Positions 1 through 64,000 of a DNA stretch of 64,000 nt are shown here, piece by piece. Numbering within the stretch: position 1 is the stretch's first letter; each line of letters begins with the position of its first letter. The notes below the pieces were generated by a model, which was given only the letters and a program-made list of their open reading frames with translations, ran no database searches and was not told where the DNA came from. The stretch is taken from assembly GCA_964030785.1 (NCBI GenBank), contig OZ034979.1, positions 10,766,883-10,830,882 on the forward strand, given 5' to 3'. A program made the position numbers and the translations under genes. Source of the stretch: Siderastrea siderea. Lineage: Eukaryota; Cnidaria; Anthozoa; Scleractinia; Rhizangiidae.

Positions 1-138
1 CACAACATCAGCCAAACAATTGTGACCCTCCCCCAAAATGGATTGGTCGCTATTCGATTTGTTCTAACATCATGGAAGTCAATTTGAACACTTGAACAAT
101 TTGAAAAATTCATGGTGAGATACCAATAAGCTAATCAG
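1..138. other. Unassigned flank with a CCCTCCCCC-type repeat scrap
   Basis: No coding signal is visible. The GTGACCCTCCCCC stretch near position 25 resembles pieces at 3060-3200 and 55030-55050, so it is probably an end of a dispersed repeat. Confidence 0.35.
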
Positions 139-1031
139 CAGGGACATAGCGTGCGATTTTTAAGCTGTACGCACGAAGAGAGTATTTCGAGAGCCGGAGG
201 CGCCCCCCTCCAGGGGAGTCTGGGGGCATGCTCCCCAGAAAATTTTGAAATTTGGGGTCTAGGAAATGCCATTTTCTGCGTTTTTTCGGGGGACATTTTC
301 AATAAATCTGACACGCAGTAAAACGCAATAGTAGTTGTTTATTTTATTCATCTGTCAGCCAATTGGATAAGAGTTTTCGGTAAGGCTACAGTATGACAAA
401 AAAAAGGAAAAATGGTGACGCCATTGTTGACAGTTCACAAGCAAAGTCTATCATTCAGACAGGTAACCTCTGTTACTACACCGTCAATGTCAACGTCCTT
501 GATCTTATGGATGTGTAGAATTAAGGGAGCTCAATTTCTTGTCACTCATGGTACTTCAAAGAGGAGTTTTTAGCCTCATCATCAGCTCAAAAGCTACGTT
601 CAGCAGTGCATGTTGAGACAGGATACGTTAACAGTGCCAGGTTACAAGTACAACATATACTATGGGATAAAACTGGGGGTTTGCGTGGTCAAGAGTCTCA
701 ACCAAAGTCTTTGGCCTTACATGCTGATCATTTCCGTTCCATTTTTGTGCCTCCATCTTGTGACTTCGGCTTTGAACTCGTCCCCAGTGATCTCCGTATC
801 ACTTCGTAATTGCTGTAGACGTGACCCGTTTATTGACATTCACTATTATTCACAGTGTTTCTTTCCGTTCGTAATGGAATAATGAAAAATTTTACATAAA
901 GTTGCATCACCATGATACGAAATAATATAACAATTTAATGATAAAAATGCTTTCAGGCAATAGAAATGTATTTTTCTCGCATTTCAGCTGTACGCCGGTG
1001 CGTATGTGCGTATATGGACGCTACGCCCCTG
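139..1031. mobile_element. hAT-like non-autonomous DNA transposon
   Basis: The segment begins CAGGGACATAGCG and ends CGCTACGCCCCTG, a near-perfect 13-bp terminal inverted repeat of the CAGGG type seen in hAT elements. The flanks share only an imperfect AATCAG/AATTCAG repeat, so the 8-bp target duplication has decayed. The block at 215-260, containing GGGGGCATGCTCCCCAG, recurs in the hAT-like element at 55584-56080. No transposase frame is present. The short frames around 606-882 are inside it and look non-coding. Confidence 0.55.
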
Positions 1032-1298
1032 AATTCAGAGAAGTATTAAAGATAACGGCAAATTACCTGTGGCAAAGTGTGCCTGGACACAAGTGCGCAG
1101 CCACGTAAACTTGGTTCCGAATTAGTATAAACTCTTTAAAAACATGAAGTCAGGTGTGTATTTAAAAACGCTGCCAAGAAAACATTCAAATAATTGAAAT
1201 TTGACATTCAAAGTATTCCAGAGTTATTTTTGCAGCGGCATTTCTTTTACTATCTGATGACTAGTGAATAAATAGAAACTTTGAAATATCCCACTCCG
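1032..1298. other. No recognisable feature
   Basis: AT-rich spacer; nothing seen. Confidence 0.3.
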
Positions 1299-1613
1299 TC
1301 ATGAAAAATTCAAAGCACTTGCTCTCCCCTTCCATGGCCTGCAAATTCGACCAGATCTTGTTGTATGTAAAAGTGTGGTAATGCTCTCCTTCTCCCTCTT
1401 CTTCTCCCCCTCCTCCACAACTGCTTCGCTTTCGTCTTCAATTTTATCATACACTTCGTCAAAATCCCCTCTATCGTCAATATCACTTCCAATTTCCTGC
1501 ACCACAACATCGTCATAATCACCATCATCATCATCGTCGCTATCACTGTCTTTGGGAACTTGAAGGCTATCGGGAACCAGCGACCTACCGATCTCTGCTG
1601 TTATGACATCCAC
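1299..1613 (-). CDS. Acidic low-complexity reading frame, unknown function
   Basis: A 104-residue frame, open from 1613 down to a stop at 1299. It has an Asp/Glu-rich middle (runs such as DSDSDDDDDGD) followed by a basic tail containing TTRSGRICRPWKGR. Tails of the RSGR type occur near the C-termini of transposon-encoded proteins, so this may be a transposon remnant rather than a host gene (inference). No splice sites, partner exons or known domain could be assigned. Acidic low-complexity frames can also be chance products of GAT/GAC repeats, which keeps confidence low. An acidic frame on the opposite strand lies 0.6 kb away at 2166-2537, which may mean both come from one decayed repeat. Confidence 0.3.
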   Translation of the reverse strand: MDVITAEIGRSLVPDSLQVPKDSDSDDDDDGDYDDVVVQEIGSDIDDRGDFDEVYDKIEDESEAVVEEGEKKREKESITTLLHTTRSGRICRPWKGRASALNFS

Positions 1614-1829
1614 TTTTTCTCGTTTTAACGTCCCCCTTTGATTGCTTCAACTTCCGCTTAGCAATGTACATGTCCAGTACAGCAACTTTCAGGTTTTTAA
1701 TTTTCGTTCCCTGTATATGGCTTCGTAATCTTCGTAATCTTCAAAGCGTTTCCGCTTCTCTTCTCAGCAGGTTTCCTACTCTCCGCTCTCCGAGCAAATA
1801 AAATCTGTAATTTAAAATCCTTTCGCAGG

Positions 1830-2069
1830 ATGGATTTCTCCTTGCTGTGTATAGAGACTATTGAAACATCCCTTAAAAAGCTTGAAAAAGATCTCAAGGA
1901 ACACCTCAAAACAACCATACTCTCTTCTAGCCAGATTTTGACTGGGCGCAAAACTGCTCATGACTTTGCAATTGACGAATTGTTTGAATTGCAATGCTAT
2001 GAAAAGGGAATTAGACAGTGTACGCTCTGGACTAGTCGAGCTGCAGCAAACTTGCGAATCAGCGTTTAA
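1830..2069 (+). CDS. Short helical reading frame, unknown
   Basis: A 79-residue frame starting with ATG at 1830. It contains a charged, probably helical segment (SLKKLEKDLKEHLKTT) and ends at 2069. Immediately downstream two other frames stay open for 60-90 nt with lysine-rich content (KKKKLKKVRRLARMDEI at about 2107-2157). This could be a frameshifted continuation of one gene running into the acidic frame at 2166-2537. No family is recognised. It may be a decayed small gene or a fragment of a transposon-encoded protein. Confidence 0.25.
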   Translation: MDFSLLCIETIETSLKKLEKDLKEHLKTTILSSSQILTGRKTAHDFAIDELFELQCYEKGIRQCTLWTSRAAANLRISV

Positions 2070-2165
2070 ACACATTTTCTGCGACGAAAAGGAAGTCGCG
2101 ATCAAGTAAACAGTATAGCAACAAGAAGAAGAAACTGAAAAAGGTGAGGCGTTTAGCTAGAATGG

Positions 2166-2537
2166 ATGAGATTTAAGAAATTAAAGATTACGGCAGAGCT
2201 GCCAGAAGGAAAGGCGTGTACAAAGAAGGATTTACGCACAGAGATTGTCATCCAACTAGGAAAGAGACAAAAGAAATGGGCCGCCGCGTTGATATCTTCA
2301 GGATGTAGTCTTTTAGATGACACTGCAAAGTCCGAACTTCGTAGGTTTTTAAGTTTTGCTGGAACTGAAAGTGGTGACGACGCACATTATGACGATGAAA
2401 GTGATGGCGAGGCAAGTGATGCTACTGCGGATGATGGCAATGAAAGTGACGGCGACGAAGCTGATGATGGGGCAGGTTACGGTGTTGAAAGTGATGGCGA
2501 CGAAGGTGATGACGATGCAGGTGTCAGATTGCGTTGA
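2166..2537 (+). CDS. Basic head plus acidic tail protein, unknown
   Basis: A 123-residue frame. Residues 1-60 are mixed and basic (KKLKITAELPEGKACTKKDL, then a segment LGKRQKKWAAALISSG). Residues 65-120 are an Asp/Gly/Ser/Glu repeat tail built on ESDGDEADDG-like units. The DNA of the tail is a degenerate GATGAYGG-type tandem repeat that also stays open in a second frame to 2583. The ATG at 2166 is preceded by AGAATGG. No domain is recognised. With the frame at 1830-2069 it may represent exons or a broken copy of one gene, but no convincing GT-AG pair was found. Confidence 0.3.
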   Translation: MRFKKLKITAELPEGKACTKKDLRTEIVIQLGKRQKKWAAALISSGCSLLDDTAKSELRRFLSFAGTESGDDAHYDDESDGEASDATADDGNESDGDEADDGAGYGVESDGDEGDDDAGVRLR

Positions 2538-2849
2538 AACTGATAGTGATGAAGGTCATAGTGATGAAATTCATGGTGTCTAAAGTGATAAACTGTCATT
2601 TATATTTTTGGTTGTTACTGTTAGCCTGTCAAATCTTGAAAGTATCTCGAATGTATATTATTTATGAGACCATGGTGGCTATTTGCTTCATTTATTACCG
2701 TATAACATAACGAGATGCATGTTTCCCAGCTTTTTACAAGCATTGTATAAACAAGGAGATGCAACATTCCTCAATTTTGCTATCTTTTGTTTCATTATTG
2801 ACCAATCAAAACGATCTAAGTGATTCTTATTGAGTCCAAGCTCAGCTTC

Positions 2850-3030
2850 AGCAAACTAGACGTCGATAATGGACTATTTCAGCTATATTATGAAGCATGC
2901 GCACACTCCTGTGAAGTGTCCACAACTGCCAGCATTCAAAGCGTGCTGAGTGCTGGTAGTGGTCGGACATTTCTTAGGTGGAGCACGCTTCATAACATAG
3001 CTAGAATGGTCGGTTGAAGTCGACCTATGT
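2850..3030. repeat. About 180-bp imperfect palindrome
   Basis: AGCTATATTATGAAGC on the left is mirrored by GCTTCATAACATAGCT on the right. The pairing continues through TGTCCACAACTGCCAGCA against TGCTGGTAGTGGTCGGACA. The loop is about 10 bp near 2937-2946. This is a foldback MITE-like structure with no coding content. Confidence 0.6.
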
Positions 3031-3059
3031 TAAGAAATGTATATATTTATATAAAAAAT

Positions 3060-3210
3060 ATATTGTTAAAACAGGCGCCCAAACATTTGTCACCCTCCCT
3101 TAGCATAAGCTCAAAAACATGACCCTCCCCAAATGGGAGCCCAAAAAACCCTGGCCCTCCCCCTAAATTTACCGGCCCTCCCCCCCAATAATTAATGACC
3201 GCTCCCTAAG
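3060..3210. repeat. CCCTCCCC-rich dispersed repeat
   Basis: There are four spaced CCCTCCCC words with CAAAAACATGACCCTCCCC-like context. Related scraps occur at 25-45 and 55030-55050. Confidence 0.4.
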
Positions 3211-3265
3211 TGACTATTTCTTCTTAAATTTGTTGTCACAATTTACACACAGCTATGTCAGGTTA

Positions 3266-3490
3266 AATTAACCCTTTAAGCCCTGACAGTGAGAAATTAA
3301 GTGAAATTTGTTTTCACATTATCAATGCTTGTTCAAACATTCAAGTGATGAGAATAAAGAAAGTAATCACCAAGGGTAAGATGTCTTCATATTTAGACAA
3401 ATTCTCCTTAGTAGTTTCATAAGAAACATATGGAGAATAGTAAGGAGAATATGCATTTTTATTACAGAGCTCAAACGCCCATTGGGCATC
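3266..3490. mobile_element. piggyBac-like MITE copy, family TTAA-CCCTTTAAGCCC (copy 1)
   Basis: It begins TTAACCCTTTAAGCCCTGACAG and shares about 200 bp, including ATTTAGACAAATTCTCC and AAGAAACATATGGAGAA, with the copies at 22041-22235 and 53809-54013. The right inverted repeat is eroded. A TTAA target and CCCTTT ends are typical of piggyBac-mobilised MITEs. Confidence 0.55.
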
Positions 3491-3651
3491 GCAACTGGTC
3501 CATTGTACTTGTGTTGAATTTAGACTGAAAAAACACTATCAGAAAAGATGAAGTCAAGCAGGCAGCTTATTTAACTGTCTGAAAGTTCAGTTTCTTCTTA
3601 AAAGATTGTTGCTCTCCTATATCTGTTGAGCATGTATTTAACAAATAGATT

Positions 3652-3817
3652 TCATTTTGGCTGAGCATGTGTACTCTGATTATACACAGAGGACGTCAAA
3701 ATGTAGTAAGAACAAAGAAGTACACTGCGAGCCGCAGGATCGTAGTGTGACTGGTGTTCTTACTACGTTTTGACATTCTCTGTGTGCATAATCGTAGAGC
3801 ACATGCACAGCCAAATG
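3652..3817. repeat. Foldback element with nested hairpin
   Basis: The left arm 3652-3713 (CTGAGCATGTGTACTCTG, then GTCAAAATGTAGTAAGAACA) is the reverse complement of 3755-3817 with a few mismatches. The 41-bp centre can fold again, with CACTGCGA against TCGTAGTG. There is no coding frame. Confidence 0.75.
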
Positions 3818-4777
3818 TTTTATACATTGTTTTAATATCGTTTATCTTGTATAAAAATCGAATTTAACTTTGTAGTGACCATTTACAAATGCATTAAACT
3901 TTGCGACTCATTGCGTCAGGTCATTTGTGTGTCTGACTTTAATGGCAAACTCCCTTAAACCAATCAAAATGTGCATTTCACTTTGTCCTTGTATAATCAG
4001 TTTTGGGATAAAAGTACCGTGTGCCATGAAATTTTTGTGGATCTAAGCTTTGCCAATTTTGTAGATTTTCCTTCGATCCGTGAAAATTTCATCCCACGAA
4101 AATAAACTCCCGCTAAGAAAATCATCCACGAAAATTAACTCCGTGTATAAGGGTTTTTTCATTTTTAATTTATTCTTTTTAAAGTAAACAAGCAAAGAAA
4201 AAATATTAATAGTACATTGCATGAATATCTAGCATTTGTCACCATGTATTGGGGTTACTGAATTTCAGTTGAGTACGTTGACTGAGAAAAGAAAATTAGG
4301 ACCTTCCTTTTTGCAATTGCAACATAACAAGTAGTCTCTGCATTCTCTGGGTTAATTTAAGAACGCCATAGAAGAGACCATCTCCTGCCAAAGAGCAAAA
4401 AATAGGTGACTCTGTGTTTCTCCCAGCCTGGCTAGCATAAAAAAAATCACACCTTTCGGTAACTTTGAGTTATCTATAAGTAGAATAAACTCAAAACCCA
4501 AATATTTGTTCCCTGTAGGAAAGTGTGAAATCGAAATTTGCGAAAATTTGTTCCTGCAAAACACAAAAAAATCGCCAATCTATGAAATTATACTTTCACC
4601 AAAATTTCATTCCTCACGGTAATCATTTCCTCAATTGACTTGTATAAACTCTCATTTTTCCAGACTTTCGATTATCCAGAGTACTTTCAGTAGTCCCACC
4701 GAATGCAGATATTCAAGGTTAGACCTGACTGGTCTCCCTCTTGTTATGACTTGATTATTTATTATTACATTTTCTAG
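3818..4777. other. Non-coding stretch with two repeat fragments
   Basis: At 4014-4145, TACCGTGTGCCATGAAATTTTT and related A/T words match one end of the element at 11097-11671. At about 4665-4715, GATTATCCAGAGTACTTTC followed by AGTCCCACCGAATG looks like the end of a Tc1/mariner-type repeat. Otherwise nothing is seen. Confidence 0.4.
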
Positions 4778-4913
4778 TTATGGGAAAGGCAGAAGGAAGT
4801 GTACAACAGGAAGAGTGGCATGGTCACGTGACTGCTTTAACAGTTGCCCCTGAATACCGTCGGCTGGGACTTGCTGCAAAACTTATGTCCAAATTGGAAG
4901 AAATCTCAGAGAA
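4778..4913 (+). CDS. NAA20: NAA20 internal exon (NatB N-alpha-acetyltransferase catalytic subunit)
   Basis: NAA20 is the GNAT-fold catalytic subunit of NatB. It acetylates the N-terminus of nascent proteins beginning Met-Asp/Glu/Asn on ribosomes, together with NAA25. This exon is preceded by a TTTTCTAG acceptor and followed by a GTAATT donor. It encodes 44 full codons, including MGKAEGSVQQEEWHGHV and VTALTVAPEYRRLGLAAKL. These cover the core beta strand and the acetyl-CoA-binding R-x-x-G-x-A loop (YRRLGLA), very close to the animal NAA20 family. The exon ends two bases into a lysine codon (AA|G), as expected for the next segment of the family. Upstream exons with the N-terminal 60 or so residues were not found and may lie before the window. 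A second NAA20 exon is at 43052-43149 on the same strand. Confidence 0.88.
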
Positions 4914-5530
4914 GTAATTATGACAACTGTTTTTGAAAGTTTAAAAAAAAAATTATATACAACCATCAAAACTAAGGCCACCCCCAAAAATTTTAAGACA
5001 ATTTTTTTAAAGTAGGCAATCAGAGGTCAAGATTGCCCTCAAATTTCCTTGACCTGTTCATATTCTGAAATGCGTGGTGTGTTGAACCGTGAATGTCCAT
5101 TAATTAAGTTTGTCTCAACATTTTGTCTTGTCTTAGTAGCATTCATTTGTCAGATGTCAGAATACTTCTGGAGTGTCAAAATACTTTTGGAGTACAGGAT
5201 AATATTCGTACACTGCGCTGTTGTACGGTTATTATGCGTACTATTCGCGTCACTCCAGTATATTAACCGTAGAATACCGTGCCCTACGTATATTATACTT
5301 GAAAGCTGCCACTTACGGTTATTACGCGCGCAACATACGAATAATAACCTGTGAAAGTACGGTTAACATCCGTATGTGACGAAAGTTTGTCGAGGAGAAT
5401 TTTTCGAGCTTCAGCCGCCATTACAGAAAAAAATGTTGAGGCTTAAAACTGCAAAGCTGATGAAATTTTCTTCAAAAAAGGAAGCTAGTTGAAGACATTT
5501 CCCCTAAAACATTCCGTTAAGCGAGCTTAA
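4914..5530. other. Intronic DNA, no gene seen
   Basis: It follows the NAA20 donor. It contains scattered CGTA/ACGGTTATT words around 5200-5370 that look like a worn repeat. No coding signal. Confidence 0.35.
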
Positions 5531-6384
5531 AACCGAACAGTTTCTCTGAACGAGCGGTATGCGCCAAAAGTTCTACTTTCCGCAGCGATCGATGCGAAGC
5601 CATATCCCGCGATCGAGTTCGATGTTTATGAATTCAAACGCTTTTCACGTTCGAGGTACGCTAGGAAAATATTTCACAGGCTTCAAACACAAATAAAACA
5701 AGAACCACGAATTTACTGGCTCAGCGTAGCCGCTGCCTTTCATAATTATACGAAATTAATTTCGATCTATTTCTATTTAACAAAGAGATTTTAAAAGGAC
5801 GTTTATAGCGGAGCCAGCGCGCTAGCCCGTCAGCGGGGCGATGTCTCAGCTCTTACAAGGTCTTCTCTGATTTGCTGAGAAAACAATAGGGCATATTTTT
5901 GGCAACCCCAAACATAAGCTCCCCCCCCCCCAAACCCTTCCCTAAAAACAACGAGAAAAGTAAACCGAATCAATACAGTTAGAGCAGCAAGGGAGACTTT
6001 TGTCTGCGCAGGCGCGAAAAAGTTTTCAAATTTTTTTTGTTTTGGGGATTTTCGATGAGCACGCGGTTTTCGGCGAGGTTGAATTTGCCAACGTAAACTT
6101 TAAACGAAAAGCATTTATAAATACGTTGTCGACATGCCAAGTGGAGCATTTTGACATAAAAAGGAACTCAATATGGAGACAGATAAGCTTGTTTGACATC
6201 GCTTGTGGTAATTTTGCTGCCGATGAAGACCTTTTCATGTAGACGTGTTGACCGTAAGATGGCGGATTGTCAGCAATTCTTTACATGGCGGGGCCGGTTT
6301 CAATGAACTTACCTGCCTTCCTAGGCTGTACTTCACGTCATATTCAACGCCTGCTGAAAGGACTATGTCTATTGTGGTAAGTAA
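5531..6384 (+). promoter_or_regulatory. Candidate CpG-containing promoter / first exon region
   Basis: CpG density rises from about 5550. AAGATGGCGG at about 6257 resembles the YY1/ATGGCGG word common at animal transcription starts. ATGTCTATTGTG at 6364-6375 is followed directly by a strong GTAAGT donor, so a very short first coding exon (M-S-I-V) is possible. At about 7506 a TTTTCCCACACAG acceptor starts a candidate next exon, but no family could be recognised there. The element at 5886-5960 (GAGAAAAGTAAACCGA) is a dispersed repeat also seen at 14594-14670. This remains speculative. Confidence 0.25.
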
Positions 6385-7850
6385 ATCGCATATCTGGCTC
6401 CTTGAGTTTGTATTTAGGTTTTTTGTTTGCTTCATCTTGCGGTTTTGAAGAAACCATGTTGTTGTCATCCTCAATTTCACGGTGTCGTTCAACAAGGGCA
6501 TCTCACCTTTTCAGTTTTCATCATTTCGTCATAAAAATCGAATACAACATTGAAATGAACTTGTTTTACCGTTTTCTGGGTTCACTTAGAGTACTACTTA
6601 AACACTTTTTATTATCAGGCGAAGTGAATATTTTGATCGATAAATTTAGATTTTCTGTGACCTGAAATTAAAATTTGTCATCAAACCTCCGAGACTTTTG
6701 TTTCCCTTCGTGATATGGGAATTCCCATCATTGGGGGATGGGTCAACTCATTTACTAGCTGTTGGCAGATTTTGGTGTCTATTGACGGTGTACCCCCAAT
6801 ACCCTCTTGCCGAACGAAGCTCCGCGGGTCGAGCTTCATTTTCAAAATATTGGTTATATGATATCACACATTTTAGTCCTTCTACACCTCACAAATTACA
6901 ACAAACCACTAATGTAAAGTGTTCACCAAGTAGTACTAAGTTCAAATTTACTTTGTGCCCAATGTCAATTTTGTGGACCTTTCAACTATTATTTTTTGGC
7001 ATTTGTTGTCATGACGGTGGTTCGCAAGTGAAATTAAATTGTGCGTAAAAATCGGGTTGCCACTGTATTTTTTATCATAGCCAAAAAACTAATTCGTGAT
7101 ATGGGGATCGGCTTGGTGAGATGAGTTTCAAGGACTACCCTAATAGTTTGGTGACGTCAAACTAAATTTAAATGATGTACTGGTTGGTCAAAATAAAGGC
7201 CAAAGTCGGTTGACATATTTGTGTCTTTTGAATGGCGTGACACAGTGCTTCACTAGATTTTGTCACACAAACGTATGCATGTTTCTTTGCAATATTCAGT
7301 TTTTACTATCCTGCTAAATGAGGTACTTAACAGTTTTTTGTACATTAATGAGAGTGAATATACGAAATAGTCATATATGTGAACTGCAGAAGAAATATGA
7401 AACAGTGATATTTTGGTTGATATCACTGTTGCTGCTTAAGTTGATATCTCAGTGATTATTATTACTGACATTAACTTTTGACATAAATTTTCTTTTTCCC
7501 ACACAGATCTTGACAGCTCGCTTGAAAAACGGTATGGCACAGGCCCTCACATTAATAGGAAAGTATCGTTGTGGCAAGTCCTTGAATACTTGAATGACTA
7601 CTTTTTTGTCCTTCTTACAAATTCATAGACACAGAACTTTCATCAGCAGATTTTGCATCCTTATTAAACTTTTAAGTTTTCCTTTGCCTATCAAAACCTT
7701 TGAATAGTTGCCCAGACAGTAACATCACCTGGCACTGTGTGTACAACCAGTGTGCTGGAAACAGAAATGTACGTAAATTGTAGCTAATGGTTCTCTGGGC
7801 TTTATTTAATTCCCACTTGCTTTTATTACTTAAATGTACACATTACTAAA
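6385..7850. other. No supported gene
   Basis: AT-rich. The short open frames here show no family resemblance. A plausible acceptor at 7495-7506 is noted with the promoter entry. Confidence 0.3.
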
Positions 7851-7853
7851 ATT

Positions 7854-8060
7854 TACTAGTCCCTTATTAAAGATAATGCGTCACAAGGGCTTTGTGGATG
7901 TTTTTTGGTCAAAACTCTGCTAAAATCATTGATAGGTAACTTAACCTATGCCAACAACATTATCTTAAGCCTTTGTGCAGACATCTCCCTTGCTTCAAAG
8001 GAAGCAAGGGAAATAGGAGCCATCTGTGTGCAGGTTACATAATTATCTTTAAACATCTAG
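7854..8060. repeat. Diverged relative of the 381-bp piggyBac-like MITE
   Basis: GTCAAAACTCTGCTAAAATC and the surrounding 60-70 bp align by eye with the left part of the element at 21664-22044. The termini here are not intact. Confidence 0.45.
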
Positions 8061-8077
8061 AGGAAGGTATAAACTCA

Positions 8078-8263
8078 GGGGCGGATCCAGGAATTTCTGA
8101 AAAGGGGGGTTGCACACTATTGTAGTAACCTTTAACGCCAATGGTGTGGAAGGCGACACACCATTGGCCACCATTTAGGAAGAATCAAACAAAATAACAA
8201 AAAAAAATGCTGCTCAAAGGGGGGGTTGCAACCCCCTCAACCCCTCCCCTGGATCTGCCTCTG
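8078..8263. mobile_element. hAT-like MITE
   Basis: The ends are GGGGCGGATCCAGG and CCCCTGGATCTGCCTCTG, flanked by TAAACTCA on the left and GAAACTCA on the right (8-bp target duplication with one mismatch). Inside, 8139-8172 forms a 12-bp perfect stem, GCCAATGGTGTG against CACACCATTGGC. There is no coding content. Confidence 0.7.
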
Positions 8264-9079
8264 AAACTCAGTTTTTGAGAGAAAACACTATGGCCATTCA
8301 ATAATTCATCGTGAAGAAAATCACAGCAGGGGATTGCAAATCTGAGAAATGGGCGATGGTAAATTGAAAAGTTATGATAAGCAGGCAAAAGTTTTGCCTT
8401 CCTGCTGTTGTTCTTCATTATCATAACAGACTTCAATGCAAGAGCAAGTACTGTTTATCAATAAAGTAAGTTGAACTTCAATGGAAATGTGTAATGTTTG
8501 TCGCATTATTGGAAGATAATTTATTTGTGTTTGAAACGGGAAGAAAGACAAATTCATGTACAAGAGGGAGGTACATATGTATAAAATCGCATCTGCCTCA
8601 AAAACCACTTTTTGGGTTAAAAATATTTCTGACATTAAAAAATGAAACACATAGCTAAGGCAAAAATAAGAAGTTGATATGACAAAGGAATTAAAATGAT
8701 TTTTGCAAAGATATTGTACCCAGACTTTTTTGCAGCTGCCATGGTCTTCCATTTAGTTAAACTCTCAATCTGCTAAAATGAAAACCTAGAGCAAGTGAGA
8801 CCAGTTGGGAGTGGGTTGGGGGGGGGGGAATAAAGTTTTATGGACCAAAAATTGATTTGGACCCCTCAGAGGTCTATTTGTTTTGGATGATTATGAAATA
8901 AAGAAAGTTCATTTCTTCTTTTAACATAACTATAAACTCATGAGGATAACAACCATGGTTATTTGCAGACTCTTTTTTCAGGTGTCCCTTTTCTTTTACA
9001 TCCCCCTCTCCCCTAAAAAAAATCCACTTGCCCGTACCCTATAAAAAAGTGAACAGTCCCTTTATTGATTGAAATTAAA
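8264..9079. other. No supported feature
   Basis: AT-rich spacer. There is a short G tract at about 8820 and a CCCCTCTCCCC word at about 9003. The minus-strand frame at 8372-8752 shows no recognisable domain. Confidence 0.3.
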
Positions 9080-9470
9080 GAATGAATGGATAACTTTATT
9101 TAACCACGATCAACTCATCAGGACTTAAAAACACTATTTCTATACAAGAACTGCTATAATACATTAACATTATGACAAAACCAAATTAGACTATGAGCCT
9201 ACTTTACATAAGTTCCATGCAGAGAGATCTTCAGAAGAATTACTTGCAGCCAGCCCTGAAGGCCCCAAGAGAGTTGAATTTCACCTGTCGCAGCTCAACA
9301 TGAAGGCTATTCCAAGGAAATGCCCTAGAGTAACAAACTATTTTTCGTAAGGTTTGTACGGGGTAGAGGAATAGCGAGTTTGCCATTTTAAAGAGTAACT
9401 GGAGACATTTTAAAATAAAAAGTTGCAAAATCAGCTGTCACCAAGGGAAATATCTTTAAAAAAAAAGTTA
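9080..9470 (-). pseudogene. 3' end of a non-LTR retrotransposon (LINE) remnant
   Basis: Read on the minus strand, this encodes FPWNSLHVELRQVKFNSL followed by GAFRAGCK and a stop. That matches the conserved C-terminal WNSLP-x-ELR-x-x-x-S-L-x-x-F pattern of CR1/Jockey-type ORF2 proteins. The sequence upstream is cut off, so this is a 5'-truncated insertion. The downstream AATGAATGGATAACTTTATTT region at about 9082 (plus strand) would be its 3' end. It lies in the putative NAA20 intron. Confidence 0.55.
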
Positions 9471-11096
9471 CACCTGCATTTGCAAGGAATATCCTGAGGC
9501 CATTTTTTGAACAAGGTTAAAAGACAATGTCATCAAACACTGGGTAAAACATGAATGCAGCTTTCCATAGAAAGGTTTATCATAATAGGAAATTATAAGT
9601 TAAAGTCAAGAGCTGCAATTTTTGAGCTATTTTGTCTACAAAATAGCCTCATAGTCGGCGTGCAGCCTCAAGTTTCTGGGAAGGTTGGTTCTTTGGTTGG
9701 TTTTTGGGTGGCCAATGTTCGGCATTCCCGACGACTGTCGAATTTTACTGAAAGGCTAGTTGTCGGGGCCGGAACAAAAATGCAGATGAGAACGCACGGA
9801 AAATTCTGCTACTAAAGCGACACTACGAAAGTGTCCTGATTTCATTCGCTTGATGTTGGATATTTATATATCAAATAGAAATGGCTGGCTTCCTTGTGGT
9901 AGACTTCCTTAGAAAACGAATCGTCAGCACAAACCCGCTTTACACGTGAGCGGAAGCGAGTTCTAGTAAATAATCCTCTGTACGCATGCGCACAACTTAC
10001 GTTTTGAGTTATATGGTTCAACTTTAGAGTGTGAGAAATAACATGACTTCTCTGCAGGGATGTCCCATAGTAAATGATGGTAAATAGATGGCAAATAGTT
10101 TGAAGGTATAAAATGGGCAGAATCGTGAATTTTTAACTAAAACGAATTATTGTTCGCACCTTTTGGTAGGTTTTAAAATTAATGCCCATGCCACTCGATC
10201 ACTAGGTCCGTCAAAGGCACAAGGTCGACAAGGAAAAACATTGTATGGGTGGCATAAACGTTGCTCGTACGTGCGACTTGCTAAGCGCAAAGTTAGAGGT
10301 GACTTATCAGAGAAATGGGTTTCTGGTTAGGCTGCGTGGCGGTAGCGGGATTGTTTGTACAAAGTTTGAGCGGAAAGATCAGCAGACAATCAAATCAAAT
10401 CAAATCAAAACAATTATCACCTCCAATACGAAGACAAAAACGCAACAGCTCTACGCAAGATTCGTTTCACAGTCTTATAGACACAAACATCGGTTATCAT
10501 TTTTCAGATTACGAAAAACGCACAAATTTACTCATTCCCCACTTCCTTTTAAGTTTTACTCAACTCTAGCTGCCACGAAAGCCAATAAAAAGCGCCGAAA
10601 ACGAACTTATGACAGTCTCATGAAAGTCTCGTGACTCGCCATTGAACTCTGTCTCATCACATGTTTGTATGTGACAAAACACCACTTGTTTACACGAAAC
10701 AGTAATCTGATCTCATGCTCAATCAACATAACACGTTCTTTACACGTGAAACGACCCACACTAAACATCATCACATGACTGCCTGGCCCTACGATAAAAT
10801 CCCCCCCGGACCTATTAAAGCACAATTTGGCCTTGAGTTGATCACGTGTACTCCACCTGATAAAATTCATGTTGTTTACCACACAGGCCAACCACTCCAT
10901 TATTCTCGAATTCGCTCATTTAAAATTCCAACGATTCCTTTGCCCATTACCACCTCTCTACATAACAAAACATCCCTTAATATTATTTTCACCCAATTTT
11001 GTATCTTACTTTCACATCAAAACGCTCATCAAAACAAAATTTATTCGCTAAACACAACCACTGATTTTTGTGTAGCTACAGCGAAGCTGAGACCAC
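9471..11096. other. No supported gene; contains an (AATCA)n microsatellite
   Basis: Positions about 10385-10412 are a short AATCA array. The open frames at 10245-10634 and 10715-11131 have no recognisable family, compositional signal or splice context and are probably chance. Confidence 0.35.
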
Positions 11097-11671
11097 TACC
11101 GTGTGGCACCAATATTTTTGCGGGAGTTTAATTTTGTGAATGGTGATTTTTTTTTTGTGTGTTTTGCAGGACTAATCTTTGCGATTGGGGAAACTGTTTA
11201 TTCTTCTTGGAATTAATTTTTGCGATTTTCCGGAAGCCGCCTTCTATTTGGAATTATAACATTCTCGTTTTTTGAGTATAAACAATCGAATGCAGGTGAA
11301 CAACATGCAGATGTATAACATGTTAAATCAGTTAATCAATGGAGTACCTTCAGACGATCCTTTTCTTTAAAGCTTTTAACAGCTTAATACTTCTAATGTA
11401 CCGACTGCAATTTCATTGCTTTATTTCTGAATGTTTTGCTTCTAATTTCGTTTTATTTTTGAACGAAAGAGACGGTTTAAGTAAATGGGCACCAACATAA
11501 TATTACATCACATGTAAAAGGCGGTTTGTATATAAATTTCGACAATGGAGTAAATTTTTGCGGAAATTATTTTTTTCCGCGGGAACTTTTTTTTGCAGAT
11601 CGTGAAAAATCCGCGAAAATCATAAAAATTTGAATCCCGAAAAAATTAGTGCCACAGTCAACCACACGGTA
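11097..11671. mobile_element. TA-flanked inverted-repeat element (mariner-like MITE)
   Basis: It starts TACCGTGTGGCACCAAT and ends TTAGTGCCAC, then ACCACACGGTA, so the ends are inverted with an internal insertion on the right. TA occurs at both outer edges. The interior is rich in TTTTTGCGG-like words in both orientations. There is no transposase. A fragment of one end recurs at 4014-4145. Confidence 0.5.
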
Positions 11672-12624
11672 TGTCAGCACGTGCGATGTTTCTGGCTTTT
11701 TTGTCAGTTTGCTACGTGACTAGTCACGCAAGACTTGCACAAGACACACAATGGCATGATCTTTTCTAACAAGGCACGCTTATTACTCGATTTTAGCCGT
11801 GTGTTCCAAAATGTAAGTCCGTGTGAAATAATGTGGAAAATAAAACAGAGCTTACCTATATATTTGTCTGGATACGGGAGTTGCCACGTTCGTCAAGCAT
11901 GATGTCACGCAAGAAGAAGACGTACGTGACTCTCAAGATCGGCTATTCTCTTCTGGTTCAAACATTACAGAATTAATTTTTGTGACAAGTTACGCTTCCT
12001 ACTAGATCCAAAATATTTGTCCATGGAAAAATATTCTTTCCATTAGAAAGCCACAAAATTAAATTTCAATCCATTGAGCTGCCGAGAAACATCTGAGAAT
12101 GAGCTTCAGAAAGGGCTGTTTTGTATTATTTTGTTTGTCCCATATTCACACTGTTGTCAGATATTTTACAGATTTTATCTCACTTTCTTCTTGTTTTGTC
12201 GTCACTTGAAGCCACACTTGTACGCATTAGCGTACCATCTATTGATCAACGACGCATACGAATTCGAAACCACTAATATAAACTCAAACATTGATCTTTG
12301 ATCACCCTCAAATCTGTAAGAAGCCCTGGGAACGAGGTTGCACAATATCGGACACAGCTCCACTTATAAGGTAAACTCTGTCTAAAGACCAATACTTTTC
12401 GAATGCTCAACGCTACTCAAATAACCAACATCACAGTAGTGTACCTTGGTACACGCACGTTCATTCAATAACCATTTCCGTACCTCTCATTGACAGCTAC
12501 AAAATAGCTCACGCACGCTTTGCGTGCCTATGTTTTTACTCATTGTACTTTGTGGAGTCAGCTTTTTGAAAACTTAATGACAGGACAACAACTATGTGAA
12601 AATCCTTTGGTCCACAAATGTTTT
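11672..12624. other. No supported feature
   Basis: AT-rich spacer with no family-level coding signal. Confidence 0.3.
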
Positions 12625-12816
12625 CTAAAAATAATAACCAGCCTCAATGTAAGCTCGTGAACTTATATTCAAGGTTACTGGGTGCTGGACTTCTTTAAAA
12701 TCTCCTGAAAGAAAAGGTTTCAAAACAAAAGAACTGTCAGGGGCTGGTATGACTGATAGAAAACTATTAAAGGTGGTAACTGTGTACAGTACATCTCCTA
12801 AGGCTTTCTGTTGCAA
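12625..12816 (-). CDS. Candidate 3'-terminal exon, unknown product
   Basis: On the minus strand a TTGCAACAG acceptor precedes 60 open codons. They begin KALGDVLYTVTTFNSFLSV and end in AYIEAGYYF and a stop at 12625. Composition is protein-like (hydrophobic/aromatic alternation, SGDFKEVQHPVTLN), but no family is recognised. It could be the last exon of a minus-strand gene starting at the promoter-like region 13635-13920, or a retroelement fragment. Phase and intermediate exons are unresolved. Confidence 0.3.
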   Translation of the reverse strand: MQQKALGDVLYTVTTFNSFLSVIPAPDSSFVLKPFLSGDFKEVQHPVTLNISSRAYIEAGYYF

Positions 12817-13634
12817 TTAAGATTAGACTCCTTTATTTAAAATTCAAAAGGGCAGCCCTTTCAAAAGTCAAAGCATCTGCCATCAATGGGAGCCCTGACT
12901 TAAATTACACAACATAACCGCTCTTCGGTCACAAAACTAAGATAGTTAAATACAGGAAGGTATTAAAAAAAAGGCAAAAAGTGATGGGAAGCACACTTTA
13001 CTAGTAACAAACACAACTGAAGTCATACAAAACTGAGTTACTTTCAACATGGAATCCTTTGGTGTAAATATGGCAACAAAATGGCCACTAAATAATGAGA
13101 CAAAACTTGCTTTACAAATTGAATAACCAAAAAGTCAATGTTTGTAAACAGTTAACATTGACTTCATGTCATTAACATTCTTCAAGCAAAACGTTTTTGC
13201 ATCTGTATTCTCACAACGTATGGCCCTTTGTGTCTTAACAAAAACTTTAACAGTCCATCGGATGGCTACAAGTTGGCAAAACTGCTAATCTAAGATCAAA
13301 CGGAAAAACTGAGCGAGATTTGCTGCAATTTAAATTTTATCAGCTACTGAAAGTATGAACTTAAATGATATTGTACTTTAAGTTATTTCAGCTGAGATAA
13401 TTCACGTTTGCCTACATGGTTTGCCAACCAGTGATTAATGGTAGGTCTTCTAAGGTGTTTTATGGTTTTTACACCTCTTTCACTCTGAGATTATTTGACC
13501 GCTGAGTGACCGCCACGGCCCTTTTAAACATCGAAGGGAAGCTCACTGATCGACTGTTATGTAGCAAAAGCTAACAAAAAGTTGCAAGCAGACTGTTTTA
13601 AAATTGTGAGTAGGATAGCTTACCTGCTTTGGTG
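12817..13634. other. No supported feature (possible minus-strand intron)
   Basis: No coding signal seen. It sits between the candidate last exon and the candidate 5' exon on the minus strand. Confidence 0.3.
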
Positions 13635-13920
13635 AAAACGGCAACAGGCTAAACGCTTACTGTCCTCCAAAACTTTGAATCCTTCCTAATTTCCTCACTT
13701 CATGGAACATATTTTCTTGCGGTGCGAAGAAAAATTCTCCCGCTCACAAATGCAAAAGCCCGAGCAAAACACTCGTTTTTCCGCGTTAAAATACTTTTTC
13801 CAAATTTCCTTCCGCTGCTGAGGAGTTAGGAAAACGTCTGGATTTGTTATATGTGCAAAAAAGGTAAGAATAAGTGATCAAGTGATGAAACCTACATCTT
13901 TACCGCAGACCGCCATCTTT
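13635..13920 (-). promoter_or_regulatory. Candidate minus-strand promoter and 5' exon
   Basis: Read on the minus strand, AAAGATGGCGGTCTGCG (about 13917-13901) is an ATGGCGG-type start element followed by GTAAAG. A clean donor, AAAGCAG|GTAAGC, occurs at 13635. The intervening sequence has only a short upstream frame. CpG density is locally higher. Together these suggest a transcription start with two alternative donors, but no downstream coding exon can be tied to it with confidence. Confidence 0.35.
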
Positions 13921-14004
13921 GTTTATTTCATTGGCGCGCACGTTTCAGGAATCTGGGTACTAGGAAAATGATTAACCAATCAGGCAAAAGTCTCCCTTGC
14001 TAGT

Positions 14005-14300
14005 TAGAGCGCTTTTCAAATGAGTGTCGTAAAACCAAAACCAAAGTAATTACCCCAGCCAATCACAACAAACACAAATTACCCAATGAACCAATCAGAA
14101 CTCGAAGCAAGTACATGTAACCGGCGTCAAGCGCGGGAAAACGCGTGCGAGCGCGAGCAAGTCGCGACTGATTGGTTTGAGTTTTACTTCTGATTGGTCG
14201 AGAAAGTGGCGCGAAAGGTGTTAACCAATCACAGAGCGAAGTAAAGCAAAACCAAAGCAAAACACGAATTACTTTCGACACTCAATTGAAAACCGCTCTA
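14005..14300. mobile_element. MITE with TAGAGCG...CGCTCTA ends
   Basis: The left end TAGAGCGCTTTTCAAATGAG and the right end CTCAATTGAAAACCGCTCTA are inverted repeats. Inside them are a second layer, GTAAAACCAAAACCAAAG, and CCAATCA boxes in both orientations. TA is present at both edges. About 296 bp, non-coding. This sequence type is abundant in cnidarian genomes (recollection, not searched). Confidence 0.75.
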
Positions 14301-15035
14301 AGAGCTGCGGGGCTACTCTAGATATGCGCTAGGCTCTGTCACGTGACAAAGAGAAGAAATCAATGATTCCACTGAAAGATCCTGTCAGACCTGAAGATAT
14401 TGAATAAAACTAAGGACCAACTGCTGGTATATAAAACAACACAGGGACAATGGATTATGAAAGCTTTCTCAGCACTTTAATTCCCAGAAGAGATTAAACC
14501 TGGGCTGGCTTGTTCAAAGGCGCCTTAAGGCAAGCATAAAATTTGAATTGTCAAAAGGTCTTGAATTAACTTTGGAACAGCTGGGTGCTGAAGAATGGCA
14601 ACCCCAAAAATAAGTTCCCCCCCAAACCCCTTCCTAAAAAAACGAGAAAAGTAAACCGAAACAATACAAATATAAGTGGGGGGGGGGGGGGGGGGGATAC
14701 CCACTTTTCCCAAACTGAGATGTAATAATTCTTCCATTAGTAAGCCACCCCGCCCCTTAAGATGGTTAACTGATCCCGTACATCAAATTTTGTTATTGTC
14801 CTGTTACCCAGCAGTTGGTCCTTAACAGTAAAGGCCATTTCGGTGTACATAGACATAAGAGCGGCGGTGCAAATTGTTGGTGTAAAATCGACTTTTCAAG
14901 TGTTGTATTTTCAATAAACTGGTAAACATCCAAACGCTAATATACATTTTTTTCTTTTGTGTTAATTTTTTTTAATCAAGATTTTGAGTTCACTGGGTTG
15001 TATCTTGACAAATTCTAACTGAAACAAGAACAGAA
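14301..15035. other. Spacer with dispersed repeat and 19-bp G tract
   Basis: Positions 14594-14670 repeat the 5886-5960 sequence (GGCAACCCCAAA, then GAGAAAAGTAAACCGAA). They are followed by a run of 19 G at 14678-14696. No gene. Confidence 0.45.
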
Positions 15036-15039
15036 AAGT

Positions 15040-15200
15040 TTGGAATGCATAAGGAATGACTGTCAACCTCGTTATCAGCATCTTTCTTTCCTAACTGGCA
15101 AAGGAAAGACGCTGTGGAGGAGATTCATCCAAACACACCCGACTAAAAATCACCCTCACCTGCTGCGCTAGGCTGTGATGTTACTGGCTGTGAAGACAGT
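15040..15200. repeat. Dispersed repeat (copy at 44021-44165)
   Basis: AAGGAATGACTGTCAACCT, AAAGGAAAGACGCTG and CTAAAAATCACCCTCA are shared in the same order and orientation with 44021-44165. Family unknown. It lies directly upstream of the Penelope-like remnant. Confidence 0.5.
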
Positions 15201-15235
15201 GGCTTCACTAACATCACGAGATCGTCGACCAATCA

Positions 15236-15410
15236 GGACAACGACCAGAGACATAACATCTACTGACGATTCACAGTTCACTTGACTCTGATGATGATTT
15301 CCGCTCAGGTTGTCGAAACGTCAGTCAATGTCACCTCAAACAGTCCTTCTCAGGACTACACTCACCCGGACGATCACAATTTACCGAATTATAAAACAAG
15401 CAAAGACAAC
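15236..15410 (+). mobile_element. Penelope-like element terminal remnant
   Basis: It contains GACTCTGATGATGATTTCCG, GTTGTCGAAACGTCAGTC and TCTCAGGACTACACTCACC. This pattern belongs to the pseudo-LTR regions of animal Penelope-like elements (recollection). CTGATGA at 15290 and GAAAC at 15318 correspond to the two conserved boxes of a type I hammerhead ribozyme, but helix II does not pair, so it looks inactive. No reverse transcriptase frame remains nearby. Confidence 0.5.
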
Positions 15411-15804
15411 AAAAGTCAAAAACAAATTTGTTCATGGGAAAAAAAGTTCAAAAGAATACTCAGTTGCCTTTTTGGTGGAAGGCGAAAAGTTCAATTTAGG
15501 CAAAAAAAAAATTAGGTGATAAAGTTCAGGCGAACAGTTCAAATTTGCCTTGTCGGTTCGGTTGCGAACTCGGTCGGCACACCGCTTGAGTTCGCAGCAT
15601 TTCGCAGCGGTTTTGACGCCAAATATAGCAGAGCTAGTGCTTTTTGGTTTTTTCTATCCACAACCATAGTTTTTACGGCGGTCCGAACATGTTTTGCCAG
15701 GAAAAACACCAGCATTCTCATGTTGGTAGGCAGCTTGTCACAAAGAAAGAAATAAGTAGTACAATTAACATTTCAGATAATAATTAGCCCTCATCACTAA
15801 CTGG

Positions 15805-15900
15805 ACTGAGCGCCAGCTTATGACGCCGTCGAGCCGGGGTTCGAGTCCTAGCAAGGACAAGAATCTTTTTTTCTTTTTTTTTTTTTTAATTTAACGACTT
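15805..15900 (+). repeat. Possible tRNA-derived SINE remnant
   Basis: GGTTCGAGTCC at about 15838 is a good Pol III B box. It is followed 20 bp later by a long T-rich run (TTTTTTTCTTTT...) that would terminate Pol III. No convincing A box is visible and the 5' part does not fold as a tRNA, so this is a truncated or decayed copy at best. Confidence 0.35.
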
Positions 15901-15989
15901 GAATGAGAGTATTTTCGCAAATTAATAAGTCCCAGCAAAAAAACAAAAAGCAAAAAACAAAAGGGGGACTCCGCTTTTAGGCTTGGCTA

Positions 15990-16316
15990 AATCTATATAT
16001 TAAAACCACTCGCTTCTTGATCAAATTCAGAGTAATACATAGCATAAGCGCAAATGGTTCGTTAACTAACTTGTACATATGCGATCCTCGTCTGTAATAG
16101 GCAATAAAAATTAATATTATTTAATATTATTGCTACAGTACTATTAGTAAGAATTAGCATATGCTAGGCTTTTTGCTAAAAGCTCTCGTTAGCGACCACC
16201 CTCTATTGTTTTACCACATGGTGGCTCACGAGAGCCCCTTCTCATAAACAACCAGCTATAGCCACGACAACTTTTCTGAATTTCCGAGGTGGTCGCTTAC
16301 GAGAGCTTCGACTGTA
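15990..16316. mobile_element. Truncated copy of the mariner-like CTCGTAAGCGACC MITE
   Basis: From CTTCTTGATCAAATTCAGAG through AGCTCTCGTTAGCGACCACC to GCTTCGACTGTA it matches the right half of the complete element at 57232-57741. The left terminal repeat is missing. Confidence 0.7.
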
Positions 16317-17043
16317 CTTCATATTTTACAGAGGGAACGTCTACCGCTGTGCAACCAATCACAACTACATTGGTTTGACATCTGTTGATTTGCAAACATT
16401 TTTAGGTATTCTTAAGGACTATTTCGTTGGGACTTAACAAGAGTTTCAAATGCATTGTAGATTCAATAGGACATCTTTCCCATTCCCATTATACGCTACT
16501 TTTTGCCAGTCCCAGTCGCCAAATCCCAGTCCCAGTGCCTCAAATCCGGATTTCCCAGTGCTAAAATAGGCAAATCCCAGCTACCATTTTACCCCTTCAG
16601 GACCCTCTTTTGATTACATTCACCTGATATTAATTTTTACCTCTTTGATACATTTTACAAAGAGATTTAAACGTGTAAATAAATCAGATGAGTGCTTCTA
16701 CTGAAACGTAAGTCAGACTTAGAAGACGGCCTCAGAAAGGAGTTCACACTACAAGTACGAACCAAGTGTACGTTAAGTGCACTTAAGAGCCTTAGTGAGA
16801 ACCGGCCTAATGTTTCGTGAAACCTTTGTGTCACCAATGCTGAGATCATTCAGAGATGACACTAGATGATTCAGAGATGACACAGCTGAGATGATTCTGA
16901 GATAACACTGGCTGAAGTTTGCACTGTTCGTAAACTGTCTACTGATCACTTGTTTATATGCAGCCACCATTGCACGGTAGTTAAGAAGAAAAGGCCTTCA
17001 TATGAACCTAGTGTGTACTGTCCTGGCAAGTTGTTGCTCAGTC
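16317..17043. other. Spacer downstream of the NLR gene
   Basis: It contains a short cluster of TCCCAGTCCCAGT words at 16505-16590. At 16845-16895 it has near-repeats of TGATTCAGAGATGACAC. No gene is supported. The 3' UTR and poly(A) signal of the NLR gene are expected near here but no specific site is called. Confidence 0.35.
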
Positions 17044-18944
17044 TCAGCCTGACTTCTGTGCACTCAAATCAGCATCTGTGCAATTCGAATTAGTAGCGCT
17101 ACGCCGATTTCTTTTATCATTTATGTCGGGATCACCAACGCCAAATGGATGTCGTGAAATGTCCTCAGTGGGCTCTTCAGGGAAAATACACTTGGTTAAG
17201 AAGATATGAAAACAGATTAAGAAGAAACTATCTCCCTCAATTATCTTCTTAGAAGACGGAGTCTCAAACGATGCCTTTGAGTATCTAGCTTCCAACCAAC
17301 GATCTCTGAGACTTCGGAAATGTGACGCCATTTCATTGTCTTTTCCTAAAAAATAGTATATTAGAATAATGTAAACAAGTCCCTTAAGTAAGTTTTCGTC
17401 ACTACTGCTGCTAAGCAAATCTACCGAATTCAAAAGAGACGATATGTCCTCATCAAGCTTGCCACAAAGTAGCTGGTGAACGGCATGATAGCATAGCAGC
17501 TTTGCCGGACAATCAGATTCACTAATGCAGCCAGCATATAAGGAATGGTCCCGGTGTCGGTCCGGAGAAAACCAGCCCGGGTGGCAAATGGATTTGGCGG
17601 CCAGCAACTGCCTTTCATCTTCCACAATTTGCCTCCTTTTTGCTTCTTGGACGGCTGTGTCATAAAGATGTTCAAACACCGCTTCAAAAGACAATAAAGC
17701 AAGGAGAAAAACTTCTGCCTTAGACAACACTTCTACAACCTTGCGGTAAAGCTCGTCATCTTTTATTCCATTGGCAAGGGATAAAAGAATACACTCCCGC
17801 TGTTCATTGAAAGTTGCATAAGCTGCACTGGAGGGACCAATTAAAAACATTTCATTAGCAGTCCTAAAACAGGAGATGTAGTAGTCATAAAACTGACGTT
17901 GTGCTGAAAGAAATACGGCTTCAACTGATTTGTCGTTACTTCTCTTCTCATCAATAAAGGACCGCAACAGTGAATGAATAGTGAAGTGGCTAAAATTCTC
18001 CCCACAGTCTATTAAGGCCTTTCGCTCCAGTGATCGAATAATTTTCTTACTTGTAAGTTTTGTTTTTACGTCTAAAATGGCTGTAGCTTCCTCTATTCTA
18101 AACCACCCAGGGAAAACGGCTAGAGACACGAACGCATTTCTCTCGCGGACGGAGAGTCTTTGAAAGGAAGTGTTAATTAAAGACTTCAGACGTACATCAT
18201 CGCGATAGCTTTCACTGTCCAAAATTTCAACGAGTGGTATACTCTTCCGTTCTTCTTGGAGGTCACTAAGAGAAATATTCTCTTCTCGCATAATACAACA
18301 CATCAATCGTACCGCCAAAGGAACTTGTCCACACTCCTTAACTACGCAACTGCGATCATTTTCCGAGACATCTGGTAACAGGAGCTTTACTAAGCTGGCC
18401 GAGGAAACCTCATCCAGTGCATTAATTTTCTCTAAATGGATGGGAAGAGTGTGGCCAAAGAAGTCTAGAGATTCACGAGTAGTTAGGAGAAGCTTGATCT
18501 GTTTGCAGTGGACAAGAATCTCGTCGATCAATCTAAACACTTCCTGTTTCCGTTTGGCATCTTCTGACTCAAGTAAGTCATCGGCATTGTCTAAAATTAA
18601 GACAAAAGGATTTTCCACTTGCTGTAGACACTGAATGAGCCAGTGAGAGGATGACATACGAGACACTTGTGAAGTGTCTACGAAAATACTAAGCAGCTTA
18701 GAGACTAGCTCCTCCTTGCTTTCCATTCCGCGAAGGGGAACGAAATATACTGGAATCTTCATATCTTGTAAGTAATGAGCAACGTTGATAGCTACCGACG
18801 TCTTCCCAAATCCTGGTGGGCCCCAGACGTTAACCAGTCTAGTGATATCATCTGTTAAATGACCAAGGATTGTCTGGCATTCTGCTTGGCGACCAACAAA
18901 GTGTGGAATGGTATCAGGTACACAGGAGTTGGGAACGAAAGGAC
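17044..18944 (-). CDS. NLR-like gene A, exon 2: NB-ARC ATPase, winged helix and C-terminal helical region
   Basis: This is the second coding exon. The acceptor is TTCTTTAAG|GTCC at 18945. Joined in phase 1 to the exon ending at 20182 it gives a 929-residue protein with no stop. In that numbering: FVGRQAE at 312-318; Walker A GPPGFGKTS at 338-346; Walker B FVLILDNADD at 410-419; sensor LLLTTRES at 448-455; GxP-type CGQVPLA at 501-507. A winged-helix-like segment (RNAFVSLAVFPGWF) follows at about 550-590, and then a helix-rich tail of about 320 residues that may be degenerate TPR. NB-ARC proteins are nucleotide-switched oligomerising signal ATPases used in immunity and cell death. The function here is inferred to be intracellular sensing. 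The stop is at 17044-17046. No leucine-rich repeats are present. A decayed paralogue lies at 45322-47125. Confidence 0.88.
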
Positions 18945-20181
18945 CTTAAAGAAAACGAAATAATGCTTTCAGTTTTACTCCGCATAATTTGGAGCCAGTT
19001 AATGGTTAAACCCCCCCCCCCCCCCCCCGCCTCGCGTCTCCAGCAAACGCCTTTATGAGCCTGACTGATCTTTCACTCCCAGCATCATGAAAACGTATCT
19101 GTGACCATGAAATGCAAGAAAAAACCCGAACTTAGGACACACAGATTAAGTATACATTTCCCATGTGATAAGCCCAGGTGTATTGGACTGTACTGGGAAA
19201 CAGATTAATGTTGAAATGTCAAGATTTTTTGTCACATAAAGGCCGGCAATTTGACAACATGTAGGGCTTATCAATTACATTTCAAGAGTATCTCGAAACA
19301 TGATCATTGCTATCAGGCGTGTTGTGTTACAAGGCTCTCGATTTATAGACTTTGTATGGGATATTCACTTTCGTTATCAAAATACTAAAATAAAGTTATG
19401 AATGGGGAAATGAACTTCACTTAACTCGACATGGGGTTGTTTTTGTGTCGTATATAATTTGGGCGCAATTTCCTGTATTGCTTTGTGATACGAGAGCGAT
19501 TTGTGGCACTCGCTCGTCTGGAGTCACCCGCATTCCTTCGTTTTAACTTTTATGTGGAGAAACAACACCGCGAACAACACCGAACCAAAAACTCGCCTAA
19601 AACGGCCACGAATTGCGCCCAAATTACACAAAAGACACAAAAACAACCCCATGTCGAGGTAAGTGGAGTTCATTTCCCATTTCTTACTTTACCAGCTCGA
19701 CAGGTCAATGAGAGTGGTCAAGTCATGTACTCAATTAATCACGTGTTCTATTTTGAAAATACACCATACCCCAGACAGCGCTGAAAAACACTATTAATAA
19801 TAAGTCAGTGGTACTAAATGCAGGCTTTCCAAAATTACGATCATTTCCAGTGGTTTTTCAATCAGAACGAAGTAACCGAAGGTTAAGCTCAGCATTTGGT
19901 AAGTTATTTCTTTGCATTTTTAGGAACCTGGATTTATTTTCTTTCGAAATTTAGTTGGGAACATAACATGATTGCTTTTAACTCAAGTGAGAAGATCCCG
20001 GTAAGGTGTTACACATTGCGTTATTCAGCGCTGTTCATCTCCTCTATTTTCTGAGAAGACAGTGGTAGACACAGCTAAGTTAAACAAAGAAGGAGGAAGA
20101 GAAGATAAAAAGGAATTAAAGCGCAAGAAGACAAAATGCATTTAGTTTGTTAAGATTAATTATAAATTAAAGTGGCTTAAC
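18945..20181 (-). other. Intron of NLR-like gene A
   Basis: Phase 1 intron with donor GTTAAG and acceptor TTTAAG. It holds an 18-bp C tract (19011-19028) and a complete 281-bp MITE (19401-19681). The homologous intron of copy B has instead a SINE. Confidence 0.75.
19401..19681. mobile_element. MITE with about 70-bp terminal inverted repeats
   Basis: AATGGGGAAATGAACTTCAC and ACTCGACATGGGGTTG on the left are mirrored by CAACCCCATGTCGAG and GTGGAGTTCATTTCCCATT on the right. The inner parts pair too (TTTGGGCGCAATT with AATTGCGCCCAAA). It is non-coding and lies in the NLR gene A intron. Confidence 0.75.
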
Positions 20182-21070
20182 CTTTTGAAGTTCCCGCTTG
20201 CATTGCTTGTTTTATGTCATCAACGTTGGCCTTTACTTCTTTCATGTCTGATCCGAATTCATCCACTTTAGTCTTCACCTCTGCTGCTGCCGTTTTTACG
20301 TCTGAACCAACTTCGTCCACTTTTGTCTTCACCTCTTTTACTGCCGTTTTCACGTCTGACCCAGCTTCAACCACTTTCCCCTTCACAGCTGTTACTGCCG
20401 TTTTCACGTCTGACCCCACATCTTTGACTTGAGACGCAATTTCATCCAGATTATCTTCGATCTGCTTAAACTTTTCTCTTCTGAGCTCTGCTTCCAATTG
20501 TTGAACCCTTGGTGTTGGGAAGTCTTTCTCATCTAGTTTTCCAATATCATCAATCTTGGTAGCTCTTTGGCCGAGTGCGACAAAGGCGTCTTTTGCCAAT
20601 TGTATGTAATTATCAAAGGTTGCCTTGACGATCTTTTGGGTACTAATCTGGTGGCAAAGAGTGTTTCGCAGCAAACGGAGCTGATCCAATGCTAAAGCGA
20701 ACGTCTCAAATTGGTTTCCAGAATGGCTGATGACAGAGGAATGGAATGTTTTCGGTTTTAAACGACGGGGTTTTACGTACAGCTTGTCTAAGGTACCAAA
20801 GCTTTTAGAAAAGAGAGTTGCTTCAAACAGAGCTGTACAGTCCCACTCTGTAAAGGATTTATTAGTCGGCACATACTTTGTCTTTCCGCCTTCCTTCTTT
20901 AGGAACATGTTCCGCACCAGTGTAGAGTCGTCCCATTGTATAAAGCCAGGTGTAGGAGCGACTTGGTTGTCCCACATGTACACAAACACCTGACGTAGGG
21001 CGACTGGAAATTCATCAAGCACAACAGAGGAGAACTTGAAGAAATTTAGTTGTTCAGGAGAAAATGTCAT
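20182..21070 (-). CDS. NLR-like gene A, exon 1: DZIP3-type HEPN domain and 18-residue repeats
   Basis: The ATG at 21070 opens 296 codons plus one base. The exon ends AAAAG|GTTAAG, and the frame also runs three codons into the intron to a stop at 20177. Residues about 35-165 match the DZIP3/hRUL138-like HEPN family, with LVRNMFLKKEGGKTKYVP and the RNxxxH signature RNTLCH at 135-140. RNxxxH is the catalytic or RNA-binding motif of HEPN domains. Residues 219-290 are four 18-residue repeats such as GSDVKTAVKEVKTKVDEV, predicted to be one long amphipathic helix. The domain order HEPN, helical linker, NB-ARC suggests an effector or adaptor domain on a nucleotide-driven switch. HEPN nuclease activity is inferred, not shown. 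A non-spliced form would be a 297-residue HEPN-only protein. Confidence 0.88.
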
Positions 21071-21342
21071 TGTTCACGGGTTCAAAGTTTGTTGAATCCA
21101 CTCAGTATAATATGTCAGATGGTAAGGTCTGAATGGTTCGTGTTCAAACTGGGTTTAACCAGAAGACTATCTGCAATAAGAAGAAAAGTAATTGCTTAAA
21201 CGTTTTCTGGTCTGGGTGTCGGAGGGGATTCAACCTCTTTGTACTAGAATCTTGATAAGAGTAGGTCACTTCCAAACTTAAATGAAATCGTGCTTAATCC
21301 AGCTTCACATATTAAATGGGTTCAAAAGGCTGGTTATAACCA

Positions 21343-21565
21343 GGGGCGACTTGGTTATCCCACATGCACACAAACACTTGACGTGGGGCTGGTGGAAATT
21401 CATCTAATACAACACGGGAAGAACTTGAAAAAATTAAGTTGTTCAGGAGATGTCGTCATTATTCAAGCGTTCAACGTTTGCTGAATTCACTCAGTATAAA
21501 TCATTTGGATGGTAAGGTCCAAATAGTTCGTGTTCTTGCCGTTTTAAACCAAGAGACTATCTGCA
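21343..21565 (-). pseudogene. Partial extra copy of HEPN exon 1 start and its upstream flank
   Basis: CGACTTGGTTATCCCACATG through TTGTTCAGGAGATGTCGTC repeats the first 40 or so codons and the 5' flank of the exon at 20182-21070 (about 20953-21180), with frameshifting changes. It then continues into TCACTCAGTATAAATCATTTGG, which matches copy B better than copy A. It is therefore a third, fragmentary HEPN start, probably from a local tandem duplication. Confidence 0.7.
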
Positions 21566-21663
21566 ATAACACTTTGTGGACTGGGGCGTTGGGTGTAGGA
21601 GGGTGGTCATTTTCCAAACAATGGAAAATAGACGGAATCCTGCTCTAACTTTAAACCCTTTAA

Positions 21664-22044
21664 AGGGGCATAGTCACGAGGATTTCACAGATTTCTGGTC
21701 AAAACTGTGCTAAAATTATCGGTAGCTAACTTTTTCCATGCCCAATTGTGTTTGAACATTTAGACGAACATATTAACTCAATTTCATTAAGAGAAAACAA
21801 ACCACAACCATTTAGTATCGATTTAATGTCAACACGCTGAAAGAATTTGAAAAGTTTAGCCTAATTTTTCAAATTGTAATCCATTTCAATCCGTGCCATC
21901 CGTAGCAACAGACGACAGAAAATAGTTTCAGTGAAGTAATATAGTCTTTGGTAACAAAACTAGACCATTATTTGTGGGCGTTCATTGATACGAGGACATA
22001 TTTTTGACTTTTAAAGTGAACTAAAATAGCGTGACTATGCCCCT
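21664..22044. mobile_element. 381-bp piggyBac-like MITE
   Basis: Perfect 15-bp inverted ends AGGGGCATAGTCACG and CGTGACTATGCCCCT are flanked by TTAA at 21660-21663 and 22045-22048. TTAA duplication is diagnostic of piggyBac-type (and some Kolobok) transposition. There is no coding content. A diverged relative lies at 7854-8060. Confidence 0.8.
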
Positions 22045-22235
22045 TTAAGCCCTAACAGTGACAAAAATGAATTTTCTCTTTACAATATCAATACTTGTTA
22101 TGACATTCAAGTCATGAGAAAACCAAGGATGAGATGTCTTGATATTTAGACAAATTCTCCGTACTGGTTCCATAAGAAACATATAGAGAACTTTAAGGAT
22201 AATATGCATGTTTATATCAGGGCTTAATGGGTTAA
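22041..22235. mobile_element. piggyBac-like MITE, CCCTTTAAGCCC family (copy 2)
   Basis: It begins CCCCTTTAAGCCCTAACAG and ends GGGCTTAATGGGTTAA. It shares its left TTAA with the right end of the preceding 381-bp MITE, so the two elements abut. It is homologous to 3266-3490 and 53809-54013. Confidence 0.65.
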
Positions 22236-22302
22236 AATGATTTTTAAATTAATAATAAAAATCGGTTTAAAAAGGCTGGCAAATAGTCAACTAATACCAA
22301 AA

Positions 22303-22383
22303 TTGTGCCACGAGACCAGCGGTCGGGTAACGTGGGCTCGTTTTTTAGAGCCCACGTTTTCCGACCGCTGGTCTTGTGGCACA
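22303..22383. repeat. 81-bp near-perfect hairpin
   Basis: TGTGCCACGAGACCAGCGGT on the left is mirrored by ACCGCTGGTCTTGTGGCACA on the right. The stem continues through CGTGGGCTC/GAGCCCACG to a loop of about seven bases (TTTTTTA). It sits immediately upstream of a CRE and a promoter-like ATG. Confidence 0.8.
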
Positions 22384-22480
22384 GTTTGACGTCACGGACA
22401 ATTCAAAATGGCGGCGGGCAGTGTTGAGTTTTGGCCCTCTTTGGAGAGGAATTTCAGTGGGACCAGATGCACTTTAGAAG
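22384..22480 (+). promoter_or_regulatory. CRE-containing promoter-like start with candidate first coding exon
   Basis: TGACGTCA (22387-22394) is a full CREB/ATF site. Fourteen bases later AAAATGGCGGCGGGC starts a frame reading MAAGSVEFWPSLERNFSG (ATG 22408) with six more codons to a GTAAAA donor at 22481. It is absent from the homologous position of duplicated unit B, so it was inserted there or lost here. No family is recognised. The exon ends in phase 1, as does the acceptor of the candidate exon at 28905-29000, so the two could belong together. Confidence 0.4.
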
Positions 22481-23319
22481 GTAAAACCACGGTCAGTAAC
22501 TCAACTTAGTGTTATCTTTTTATTGGCGATTTCAAAAAATACACCGTTTCTGGAGTGACCTTCTCCTTGAAAAAATGAAAAGTTAACAGCATAAACAGAA
22601 TAGTTCAGTCCTGAAGCAGCTGTCTCAAAGCAGTTAAAAAAAATTTTCTTCCTCACTATTTTTTGAGCCCAAATATTGCTTTACAAGCTTTCAAAGTTGA
22701 CGAGCTCCGCGTCAAATTTTCAATAGAGAAATCCGCTTGTTCAATTAGTGATCTTGGTGAATTCCTATTCTATGACGTAGTGTTGTCAGGAAAAAACGGA
22801 TTCTTTCCTCTAGATTTCCTCAAATTTCCTGTTGATAATATTCCGTGAAAATTGGCACATAGATTAGACGTAAGACCAATTTTTACGTAGCAGCAACAAC
22901 AACAACAACAAAAAACAACAACAAAAAGCAAACAAACAAACAAACAAAAACAAAATTGCAAATAGCAAGGAACCTGCCTAAGCAAACCACATTTTTCGGC
23001 ATTAAAAGTCTCTTCTGGTTAAATTATATATACTGTGAAAATTTGGGAAGATTTCACTGAAAGAAATTGAAGAAAATCAAAACCAACGCCCTAAGCACAC
23101 TGCAAAAACCCAAGTTTGGGCGCATTTAATTCAACACTTAAACCCACTTTTTTAACAGTGATGGTTGTAGAACAAACTTCTGTTGTTGTTTGTTACATTT
23201 TGATAGTGTTGTGTGAGCTAGTAGAAAGAAGAATGAGAAAATTAGTTTTTGATGGACAGTGCTGGTGCATACCACGCCATCAATAATAACCCCGTGAAGC
23301 AACCTAGACTCTTTTTTCA
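22481..23319. other. Spacer with (CAA)n / (CAAA)n microsatellite
   Basis: Positions 22889-22955 are a CAACAA then AAACAAAC array. No coding exon is recognised. Confidence 0.4.
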
Positions 23320-24720
23320 ACTGAATGGGCTTATTGACCCCTGTTGTGATCGGGTTCATAATTAATGAAAATACTTCCTTTCGATCAATTTTGAGTTGGA
23401 AGTAGTTTTGTTACAACATTCTTGACTCGTCCGGGTTAGGTCTTGTTGGGTACTTTTCTTCATAGAACTATTGAGGACAGATTGCTATAACATAATGCGT
23501 CACATATGAGGGAATCCGATAACCAAGAAACACAAGATAAGCAAATCTGCCCCCTGCTCTCCCCTGCCCCCTCCCCACCATTCTTGGTGAAGTCGATGCT
23601 ATACAACATTAATTGCATAGCTTGCTACACTGATGTTTGTACCGTCACCATCATCGTCATCATCATCATGTCCTTCATTTAAATGCGATAAAGATTTCAA
23701 AGCAAAATGCTTGTGTGGTCGTGTAATATACAGGGTATACATTAAAATTAGATACAGTACCTAACTACGATAATTCTCCTAAGAATAATATTCAATAAGA
23801 AATTTGGAAAAATACAATGTACATATGAGATTTAAAAGAGGTGAAAATATAGACACTATAGAAAAACAACTCTTAACCCTTGGCCGATTACATGAGCCAA
23901 ATTGCTGAAATGCTGTATTAGGGACCGATTACATGAGCCAGGCTGGCCCAGTTAGCCAGGTTGGCTTTGTTTGCCAAGATGTCGACAGGTCTGTTTTTAC
24001 ACCAAAAATCAAAGTCATAATTACATGTACATGGAAAATCTCAGCCTGGCTAACCAGGATCCCAGTATTGCAATACTGGGATTCTGGCTAGCCAGGCCGA
24101 AAATCTGCCATGTAATTGCTTTTGCTGGACCAGCCCAGCCAACCAGTCTAACACTTTCTTGTGCCTAAATTTTGATTTAGAGCAAAATTGCTCACCAGTT
24201 AGTTGACATTTCTCTTTCTATATAACTCATGAAGGTTTATCAGACCATAAAACTGAACAAAACAGAAAATAGTGCACCAAAATGATGGCATAATGAATCG
24301 AAGTAAAATCACTCAATACACTGTCTTTAATGTAGCAATCTTTTCTCATGATAGCTTCAAAATTTAGCCACAGCCAGACTGGCTCGCCTCATGTAATACC
24401 GGGTTGAACAGTCATCTGCAAACCAAGCTAGCCTGACTAACTTTAGGGCCCACTTAGCTCATGTAATCCACTTTTAATCCCGTTATTACATGAGGTGAAG
24501 CTGCCTCAGGGTAAGGCTAAATTTAGACACTGTTGTGGCAACAACGGCTGAGGAGAATATCCCAGTATCATGGAGATCCGGTGATAAAAGGATCCCTGCT
24601 GAATGGGCTGAGATTTTTGGTGTGTAACAGACATGCCAAGATCCCGGCAAACCGAACCAGCCCAGCTAAGCAGACAAGCCCTCCTGAAGTAGGCTTTTAC
24701 CAATATTTCTAGCACTTTTT
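23320..24720. repeat. Upstream part of duplicated unit A
   Basis: It is collinear with 49388-50432. Shared words include GTTTTGTTACAACATTCTTG, GATTACATGAGCCAGGCTGG and GCTGAGGAGAATATCCC. From 23880 on it consists of palindromic AGCCAGGCTGGC and CATGTAAT words in both orientations, so it may be a transposon carried in the duplication. No gene. Confidence 0.65.
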
Positions 24721-24777
24721 AGGCAAAATTTAGCAAATTAGAACAAAACAGATCTGCATTTAACTCTGTACTTCTCC

Positions 24778-25625
24778 ACTTAAATTTGTACTTTGAATGT
24801 GATCATTTTTTACGGGACATTCTGATTGTAAACCAATCAGGAGGAGATGGAACAGTCCATAATTTATCAAATGACAAGAGGTCTTTCTAAGGGATTTCAA
24901 TTAACACCTCCTCTAGTGTTTATTTTAAGCACAGCTCCAACGTACAAGAAAACAGTTGGCTGATGCCTTGCGTTCATTAAGTCCTTTGTTAAAATTTCAA
25001 AGTCAGTCACCATATTTATATTGTACAATCGGTTTTTCAATTTCATCCATACCGTCAAATTTTCTTTGGTGATCTTTTAAACAAGTTTTTAGAGTCATTT
25101 AACTAAATTGCAATTCATCTCGTTTGCTTGAATTGTCTGTTATGTTCGTGATGTCATGGTTTGAGACAGCATTTTATTCGATTTCGTTAAACACACACAA
25201 AGAGGGTATACACGATATCAATTTTAATCAAGCACAGTTATTTTCTTCGGAATATTCCGCTTTTCACCCGAAACATACCGCTACTTAGCCAATAAAAACT
25301 TTCTCGTTGACAGCTATTTACATATCTTGCGTAAATATATATCAAGTGTAAATTTCTGCTCACCAGGTCGGGGAAGGTCAAACAGCTTACATGTCTAACA
25401 TTTCAAGTTTCATCTAAAAGTTTTTAAAGTCTCAAGTTTCATCTTCTCTCTCTTGCGCGTGTTTCATTGTTACCAAAAAATTATAACGTTCTCTTTTAAT
25501 GGGGTACTCACAATTTTTGTTTATTATAATTGTGGTTTCCATGGCGGAATGATTCTGCCTTTCAACCAATCGGCAAATTATTTATTACCAAATTATTTAT
25601 TATCAATAATTATTATTACCAATCA
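24778..25625. repeat. Left copy of a complex inverted repeat family
   Basis: It is the reverse complement, with small indels, of pieces at 28420-28715, 27990-28235 and 27345-27720. Shared words include CAATTAACACCTCCTCTAG, AAACAAGTTTTTAGAG and AGGTCGGGGAAGGTCAAA. No coding frame. It probably belongs to one non-autonomous transposon or satellite-like unit of roughly 0.9-1 kb. Confidence 0.65.
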
Positions 25626-25920
25626 GCAAATTTAAATGTCAAAGTCTCGATCTTTGCACTATTAGGGTAAAATCAAATTGTACTAAAAGGTTTGAGTTAG
25701 TATACGGCTTTCAATGTGTGTATTTTAACCACCAAATGAACACGAAGGGCGGCAAATCCTCAGCAACTTGTTGGGTGTACAAACTGAGGTATCTCTGTTC
25801 AAACACTGTCAGCTCCTAAACGCCGACAAGATGCGAAAGGATTACATTGACGTACAGGAAGCCTGTTGATTTCAAACGCGCAGAAGGTCGTGGTAGAAAA
25901 AGCAGGAAAAAGTGACTCGG
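25626..25920. other. No recognisable feature
   Basis: Spacer between the repeat copy and the LINE 3' end. Confidence 0.3.
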
Positions 25921-25925
25921 GTTAG

Positions 25926-26943
25926 TAATAATAATAATAATAATAAAATATTTATATAGCGCCAATATCCTAAAAGTTCAAAAGCGCTTTACAGTAAAAA
26001 CTTAAGACTAATAAAAAATGTTGCTAAAAAGTTATAAAAATGCTTTTTTAAAAAGGAAAGTTTTAAGTTTATGTTTAAAACGGGACACTGAGGAGCTGTT
26101 CTTGATGTCAGAAGGCAGAGTATTCCAGAGTGTAGGAGCTGCCACGGAGAAAGATCTTGCGCCATATGTTTTCAAATTGAAATGCGGAATTGAAAGAAGG
26201 TCTTTTGAAGATGAACGTAGCTGACGAGGTGGAGTGTAAGGAGTAAGAAGATCGCGAACGTATGTAGGTGCCAGATCGTTTAGAGCCTTGTACGTGATGA
26301 GTAGAATTTTAAAGATGATGCGATAATTAACAGGAAGCCAGTGGAGATTTAACAAAATAGGTGTGATGTGTTCGTGTTTTCTTGAGAGGGTAATGAGACG
26401 AGCGGCGGCATTCTGGACGTGCTGTAACTTTTTTATTAGACAGTTCGGTAAGCCATAGAGTAAAGAATTGCAGTGATCCAATTTTGAAGATACAAACGCA
26501 TGAACAAGTATTTCAGTAGTGGTGGATGACAGGTACTTTCTTATATTGCTGATATAACGGAGATGATAAAAAGATGATTTGCAAATACTTGCAATATGCT
26601 CATTGAAACGAAAATGATGGTCAAAAATGACACCAATATTTCTTGCTTTCTGCGAGGAGCGGATGGTCTCATTGACGACAGAGATTTCTTGAAGGATTGG
26701 TCTCGGTAGATGTTTAGCGGAGATCACTAAAAGTTCAGTCTTATCTTTGTTCAGTTTAAGACGATTAACCAACATCCAGTGATCAATCTCGTGTACACAG
26801 CGCTCAATGTTGGACACAGCTAAATCCCTATCACCGGGTATAGTTGGCTGAAAGGACAGATAAAGTTGTGAATCATCAGCATAAAAATGATAACTCAAGT
26901 TGAATTTCTTAACAATGTCAGAAAGGGGTGAAGTGTAAAGCAT
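25926..26943 (-). mobile_element. 5'-truncated CR1/L2-like LINE
   Basis: On the minus strand the element ends in a (TTA)n tail (25926-25946 on the plus strand is AATAATAAT). It carries the C-terminal half of a reverse transcriptase. CR1/L2-type LINEs end in short microsatellites rather than poly(A). The upstream RT half is missing here. A piece of RT N-terminal sequence lies in opposite orientation at 27116-27240. Confidence 0.85.
26032..26943 (-). pseudogene. LINE reverse transcriptase, C-terminal half
   Basis: A 303-codon open frame. FYADDSQLYLSF at residues 20-31 is the catalytic F/Y-x-D-D box. Next comes NRLKLNKDKTELLVIS, then ARNIGVIFDHHF. The thumb-type motifs are LDHCNSLLYGLP and LHWLPVNYRIIFKI, and APTLWNTLPSDI closes the C-terminal region as in CR1-like ORF2 proteins. 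The N-terminal endonuclease and RT fingers are absent, so the copy cannot be autonomous. The open frame is still free of stops, indicating a fairly young insertion. Confidence 0.85.
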
Positions 26944-26944
26944 G

Positions 26945-27109
26945 ATTTTTTAAACAAGTTTTTAGAGTTGTTTGCAATTTGTCTCGTTTGCTTGCATTGA
27001 CTGTTATATGTTCGCGGTGTGATGGTCCGAAAGAGCATTTTATTCGATTTTGCTGAACATATGCAAAGAGGATTTACACAATATCTAATCAAACGCAGTT
27101 GAATATTCC
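26945..27109. repeat. Arm of a perfect 165-bp inverted repeat (left)
   Basis: It is the exact reverse complement of 27546-27710, by visual comparison of every base. It belongs to the same family as 25085-25260. Confidence 0.85.
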
Positions 27110-27115
27110 AAGTCA

Positions 27116-27240
27116 TGTGATCTTGATCCTCTTCCTGGCTATGTCACAAGAAACGCTCTGAGCACACTGCTTCCATTTATCACCAAGATTATTAATACTT
27201 CGCTGCAATCTGGCCAAATGCCCTCTCAATTAAAAAACAT
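27116..27240 (+). pseudogene. LINE reverse transcriptase fragment, opposite orientation
   Basis: Plus-strand codons read LDPLPGYVTRNALSTLL, then PFITKIINTSLQSGQMPSQL. This is the LDPLP...ITKIIN-x-SL-x-S-G segment at the start of CR1-like RT domains. It stops making sense after KNI. It is inverted relative to the RT C-terminal half at 26032-26943 and separated from it by the 165-bp arm. Confidence 0.7.
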
Positions 27241-27545
27241 ACTTTTTATGACATTTTTTTCTCCACCGTGTACACACTTACATGTAGAATTATACAATTG
27301 GAAAGATTCCTTTGAATTCTTCTCCCTCTTTCTTCATTTAAAGAGAACAGGATTGTTGGTAACAATAAGACCGACAGACATACACACAAGGGAAGTTGGA
27401 ACTTAAAATTTTTGAAAATTTTAGATGACACATTTTACATGTTTGAGCTGTTTGACCTTCCCCGTCCTGGTGACTGGAAATTTACACTCGATATGTATAC
27501 AAAAAATGTAAATAGCTGTCAGTGAGAAAGTTTTGGGTGAAAGGC

Positions 27546-27710
27546 GGAATATTCAACTGCGTTTGATTAGATATTGTGTAAATCCTCTTTGCATATGTTC
27601 AGCAAAATCGAATAAAATGCTCTTTCGGACCATCACACCGCGAACATATAACAGTCAATGCAAGCAAACGAGACAAATTGCAAACAACTCTAAAAACTTG
27701 TTTAAAAAAT
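27546..27710. repeat. Arm of a perfect 165-bp inverted repeat (right)
   Basis: Exact partner of 26945-27109 with a 436-bp spacer. The flanking sequence 27340-27545 and 27711-28015 continues the repeat family in minus orientation. Confidence 0.85.
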
Positions 27711-28234
27711 TATCGAAGAAAACTCGACGGCGAGGATGGAATTGAATATATTGACACCCGATTGTACAATATGAATATTGTTAAACTTTGAAATTTTATC
27801 AGAGGACGTAATGCAAGACATCAGCATCCTGTTTTCCCATACGTTGGAGCTGTAAAAAACAGAGGACGTGTTAATTGAAATACAAAAGAAAGACCTTTTA
27901 TCACTGGTTAAATTACGGACTGTTACGTCTGCTGTTGATAACATATCTCTGAATAATTTGCTGATTGGTTGAAAGGCGAAATCATTCCGCCGTAGAAACC
28001 TCAATTAAAATAAACAAAAATTACGAATGCCCCATTTAAAGAGAACATTATTTTTGGTAACAATAAAACACACACAAGAGAGAAGACGAAACTTGAAATT
28101 TTAAAAAAATTTAGATAAAACTTGAAATGTTAGACATTTATGCCAAGCAATTTGACCTTCCCCGACCTGGTGAGTGGAAATTTACCCTTGATATGTAACG
28201 GGATGTAAATAGCTGTCAATGAGAAAGTTTTTAT
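27711..28234. repeat. Second unit of the inverted repeat family
   Basis: TTGTACAATATGAATATTG, TTAAATTACGGACTGTTACG and TTTGACCTTCCCCGACCTGG match, in reverse, parts of 24900-25600. They also match, in the same orientation, 27340-27545 and 28391-28640. Non-coding. Confidence 0.55.
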
Positions 28235-28380
28235 TGGGGTTTACTTCGGTGTAAGAACCTGACAAGATTTTCTTTGTTTGCTAGTTCTTGTTTTGCTGTA
28301 CGCTTTTGTTTAACATGTTTTGTTTCTTTTATTTACGTCATCTGTGAGTTTCACAGGTTCTTACACCAAGGTAAAGCCAA
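28235..28380. mobile_element. About 145-bp MITE
   Basis: TTGGGGTTTACTTCGGTGTA and AAGAACCTG on the left are mirrored by CAGGTTCTTACACCAAGG and TAAAGCCAA on the right. It interrupts the repeat unit, whose sequence resumes at 28391. Confidence 0.7.
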
Positions 28381-28390
28381 AAATTGAAAA

Positions 28391-28715
28391 ACCCATGACT
28401 GACTTTTAAATTTTCTCGGGGACGTAGCAATTGCAAGACCTTAGCGCACTGTTTTCTCGTACGTTGGAGCTAGCTGTGCTTAAAATAAACACTAGAGGAG
28501 GTGTTAATTGAAAACCATTAGAAAGACCTCTTGTTATTGGATAAATTACGGACTGTTCGGTCTGTGGTTGCTGTCATATCTTTACATAATTTGCTGATTG
28601 GTCGAAAGATGGAATTATTCCGCTGACGAAACCACAATTAAAATAGACCCTCCTGATTGGTTTACAAGCAGAATGTCCCGTAAAAATGATAACATTCAAA
28701 AGTACAAATTTAAAT
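28391..28715. repeat. Right outer copy of the inverted repeat family
   Basis: Reverse complement of 24778-25020 with about 60 bp extra (deleted on the left side). It includes GATTGGTTTACAAGCAGAAT and CTAGAGGAGGTGTTAATTG. Confidence 0.6.
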
Positions 28716-28904
28716 GGAGATCTAAAATTCTTTGCGCTCATCACACAGAATGGATTGCGTTTCCAAGCTCTAAAGACGTTCACTTGGAGGATAGCACATT
28801 ATTAGCCAGGTGCTGTATTTTGTTCACTTTTATATTTCCAAGCCTGTTTCTTAAAACATAATTCATTACTCTGACTAATTTTCCCCAATCAAAGTTTTCT
28901 TCAG

Positions 28905-29000
28905 TTTTGTCAGGAAGTCTGGGAATCATTGGATTTTTGCCAGGCTCATTTCTAATTCTTAGAGATCATGCAGAAGTCAAATCGGGCACAACAACGATAG
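28905..29000 (+). CDS. Candidate internal exon encoding a hydrophobic segment
   Basis: TTTTCTTCAG acceptor, GATAG|GTGAGA donor, 96 nt. One frame is fully open and reads LSGSLGIIGFLPGSFLILRD followed by HAEVKSGTTTI, a likely membrane-spanning segment with a charged edge. The acceptor phase (two bases completing a codon) matches the phase 1 donor at 22480. No family is recognised and chance is possible in 96 nt. The strength of both splice sites is the main support. Confidence 0.35.
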
Positions 29001-29945
29001 GTGAGAATTTACTTACAGATTGATGAAGGAGAAGAGACTGTTAGTAGGTCAGCTACTGAAAAACTTTTCCATGAGCTTAAATGAACATAAACAAGCCAAA
29101 TTTTGGCATAAATAAGAAAAGATACACACTGCCAAGACCATAACTTTTACGAGCACAATCAGTGCATATAATTATTACATTCTGGGCCAATTTTTATTTT
29201 ATCCAATAAAACTTTTAATCAACAATGAAATTTGATGATGATTTAATTCTCGCTTCTCTATCTTCTCATGTGATTTTTTTAGTAACAGTAAATTCATAAC
29301 CTATCGCAAAATCAAAAGGAAAGAATACCTCTTATTAGCCTTCTCCCTTCAGAACAACAGGATTAGGAAATAATGCCATTGCCATTGTTATTAGGTGAAG
29401 AATGTCTCCAAGACTCCCTTCCATAAACAATATACGCTTCTGAAGATAACAGTCAATAACCACACTCAACAAACGTCTCCGCATTACTTCTTTCCTTGTT
29501 AAAACAATCCTTTCAATGTGTCTCTTAAATAACAATAATTGTCAATGGACAAAAATGCCAATTAAAGCACACTGTTACAATGCAGAATTTCATTTTCACT
29601 CACGTCACTAAGTTCAGACATTAGACCATAAAAGAATATTATCCCTTTCGCCGCACTAAACTGTTTTCACTACTGGAACATACTAAACTGCTTTCCAGGA
29701 ATTTGACCGCTTAAGATTTGAGATTGGAAACCTAGAAACTAGTCTCTTAGAGGGGGGTTGGAGGGAATTATTTTCCACAATCTGTCAATGGTGAATGGCT
29801 TGAGTTATCAAAGACCTCGGATGCCAAAAACAAAGCCGTACAGACTCAAACCATAGTACCGTTTTCTACAGTCATGTTTACCACACAGTTGAACAATGCG
29901 GTAAGAGTTGTACAAAGTTTCCATTAATTTTTCTCTCCTATTTTT
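29001..29945. other. No supported feature
   Basis: AT-rich spacer. An acceptor-like CTTCTCCCTTCAG at 29339-29351 leads to no open frame in the needed phase. Confidence 0.3.
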
Positions 29946-29948
29946 TTA

Positions 29949-29986
29949 GCCAATGACGTCACGTTAGTGACGTCATATGGCTACTG
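29949..29986. repeat. Short palindrome with paired CRE words
   Basis: TAGCCAATGACGTCAC and GTGACGTCATATGGCTA form a stem around GTTA. Both arms contain TGACGTCA, a CREB/ATF site, and the left arm a CCAAT box. It could be a bidirectional regulatory element or a MITE core. Confidence 0.6.
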
Positions 29987-29987
29987 T

Positions 29988-31404
29988 CAGAGCCTAAAAA
30001 TCAACGATAGGCGTTGTACGTACGTGCGATGTCTGTCTTACGATTTGTGAGGCTGGGGGGATATTCTGTGAGACGATGGGTGGGGGTGTGCACCGGGACA
30101 CTGAAAGTCTTACCTTATCAGCGGCACAAACCCATACAGCTAATGTTATGGGAGTAAGACCCCCGGGCTTTGAAGTGTTTTGCATTCGCAAGTGTGGATC
30201 TACTTCGAATGCCTGTTTTTTGTACATTTTACACAATTTTTATTCGCTTTTATTCGATTTTATTCGCGTTGTAGTCCTGTGTTTACTTAGCTGAAGTACA
30301 TTTTTCCACAGCAGCAAATACAAGACGGACTTGCCAATTTGAGATGTTGTATGAACAGAACGTGGAAATTAACGTTACATCGATCCCTAATTAACAGTGA
30401 AAGAAACAATATTTAAAGCCCAAGTTTATAACGATAGTGAAAAGAGTAGAGTAAAACAGCATAAAATTTGTCGGGATTATCTCTCGGTAACAGCGAATCT
30501 AAAATTTGCAGTGTCATTTTTGTGTGCGTGTTAAAAAACCTGAACCCAATTAAAACTAAATCGGAAATTGCGCGGCTTGTTGCTAGCTATTCTTAAAACT
30601 GAAAAACTTGAATGAAACTAGTATTAAAATCCAAGTCACAGTGGTGAACAAGGAATTAGAGGATGGATGTAGTAAAATCTTAACAAGATACTAAACGTTA
30701 TTTCGGGGTTATTCATAGCTCAAAGTGTAAAGCGTATGTTGAGAAATTTGCATAGTTGACAGCTGTAATTTCAGCCTTATAAGGAATGTAACGCAACACT
30801 TGAAACATCTCGAACCGACCGAAACAGTACCGAAAGATTAACAACAACAGATAGGTGACAAAGCATTCTAACAGAGACCTGTTGGATCTACTGGAAAGCG
30901 AGCTGAATTTGAACATTTTCGTACTGTTCGAAGGTAAAGCAAACGAAATTTATTCGGCTGTAGGTTGAGACTCAAAATAAACACGTGAGCTAAAAATAAC
31001 TTTGTACCGTGGGAAAGTTACAAATGTAAACATACTTTGGTCGATTTGTGAAGCAAAAAGACGAAAATTATTATAGCCGACTTGATTACAAAGCAAGCAA
31101 CTTCAAATAACAGGGGAAATAAATATAGTTGCAAAACTATTTCAGTCGTGTTTATAAACGCTAGTTCAAACCGATTTCGAACGAAAATATTGTGGATACA
31201 AGAAACGCCGTTTGATGGCAGACTCCTGTTTTGACAATACAATGTACTAAGAACGTAAGTGGTTGCCTGAAACGTCTGAAACCTTACAAATTAAACAAAG
31301 TAAAGCGAGTCGCGTGTCACGCAAATCACGCAGAGCGTCAAAACGGCACCCTTTAGAAAGTTGACCGTTTATGAGCACTGAAAAGTATTGGATATTCGCC
31401 GGTA
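29988..31404. other. No supported gene
   Basis: Spacer before the BEL/Pao element. Short frames here lack any family signal. Confidence 0.3.
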
Positions 31405-31409
31405 GAAGT

Positions 31410-31694
31410 TGTTTCGGCCTACGAAAGCAATTTCTGACATTTTCTTAAATACGTATTATGCGACGTAATAAACGATAATTAGAGAGAACGAACTTAATCA
31501 TCTTCACTAGTCGCGGATCCGTTCCACAGACACCAATGGGTAAGCTGTAACTTTTTATTCATTTATTATATATTTCTTCACTCCCCTAACGAATTGTAAT
31601 CTATTGACAGCTTTCGAATAACCTACTGTATGAAACGTGGCAATAAACCTTACAGTGTAACATTTGAATCCTTGGTAATGCGGCTAGTGAAACA
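31410..31694 (+). repeat. BEL/Pao 5' LTR
   Basis: Starts TGTTTCGGCC, ends GTGAAACA. No differences from the 3' LTR were seen on reading. No primer-binding site directly abuts it. TTGGGGACGGCAAC at about 31736 is a weak candidate, unusually far in. Confidence 0.95.
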
Positions 31695-31764
31695 TTCGAA
31701 AGCCAATCAAAAGTCAAGTTGAAAACCGAGTCACATTGGGGACGGCAACACTGACAGCAACAAG

Positions 31765-33981
31765 ATGGCAGAAGCAGCAAAGATAGCGAGACGCTCAGCT
31801 AAAGGGAAATTCACAAGAAAAAGAAGCGATTTCTTAAACTCTGTTCGAGACAGAAACAGTATCGCAACTATAGAGAAAGCCTATGATCAATTGGAAGACG
31901 CTATGAAAGACCTTGAAGGTAAACATGAGCAATTCACATCGTTTCTAAACGACGAAGAATTCGATGCAGCTGAAAATTGGATGAGTGAGCTGCAAACATT
32001 ATACAGAGATGCAACAAATCTGAAAAATGAATACATGGATAATATACAATTTGATGAATCTAACGCGCGCGCTACACGTGAGCGCGAGGAACTGGAAAAT
32101 CAACAAAGAGAGCAAAATGAAAAATTGAAAGAAAACATTCTAATAAAGAGAGCCGGCGCGCGCACTCTTTTTGATGCTATATTTAGCAATGCGACGCACA
32201 TTCTAGAAACTGAGAATGCTGCAACTTCTCTCATGAAGAAAGTACTCGCACAACTCGAAGAAGCATTTATTGAATGCAAGTTAAGGAATGAACAATATCT
32301 AGAGTTAATAGGCAAGGAAATGATGGAACAAGAACTGCTATGGATTTCAAATGTCCAGATTCTGTACAGTCAAATATTTGAAATATTTGAAACCCGAATC
32401 AGTGAAAAGGAAGAAAGCAAACTCAGCGAAACAACCCTATGCAACAGTAATTCACCGGGAACCGCCAATAATGTACATTTAGAGAAGATCAAAAGACCGC
32501 ACTTTGAAGGCGATATAAGAGAGTACCCTCAGTTTAAGCGAGATTTTCAAACGCAAGTAATGCCAGGTCTTACTAAGCTGACAGCCCCGTACACGTTACG
32601 TACTTGTCTTGACAAAGAAGCTCTAGCACAGGTTAAATCAGTTGATGATGATATCGAAGAAATGTGGGCCCGTTTAGATGAAAAGTTCGGAGACCCAGGA
32701 AAGGTCACGGATGTGATCATTAATGATATCAAGCGATTTAAAGTCATCCGAGAGGGAGAAAGCAAGAAATTTGTGGAATTCGTAGATATGATAGAGGATA
32801 GTTATCGTGACTTGAAAAGACTCGGTATTGAAAAGGAAATTACAACCACAAGCTCAGTTAGCACTATTGAAAGCAAACTTCCTCCTGATCACAGAAAGGA
32901 ATGGGTTAGGCTTGTTAGCTCACGCAAAAGTACAGTCGACAAAACTGACAAATTTCCGAGTCTCCTCGATTTTCTATTGGATCAAAAACGTGCCATAGAA
33001 TATGACGCATCTGACTTAAGATCAGCAGGCACACCTCAAGTGCGAGGTGCAACCCATTTATCAGATGGGAGACCATCGCCAACGGCAAAATATTGCCTTG
33101 TGCATGGTAACGCGAAGCATTCCACTTACGAGTGTAGAAATTATCTAGCTAAACCTGTTCAACAGAGAAAGGATGTTGTAAAGGATAAGCTTGCATGCTT
33201 TTCGTGCCTGAAACCAGGCCATCGCTGGGTTCAGTGCAAAAAGAAGAAAGAATGTGGAATTGATAATTGCAAGGTATTCCATCACCGAACTCTTCACGAG
33301 AATAAAAGGAACACCCCAACCGGCGAGGATGATCAAGAAGAAGAAGTCTCTGGCACCACAAACACGTGTTCGAGAATCAGTAGTAAGACCACATGCCTCT
33401 TACAGATACAACGCATAAAAACGCACGCAAATTGGCTCAATGTTATGTGGGATAATGCATCTTCGCTTAGTTTTATTACGAACAAGACAGCCAAAGCGCA
33501 AAAATTGCATGGTACAACAGTTCAGCTGTCACTTGTAAAGGTTGGAGCAGAGAAAAAGGATATCACGACGAAGAAGTACACATTACCACTTATTGATTTG
33601 CAAGGACATCAGACCCTCATTGAAGTTTATGGAATCGACCAAATAACATCTAACATCCGCAAAATCAAGATCGATGGAATACTCCATATTTTTGACGTCC
33701 CAAAGAAGGACATAGAACGACCAACTGGAACCATCGACGTGCTGATAGGATATGACTATGCAGGATTGCATCCAGAAATGCAAAATCGCTCGGGACACCT
33801 CCTGTTGCTAAAGAATCGCTTTGGTTTCTGTATCGGTGGGACACACCCAGCAATTGAAGAAAATGCAGAATGTTTCAAATACAATGTAGCACATGTAAAT
33901 CATGTAAGAGGAATCGAGTTAAGCGATTTCTACAAAATAGAAAATCTGGGCGTGGAGTGTACACCGCGCTGCGGCGGCTGA
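31765..33981 (+). CDS. BEL/Pao gag-protease polyprotein
   Basis: 738 codons. Residues 1-220 are helical and charged. Residues about 244-330 (PHFEGDIREYPQFKRDF) match the DUF1759 gag-like domain. A Cys/His motif (CLVHGNAKHSTYEC) begins near 443. A CCHC zinc knuckle, CFSCLKPGHRWVQC, is at about 478-491. The retropepsin-like domain (DUF1758) starts near 545. Its active-site region reads MWDNASSLSFI at about 559-569, so the usual D-[ST]-G is D-N-A. Gag builds the particle and packages RNA, and the protease processes the polyprotein. The start ATG follows ACAAG. The frame ends at UGA 33979-33981 in a Cys/Gly-rich stretch, and the same frame stays open for another 1,122 codons beyond it. In most BEL elements gag and pol form one continuous frame. 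Confidence 0.93.
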   Translation: MAEAAKIARRSAKGKFTRKRSDFLNSVRDRNSIATIEKAYDQLEDAMKDLEGKHEQFTSFLNDEEFDAAENWMSELQTLYRDATNLKNEYMDNIQFDESNARATREREELENQQREQNEKLKENILIKRAGARTLFDAIFSNATHILETENAATSLMKKVLAQLEEAFIECKLRNEQYLELIGKEMMEQELLWISNVQILYSQIFEIFETRISEKEESKLSETTLCNSNSPGTANNVHLEKIKRPHFEGDIREYPQFKRDFQTQVMPGLTKLTAPYTLRTCLDKEALAQVKSVDDDIEEMWARLDEKFGDPGKVTDVIINDIKRFKVIREGESKKFVEFVDMIEDSYRDLKRLGIEKEITTTSSVSTIESKLPPDHRKEWVRLVSSRKSTVDKTDKFPSLLDFLLDQKRAIEYDASDLRSAGTPQVRGATHLSDGRPSPTAKYCLVHGNAKHSTYECRNYLAKPVQQRKDVVKDKLACFSCLKPGHRWVQCKKKKECGIDNCKVFHHRTLHENKRNTPTGEDDQEEEVSGTTNTCSRISSKTTCLLQIQRIKTHANWLNVMWDNASSLSFITNKTAKAQKLHGTTVQLSLVKVGAEKKDITTKKYTLPLIDLQGHQTLIEVYGIDQITSNIRKIKIDGILHIFDVPKKDIERPTGTIDVLIGYDYAGLHPEMQNRSGHLLLLKNRFGFCIGGTHPAIEENAECFKYNVAHVNHVRGIELSDFYKIENLGVECTPRCGG

Positions 33982-34038
33982 AAATGTGGGAAATGCCCAC
34001 CAGGCAGTAAGAATTATACGCTCAAAGAAGAAAAGGAA

Positions 34039-37000
34039 TTGAATCTTATCGAGAATAATCTTGAATATAATTCAAAAGAGAATCTATGGATAACTACCTA
34101 CCCATGGATTAAAGACCCGCATAACCTCCCGGACAACAAAAGAGCCGCGTATGGAAGATTGATGTCAACAGAACAACGTCTGCGCAAAAATCCAGATCAC
34201 GCGAAAGTGTACCAACAACAGATACAAGATATGATCGACAGAGATGTAGCTCGTAAACTAAACACTGAAGAAATAACAAAGTATAACGGGCCAGTGCATT
34301 ACATCTCGCATCACGAGGTCTTGAAAACTGATTCAAAATCCACACCTGTCCGCATCGTCTTCAATAGCAGTGCTAGCTATATGGGCCATATTCTAAACGA
34401 ATATTGGGCAAAGGGACCAGACCTCTTGAATAACCTATTAGGAATACTCATAAGATTTCGCGAAAATCGTGTTGCATTCATTGGAGATGTCAGCAAGATG
34501 TATCATACTGTAAAAACTAAGGTCGTTGAACAACATACTCATCGTTTCCTATGGAGAGACATGAACACGGCAAGAGAACCTGACACTTATGTGATACAAA
34601 GAGTGTCCTTTGGCGACAGACCTTCCGGAACGATAGCAACCGTTGCTATGAGAAAAACAGCACAAATGGGTATCGAATCTCATCCCCAAGCAGCTCAGAT
34701 TATAAAGGAAAACTCCTACATGGATGACATAATTGAGAGCGTCGATGACACTAAGTTAGCTAAACAACTAACAGAAGCTATTGAAGAACTCTTGATCAAG
34801 GGAGGATTTCGCATAAAGGAATGGATAATGTCAAAAGATGACACTGAAGAAAATCTGACGCTCACCTTGAGAGGCGATTCAAACGAACCCACGGAAAAGG
34901 TTCTTGGAGTTGTATGGAATCCGCGTACGGATCAGTTGTGTTTTCGCGTTAAATTCGATTTACAGATGAAGAGTAAAAGGAAAAGACCTCCCCCCCAAGG
35001 AATTGATATAACGAGCTCACAAGACATCAAACTTACAAAAAGAATTGTCTTATCTCAAGTCAATCGCATTTATGATCCGATGGGACTCGCCACTCCATTT
35101 ACAATCAGGGCTAAAGGCTTGATGAGAAGTTTGTGGATAAGCGAAAACAAATCTGACTGGGATGATCCAATTCCTGATATGCTTAAGAAAGAATGGATGA
35201 ACTTCTTTGATGATCTTCCAAACATGGAACAAGAAGTCTTTGAGAGATGTATCAAACCCGCAAATGCAAGAGGGGATCCAATTTTAGTGATATTTAGTGA
35301 CGGATCAGAAGTAGCTTACGGCGCATGCGCTTACGCCAGGTGGAACACCACGGACAACAGCTATGAGAGCAGATTGATCATATCGAAAAATCGACTTTCC
35401 CCTGTGAAGAAAATGTCTATTGACCGAGTCGAATTATGTGGAGCAGTTCTGAATAAAAGACTCAAGACATTTATAGAAAAGGAATCGAGGTACAAATTTA
35501 CTAAATTCTACCACATCGTTGACTCACAAATAGTGTACGGAATGGTTCAGAAGGAATCATATGGCTTTAATACTTTCGCCGCCACACGTATTGGCGAGAT
35601 CCAACAGGGAACCAACAAAGATGATTGGTATTGGGTAGAGAGTAAGAATAACATAGCGGATTGGATTACACGAGGAAGGAAACCGGCAGAGATTGGATTG
35701 AATAGCATCTGGCAAACCGGTCCAGAATTCCTTAGATTTCCTGAACATGAGTGGCCGATATGCAAGCCAAATTATCAGAAAGAGTTACCAGAACAAATAA
35801 AAACAGTTATGTTAGCTGAAGCTAAATCTGAAGATAGCTTAGAAGCAAGAATTGACATAAACAGATATTCCAACTACACTAAGCTAATCAGAGTGACTGC
35901 AAGGGTATTGTCCTTGTACAAACGAAAACCTCGACCTTCCTTAAAGAACGTAACTAGTCCATTAACGCCAGAAGATATAGACAGAGCAGAAAGATTCTGG
36001 ATACTTCGATGTCAAAAATTGTTAACAGCGGACATGGAAAAGGGAAGATTCAAAAGACTATGTCCACGGACGCGAGAGGATGGCATAATAGTTGTAGGCG
36101 GCAGAGTTGAAAAGTGGCTCGAGATAAGCTATAATAAGAACGACTTAATTTTGCTACCATACGAGCATCGCTTTGCAAGGTTATATGCTGAATATATACA
36201 CCAAAGAGGGCATCATGGGGTATCATCTACAGTAAGCAAGATAAGAGCACGATTTTGGATTACAAATATCCAACGTATGGTGAGGTCCATCAAATACAAC
36301 TGCGTAATCTGCAAGAAGATAGATAAACAGCTTTGCCAACAAAAGATGGGAAAACTACCAGAGGAGAGATTGAAACCCTCCCCACCTTGGCACTATACAG
36401 GTATAGATCTCTTTGGACCTTTCAAAATCAGAGATGAAGTGAAGCGAAGAACCTATGGGAAATGTTACGGAGTGATATTCAACTGCATGTGCACTCGAGC
36501 AGTTCACTTAGATCTAGCACCGGACTACAGCACGGAAACATTTCTATTAGTACTCAGAAGATTTGTATCATTGAGAGGGTATCCAGCAAAGTTGTATTCT
36601 GACAACGGACCACAATTAGTAGCTGCTGATAAAGAGCTCAAAGATATAACGAAGAACTGGAATTGGGACGAATTACTCGAATTCGGAGTAACAGAGGGCC
36701 TACAATGGGAATTCTCACCTGCCGACGCCCCTTGGTACAATGGCACATCCGAAGCATTAATACGTTCCGTCAAACGAGGCTTAAACATCGCAATCGGAGA
36801 TAACATCATGACATTCTCTGAATTACAGACAGCCTGCTTTGAAGTTGGTAACTTGATAAACGAAAGACCAATTGGTAAGCACCCAACTGATACAGATGAT
36901 GGCGTATATTTAAGTCCGAACGACCTATTACTTGGAAGATCTACTTCACGAGTTCCAAGCGGACCCTTTAGGGAAACAACAAACCCTCGTCACAGATTTG

Positions 37001-37350
37001 AATTTGTCCAGAATATAGTGAAGAGCTTCTGGAGAAAATGGACGCGCGATTATTTTCCTAGTCTTCTTATTGAATCGAAGTGGCACACCGCACACCGTGA
37101 TGTTAAAGTCGGAGACGTCGTCTTGATACAAGACTCGAATCTTGTTCGAGGAAATTGGAAACTAGGCAAAGTTATCACAGCCAAACCGAGTAAAGATGGA
37201 AGAGTACGCAGAGTGGAGATCGTCTATAAGAACACTAAGCCAGGAGAACATGTAAAGACATACCGCGGAGGAGGCTTTGTAACGGTTGAACGTCCTGTTC
37301 AGAGGATAATAGTCATCGTTCCAGTGGACGAAAACGAAATGAAAGACTAA
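34039..37350 (+). CDS. BEL/Pao pol: reverse transcriptase, RNase H, integrase
   Basis: 1,103 codons from the first ATG after the UGA. The frame actually opens at 33982 and is in phase with the gag frame. YPWIKDP near residue 20 is the typical Pao leader to RT. The RT core includes VRIVFNSSA and FIGDVSKMY, with the catalytic YMDD at about 227-230. RNase H begins near FSDGSEVAYGA (about 418). The integrase zinc region has the paired H and C of a HHCC finger (YIHQRGHHG, CVICKK) near 715-760. The integrase D-D-E residues are in GIDLFGP (about 788), YSDNGPQ (about 855) and NGTSEALIRS (about 901). The C-terminus carries the DVKVGDVVLI type domain. All catalytic residues look intact. Translation would need UGA readthrough, internal initiation, or the element is defective. 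Confidence 0.93.
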   Translation: MNLIENNLEYNSKENLWITTYPWIKDPHNLPDNKRAAYGRLMSTEQRLRKNPDHAKVYQQQIQDMIDRDVARKLNTEEITKYNGPVHYISHHEVLKTDSKSTPVRIVFNSSASYMGHILNEYWAKGPDLLNNLLGILIRFRENRVAFIGDVSKMYHTVKTKVVEQHTHRFLWRDMNTAREPDTYVIQRVSFGDRPSGTIATVAMRKTAQMGIESHPQAAQIIKENSYMDDIIESVDDTKLAKQLTEAIEELLIKGGFRIKEWIMSKDDTEENLTLTLRGDSNEPTEKVLGVVWNPRTDQLCFRVKFDLQMKSKRKRPPPQGIDITSSQDIKLTKRIVLSQVNRIYDPMGLATPFTIRAKGLMRSLWISENKSDWDDPIPDMLKKEWMNFFDDLPNMEQEVFERCIKPANARGDPILVIFSDGSEVAYGACAYARWNTTDNSYESRLIISKNRLSPVKKMSIDRVELCGAVLNKRLKTFIEKESRYKFTKFYHIVDSQIVYGMVQKESYGFNTFAATRIGEIQQGTNKDDWYWVESKNNIADWITRGRKPAEIGLNSIWQTGPEFLRFPEHEWPICKPNYQKELPEQIKTVMLAEAKSEDSLEARIDINRYSNYTKLIRVTARVLSLYKRKPRPSLKNVTSPLTPEDIDRAERFWILRCQKLLTADMEKGRFKRLCPRTREDGIIVVGGRVEKWLEISYNKNDLILLPYEHRFARLYAEYIHQRGHHGVSSTVSKIRARFWITNIQRMVRSIKYNCVICKKIDKQLCQQKMGKLPEERLKPSPPWHYTGIDLFGPFKIRDEVKRRTYGKCYGVIFNCMCTRAVHLDLAPDYSTETFLLVLRRFVSLRGYPAKLYSDNGPQLVAADKELKDITKNWNWDELLEFGVTEGLQWEFSPADAPWYNGTSEALIRSVKRGLNIAIGDNIMTFSELQTACFEVGNLINERPIGKHPTDTDDGVYLSPNDLLLGRSTSRVPSGPFRETTNPRHRFEFVQNIVKSFWRKWTRDYFPSLLIESKWHTAHRDVKVGDVVLIQDSNLVRGNWKLGKVITAKPSKDGRVRRVEIVYKNTKPGEHVKTYRGGGFVTVERPVQRIIVIVPVDENEMKD

Positions 37351-37415
37351 ATGACCTTTACTAAACTCGATTTTGTAACTTTACTATTTAAACTTTTTAA
37401 CTTGCAAAACTTTCT

Positions 37416-37429
37416 AGAAGAGAGGGGAG
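37416..37429 (+). other. Polypurine tract
   Basis: AGAAGAGAGGGGAG directly before the 3' LTR, the plus-strand primer for reverse transcription. Confidence 0.9.
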
Positions 37430-37714
37430 TGTTTCGGCCTACGAAAGCAATTTCTGACATTTTCTTAAATACGTATTATGCGACGTAATAAACGATAATT
37501 AGAGAGAACGAACTTAATCATCTTCACTAGTCGCGGATCCGTTCCACAGACACCAATGGGTAAGCTGTAACTTTTTATTCATTTATTATATATTTCTTCA
37601 CTCCCCTAACGAATTGTAATCTATTGACAGCTTTCGAATAACCTACTGTATGAAACGTGGCAATAAACCTTACAGTGTAACATTTGAATCCTTGGTAATG
37701 CGGCTAGTGAAACA
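37430..37714 (+). repeat. BEL/Pao 3' LTR
   Basis: 285 bp, identical by eye to the 5' LTR. It is followed by the target duplication GAAGT. Confidence 0.95.
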
Positions 37715-37719
37715 GAAGT

Positions 37720-38640
37720 AAGAAATTAAAAGGTTCAACTGCAACTTTCCACTGATCTTTGCCTAAATTATGTATGCAATATTTTTCGACGGTGAGTTTA
37801 AGTTTAAGTTTACTTGTTTTTGTCTGTGTTCTTTGAAGAACCGTGAAACAAAGAGCTTTCTTCGGTTTTTTTTTTACTCCGCGTAGTCACGCTGCTGAAT
37901 CATTACCAGGTTTTATAGTGGATAACCACAAGATCTCTTTGATGGTGGTGTTGGGGGGGGGGGGGGGGGGGGGGGGCTGAGGGGTTAGGGTGGGACTTAC
38001 CGGAGGTGTAAAGTCCCATAGGTTGTCAGGACAAATTTCACCATATTGTGAAAAAAAACGTCATTGGCTCTGCGCGTATTGCGCGCCTATGTTTACCTGT
38101 GGAGCCATCGTTATCAACACCTGATATTCAGAACCGATTACATTGATTTTGAATGACTTTCAAGTTTCAATAATGCTTTCAGAAAATCATTGAAATGCGC
38201 CCCCGTAGGTAGCGTGATTTAATAATACAATAACATTCACGGTAGCGGAGAGATGTTCACACAAGGAGTAAATTTTTTCCACGGCATGAAATATTTCCCA
38301 GACTACAACCATTTACACGGCGAGAAATATTAACTTCATGGTGGCTGTGACTTTTTTCATGGCATGTTCATGGTGTTGGGGAGGTGAAAATTTACTCACA
38401 CTCCAATAATTTTTCTTCATTTCATGGCCAGGCCCGTGAAACTAGCCATAGCGTGAAATTTGGATAAGCCCCCAAGTCGAGTGAAGGGTCACATTTTTTG
38501 TGTCCTGAAAGCGCAAGTGGTGTGAATTTTCCTGACTCTGCACATTAATTTGTGAAATTCTGAGGGAAGAACATTTTCTGTCAAACTCTGTGGGTATGCC
38601 TGATCCCATTCCCTCTTTGGGAAGCCATTAACAAGTGCAC
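37720..38640. other. Spacer with a 24-bp G tract
   Basis: G run at 37953-37976. At 38260-38420, GGAGTAAATTTTTTCC and GTGAAAATTTACTC face each other around several CATGG/GGCATG words, suggesting a worn inverted-repeat element. No gene. Confidence 0.4.
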
Positions 38641-38935
38641 TGAGACCAGAAATGTGTTCAGCTAACAACAGAATGCTAATCCAAATTTATCTTTGTCACA
38701 GTAAATAATGATTAATCTCTGATTACGGCGAGTTTAAAGTGTGATTTTCGCTGTCATCCCTGGTTTGTATAATAAGTTACTTTGCGCTCTCACCAGAAGG
38801 GTGGAAGATGTCATAAATTTGTGTTGCACTGCAAAACCAGTACATTATTATCCTACAATTTGTAATCACTATACAGCTACGTGCCCCCAGTTAGCACCCT
38901 GTCTCTACACGGAGGCTAGATCACTTTGACTCGTC
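38641..38935. repeat. Dispersed repeat (copy at 58061-58330)
   Basis: CCAGAAATGTGT, TCCAAATTTATCTTTGTCAC, GTGTGATTTTCGCTG and AAACCAGTACATTA occur in the same order and orientation at 58061-58330. The TTTTCGCTG segments and a CACCAGAAGG/CGCCGGAAGA block are shared. No coding capacity. Confidence 0.6.
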
Positions 38936-40260
38936 AATAAAGTTGTAGTTATTATTATCATTTTGAACAGGGAAACGGTGGAGTGAAGGATCACCAAATT
39001 CGTGGAATGAGAAATGCGTATCTTTCAGCTGCTTTCAGGCTAAAGCTTAAATAAGGTTAATAAAGTGAGTACCGGTTTCAAATGTAAAACTTTAAAGTCC
39101 AGCAACGCCAAAAGGCAATCAAATCTTAAATAAGTTATTTCACTTCACATTTGTAAGAAATATGCAACACAGAAATTGAGAGAACAAGCGCAGACATGCT
39201 ACAGAACACTTCACTTTTGCGCACAATTCGGCAATGCCTTAGTATATTTACAGAAAATTTATTCATCGATGTGAATCCCAGTAAACGGACAGATACATGA
39301 CATTGATTGTGCTTTACTCACCGATGTGTAGAGTTTGTAGTTTAATACTTGTCTGGATGCGAGTACGCACACTTTAGAAGGAATAAATCCCGGGGAATAA
39401 ATCGCACATCAAATCTGAATCCCTTCGCATTTTGACTCAATCGTTTTTGGGAAAAAGCTTGGAAACCAGGCCTAATTAGGTAGCCAAGCCTTCCAATCGC
39501 ACCCTGGAATGCCACCATTTCGAGTGGAAGGACTGGAACCGAAAAACCTTCGCAAAAAGTTCGTAACTCAAGGCGATCGGAGGCACCGAAGAGCCCCCGA
39601 ACACCCCCGGGGGTGGGGAGTTTGGCGTACGCTGGAAAATTTTGGTGTGAGTATGCCGCTGGGACTCTTAAACCCTTACCCCATACCAAACTCCTGTTCA
39701 GGTCCATTTTGCAACCCTATTTTCTGCTACATCATCCAGCTGTCTATCAGAATACAAACACATAGTGCTTTTAATGGAAAACCGTCTGTAGATCAACCCT
39801 GGATTTGTCGAGTTTTTCAAACCAAATTTGGACTCAATTTTTCGTAAACTTATCAGTTTCCCGGTAATTGATAGCCTTTTCTAGACCAAAACTCCCTGAT
39901 TACTATACTCTATCTCAGACCAAACTGCTTGACAACCATACCCTTCACAGTGCAGGTGGCACATACCTATATAGGTTATATGTGGGAGTACTCCCCTTCC
40001 CCGGGACACCCAAACACTTACTTCACCTAGTTTGGCCTTCTGATTTCTCTGTTCCAGACCTCGCACTATCTGAAAGCGCATAAATTATTCGTAGAAAATG
40101 ATAGACAACTTTGATTTGTAAACAAGAAATTTTTCGATCGATCTTCGACCATCTTCCTACCTAAAGTTGAAATGTGACGCGTTTTCGTGATATCCATAAT
40201 CTTAATATCAGTAAACCATTATTTGAAATGGCAGTAGAATCAAATGTTTTCGTGGATAAC
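38936..40260. other. Repeat-derived spacer
   Basis: CTTTACTCACCGATGTGTAG at about 39312 resembles ATTACTCACCGATGTATACA at 60899-60918. It contains a minus-strand donor-like ATCG|GTGAGT in both places, perhaps from related 5' exons or a transposon. From 39500 to 40070 it is CCCCGG-rich with TGGGAGTACTCCCC (about 39981), a palindromic word. No gene. Confidence 0.35.
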
Positions 40261-40510
40261 AAGAAAAGCCGCAGGGGCACTGTACCAGGCCGTCATGCCC
40301 TACCTGAAGATACGAGCCCATAATTTTGACGCCATTCTTAGCCACCTCCTATCCCCAGATTCATCCCCGTGACAATATGATTCCCAAAAAGCATTGTGAC
40401 TTCCTACCCCTTTCCTCATCCTCAGTCGACAACCAAGTCCAGTCTGCATGCATGACAAAGAGCGTAACTTGGCGGCGCAATATTTTGACCATAGCGTGAC
40501 TCATTTACTT
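40261..40510. repeat. Local direct repeat, copy 1
   Basis: AAGAAAAGCCGCAGGGGCA, AAGATACGAGCCCA and ATATTTTGACCATAGCGTGACTC recur, diverged, at 41071-41385. Confidence 0.55.
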
Positions 40511-41070
40511 CATGTTTCAGACGACTCATCATTATTGAATATGTCGCAGGATTTTCAATAATAGAGAAAAGAAGTTAAAATAACTTTCTATTTGAAAAAG
40601 AAAGCTTAAAATATTATTTAAAATAGCTTTCTATTAAAATAGCTTTCTAAGGGAAGGAAAATTGTCATAAAATCTGGAAGAAATCCAAGTAGTTATTTAA
40701 CTTTATCAGGCACCTGACGAAATATATTATGTTTCACTTTTTGGCTTTCGACCATTTGACCCGAGCTCGGGGCTTCCCGGCTATCGACTGACGTAATATT
40801 TTAAATACGTCATGCACTGCGTCATCAAAAGGCGAGTAAATATTTTGCAAACCAACAAGATCGAATCGGTGACTTTCAATCAAAGCTTGCTACTATCTGC
40901 GTCCTTGCTCTCGTCGGAAGGATTTTTATACCATTGACTTCTACACCGACGTTCATAAGAATTTTGGCCAATTGAACGACCAAAGATAATGCTTATATTT
41001 AGTGGAAGTTTCCGACGAGCATTTGTTTGGCCGAGGGAAAACCGGAAGTCTGGGGGTAGTGACGTAGAAA

Positions 41071-41385
41071 AAACAAGAAAAGCCCCAAGGGCATTAGACC
41101 CCGCCGTTTTTCTTCCTTCCGTCAGGGTGCAAAATACATTACGGTCACTCAAGATACGAGCCCAAGTGGCGTAAATTTTTGAAGTTGGTGATTTATCGTA
41201 CCTTTGACGTGTTTGCTGCCATTCCCCATTACGTCTTCTCCGCACCCTTCTCCCTGCGATAATATGAATCCCTGATAGTATGAACTCCTTTCCCATCCCT
41301 CATTCCTTGGTTATCCGCCTGTCCTAGCCTTCGCGAAGAAGAACGTGACGAAATATTTTGACCATAGCGTGACTCGATTACGTCA
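41071..41385. repeat. Local direct repeat, copy 2
   Basis: Partner of 40261-40510 at about 0.8-kb spacing in the same orientation. CTTCGCGAAG and a CGTGACTC word lie near its end. No coding signal. Confidence 0.55.
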
Positions 41386-41427
41386 CGTTTTTTCTAAAAC
41401 GAACTGAAATCTCAGCGTAATTCTCGC

Positions 41428-41664
41428 GAGGTCGCCACTTGAGACCTCGCAAAACGACGTCTGAGTAACGAGCGCAGGAATTCCATACTGATGACGCGTC
41501 ACTACCCAGGTCTTGGTAGCGCTTCTGATTGGTTGAAACACGAGGGAATTTCGTTTCAACCAATCAGAAGCACTACCTAGATGTGAGTAGTGACACGTCA
41601 TCAGTCTGGAATTTCTGCGCTCGTTACTCAGACGTCGTTTTGCGAGGACTCAAGTGGCGACCTC
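41428..41664. repeat. 237-bp palindromic element
   Basis: GAGGTCGCCACTTGAG on the left is mirrored by CTCAAGTGGCGACCTC on the right. Arms of about 110 bp pair throughout (AACGACGTCTGAGTAACGAG with its complement; GCTTCTGATTGGTTGAAAC with GTTTCAACCAATCAGAAGC). The centre lies near 41540. No coding content. It is typical of a foldback MITE, or of two head-to-head MITEs. Confidence 0.85.
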
Positions 41665-41787
41665 ACGAAACGCCGGCTGTTTTCTCAGGCCACTGGATGG
41701 CCAGGAGAGAAACGAATTACAACTCGATAAAAGCGGGCCTGTCTGTGTGCCATAACGAGCCTTACATTGCAGCCGAGTACTTAAGGC

Positions 41788-42072
41788 GCTGTTACACGAG
41801 GCAATTCTTTTCCTGCAACTCGCAACGCAACAGATGACGGCAGCATGGCGAGGCAAGTTGCAGAATACATGTTACGCGCGGCAGCCAACTTGCAACGTTG
41901 CGAAAAGTAGAAACCTAGTCTACTCTTCCTGCTAATCGCAACGGAATATTCCGTTGCGAGACATGTTGCGAATAGGGGGTATTACACGTGCAATTTCGTC
42001 CGCAACATGTCTCGCAACACCGTTGGGTTGCAAGTTGCAGCAAAAAAATTGCCTTGTGCGACAGCGTCTTTA
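41788..42072. mobile_element. MITE with GCGCTGTTACACGAGGCAA-type ends
   Basis: Left GGCGCTGTTACACGAGGCAA and CCTGCAACT pair with right AGTTGCAGC and TTGCCTTGTGCGACAGCG. Further inside, GCAACGG/CCGTTGC words form a second palindrome (41938-41957). About 285 bp. Confidence 0.7.
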
Positions 42073-43051
42073 ACGCGTTTTCCACTTTTTTGCCTTGAAG
42101 TGATGACGTCACAATATGACTCTTGTGTGACGTCATATCGATAACGAATATCGTAAAAAGGCCAATATTGGGATTTGAATAACATTCCCTCCTATTCCCA
42201 ACTACTATTTACAAGCAAATTTTGGGGCCTTTCACAAGAGTGTTCTTACACTGGTGCGACTTTCATACCGAATACCGGTAACAGACGAAAACCTTAACAG
42301 ATCGAAAAATCGGTAACAGGCGAAGACGAAAACCGCGTTCACACTAAACTTCGTAATAGTGATAAGTTTCCTTTTTGCAACGAAATGGTTAAAACGAAAA
42401 GGAATATTAAACGAACAGCGATACCACCTTTACATGTTACCGGTATTAACCAGAACCACAAGAGGAAACCGGGAAGAATTCTTGGAGATAAGCAAGTCGT
42501 ACCGGTACGATGTAACACACCGTTAGTCCAATACATTGTTTCCACCACCCACCCCCGCCCCGCCATTGGTCATCTTGCGGGAATGCACAAAGTCAGTTTT
42601 TTACATATACAATGTATTTGTAATGTTTGCGACACTTAGAATTTGTAGCCAAACCAGTCGGTCAGAAACTTACAAAATTTGGACAGAATTTCTTTCATAA
42701 GTCCTGGTTTGGGTTTTGTAGTTGGCGAATTCGCCGGGTATCTAGACACTGCCATTAACAGAGCTATTTTTTCTTGATTCTGGAGTAAGCATCAAATGCT
42801 CTTAATATTTTTCTGCATTTAGCTAGGTCATGCCATTTCGGTTGAGCCCTTTCATTTTTAAACCCTAGCCTTTTAAAACCATTTCCGTTTTTTTATAGAG
42901 TGCAACAAGTGCGACAGTGAAGCAAACGCGAACATTCTTGGTAAACTCTAAACTGGACTATTATGTCATTCTAAAAACATTTTTTATGAATAAGTCTTAT
43001 GATTAATCATTCATACACATGATTTTTTGTTGACTTGTCTCTCCGCATGAG
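42073..43051. other. No supported feature
   Basis: Intronic spacer upstream of the second NAA20 exon. The ACCGGTA words at about 42275-42320 and 42435-42510 suggest a small worn inverted repeat. Confidence 0.35.
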
Positions 43052-43149
43052 CAGCAATGTTGCTGTCGACATGTACAAGCAACTTGGCTACGTGGTTTAT
43101 CGCAGAGTCCTTGAGTATTATTCTGGGGACCCTGACGGGGATACATGTG
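43052..43149 (+). CDS. NAA20: NAA20 internal exon, C-terminal part of the acetyltransferase
   Basis: 98-nt exon with acceptor GCATGAG at 43051 and donor GTGAGG at 43150. It encodes SNVAVDMYKQLGYVVYR then RVLEYYSGDPDGD, matching the NAA20 segment SNQVAVNMYKQLGY...IEYYS that forms the last acetyl-CoA-binding helix and the C-terminal strands. Codons are intact. The frame continues past the donor without meaning, as expected for an intron. The short stretch between this exon and the one at 4778-4913 (about a dozen residues in the family, containing FFVDLFVR in the human protein) was not found. A microexon must lie somewhere in the 38-kb interval, or this copy is incomplete. The final exon (family segment starting DMRKALSRD) was not seen in the rest of the window. 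Confidence 0.85.
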
Positions 43150-44020
43150 GTGAGGGCCTTTGGCACTTAAAGTTTTTCACTCCTAAGAACACCCAACGGC
43201 ATGCCAAATTAAAAGCCAATTTTCTTTTGGAAAATGTTACAAACAAACAGTGCCTTAAGAAAGTACTCTTCAGTACGATTTAGGATTTCATCCACTTTAG
43301 GATTTCAACCACAAACTCAAGAGTAGAACCATCTTGTAAATAGCAATATACTGTGGCCTGCAATATGGTAATACTTGATACGAAATGGTTTAACTATCGA
43401 CTTTAATTTTCAATTATTTTACAGCTAGCTATAGTTGTCAGCGCTAAAGTTTCCTCTTGCCTCCATACCAGCATATTACACACTACTGCGTTCAGACCCG
43501 CGAATTTTTAAACATGATTTCTTGGCCATGACTCACTCATCGTGATTTGCCCAAATCACAAGTTGTGAAGGAGAGATTAGGAGATCTTCTCCCTCTTTAG
43601 GTTTGTTTGTATCGTCGGAAAATGGTATTTCCTCTGTGAACTCATATCAAGCAAATTTCTGCGGTTATTTTGTGACCATGGAAGAGTCAAAGATGGCGAA
43701 TCTTAATTTCCTTCTCATGGCTTGCCCATTGTCACAAAACATTGATGAACATTTCAGTATGAAATTAGTTTGCAGAGGAATTGCTAACTTCCTGAGAAAT
43801 AAGCAAGGATTAAGAACTGAGAGATCTGCAAATTTCCTTCACAGTTTTGTAACTATGGGTGAATCACGGCTGGTGAAACATTACTGGCAAATTATGTTTG
43901 CAAAAACGAGCTCTGTACAGAGCCGTGATATCAACGGTAAAAAAAAAAACAATAATAATAAATTAACTTATACTTTCTTGTTAAGCATTTATTCCATTCT
44001 GTCCTCGGATATGAACGCGT
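43150..44020. other. No confidently supported gene
   Basis: An open frame at 43603-44022 contains two related segments, ANFCGYFVTMEESKMAN and ANFLHSFVTMGESRLVK, about 64 codons apart. It has no family resemblance and looks like a repeat that happens to be open. The TTTAGGATTTCATCCAC word at 43281 also occurs at 63949. Confidence 0.35.
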
Positions 44021-44165
44021 AAGGAATGACTATCAACCTTATTATCTGCGTCTTTGCTTTCCCACCCCTCAAAGGAAAGACGCTGGGGCGGAGATTTGTC
44101 GAAACAGATCGCAGAAGGCGAACTAAAAATCACCCTCAGGTTCTTCGCTAGATTATGCATGTTCT
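44021..44165. repeat. Dispersed repeat (copy of 15040-15200)
   Basis: AAGGAATGACTATCAACCTT, AAAGGAAAGACGCTGGGG and CTAAAAATCACCCTCAGG, in the same order and orientation as at 15040-15200. Confidence 0.5.
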
Positions 44166-44701
44166 CTTTCTGTCATCTGACGAGGCTTGTATGGTTAGAG
44201 CAGATGCCTGGTAGCCAACTAAAGGCAAAAAATCTAACAAAAGGTGCCCAAACTAGAGTGATCAGATAAATATGTCCAGAGTTACCCAGAAAAACGACTA
44301 AATATTGTTTTGGTCTTGGCACTGGTCGCGACTTCTCGTTGAAGATTCCCCCTTTTCTTCAAAGTTTAGGTGAATTTTTTTCCAACACAAGGAACATTCG
44401 TCAAACAGATAACAAAGCCCCATTTAAAAAATGAGAACCAAAGAAAACGGGACTGAGTACTAGAACCCGAAAACTTCAATCATTCAACCGTTAAATTAGT
44501 CATGTAAAGTCTAAGAGCTGAAAAGCTTGTTCAAAATACGTCCGTGCATCTAAAAAGGGTAAAAATTGAAAATATACATATAAACTAAATAGTAAAAACC
44601 GGCTAAAAAAGCTAGTTTCATAAGCTACAATAAAAACGAGGGAGAGAAGAAAAACATAACACTTAATTATATTCACATCTGTTTATCGTTGTCGTTGGCC
44701 T
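44166..44701. other. No supported feature
   Basis: AT-rich spacer; nothing seen. Confidence 0.3.
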
Positions 44702-44860
44702 GGTTACACTCTTTCTTTTTCTATAAGAACCATTTTTTATAAGAATGTTGAGGCTGAGATTTGCCCCAAAATTTAAAAAAAATGTATGGGCTAAAATAAG
44801 AACATCCTCAGGCTCAGCCAAATTTTACGCGTTCTTATGAAAAAAAAAAAGAGTGTAACT
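44702..44860. mobile_element. About 159-bp MITE
   Basis: GGTTACACTCTTTCTTTTT and ATAAGAAC on the left are mirrored by GTTCTTAT and AAAAAGAGTGTAACT on the right. Inner GAGGCTGAG and CTCAGGCTCAGCC words also face each other. Confidence 0.7.
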
Positions 44861-45321
44861 GAGTAGATAGCGGTCAAAATATGCTTTTTATGACTCATAA
44901 CGGTGTTTTATTTTTCTGCAAAAGCCTGATCATTAGTGGGTTAAAATAAACGATAAAATGCCCTAAAAACTACCCTGGTTGTTAAAATAATATAAATCCC
45001 ATAATTAACTGTAAAATTGCACGGTTCTAAATAGACTAAATGTTTGCAGTGTCTACACCGTCATAAACTCCCAACCGTTTTTTCGGCTCCAAAGCTCTGT
45101 GAAACACTTTGTCGGCTTCACTTGCATTTCCCATTCAACCAAATTCGAACGCAGGAGCTCGACGAAAGGGAATAGCTCACTATCCACCGATAGATTCATT
45201 CCCTGAAGCACCAATTACAATGCATGAGAACCCCACCGAGGTCGCGAAATCATGGTTATCCGAAATGGGAAGTTTGCATTAAGCAACAGTATGTTCGCGA
45301 AGCGTTGAACTGGAGGATCTG
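44861..45321. other. Spacer downstream of NLR copy B
   Basis: No gene seen. Confidence 0.3.
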
Positions 45322-47125
45322 TCAATGCCTCTGGCCACAGATATACCAGATCCTGATCACAGCGCGAAACATTTTAGGTAATTTGATGAAGAAAATGCCT
45401 AAGAAAGGATCTTCCTCGATCAAAGTTGCGTTAAAATCTTTTTCAGGAGACTGATCCTCAAACAGCACTGCCCATGGTGACCTAGCTTGAAAAAAACTAT
45501 AACCGAGACTTTGGAAATGAGACACCATTTCATCGTCTTTTCCTTCCAGATAGAAAGCCATCAACATGTAAACAAGTACCTTAAGTAAGTATTCGTCACT
45601 ACGAGTGCTAAGCAGATCTATCGAATTCAAAAGAGACGATATGTCCTCGTCAAGCTTGCCACAAAGTAACTGGTGAATGGCATGATAACATGGCAGCTTT
45701 GCTGGACAATCAGATCTACTAATGCAATCAGCATACAAGGAGTGGTCCCAGTGTCGGTCCTGATAAAACCAGCCCCAAAGGCGAAAGGATTTGGCAGCCA
45801 GCAAATGTATTTCATCTTCCACAATTTGCCTCTTTTGTGCCTCTTTCATCGCTACGTCATAAAGATGTTCAAACAGCTCTTCATCAGAAAATAGTACGGT
45901 AAAGAGAAAAAATTCTGCCTTAGACAACTTATCTACAACCTTGGGGTAAAGCTTATCATCTTTTATTCCATTAGCAAGGGACAAAAGGATGTACTCCCGT
46001 CGATCAATGAAAATGTCTGCAGCTTGTTTGGAAGGACCCATTAAAAACTTTTCATTAGCAGCCCTAAAACTCGAGATATAGCAGTCAAAAAACTGATGCT
46101 GTGCTGAGAGAAATATGGCTTCAACTGATTTGTTGTTGCTTCTCTCCTCATCAACAAAGGACCGCAGCAGTGAATGAATAGTGAAGTGGGTAAAATTCTC
46201 CCCACAATCTATTAAGGCCTTTCGCTCCAGTGATCGAATAATTTTCTTGATTGCTGGCTCTGTTTTTACGTTCAAAATGGCTGTAGCATCCTCTATTCTA
46301 AACCACCTAGGGAAAACAGCCAGAGACACGAACGCATTTCTCTCGCGGATGGACAGTCTTTGAAAAGATGTGTTAATTAGACACTTCAGACGTTAATCAT
46401 CACGAAAGTTTCCACTGTCCAAAACCTCATGGTAAACTCTTCCGTTCTTCTAGCAATATTTTCTTCTCGCATGATACAACACATCAATCGAATGGCCAAA
46501 GGAACTTGTCCACACTCCTTTACTATGCCACTAAGATCACATTCCGAGACATCTGGTAAGAGGAGCCTCACTAAGCTGGCCGAGGAAACTTCATCAAGTG
46601 CATTAATTTTCTCTAAATGGATGGGAAGAGTGTGGCCAAAGAAGTCTAGAGATTCACGAGTAGTTAGGAGAAGCTTGATCTGTTTGCACTGGACAAGAAT
46701 CTCGTCGATCAATCTAAACACTTCCTGTTTCCGTTTGGCATCTTCAGATTCAAGTAAGTCATCGGCATTGTCTAAAATTAAGACAAAAGGATTTTGCACT
46801 TGTTGTAGACACTGAATGAGCCAGTGGGAGGATGACATATGAGGCATTTGTGAAGCGTCTACGAAAATACTAAGCAGCTTTGAGACTAGCTCCTCCTTAC
46901 TTTCCATTCCACGAAGGGGAACGAAATGCACTGGAATCTTCAAATCTTGTAAGCGATGTGCAACGCTGATGGCCACGGAAGTCTTCCCAAATCCTGGCGG
47001 GCCCCAGACGTTAACCAATCAAGTGATTTCATCTTTTAAATGATCAAGGATTGCCTGGCACTCTATCTGACGACCAACAAAGTGAGGAATGGTATCAGGT
47101 ACACAGGAGTGGGGAACGAAAGGAC
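45322..47125 (-). pseudogene. NLR-like copy B, exon 2 (NB-ARC), disrupted
   Basis: It is collinear with 17044-18944 and keeps the same acceptor (CCTTAAG... at 47126), Walker A GPPGFGKTS, LLLTTRES and GQVPLA. It is broken. A TGA (47019-47021) replaces the arginine codon that lies six codons before the P-loop glycine in copy A. Around 46384-46455 two small deletions remove the segment after REENI and shift the frame, with a stop at 46386. The downstream part (46329-45322) is open again and carries SLAVFPRWFRIEDA and the helical tail, but diverges from copy A at the C-terminus. It cannot make the full protein. Either it is a pseudogene or, less likely, only fragments are expressed. Confidence 0.85.
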
Positions 47126-48121
47126 CTTAAAGAAAACGTTTGCTTTTAGTTTTACTGTACATAATTAGGTGGTTCTTAATAATTAACCCATCAAACTATT
47201 TGCCACGGTGTTATTTAAAATGAAAGTGTCGTAAAGCATCGCGATTCACCTTTCTAGCTCCCGTGCCAACGTTATCATGTACGAGCCTTTGGCGTCATAG
47301 AAACGTATTTGGGACCGTAAAATACACTGCTTAGCGCACGGCAACAGAGGCGCATAGGCACATCAAGTTAATGTAAATCCATAAATAAAGGGGATGGTCT
47401 GTCTCCCGCAGTACGTTTACCACCTATTGCTGCAAAAGCTAGCCAAGCACAATGCACGAATGTAGCGGGAAGGCGTGGGTTGAGAATGATGAGTATTGTT
47501 ACGTCACGATCTTTCTGTCACACGAAGGCCAGCAATCATATGGGGCTTTTTAATTGCATTGGAAAGTTCCTTACATACCAAAAGTAAAACATGAGTTGTC
47601 TATCTCCCGTACCTTCTGATAAGATAATGGTAACCCCAATTAAGTTAGCTCAGCTAGACAATGTCGGCGACGAAGATAAAGACGAAAAAGAAAAGGAAGA
47701 ATGAAATGTTCATTAAAAACACGGGCTGGGGCGCGGTGGGGCGGGGTGGGGCGCGGTGGGGCACGGTGGTTTAGTGGTTGGCGCGTTGGCCTTGAGATCT
47801 GATGGTCGGTGGTTCGAAGCTCAGTCCCTACCATCGTCTTGTTTCCTTAGACAAGAAACTTCACCCCACATTGTCTCTCTCCACCCAGGTGTATAAATGG
47901 GAACCGGCGACATACTGCTGTGGGTAATCCTGCGATGGACTAACATCATATTTAGGGGGGTGGGGAGAGTAAAACTACTCAGTTGCTTCATGCAACAGAA
48001 ACCGGGATAAGCTCCGGCCGTGTGGGCCTCCTTAGCTCGTGTGCGACTTTACGGCCCTTCCTAAGTTCTTTAGTTATAAAAATTTCAAATGACTAACAAT
48101 TAAAAAAAGTGGATTAACCTT
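47126..48121 (-). other. Intron of NLR-like copy B
   Basis: Position and phase equal the copy A intron. It holds a SINE with a GGGGCGCGGT microsatellite at its head (47729-48085). Confidence 0.65.
47729..48085 (+). mobile_element. tRNA-derived SINE (copy 1)
   Basis: The head has a tRNA-like A box (GGTTTAGTGGTTGGCGCGTT at about 47768) and B box (GGTTCGAAGCT at 47811). The body includes GTATAAATGGGAACCGGCG, GGGATAAGCTCCGGCC and GTGTGGGCCTCCTTAGCTCG. It is preceded by a (GGGGCGCGGT)n array. A reverse-strand copy at 54310-54612 shares the head and body, proving a dispersed family transcribed by Pol III. Confidence 0.85.
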
Positions 48122-48914
48122 TTGAACTTCCCGCTTGCATTGCTTGTTTTATCTCATTAACGTTGGCCTTTACTTCTTTCACGTCTGACCCAACTTCATC
48201 CACTTTTGTTTTCACGTCTGCTGCTGTCGTTTTTACGTCTGACCCGACTTCAATCACTTCTGTCTTCATATCTGTTACTGCTGTTTTGAAATCTGACCCG
48301 AGTTCATCCACTTTTGTCATCACATCGTTCACGTCTGATCCCACATCCTTGACTTGAGAGGCAGTTTCATCCAGATTATCTTCGATCTACTTAAACTTTT
48401 CTGTCCTCAACTCCTCTTCCAATTGTTGAACCCTTGGTGTTGGGAAGTCTTTTTCACCTAGTTTTCGAATATCATCAATCTTGGTATCGCTTTGCCCAAG
48501 TGCGACAACAGCGTCTTTTGCCAATTGTATGTAATTATCGAAGGCTGCCTTGTCAAGCTTTTGAGTATTAATCGGGTTGCAAAGAGTGTTTCGCAGCAAA
48601 CGGAGCTGATCCAACGCTAAAGCGAGCGTCTCAGCTTGGTTTCCAGAATGGCTGATCACTGAGTGATGGAATCTTTCGGGTAATAAGCGACGGGGTTTTA
48701 CGTACAGATTGTGTAATGTACCGAATCCTCCTTTTCCGTCTGGCATGGCAAAGCTTTGGGCGAACAGAGTTGCTTCAAACAGAGCTGTACAGTCCCACTC
48801 TGTAAAGGATTTATTAGTTGGCACATATTTTGTCTTTCCGCCCTCCTTCTTCAGGAACATGTTCCGCACAAGTGGTGAGTCGTCCTTCAAGCGTTCAAAG
48901 TTTGTTGAATCCAC
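48114..48914 (-). pseudogene. NLR-like copy B, exon 1 (HEPN and repeats), disrupted
   Basis: It matches exon 1 of copy A from the DDSxLVRNMFLKKEGGK segment on. The first 45 or so codons, including the ATG, are deleted: the 5' flank (GTTTGTTGAATCCACTCAG) is fused directly to the exon body at about 48897. The HEPN signature RNTLCH of copy A is RNTLCN here, removing the key histidine. A TAG (48387-48389) replaces a glutamine codon after the EKFK segment. An extra GKGGF segment (MPDGKGGFGTL) is present. The repeat tail keeps three full 18-residue units and one shortened unit, and ends SSKG at the same donor position. Confidence 0.85.
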
Positions 48915-50432
48915 TCAGTATAAATCATTTGGGTGAGAAGAGACTTCTGCCATAAAGAGCGGGGAAAAATAATTGGTTAAAACACTTCCTGGTCTGGGAC
49001 GTTGTGTGTAGGGGGGTCATGGTCATTTTCCAAAAGATGGAAAATAGATGGAATCCTGCTCTAACTTAATTATTTTAATAATAAAAATCGGTTCAAAAAG
49101 GCCGGCAAATAGTTACCATTATCAACTATCACCATTTAAACTGATCAACCCACAACATCCTTCCTGCCCACCCCACCCTGAGACAAAAGCCCCTGTCCTC
49201 CCACAGAAAAAACTGCATTAACATCGGCGAGGTTTGAGTGAAGTAAAGATATTAAACTTGTGGATTTTAATAGATGTATTTTATAATCTTTTGGTTAGAA
49301 CATCCATTATATACTTCAAAACTTAACTTACTTGGTTCTCCGGAAAGTTCCTCCCCTTTACTCCCTTTTGTTAACCTCCAAATTTAAAACTGGATGGGCC
49401 TATTGTCCCCTTTTGTGATCCAGGGTTTATAATTATTGAAAGTTAACTTCCTTTTGAACAGTTTTAAGTTCAGATTAGCTTTGTTACAACAATCTTGACT
49501 CGCCCGGGTTTGGTCTTGCTTTGGTCTCCCCAAAGTACTGGGGACTGACTGCTATAGCATAATTCATCACACACGAGGAAGTCTATTCGCCAATAACCAA
49601 GGAACACAAGATAGCAAATTGTCCACATCTGCCCCTCCCCACTGCTCTTAGGGAAGCCAATACTGTGCAATATTAAGTTGCATAACTTGCTACAATGACA
49701 CCATACCAAATTCACGACAGTTTGATGTTATCCAAATCTTTACCATAACCCAGGCAGAAAAACAAGTCTTAACCCTGGGCTGATTACATGAGCCAGGCCA
49801 CCTTGGTTTGCTGAAATGCTTTTTTGGGGGCCAATTGTATGAGCCGGGCTGGCCCAGTTAGCCCAAATGGCTTGGTTTGCCAAGGGTCAACTGACATTAC
49901 ATTAAATTACACCAAAATCAGTCATGATTATATGCAAAAACCTCAGCCCGGCTAGCCGGGATCCCAGTATACTTGCAAGACCAGGGTCCTGGCTATCTGG
50001 GCCTACCAGACTTAAAAAACAAAACAAAACAGTTTCTTGTGCCTAATTTTCACTTCAGAGCAAATGGCTTACCACTTAGTTGATATATCTCTTTCTGTAT
50101 AACACATAAAGGTAAATACCAGGCCATAGCTGCACTAAACAGAAAATAATGCACCAAAATCATGGAAAACCGAATCAAAGTAAAATCACTTCATATATTC
50201 TCTTTGATGTAGCCATCTAATTTCACATGACAGGTTAGAATTAAGCCACAGCTGGGCTGGCTCACCTCATGTAATACCAGGTTGAACAGTCATCTGGCAA
50301 ACCAAGCCTGCATGGCTCATGTAATTCACTTCTAATCCTGTTATTACACGAGGTGTGCCCACCTGGGTCTGGCTAAATCTAGAAGCTGTTGTGGGAAACA
50401 TGGCTGAGGAGAATATCCCGGTACCATGGAGA
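48915..50432. repeat. Upstream part of duplicated unit B
   Basis: 48981-49070 matches 21569-21655 (TCCTGCTCTAACTT). 49066-49130 matches 22235-22295. 49388-50432 matches 23320-24580. The MITEs, the hairpin and the CRE start of unit A are absent here. Homology ends where the DUF3504 fragment begins. Confidence 0.7.
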
Positions 50433-51263
50433 CAATGGCAGGTTTTTCGTGGCACTTGAAAGGAATTGGCCGATATTGTTTTTCCCCATCGGTCTTTTTG
50501 AAAACCAAATCCTATCTTCTGGTTTTCGTTGGTGATGAACAGCCAGGAAAAAAGGACTTTCCGGTGATTTGGCCTCTTCTGGTAACCTGTAAACAAACTT
50601 TTTATAGCAAGCTACTGGACATTTTCGGTCGCCTGTTTCGTACGCTTTCGCACGGAAAGATCGTCGATGCTCATTTTCATCTCCGTGGCGGGTCTTACTC
50701 TCCCTTTCGGTTGACTGTTCCAAGTACTCTTCGCCACTCGCTTCATCTTTTCTCAAAACGATATCGCCAAATTTCATCTGCCTTGCTTCGTGTCTGGCTC
50801 GGTGGCCGAAGTGGAGAGTGAGCAAGAACCACATCGTACGTGAAAGGACATCAGGATCATGGATGCCGAACTGATTCTCATCAAAGATGCGCTCAATATC
50901 TCCGTTTGCCAGGGCTACTGTGGCATTTGGTTTGTTCCCTTTTCCCTGCCTCCTTAGTTCTCGACGCTTGGATTTAAGGAGTTCTCTGGAGACTTTGAGT
51001 TCTTCGTCTTTGAGGACTGATGTTTATCTTTGCACTGTTATCATCCAAGGAGCACTGGATACTGCGCGAGAAAGCGGACATTGTATCAGGTTCACATTCT
51101 GTGTTGTCCTTCTTCTTCGCTGTAATGTAGAAATTGCGTAACAGACTGTCGAGCTCAGCCGGAGGAATTTCCGTTATCTTTCGTTTCTCGCAACATTCAT
51201 TAAGAAATCTCTGAAATACATTCATGTCATACATTGTTTTTTTTTCCACAGTGTTTGCTTGTT
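50433..51263 (-). pseudogene. Crypton-type tyrosine recombinase (DUF3504) gene, main part, frameshifted and 3'-truncated
   Basis: On the minus strand, MNVFQRFLNECCEKRKI, then PPAELDSLLRNFYITAKKKD, matches the N-terminal core-binding region of the ZMYM/QRICH1-like DUF3504 family. That family derives from Crypton tyrosine recombinases. A single-base frameshift near 51015-51021 moves the frame to one reading RRELRRQGKGNKPNA, then WFLLTLHFGHRARHEARQM, CPVACYKKFVYRLPEEA and PMGKNNIGQFLSSATKN. The typical C-terminal segment after this (catalytic region) is missing, cut at about 50435 where the duplicated flank starts. The N-terminal 54 codons lie at 53433-53595, across a transposon. It is therefore a broken gene. 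Confidence 0.8.
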
Positions 51264-51266
51264 CTT

Positions 51267-53432
51267 CGGAGGGTGTAAACTGCAGGTTGCAGGTTGCAGG
51301 TTGCAGGTTGCGGGTTGCAGGTTGCAGGTTGCAGGTGCAGGTTGCAGGTTGCGGGTTACAGGATTATTTTGTTGGACTAGACTCTTCGTAAGAGTCGGGT
51401 CGTGGGTCATACAGTTTCACCAGGTGTGTTCTGCAGGTTTTATTTTGCATGTGTGTAGCTTGTCTGTTCAAGCGCGTGTCTGTATAATATTTAACAGAAA
51501 CATCGACAAAGTAAAAGTTAACGAGTCTCAACTTTTTTTTTTCGCGTATCGCTTTCATGAGGATCAATTTGTGGCGGATAAAAAGTAAATGTGCTAATAC
51601 ATCCACTTGTGGTTTAATAGATCTTTTCACGCGGCTACTCTTTTGCATGAAAACAAAACATTTTGCACGTCTACCTTCGCATTGAAAAACTTGAGAACGA
51701 GTTTAGACGTAGAAAAAAGAAGCTTTTTATTCTTCGGGGACTCAACATGCACGCTTGTGGTTAAAAAACATGCAGACGTCACGTGCATGATATCTGCTGC
51801 ACGCTTGCGGTGTAATCTTTACGTGGGAAAATTTCAAAGAAAGGCATTTTAGTGAGGTGGTAGCGGTTTGCAAGTTGCGGGTTGCAGGTTAATTACAAAG
51901 TAAAAAGCAGTTAATTAAAGGATAACAAAATTAAAGGAGTAAGAATGGCTTCAATTATTGTGTAAAAATTGTCCTTTTTATATGAAAAGGCATGCCATAA
52001 AAAAAGTCTCCCAAGTAGCTTAGTTGGGACGAAGGAATATCAAACGTTGAACAAAAGAGACTTGGCAAAGACAGAGGTGTCATGCCGATGGGGTCATACA
52101 GTTTTACCAGGTTTTGTTCAGCAGGTTTAATTTTGCATGTTTGTAGGTTCGAGAGCAGCATTTTTGTTGTCTATCATCACCAATCCGAACCAAATAAAAC
52201 CCACGATTAACACGTGATAAGCTGATAACATCGTCAAAAGCAACGAGTTTCAAGAATTTTATTTTTTCACGAGCGTTTCTGTGTCTTGCTTTAATAAGCA
52301 TAAATTTGTGGCGGATAAAAAGTGAAAGTGCTAATACTTTCACACGGTTGTGGTTAAAAATGTACACGTTGCGCTTGTAAAAAAAAAGCGAATGAAATGG
52401 CTCAGACAAAAAAAAACAAAAACACTCAGATGTTTTCGGAACCAGTGTCGAAGTATCAATGGCAATCGAAAGCTAGCTTGACGGGCTGCAAAATTGCCAA
52501 ACGAGAAAAGAATTTGGCCCCAAATTCGGCCTCAAGCTCTACTTTACAAAAGTGTTTGAAGAACATTCTGAAAAGAAACATTTCAAAGTTCAAGGTTGTA
52601 GTTTTAATGTTCCTATAGTTTACTAAGCAAGAATGTGCGAATACACAATAATGTGCAGCATGTTTGATTACTTGCACTTTGCACAACATATCGAATTGAA
52701 ATTAAGTTGAAATGTTAATTTTAGTTCTGCAAGGTGACTGGTTTTTGGCTGGTTAATATAACTGGATTTTGTTTGCATTTATGATGCAAGCTTACTGGTA
52801 ATTTCAATAAGTTCACATTATACATTAGCAGTTAAATTAATGCCCGATCCTGTAATCTTGACAATCCTGTGATCGAGTCATTCTATTGTTATTATTAAAA
52901 CCGTCTGCCTTAATACTTATATGCATTACACCAATTGAAAATGTGATCGTAATTGCAGAACTGAAGATGACAGCAGTTTGTCGAAACATGTTTTCGAAAC
53001 TTACAACTATCGTGATTTTTCCTAAAATTGTCAACTCCACGGACTTAAAAATCTCAGCATCTTCGGGAAATTTAAAGTGGGTGGCGGTTGATCTCCATTA
53101 TGGCCTCGATGGATCATCGCCAATAGTTCACGATTAAACCGCACCTTTCACCTAATATTTCCATTCCAAATTGGGAGTGTGGCGTATCTGCGAGAACACA
53201 TTGAAACGGTTCCGCAAACTTTCATACCAAGAGTCTAGTCCAGTTCAAGTTTCTCATTACCAAGGTTTCTTTACAAATGAAACAATTCGGATTTTCTTGA
53301 AAAAATTTAAGTAGAAACGTACCATATAACGATCATACATCTTCTGTTTGAAAAAATATATATAATCGCAACCTGCAACCTGCAACCTGCACCTGCAACC
53401 TGCAACCTGCAACCTGCAGTTTACACCCTCCG
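51267..53432. mobile_element. 2,166-bp inverted-repeat transposon with terminal TTGCAGG arrays
   Basis: The ends are CGGAGGGTGTAAACTGCAGG and its reverse complement, flanked by the 3-bp duplication CTT (51264-51266 and 53433-53435; AAG in gene orientation). Behind each end is an array of the heptamer TTGCAGG (51281-51362; inverted at 53373-53418), with a shorter internal array at 51870-51890. The interior holds two diverged direct repeats (51403-51615 and 52090-52360, both with TTTGTGGCGGATAAAAAGT). No transposase was recognised, so it is non-autonomous. A 3-bp duplication fits CACTA, PIF/Harbinger or Academ types. Confidence 0.8.
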
Positions 53433-53595
53433 CTTGTTGTTGGCTTCTAATAAAATTGTGAACTTCTACATCTGTGAGGAGTTTTGACTTTTTTCTTCGC
53501 TTTCGAAGTAAGTTGGCTTTTGAAGAAGTTCCATATCGGACAAGATCGTCAGGGTAGTAAAATTCGTTGTCGTAATGTTCACTTACACCGCTCAT
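53433..53595 (-). CDS. N-terminal exon part of the interrupted DUF3504 gene
   Basis: The ATG at 53595 (CAAAATGAGC context) reads MSGVSEHYDNEFYYPDD, then RKRRKKSKLLTDVEVHNFI and RSQQQ, 54 codons in all. Removing the transposon and one copy of the target triplet continues the frame directly into the gene part at 51263 (EQANTVEKK). The two parts were therefore one exon before insertion. A GC-rich segment at 53650-53770 upstream may be its promoter. The N-terminal acidic/aromatic then basic composition is common in this cnidarian-expanded family. Confidence 0.7.
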
Positions 53596-53808
53596 TTTGA
53601 AGGAAAAGTTAGGAATTGTACTGCAACAAAATTGTTTCAGCTCAACTATCGGAGGGCCGTACGCAATGCTCGCAGGGACGGACGGCTTTTTGCCGCCCGC
53701 TTACACGATCGCGTACAGTCCTCATACGGGACTTTGATCAATGGTTTTGCAAAGAAAAAGCTAGTGGGGCCGTACGGGTCATACGATAAATGAGCATAAT
53801 TAAAGCAT
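53596..53808 (-). promoter_or_regulatory. Possible promoter / 5' UTR of the DUF3504 gene
   Basis: Locally GC- and CpG-rich (GTACGCAATGCTCGCAGG, CGGACGGC) immediately upstream of the ATG on the minus strand. No specific motif is assigned. Confidence 0.3.
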
Positions 53809-54013
53809 AACCCTTTAAGCCCCAAGCGTGATCAGCGTCGAATTTCTCCTTATCACTGTATTATGACACATACAGGTCGTGAGAAGTTAGCAAGTGAGCA
53901 CCAAAGATGAATTGTCTTGATGTTTGAAAAAGTTCTCCCAGTTAGTAATCACTAAAATCAATGGAGACCACTAAGGAGAATTTGTATAATGACGTTGGGG
54001 CTTGAGGGATAAC
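53809..54013. mobile_element. piggyBac-like MITE, CCCTTTAAGCCC family (copy 3)
   Basis: TAACCCTTTAAGCCCCAA at the left and TTGGGGCTTGAGGGATAA at the right are inverted ends. The interior matches 3266-3490 and 22041-22235 (ATTGTCTTGATGTTTG, ACCACTAAGGAGAAT). Confidence 0.7.
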
Positions 54014-54309
54014 TGAGAAAAGATACGCACTACCAGGACCATAACTTTTAAGACCACAATTGGTAATAGCCAGTACCGTGAAAGAGGTCCAGTTAAATTT
54101 CCATATGAGGGAAATTAAAACTGACAATTAACACCACGAAGCAGTTTGAAGTACAACTGGAACAAATCTATTTCATGACTGAATTTAAAAAATCCAACAG
54201 ACAGCGTGCGTTACATTCTGCCTAAATGTAGGAAGGCTATAATAGTTTTCTAGGTGACAAGAATGTCTGGACTGGATCCAGAATTTGGGATCAAAACGGT
54301 GGAAATCAG

Positions 54310-54612
54310 GTAAAGTCCCACACGAGCCAAGGAGGCCCACACGGCCGGAGCTTATCCCGGTTTCTGTTAGCAGTAGCATGAAGCAACTGAGAGTATTGCT
54401 ACTCCCCCTGGATGTGATGCTAAAGTCCATCGCAGGGTTACCCCCAGCAGTATGTCGCCGGTACCCATTTATACATCTGGGTGGAAAGAGACAATGTGGG
54501 GTAAAGCTTTTTGTCTAAAGAAACAACCTGATGGCAGGGACTGGGCGTCGAACCACCGACCTTTACATCTGAAGTCCAACGCACTATCCACTACACCACA
54601 GCACCCCACGGT
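54310..54612 (-). mobile_element. tRNA-derived SINE (copy 2)
   Basis: Reverse-strand copy of the SINE at 47729-48085. On the minus strand it has A box TGGTGTAGTGGATAGTGCG and B box GGTTCGACGCC, then the same body (GTATAAATGGGTACCGGCG, GGGATAAGCTCCGGCC). Confidence 0.85.
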
Positions 54613-55583
54613 GGAAATAAAGGTTGCAGAAATTAAAACTCCACTCACTTAACAATACAGAAATTAACACTCACAAGAATTAACACAACTTGAACTAACA
54701 TGAATTTTTACAATTCGCATTAATTTCATGGAGTGTTAGTTTTCGTGGAGGTGTATCAGAACTGAGTGCTAATATATCTTGAAGCTAAAAACAGTTAAAG
54801 GTATTTTACCTGTTTCCAGTTGTCAATACCTTGGTTCCAGAGGTTTTTGGTTCTTTCTCCTTTTCAAATGAAATAAAGGCAAAACAATGAGCATTTCACA
54901 AAGAAAAAGAAAAGAAAGAAAAACCTTTCGCACCTGAGCATAGGTTGTCGTAAGTGTTTGTAATCTCACGATGCTTATTTTCACAGCTTCACGAGCATAG
55001 TCTTCTAAATCTCACTTGTATTTTGCCTTGGTCACCCTCCCCCAAAAGCTACAAAATTGGGTCATTGCCCAATGCAAAGACATAGGTCAGTATTTTTAGG
55101 GATGTTTGTACAGCAGTAGAGATTTCTTTCTTTCTTGCAGAAAATTACTATTGAACCTAGGCACCCCTTATCAATTATAGGTTGCGGGGTTTGCAGGAAA
55201 ATCAGGGGTGGGGCTGAAAAAAATCCAGCCTACAACAAGAAGAGGGGCTCCCAAAAGTTTTTGGTACGATGAGGGAAGGGGGGCATTTGGAAAAAAAAAC
55301 TAAGATTTTTTTTTTCAGTCAATTTTTATCCCGCACATATCATCATCATCATCATCATCATCACAACATATTTAGTAATCTGGTAGAGTGGTTGGTAGGC
55401 TTTTAACTTTCAATCTTCACTAAAGGTGCACACTTAGCAGGTAGGGGTTCTCTGAAATATATCTTGGGATGATTAGGGAGGGTCTTGAAAAAACAATTAC
55501 GGCTTATAGCGGGGCATGGAAATTTTTCCCCAGCCCACCCCTTTATAACTAATCAAGCACGTCCAATACAAATATCTGCATGT
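54613..55583. other. Spacer with (CAT)n microsatellite
   Basis: The CAT/ATC array is at 55339-55363. The GGTCACCCTCCCCCAAAAG word at 55030 belongs to the dispersed repeat seen at 25 and 3090. No gene. Confidence 0.4.
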
Positions 55584-56080
55584 CAGGGTTGTCCACAACT
55601 TTTCAAGTAGCTGGAAAAAATTTCTAAGTAGCCGGATAGTGATTATCCAGTGTCGAAGGTGATCCCTTCTAGGGGGGTCTCGGGGCATGCCCCCCAGGAA
55701 ACTTTAAAATTTTAAGTCCCCAGAAACGGAATTTCCTTGATTCTGAGCACAAATTTCCAATAATGTCAGTTCCAAAAGTTATCGTAACTTTTCAATTTTA
55801 TTTGTATAAACTCATGCCTTCAGTTGGGTTTTCTACATGTAATTCCCAGAACTCAACGTAATGAACTTATAATTGTGTATCTCTGTACCAACCAGATTAT
55901 TTTTAAGTCAATAAACCGCAATGGCAAATAAGTTTCATTTTCATATATCTGCACCAGTAAAGGAACAAATAATTTGTCTTTAAAAATATATATACATATC
56001 CCAAGTCAGAGTAGCTGGCAGAAATGACCCAAGTAGCCGGTTAATTCTGCCGGCTGCTGACTGTTAGGGACATAACCCTG
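55584..56080. mobile_element. hAT-like non-autonomous element
   Basis: Ends CAGGGTTGTCC and GGGACATAACCCTG. CTGCATGT precedes the left end and overlaps the right end, fitting an 8-bp target duplication. AAGTAGCTGG and AAGTAGCCGG words sit just inside both ends. The block GGGGGGTCTCGGGGCATGCC recurs in 139-1031. About 497 bp, non-coding. Confidence 0.65.
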
Positions 56081-57229
56081 CATGTGAGACTTTGGAGATT
56101 CACTGGCCTGTATCTTTGTTTCTAGAAGCCAAGATGAAATGCTTGAATCCGCAGGTTTCACTTGTTTTAAGGTGCCCTTCCCAAGGTAGCCAATGTGTTC
56201 TTTCTGTCCAATCTAAAATACAAAATTTAAAAAGAAACTATGAGGTGGTCTACTTTCTAGAATGCAGGATAGTAGGGCAATGTTACCAGAAAGTGAAAGC
56301 AATATGGTTGACTCCCGGTAGCTTGAACCCTCAGTAACTTGAACCTCCTATTAACTTGAATTAAATGATTTTTATCTTTAGGTTTCTTTATAATTTCCCC
56401 TCAATAACTTGAAATCCTGATAACTTGAACCTTTTCTGGCTTCTCTTGGAGGACTGAGTTGTCGGGAATCAACTGTAAACTCCCGCTCCACTGTTATAAA
56501 ATGTGGGATTTACATGTAAATATCGAAGACCCTTTCCATTAATTGAAAAATTTTGGCTATTTTATTTTGCATTGTATTTCTGTAATATCTTGGAGAAAAG
56601 GCTTACTGTTTTTAAGTTGTTTTTCAAGTAAAATATAATGTACAAAAAACAATTTGCACTGATACTTCAATTTACACCTTACACTCAATGATTCTGTTAT
56701 GAGGAAACAACAGCTCTGCATTAAAATGATTCCATCAAAAAAAAAGGAATGTTTAAAATGTTCTAAAACATGGTCCTGACCAACTGGTAACTATAATTTG
56801 AACATTTTGAAAATGCAATAAAAAGTAGGGGTCACATTTTGAAAATTCAATAAAAAGTAGGGGTCACCATGCTTGTTTGTGTACAACAGGGTTTCCTGAA
56901 AAATCCTAATAATCAGAAATGAGAACTATAGTTGCTTTAAAATGACACTGTTGCACTGAAATATTGGAGCAGTTCAACAGGATGGATATTTATCTTGCAT
57001 TGTATACCGTTATTTAATTAAACAGGAATTAAAGATATGAAATAAATTAAAGAATTTGCTGGGTGCGTACACATGTATATACCCTGCTGCACATTAATAT
57101 GTGTTCTTTTTGGCATTTAAAAAAAATATCTCAAAGCAAAATTTTTAACTTTTCTTGTACTCCACCGTACGTCATTTAAATTTATGTATTAAAAAATGGG
57201 ATCACTGTTCTAGTTTAGGAGAAAACGAC
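56081..57229. other. Spacer with a mariner-like repeat fragment
   Basis: At about 56308-56480, GTTGACTCCCGGTAGCTTGA and several TAACTTGAACC words are followed by GTTGTCGGGAATCAACTG, an inverted-end pattern of a Tc1/mariner-type MITE. The tandem AATAAAAAGTAGGGGTCAC at 56816 and 56848 is a short duplication. No gene. Confidence 0.4.
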
Positions 57230-57231
57230 TA

Positions 57232-57741
57232 CAGTCGAAGCTCTCCTTGCGGCCACTCTCGTAAGCGACCAGCTCTAGTTACGACCTCAATTGTGAAACC
57301 CCGTTTCAATTGTCACTTAAACTCTGTAATTGAAAGCTCTTGTAAGCGACCATTCCCGTAAGCGACCGCGACCACTTTTGTGAATTACCAACTGGCCTTT
57401 TCCTTTGTTTTTAAGTTCTCGTAAGTGACCACTCAGTCAACACTAACATAAAAGCCTTCACTTCTTGATCAAATTTAGAGTAATACAAAACATGAGCGCT
57501 AATGGTTCATTGACTTGTACATACACGAACCTCTTTTGTGATAGGCATTAATAATGTTAATACAATACTATCGGTAACCAACATCACATTCCAAGCTTTC
57601 TGCTAAAAGCTCTCGTAAGCAACCACCCTCTATAGTTTTATTATGTGGTCACTTACGAGAGCCCATTCTCGTAAGTGACCAGCTCTAGTTGCGACCGCTT
57701 TTCTGAATTCCTGAGGTGGTCGCTTACGAGAGCTTCGACTG
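57232..57741. mobile_element. mariner-like MITE with internal CTCGTAAGCGACC repeats
   Basis: CAGTCGAAGCTCTC and GAGAGCTTCGACTG inverted ends are flanked by TA at 57230-57231 and 57742-57743, the Tc1/mariner target duplication. The words TCGTAAGCGACC or its complement recur at least eight times inside. A truncated copy is at 15990-16316. No transposase. Confidence 0.85.
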
Positions 57742-58060
57742 TATTTACTTCTCTCAACAGCTGAGAAGTTTGCATAGAGAATCTACAAGTTCTGAATGAA
57801 TGCGCTAATCATGTAGAATGAGGTGCAGAAAGCATGCACAATGCAAATGAATGGAATCACAGTAAGAACGGAATGCCATTTGAGATCCTGGGAAGTCCCT
57901 CGGAAGTTCTCTACATTTCAAGTTACGAAGGGTCAAGGAAATTTTCTTTGCAAAAAATGATAATGGCTTGCATCAGCATGAGCTCATTTCCAAGCCCCTC
58001 TGGGAGCTACAGAATGAGGTAAGAATTTTAAAACAGTTCCACAGCAGCAAGAGTTAGTGC
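57742..58060. other. No supported feature
   Basis: The short frame 57834-58022 reads as non-specific. Its GAATGAG|GTAAGA end resembles a donor, but no upstream acceptor or family was found. Confidence 0.25.
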
Positions 58061-58330
58061 TGTATGACCAGAAATGTGTCAATCTAAGAAAGAAATGCTA
58101 GTCCAAATTTATCTTTGTCACAGAAAATTGATTAATTTCAGATTATGGTGAGTTAAAAGTGTGATTTTCGCTGGAATAACTGGCAAAAAAATGTTACTAC
58201 GTGCTTCCGCCGGAAGAGTAGAAGGGGTTTCCCTGAAGTGAAAATGGAATAAGAAATCAAAAATTCGTTTGAAAACTGTCAGATAAAACCAGTACATTAC
58301 CATCATGCAACATGTGAATAATCCAGCCTA
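58061..58330. repeat. Dispersed repeat (copy of 38641-38935)
   Basis: Same order of shared words as at 38641-38935, with one extra stretch near 58210-58280. Confidence 0.6.
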
Positions 58331-59792
58331 AACAGCAAAACGTTGCATTGAAGAATTACTAAATTTGCGAAATGGGAAAATCTTTCAAAGAGAGTATCAA
58401 AAGGTAGCCTGTGAACAGGCTCTCTGGTCGGGGAAAGAGCGAAGAAAACAAAGGGCGAGAATGAGTGAAGAGACTGGGAGGGGGTGGGGAGGGAAGGAGG
58501 GGAAGAGGGAAGGGGGGGAGCCTGTTGACAAAGGATTGAAACCGCCATTCTGCCCCCTTGTAATTGACCCATCATCGATCATCTGCAAGTTGTAATTGTC
58601 TTTGGTTGGACGCCATAAGAACAAGAAATTCTGAAGAATTTACAGGCAGCGCACAGTCTCTCACCCCCCTCTCCTAAACTTTAATAGTTCGTGGTTTCTG
58701 GTGACCTGTTATGGACAATTCGCACTTCCGGTATGTAAGGAATTAAATGTATGTATGCAACTTGAGAACTTTGTTTGTTTGTTACCAGTGACCTCTGTAC
58801 AACTCTTTCAAATTGTTCTTAAACCGTGATATCCTTAAGCTACAACAGGTGGAAATGCTTTTTGCTCAAAAAGCTTTACTTCTCCTCTTTTGAGCTCAAA
58901 CTTCATTTTGTCTAGTATTCTTGATTTCACGAGGGGCTTCAGACCAATTTTTTATCGCCAGAAAGCTGTGTTTCTAGAGACATCTGGAAGACATATTCAC
59001 GTCAATGCTGAGATAGCTAACTGACTCGTGACTTTATGTTGTTGTGTGTTAACCCGTGCTCTAATACAGACTAAAATGAATGAAACTTTATTAAATTAGT
59101 TTGAAACTGTGGAAAGACATAAACGAAAGACTGAGAGGTCTTAGACAAGTTTAGACAACCAAAATTCTAAAAATTGGGCAGAACCGAAAAGCAGAAATGT
59201 ATTTCTGACCTGGTGCGACGGAATCAATTTAGATTGGTGATACTCAGGCCTTGTTTGTTATTTGATTGAGATTTCATCACCACCGAATTTTTTTGTTTAC
59301 TGTTTTCCTTTTTTTTGGTGTTATAGTTTTTTGGGATGGTGTTATAGTGTTATAGTTTTTTGAGTATAGAAGTTAGTTCCAGCTTTGATTCTGTAAGGGC
59401 CGGGTTTACAGAGGCAGGTATAGATTGCTTTCCGTCTCGTGCACTGAGAGAACGCATGTGAGTGCGGATGGGCATTGGACGCGCACAACTCCCAAGTTCT
59501 TGCTACCCTTTGTAAACACTGCCCCTTAAAAACAAAATGTCCTCAAAAACAGCGAAATAAACATTTCAACGCTTACCTTTACTCAACTTCAATACACCGC
59601 GAAACTCAAAACAACAAAATTACGCTTCACATGCAAGAATGGTCATGTCATCAACAAATCGTCTGGTATTTGAAACATTAGCTTTCAATCTCGTAAAATC
59701 CACGCCATTATAACGAGCCTGATTGTTTAGAGCCCGCACGTAGACTAAGTCTACTGACTTCCGTAAATTCAGGAATGTGCGTTGCATTTTAT
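58331..59792. other. Spacer with a GGGA-rich stretch
   Basis: The purine-rich stretch at 58470-58525 (GGGAGGGGGTGGGG, GGGGAAGAGGGAAGG) and GCCTGTGAACAGGCTC (58406-58421, an inverted repeat) are the only notable features. No gene. Confidence 0.35.
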
Positions 59793-60269
59793 GAGACGGC
59801 AGCGACGTGTCTAGGTCCTGGGGGGGGGGGGAACTCCCAAATGAAAGTGACGGGGATGCTCGTCGCCTCGCTTAGGGTTGTAAATTGCAGATTTTGGCCT
59901 CACTTAGGGTATTGGGGACGGAAAGCCAATATTTTTACCCACACAGAAATATCTATATTATACTGTGTTAGTGGTCTAGAGCAGCACAGAAATTGCCGTT
60001 GTTAAAATTTATTCATAGAAGACAGCATTCGATTGCAACATCTTTAGCGCAATTAACATCTGTATAGCTCTTATTTAGTTGTCTGTTTTTGCATGGTCTC
60101 CCTTAAAGGTTAAATAAAGCCGGAGCCATGCCCAGATTGCAACCTCGTTCCCAGGACTTTTTCCTAGATTGGTCTCCTTTAGGTTGTTAATTCTAATTTT
60201 CCGACGAGCATCCCCGTCACTTTCATATGGGAGTCCCCCCCCTGGGGCCTAGGCACGTCGCACCGTCTA
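59793..60269. mobile_element. 477-bp inverted-repeat element
   Basis: AGACGGCAGCGACGTGTCTA and AAGTGACGGGGATGCTCGTC on the left are mirrored by GACGAGCATCCCCGTCACTT and TAGGCACGTCGCACCGTCT on the right. A G tract (59820-59831) sits in the left arm. Non-coding. Confidence 0.75.
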
Positions 60270-60274
60270 ATTAA

Positions 60275-60790
60275 ACATCTCTTCAACTCCAAGTCATTGT
60301 GTACAGTGGAATCTAAATTCTCTGAACTTTCAAATGGCGTCTTAAACTTAGAAATCGGTTGAGAAAAGAAGGAGAAAAAATTATTGATGTGAAAGGTTTA
60401 CAGCACACGCATTTTTTGGATCGTGTTACAAACTGACATTTTAAACCTAGTCAAACACCCGGGTAAAACACGCCATAAATGTTGAGTTAGTAAACACAGG
60501 TAAACATTCCTTCAACTCCAAATCATTGTGTACAGTGGAATCTATATGATTTTAGCTTTCAAATGGCGTATTAAAGGTACAAATTGGTTGCGAATAGAAG
60601 GAGAAAGAAATTTATTAAATGAGGGTTTATAGCACTGCGTATAAATGACAAAGGCTTTGTTTGTATCGCGTTACAAACTGAGACTCGGTTAACTCAGTCA
60701 AATACACCATAAAATTGAATTCCAAATCCTTTTATACATTGAATCTACATTCTCTTATTAAAAACTTCCAAATGGCGTATCAGGACACTC
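60275..60790. repeat. Tandem repeat of about 225 bp, 2.4 copies
   Basis: CAACTCCAAGTCATTGTGTA, CAGTGGAATCTA and TTTCAAATGGCGT recur at about 60288, 60514 and (diverged, partial) 60710. Between them GAGAAAAGAAGGAGAAA and CGTGTTACAAACTGA recur in phase. Non-coding. Confidence 0.75.
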
Positions 60791-60988
60791 ATTCGTTCCA
60801 CATTACACAGCACTTTGATGACGTGCGGAAGAAAATATGAAACGATGCAGAATCCTGGTGAAGTGCAATAAAAGGTGACATTGATTGAGCTTTATATTAA
60901 TTACTCACCGATGTATACAGCTTGTAGTTGACATCCGGCTCAAAGGAATTTTGTTTTCTCCGAAAGGATTGAATATGGCTGACTAGTC
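60791..60988. other. Spacer
   Basis: Contains ATTACTCACCGATGTATACA (60899), similar to 39312. Nothing else seen. Confidence 0.3.
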
Positions 60989-61619
60989 TAGTCTCCTACG
61001 CAGCCGTTCTTAGGGTCGTCACGCAACGCTCCTCCCCACTATAAACGGCTGCTCGCGCGAGCGCTACATTCCTTTCCCTTTGTTATTAAGAACCAGTTGA
61101 CCGATGCATTACAAACAAGACACTGGACATCGACGTAACTGTTTACTCGAATTCAGACGTTGCAGTGTGCATTAAGTGCTACAAGTCCTCGGTGAAATAC
61201 CAAAAAGCAGAAGAACATGTCCCAGAGATCAAGACTGAGTTGAAGACTCCTTATTCAGAGAGTGGCAGACGTGTCAAACGACTACAGTGCACCGAAGATG
61301 AATTAACACCTGGGACATCAGCCAAAAAACACCTTTCATTTTTAAATGAAAATCCTACCACTTGTTCTTCTTCCAACTCGACGCCCTTGAGTTCAGCGTT
61401 ACCAAGGCTCACTATAAGTCCAATTGGTAAGCCTTCTCGCTCGTACGAAGCGATATTTGTTTTCAAGTAACGAGAGGGACTAGGACCAGGTTTCTAGGAT
61501 ATGGAAGCCTTTCTCCTTATTGGTCAATTTGAGGGAAAGGAATGTAGCGCTCGCGTGAGCAGCCGTTAGGGGGGCGAAGCGTTGCGTGACGACCCTAAGA
61601 ACGGCTGCGTAGGAGACTA
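60989..61619. mobile_element. 631-bp transposon with about 95-bp inverted ends and an internal open frame
   Basis: TAGTCTCCTACGCAGCCG, GGGTCGTCACGCAACGCT and CGAGCGCTACATTCCTTTCC on the left pair with the reverse complement at 61527-61619 (GGAAAGGAATGTAGCGCTCG, AGCGTTGCGTGACGACCC, CGGCTGCGTAGGAGACTA). No clear target duplication. The centre carries a protein-like frame (next entry). Confidence 0.8.
61165..61470 (+). pseudogene. Captured or residual coding fragment inside the 631-bp transposon
   Basis: 101 codons from 61165 (GTG). The frame is open from about 61093, reading PVDRCITNKTLDIDV before it. It has Cys pairs (CIKCYKSS) that suggest a zinc-binding N-terminal motif. A charged stretch follows (EIKTELKTPYSESGRRVKR), then a Ser/Thr/Pro-rich tail (SSSNSTPLSSALPRLTISPI) and a GGTAAG donor-like site at 61424. 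Composition looks like real protein rather than chance. It may be an exon of a host gene carried by the transposon or the first exon of its lost transposase. Confidence 0.5.
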
Positions 61620-61719
61620 ACAAGAGTCTGGGTATTTAGTTTGTATTATCTAGTTTCCAGATTCCTTACTCATTTCGGCCACTCATTTCGCTGTGTTTCG
61701 CTGTCACGCGCGGACCAAT

Positions 61720-63614
61720 GTCGTACCCAGAGTCCACTGGCTTTTTGGTCAGCGAGTGGTCGCCAGCGGGTGGTCGTCGCCAGTGACGACGGGAACCAGG
61801 AGGGAGTGATGAACTTGGGCCTGGGCACAAGCGCCGGTATTGGCGAATGAAAAACCGAGGTGTCTGGCCATCGTGACGTCACATACAAGTCTGCCCCGGG
61901 AAGTCAAAGGAAAGTTAACAAATGGCTTCCTCGCAAATGTTTACAGTCCAGTTTCTCAAAAATAACTGATCAAAAAAATAAAAGAACGAAAGTTATGCTG
62001 CATGCTATAACATAAAAAGTATTCTTAATGTAAATTGGTCCTCAAAACAAAATAACAAATTGACGATAAGACTCAAAAGATTTCATGGACGCTTTGGTCG
62101 ATCGATTGAAATCGTGATCAAGATCACCTTTCGGAAGCTGTATCTCACAAACCCTAAGATGTGTCGCTTGGAGACAAAAACATAACTTTTATATGTATAA
62201 ACTCTTTCCAATTTTAGGAAAATAAAATTATGTAACAATTTCATTAAAATGATCAGTGGCTTTAAACATCATTAAAATACAAAGAAACGTTTACTGTGAA
62301 TTCATGTGCTTGGTTCGAAGTTACTAATGGGCCACAGTAATTCCTTACTTTGCTAAGCTATCTTGCAAAAAACGACAAAGACGACAACATTTGCTCGAGG
62401 CGAGGCAAAACTGCTGACGCGCCGGCTTTCCGGCCAAATTTGTGCTGATGACTGATTGCACTCATTGAATAATTATAAAAGCCACAGTCTAACAAAAACG
62501 CCAACTTTCTCAGGTTACCGATGTTAAGGGTTAACAAGGCTCTCTCTTTACTAGAATGGTCCTCAGTTTGACTGTTTTAAAATCAATTAATCTTTGAAAA
62601 TCAAATGACAGGACCAATTCAATTTATTTGCGAAACGGTCATCGTCAGTTGTGGATCAAGTAGACGGTCAAACTCTTTCTAAAACACTGTGCAACCTGGA
62701 CAGCAACTGAATCTAGAGGAAACTGGAGGTATTGAGAATAAATCACGGAATCACTGATCCAGATGGTACTCAAATATATCTATTAGTTTTCATAAAAAAG
62801 TGCAGAACCAGATCAGCGAAAGCTTGCTTCCTCGGGCGTCCGCATAATTTGCGAGCTGATTCAGATTTTTATGCTGTTCTGCAAAAGTGTCGTTTATACG
62901 GGTTAAATGAGGTGGCAAAAATTTACTAAGTTCAATTACTCTTTCCCTAGCAATTAAATATCACTATTCTTTCCTTATACAGAAGATGGAAGCAAATACT
63001 GTAAGAAAAGTTAACTTTTAAGTGCTAAACATACCCTTCTAGGTTCGCCTTCTATTATACTCAGCTAAACAAACGGACTGATCATTTTTTTTGGCAAATA
63101 CTATACCAATTGTGTCAACTTGGGTGCTTTTGTTAAGCTATAGGCTAGTCCGTAGCCAAGTTTCAACTTTCCCTGTGGTATATAACTGAATTAAACACAC
63201 TTTTTCGGACGCGGACAATAACAATTTCCCCGCATAATTCTTCGATCGCGGAGAGTAAACATGACTCTTAAAACATTATTTAAATGTGATTTTAACGTTA
63301 AGACAAAGAGCCACTTACCTATATCGAAAAAAGGGATGACTAAAATTCCATTACCCAAGAAAACAAGCTTCGCTGAAGGCTCAATGGCGCAAAAAGTACG
63401 TTTGTAGCCCAAACTCTAACATCAGTTTGCCAGCGCCATTTTTGAAGACTCGGCAAACTCGCGCGCTTTTCACGTCGTGACGTCACGATGGCCAGACACC
63501 TCGAACCAGCCGAGCGGCGAGTTCATCACTCCCTCCTGACGGGAACTGACGACGCCAGTAGAGTCTACTGGCGACCGCCCGCTGACCAAAAAGCCAGTGG
63601 ACTCTGGGTATGAC
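61720..63614. mobile_element. 1.9-kb element with long inverted ends
   Basis: GTCGTACCCAGAGTCCACTG and GCTTTTTGGTCAGC on the left (61720) match GCTGACCAAAAAGC and CAGTGGACTCTGGGTATGAC on the right (ending 63614). The arms continue to GAGGTGTCTGGCCATCGTGA (61858) and TCACGATGGCCAGACACCTC (about 63484). Between the arms about 1.6 kb is AT-rich with no recognisable transposase. Confidence 0.75.
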
Positions 63615-64000
63615 CGAAAAAAAAAATTAAAAAAAAGGGGGGGGGGGGGGGGAAGTTGGGGAATTAGTAAGCACGCTCAGTATGTGCTTGCGAATAATTA
63701 CCATCGTAGAGAAATTGAAAACTGACCGTTTTCAAGCCGTTTATAGCCCTTCGCTCCGACAAAGGGCTAAGGGCTCGAAATCGTTGATAAACGACAAGTT
63801 ATCACTCTAAACAGCAGGTACCCCAGACACCCTAGTTATCTGATTCATAGGCGCCTAAATATTCCGAAAGTGTCTTCGATATAGCCCGAATAATCCGATA
63901 ATACAGTTAAGTGAAGTTCTTTTCTAGAGAATGCCGAAGATCTCACTTTAGGATTTCATCCACAAACTTGAAAGTTAGAACTACCTTATGCAGCATAATA
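63615..64000. other. Spacer with 16-bp G tract
   Basis: G run at 63637-63652 after a poly(A) stretch. The TTTAGGATTTCATCCACAAA word at about 63949 also occurs near 43281. Nothing else seen. Confidence 0.35.

What the first reader, a model, noticed from the sequence alone, without database searches (positions are those of the whole stretch)
17044..21070. Intact HEPN(DZIP3)-NB-ARC gene with a phase 1 intron and a possible short isoform
Joining 21070-20182 to 18944-17044 at GTTAAG/TTTAAG gives exactly 930 codons with no internal stop. RNTLCH (HEPN) and GPPGFGKTS (P-loop) are both intact. If the intron is retained, translation stops three codons later, giving a 297-residue HEPN-plus-repeat protein without the ATPase. 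Such a switch would separate a possible RNase or adaptor module from its NB-ARC regulator. Known: HEPN domains often act as RNases and NB-ARC domains as oligomerisation switches. Inferred: an innate-immune role.
Basis: partly seen in the sequence, partly recalled or inferred. Interest (0 to 1): 0.75.

Follow-up and report, generated by a model that had tools for sequence, protein, structure and literature searches.

The report
Coral immune-receptor-like gene lacking sensor repeats
This looks like a real, spliced coral gene of a large and already known immune-receptor-like family (an RNase-like head joined to an ATP-driven switch); it has lost the repeat tail that relatives are thought to sense with, and the suggested short isoform is unproven.

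The parts
20182..21070 (-). Exon 1: HEPN-like domain (about residues 1-180) and 18-residue coiled repeats
   Evidence: own-genome copies; start codon fits relatives (81 of the 120 listed exon-1 ORFs begin MATFSLEQLNFFKF, most others a close variant)
20651..20668 (-). RNTLCH, the Rx4H HEPN motif (residues 135-140)
   Evidence: R in 38 of 39, N in 39 of 39, H in 38 of 39 aligned sequences; R....H in 19 of 20 own-genome loci
20240..20430 (-). 54-nt (18-residue) repeat array; three overlapping 83-nt copies at 54-nt spacing
   Evidence: exon 1 of paralogue L024 is longer by roughly 15 units (my inference from the exon lengths)
18945..20181 (-). Phase 1 intron, 1237 nt, GTTAAG...TTTAAG
   Evidence: the same junction is spliced out in P0001 relative to paralogue L030
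20177..20179 (-). TAA reached if the intron is retained, lying inside the donor
19397..19686 (-). Inverted-repeat element in the intron (53-nt arms, 91% complementary), MITE-like
   Evidence: BLAST of 15001-23500 against the window matched the arms only to each other
17044..18944 (-). Exon 2: NB-ARC-type STAND ATPase, winged helix and helical domain, then a short tail
18796..18822 (-). P-loop GPPGFGKTS
   Evidence: the lysine is present in 36 of the 37 sequences with a residue at that column
17956..17985 (-). FTIHSLLRSF, at the place of the MHD motif of NB-ARC proteins (label recalled)
   Evidence: the histidine is present in 49 of 51
17069..17157 (-). Place of the missing TPR array: about 89 nt without a match where L024 has about 1.27 kb
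   Evidence: strong homology to L024 ends at 17244; a weak alignment goes on to about 17158; homology resumes at 17068; no TPR-coding match in 1-17043
16912..17068 (-). Retained family C-terminus (LSAQKSG*) and 3' flank, 73% identical to L024
45322..48885 (-). Paralogue B: start region missing, in-frame stops, a change of frame, RNTLCN instead of RNTLCH; pseudogene
45039..45134 (-). TPR remnant downstream of paralogue B
21342..21569 (-). Stub of a third copy: duplicated 5' end of exon 1 and upstream sequence, about 388 bp upstream

Best explanation
The locus is a two-exon coral gene encoding a 929-residue NLR-like STAND protein: an N-terminal HEPN-like domain, a coiled 18-residue-repeat linker, and an NB-ARC-type ATPase with winged helix and helical domain. 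It belongs to a tandem family whose full-length form also has C-terminal TPRs; here about 1.2 kb coding the TPR array is missing. Most likely mechanism: ATP-dependent oligomerisation of the NB-ARC core, with the coiled repeats as spacer, brings HEPN domains together into an active ribonuclease that degrades RNA in an infected or stressed cell. Without TPRs the protein would not sense a ligand itself; it would be recruited by full-length paralogues (helper role) or be partly self-active. Shown by comparison or prediction: gene structure, splice junction, NB-ARC fold, motif conservation, TPR loss, purifying selection. Inferred: RNase activity, oligomerisation, immune role, helper role.
Confidence: 0.5

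Rival explanations
1. Decaying relic: loss of the TPR array made a receptor without a sensor, and the open frame has merely not yet collected stops, like the broken neighbours.
For: Several C14 copies are broken: B, L022 and L026 carry in-frame stops, L023 has stops in its TPR part, and L021 lacks most of the ATPase. The tail differs between this gene, P0003 and P0004. The donor is weak.
Against: Open over 929 codons; motifs kept; polarised non-synonymous to synonymous ratio not different from intact L024 (55:42 against 52:53, p 0.33). The closest proteins found, P0003 and P0004 (94 and 91%), also end as open frames before any TPR; whether TPR sequence lies further along their contigs could not be seen.
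Confidence: 0.3
2. Regulated intron-retention switch: retention releases a 297-residue HEPN-plus-repeat protein that acts without the ATPase.
For: The stop follows at once in all 7 GTT-donor copies on C14 at 10.65-10.84 Mb, and the donor is weaker here (6 of 9) than in five of them (8 of 9); the intron has one polyadenylation-type signal, at 19938. Intron retention is reported as the leading splicing variant in Acropora digitifera (PMC6335708, passages read).
Against: The stop is a consequence of T at donor +3. The 7 other own-genome copies, 3 of them on C14 at 10.58-10.60 Mb, read 5-46 codons further; 109 of 112 relatives read 1-83 further. About 4.7% of 716 G|GT sites on this strand have a stop within one codon anyway. 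No transcript evidence. One such signal in 1.2 kb of AT-rich sequence is not informative.
Confidence: 0.08
3. HEPN here is a non-catalytic docking module (adaptor) and the protein signals by assembly alone.
For: The HEPN resemblance is weak (17.6 bits), and the exon-1 model does not match a solved HEPN RNase well.
Against: R, N and H are near-invariant; the one own-genome locus of 20 that lost the histidine is the pseudogene B. PMC3710099 lists the DZIP3/hRUL138 family as 'Mostly conserved' in what I take to be its active-site column (passage read).
Confidence: 0.2

Closest known systems
Coral HEPN (DZIP3-like) - NB-ARC/NACHT - TPR proteins (PMC10236652, PMC8260672)
   Same: Same order of domains and tandem clusters; own-genome copies L002-L020 have exon 1 47-87% identical and, where examined, the same intron position
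   Different: This gene lacks the TPR array; its HEPN region lacks 9 residues present in B and L024 (P0006 lacks them too); its donor is GTTAAG
Apaf-1 / CED-4 (NB-ARC cell-death switches)
   Different: Head is HEPN-like, not CARD; no evidence of caspase recruitment
Plant NRC helper NLRs (NRC1, NRC2)
   Different: No coiled-coil head or LRRs (recalled features of NRCs); a helper role here is only a hypothesis
DZIP3/hRUL138-like HEPN proteins of pearl oyster (PMC9646362)
   Same: HEPN head with Rx4-6H (194 of 202 there), NACHT fusion, lineage expansion (passages read)
   Different: Mollusc; NACHT rather than NB-ARC; this HEPN scores below the Pfam cut-off

Membership tests
HEPN superfamily / Pfam HEPN_DZIP3 (PF18738) | Rx4-6H catalytic motif, usually with N after R | tested here: met
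   RNTLCH; R 38 of 39, N 39 of 39, H 38 of 39; 114 of 120 ORFs; R....H in 19 of 20 own loci
HEPN superfamily / Pfam HEPN_DZIP3 (PF18738) | Score at or above Pfam's gathering cut-off | tested here: not met
   17.6 bits against 27, the only family matched by residues 1-190 (of 4 relatives cut to the same part, 3 match it, also below the cut-off, and 1 does not). Matched at E up to 0.01 by 16 of 39 relatives, best E 1.1e-4. Hence filed as HEPN_DZIP3-like, not as a member
HEPN superfamily / Pfam HEPN_DZIP3 (PF18738) | HEPN four-helix fold | tested here: inconclusive
NB-ARC STAND ATPases | P-loop, Walker B, sensor arginine, GxP and MHD-like histidine | tested here: met
   K 36 of 37; Walker B D 51 of 51; TTR R 49 of 51; GxP P 51 of 51; H 49 of 51 (motif names recalled)
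NB-ARC STAND ATPases | NB-ARC fold (NBD, HD1, WHD) closer to Apaf-1/NRC than to NACHT | tested here: met
   27.0, 26.9 and 26.4 against 16.7 for the best NACHT; two other STAND entries lie between (8bob 24.3, 6mfv 23.2)
NB-ARC STAND ATPases | PF00931 gathering cut-off | tested here: not met
   15.4 against 23.5; NACHT and AAA_22 pass instead; PF00931 matched at E up to 0.01 by 30 of 51 relatives, NACHT by 44
Coral HEPN-NB-ARC-TPR family | Exon-1/exon-2 structure with a phase 1 junction | tested here: met
Coral HEPN-NB-ARC-TPR family | C-terminal TPR array | tested here: not met
   Missing. It is a TPR-less derivative of the family
Innate immune receptor | Response to infection or ligand | not testable with these tools
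   Needs expression or functional data

The most novel reading that the evidence does not exclude
Loss of the TPR array turned a sensor into a stand-alone HEPN RNase switch whose output is set by splicing efficiency at a weakened donor: spliced mRNA gives a self-assembling HEPN-NB-ARC helper, while retained intron gives free HEPN-plus-repeat subunits that are recruited or inhibitory.
Probability: 0.06. Interest if true: 0.65.

Novelty: new member of a known kind. Interest (0 to 1): 0.3.

Why it matters
HEPN-NB-ARC/NACHT proteins are a strongly expanded immune-receptor-like family of corals, and I saw no test of their output in the passages I read. PMC10236652 (passages) suspects that many coral NACHT/NB-ARC genes lacking one end are annotation errors. 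Here a missing sensor is real at the DNA level, with an intact full-length sister a few kb beyond the window's end, and the gene shows constraint: a natural pair for asking what the TPRs do and whether HEPN is an RNase effector.

Tried and rejected
Considered and rejected: a different splice pair (62 open pairs listed, within the donor and acceptor ranges scanned; only 20182/18944 gives 929 residues and fits relatives); a downstream TPR exon in the window (tblastn with the last 400 residues of 26 TPR-bearing relatives, E up to 0.05, found nothing in 1-17043); the Pfam hits on the repeat region (PEP_C, EzrA, apolipophorin and the like), all listed ones under their cut-offs and in my view coiled-coil look-alikes; NACHT rather than NB-ARC (Pfam favours NACHT, fold favours NB-ARC).

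Led nowhere: PDB sequence search with single exons (0 sequences for exon 2 at E up to 0.01, one at E 0.043 for exon 1); Foldseek with the exon-1 model (0 matches with E at or below 0.001). A paper search for intron retention in corals (83 papers hold the terms, 12 listed) showed no title on this family; one was read in passages. In one search I recognised no HEPN RNase other than AbiF (a HEPN label that I recall) among the 50 rows shown; this excludes nothing.

Not done: a genome-wide count of exon-2 copies (the search did not complete).

Full report
What is there. On the minus strand, exon 1 (21070-20182, 889 nt) and exon 2 (18944-17044, 1901 nt) join in phase 1 into 929 codons plus a stop without an internal stop. 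If the intron is kept, the split codon becomes GGT and the next is TAA, inside the donor GTTAAG; the product is 297 residues, as said, but the stop is immediate and not three codons on.

Is the junction real? Three lines agree. (a) In the same genome (G000, 831 Mb, 402 contigs; the window is C14:10766883-10830882), I fetched 14 stretches around exon-1 copies. The junction was examined in the two window copies and in 11 of the 14 stretches, and then again in 12 of the 14, copy by copy: 12 distinct copies besides the two of the window. The acceptor TTTAAG|GT was found in all 10 copies with a recognisable exon-2 start (A, B, L021, L022, L023, L024, L026, L030, L031, and L033 with a weaker match); L025, L029 and L032 had no such exon 2 nearby. 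(b) P0001, a 1424-residue protein from a JGI contig of 6672 nt, matches paralogue L030 at 99.8% (residues 1-419) and 99.4% (419-1424), breaking exactly at the junction where the genome has a 638-nt intron. I read this as a spliced transcript of the same or a very close species; a processed retrocopy is not excluded, because the kind of contig is not given. (c) Of the 120 homologues listed, 16 span the junction; 6 of these align without a gap there (P0001, P0007, P0008, P0009, P0014, P0065), 7 have insertions nearby and 3 lack a few residues.

What is missing. Long relatives go on into TPRs: TPR_12 is found in 29 of the 51 sequences of alignment A2, which includes exon-2 pieces too short to reach them. 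This gene does not. The last 400 residues of 26 TPR-bearing relatives find no match in 1-17043; the TPR match that they find in the window lies behind paralogue B (45134-45039). Against the intact paralogue L024 (C14:10831100-10841000; 1624 residues after its Met), the DNA of this gene is homologous up to 17244 (87.7%) and weakly to about 17158; then about 89 nt do not match where L024 has about 1.27 kb; then homology resumes at 17068 through the last codons (LSAQKSG; L024 has LSAQKSD) and the 3' flank. So about 1.2 kb with the TPR array is missing. The tail 17069-17243 has no other match in the fetched loci. The closest outside proteins, P0003 (94%) and P0004 (91%), are ORFs that also end before any TPR; whether TPR sequence lies further along their contigs could not be seen. 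A search with residues 535-632 of exon 2 finds only P0003 (1 hit among 33 candidates).

Is it alive? dN/dS between this gene and L024 is 0.278 over 202 HEPN codons and 0.334 over 528 exon-2 codons (0.233 in the first 240, 0.436 in the rest). With L030 as outgroup, 55 non-synonymous and 42 synonymous changes fall on this gene's branch and 52 and 53 on L024's (Fisher p 0.33). So it has not evolved detectably more loosely than its intact sister, though constraint may largely date from before the deletion. Against paralogue B the ratio is 0.416. Neighbours show decay: B has no match to the first 46 codons and has stops and a change of frame; L022 and L026 carry stops; L023 has stops in the TPR part; L021 has lost most of the ATPase; L027 shows only residues 2-177.

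The short isoform. If the stop after the donor mattered, relatives should keep it. Among the 120 listed exon-1 ORFs, 112 have a locatable junction: 3 stop at once, 109 read on 1-83 codons; the commonest continuation, KS (62 of 112), implies a GTAA donor such as GTAAGT. In the own genome 7 of 14 distinct copies stop at once, all on C14 between 10.65 and 10.84 Mb and all with T at +3 (GTTAGT in five, GTTAAT in B, GTTAAG here); the other seven read 5-46 codons, three of them on C14 at 10.58-10.60 Mb. That fits descent from one donor variant. By chance 4.7% of 716 G|GT sites on this strand stop within one codon. Two things speak for the idea: the donor here is the weakest of the seven (6 of 9 consensus positions), and intron retention is reported as common in coral RNA (PMC6335708, passages). 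Nothing was available to test RNA.

What is known. PMC8260672 (passages) found DZIP3-like HEPN the commonest partner of NACHT, LRRs aside, in nine named species of its 15 cnidarians, with 17 to 83 such proteins in anthozoans. PMC10236652 (passages) reports many N-terminal DZIP3-like HEPN domains among coral NACHT/NB-ARC genes and TPRs mainly with NB-ARC; its title names tandem duplication; it suspects that many truncated genes are annotation errors. PMC3710099 (passages) lists the DZIP3/hRUL138 HEPN family with NACHT and TPR fusions and an expansion in Nematostella. PMC9646362 (passages) reports HEPN-NACHT expansion in pearl oyster. So kind and architecture are known; what is added is a TPR-less, constrained member with an intact sister nearby. 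I saw no print on TPR-less members of this kind in the searches (listings, plus passages of the papers named), apart from the truncated genes of PMC10236652; that is a small search.

Mechanism, committed. ATP-driven NB-ARC oligomerisation gathers HEPN domains into an RNase (inferred from the families; PMC7583971, passages, for the STAND switch and the sensor's role in holding the resting state). Without TPRs the protein is probably a helper or partly self-active. I put 0.5 on this reading, 0.3 on a relic, 0.2 on a non-catalytic HEPN (which overlaps with both), and 0.08 on a regulated retention isoform.

Noticed in passing
G000, whole genome; C14:10.58-10.85 Mb, C7, C2, C5, C8: 129 matches to exon 1 are listed (a lower bound for the family, but many are separate repeat pieces of one gene), with groups on C5 near 4.2-5.5 and 53.1-53.4 Mb.
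   Followed up: partly
L021 (C14:10733400-10743300): A copy with an open exon 1 and a match to only 48 residues of the ATPase, running straight into a TPR fragment: most of the ATPase is gone.
   Followed up: no
L034 and L032 (C7): Exon-1 homologues followed by TPR-coding sequence without a match to this gene's ATPase exon at E up to 1e-4: HEPN-TPR arrangements, L034 with stops in exon 1.
   Followed up: no
19397-19686: Inverted-repeat element in the intron, not in the parts of paralogue B's intron that align; a long run of G lies near 19015.
   Followed up: partly
31765-37350 (+): Two long retroelement-like ORFs (738 and 1103 codons in the ORF list); not searched, label from recall.
   Followed up: no
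26032-26943 (-) and 50379-50834 (-): Reverse transcriptase fragment (PF00078, 22 bits, below its cut-off) and a DUF3504 domain (PF12012, 62.3 bits).
   Followed up: partly
16001-16316 and 57449-57743: Dispersed repeat, 76% identical, near the 3' end of the gene.
   Followed up: no
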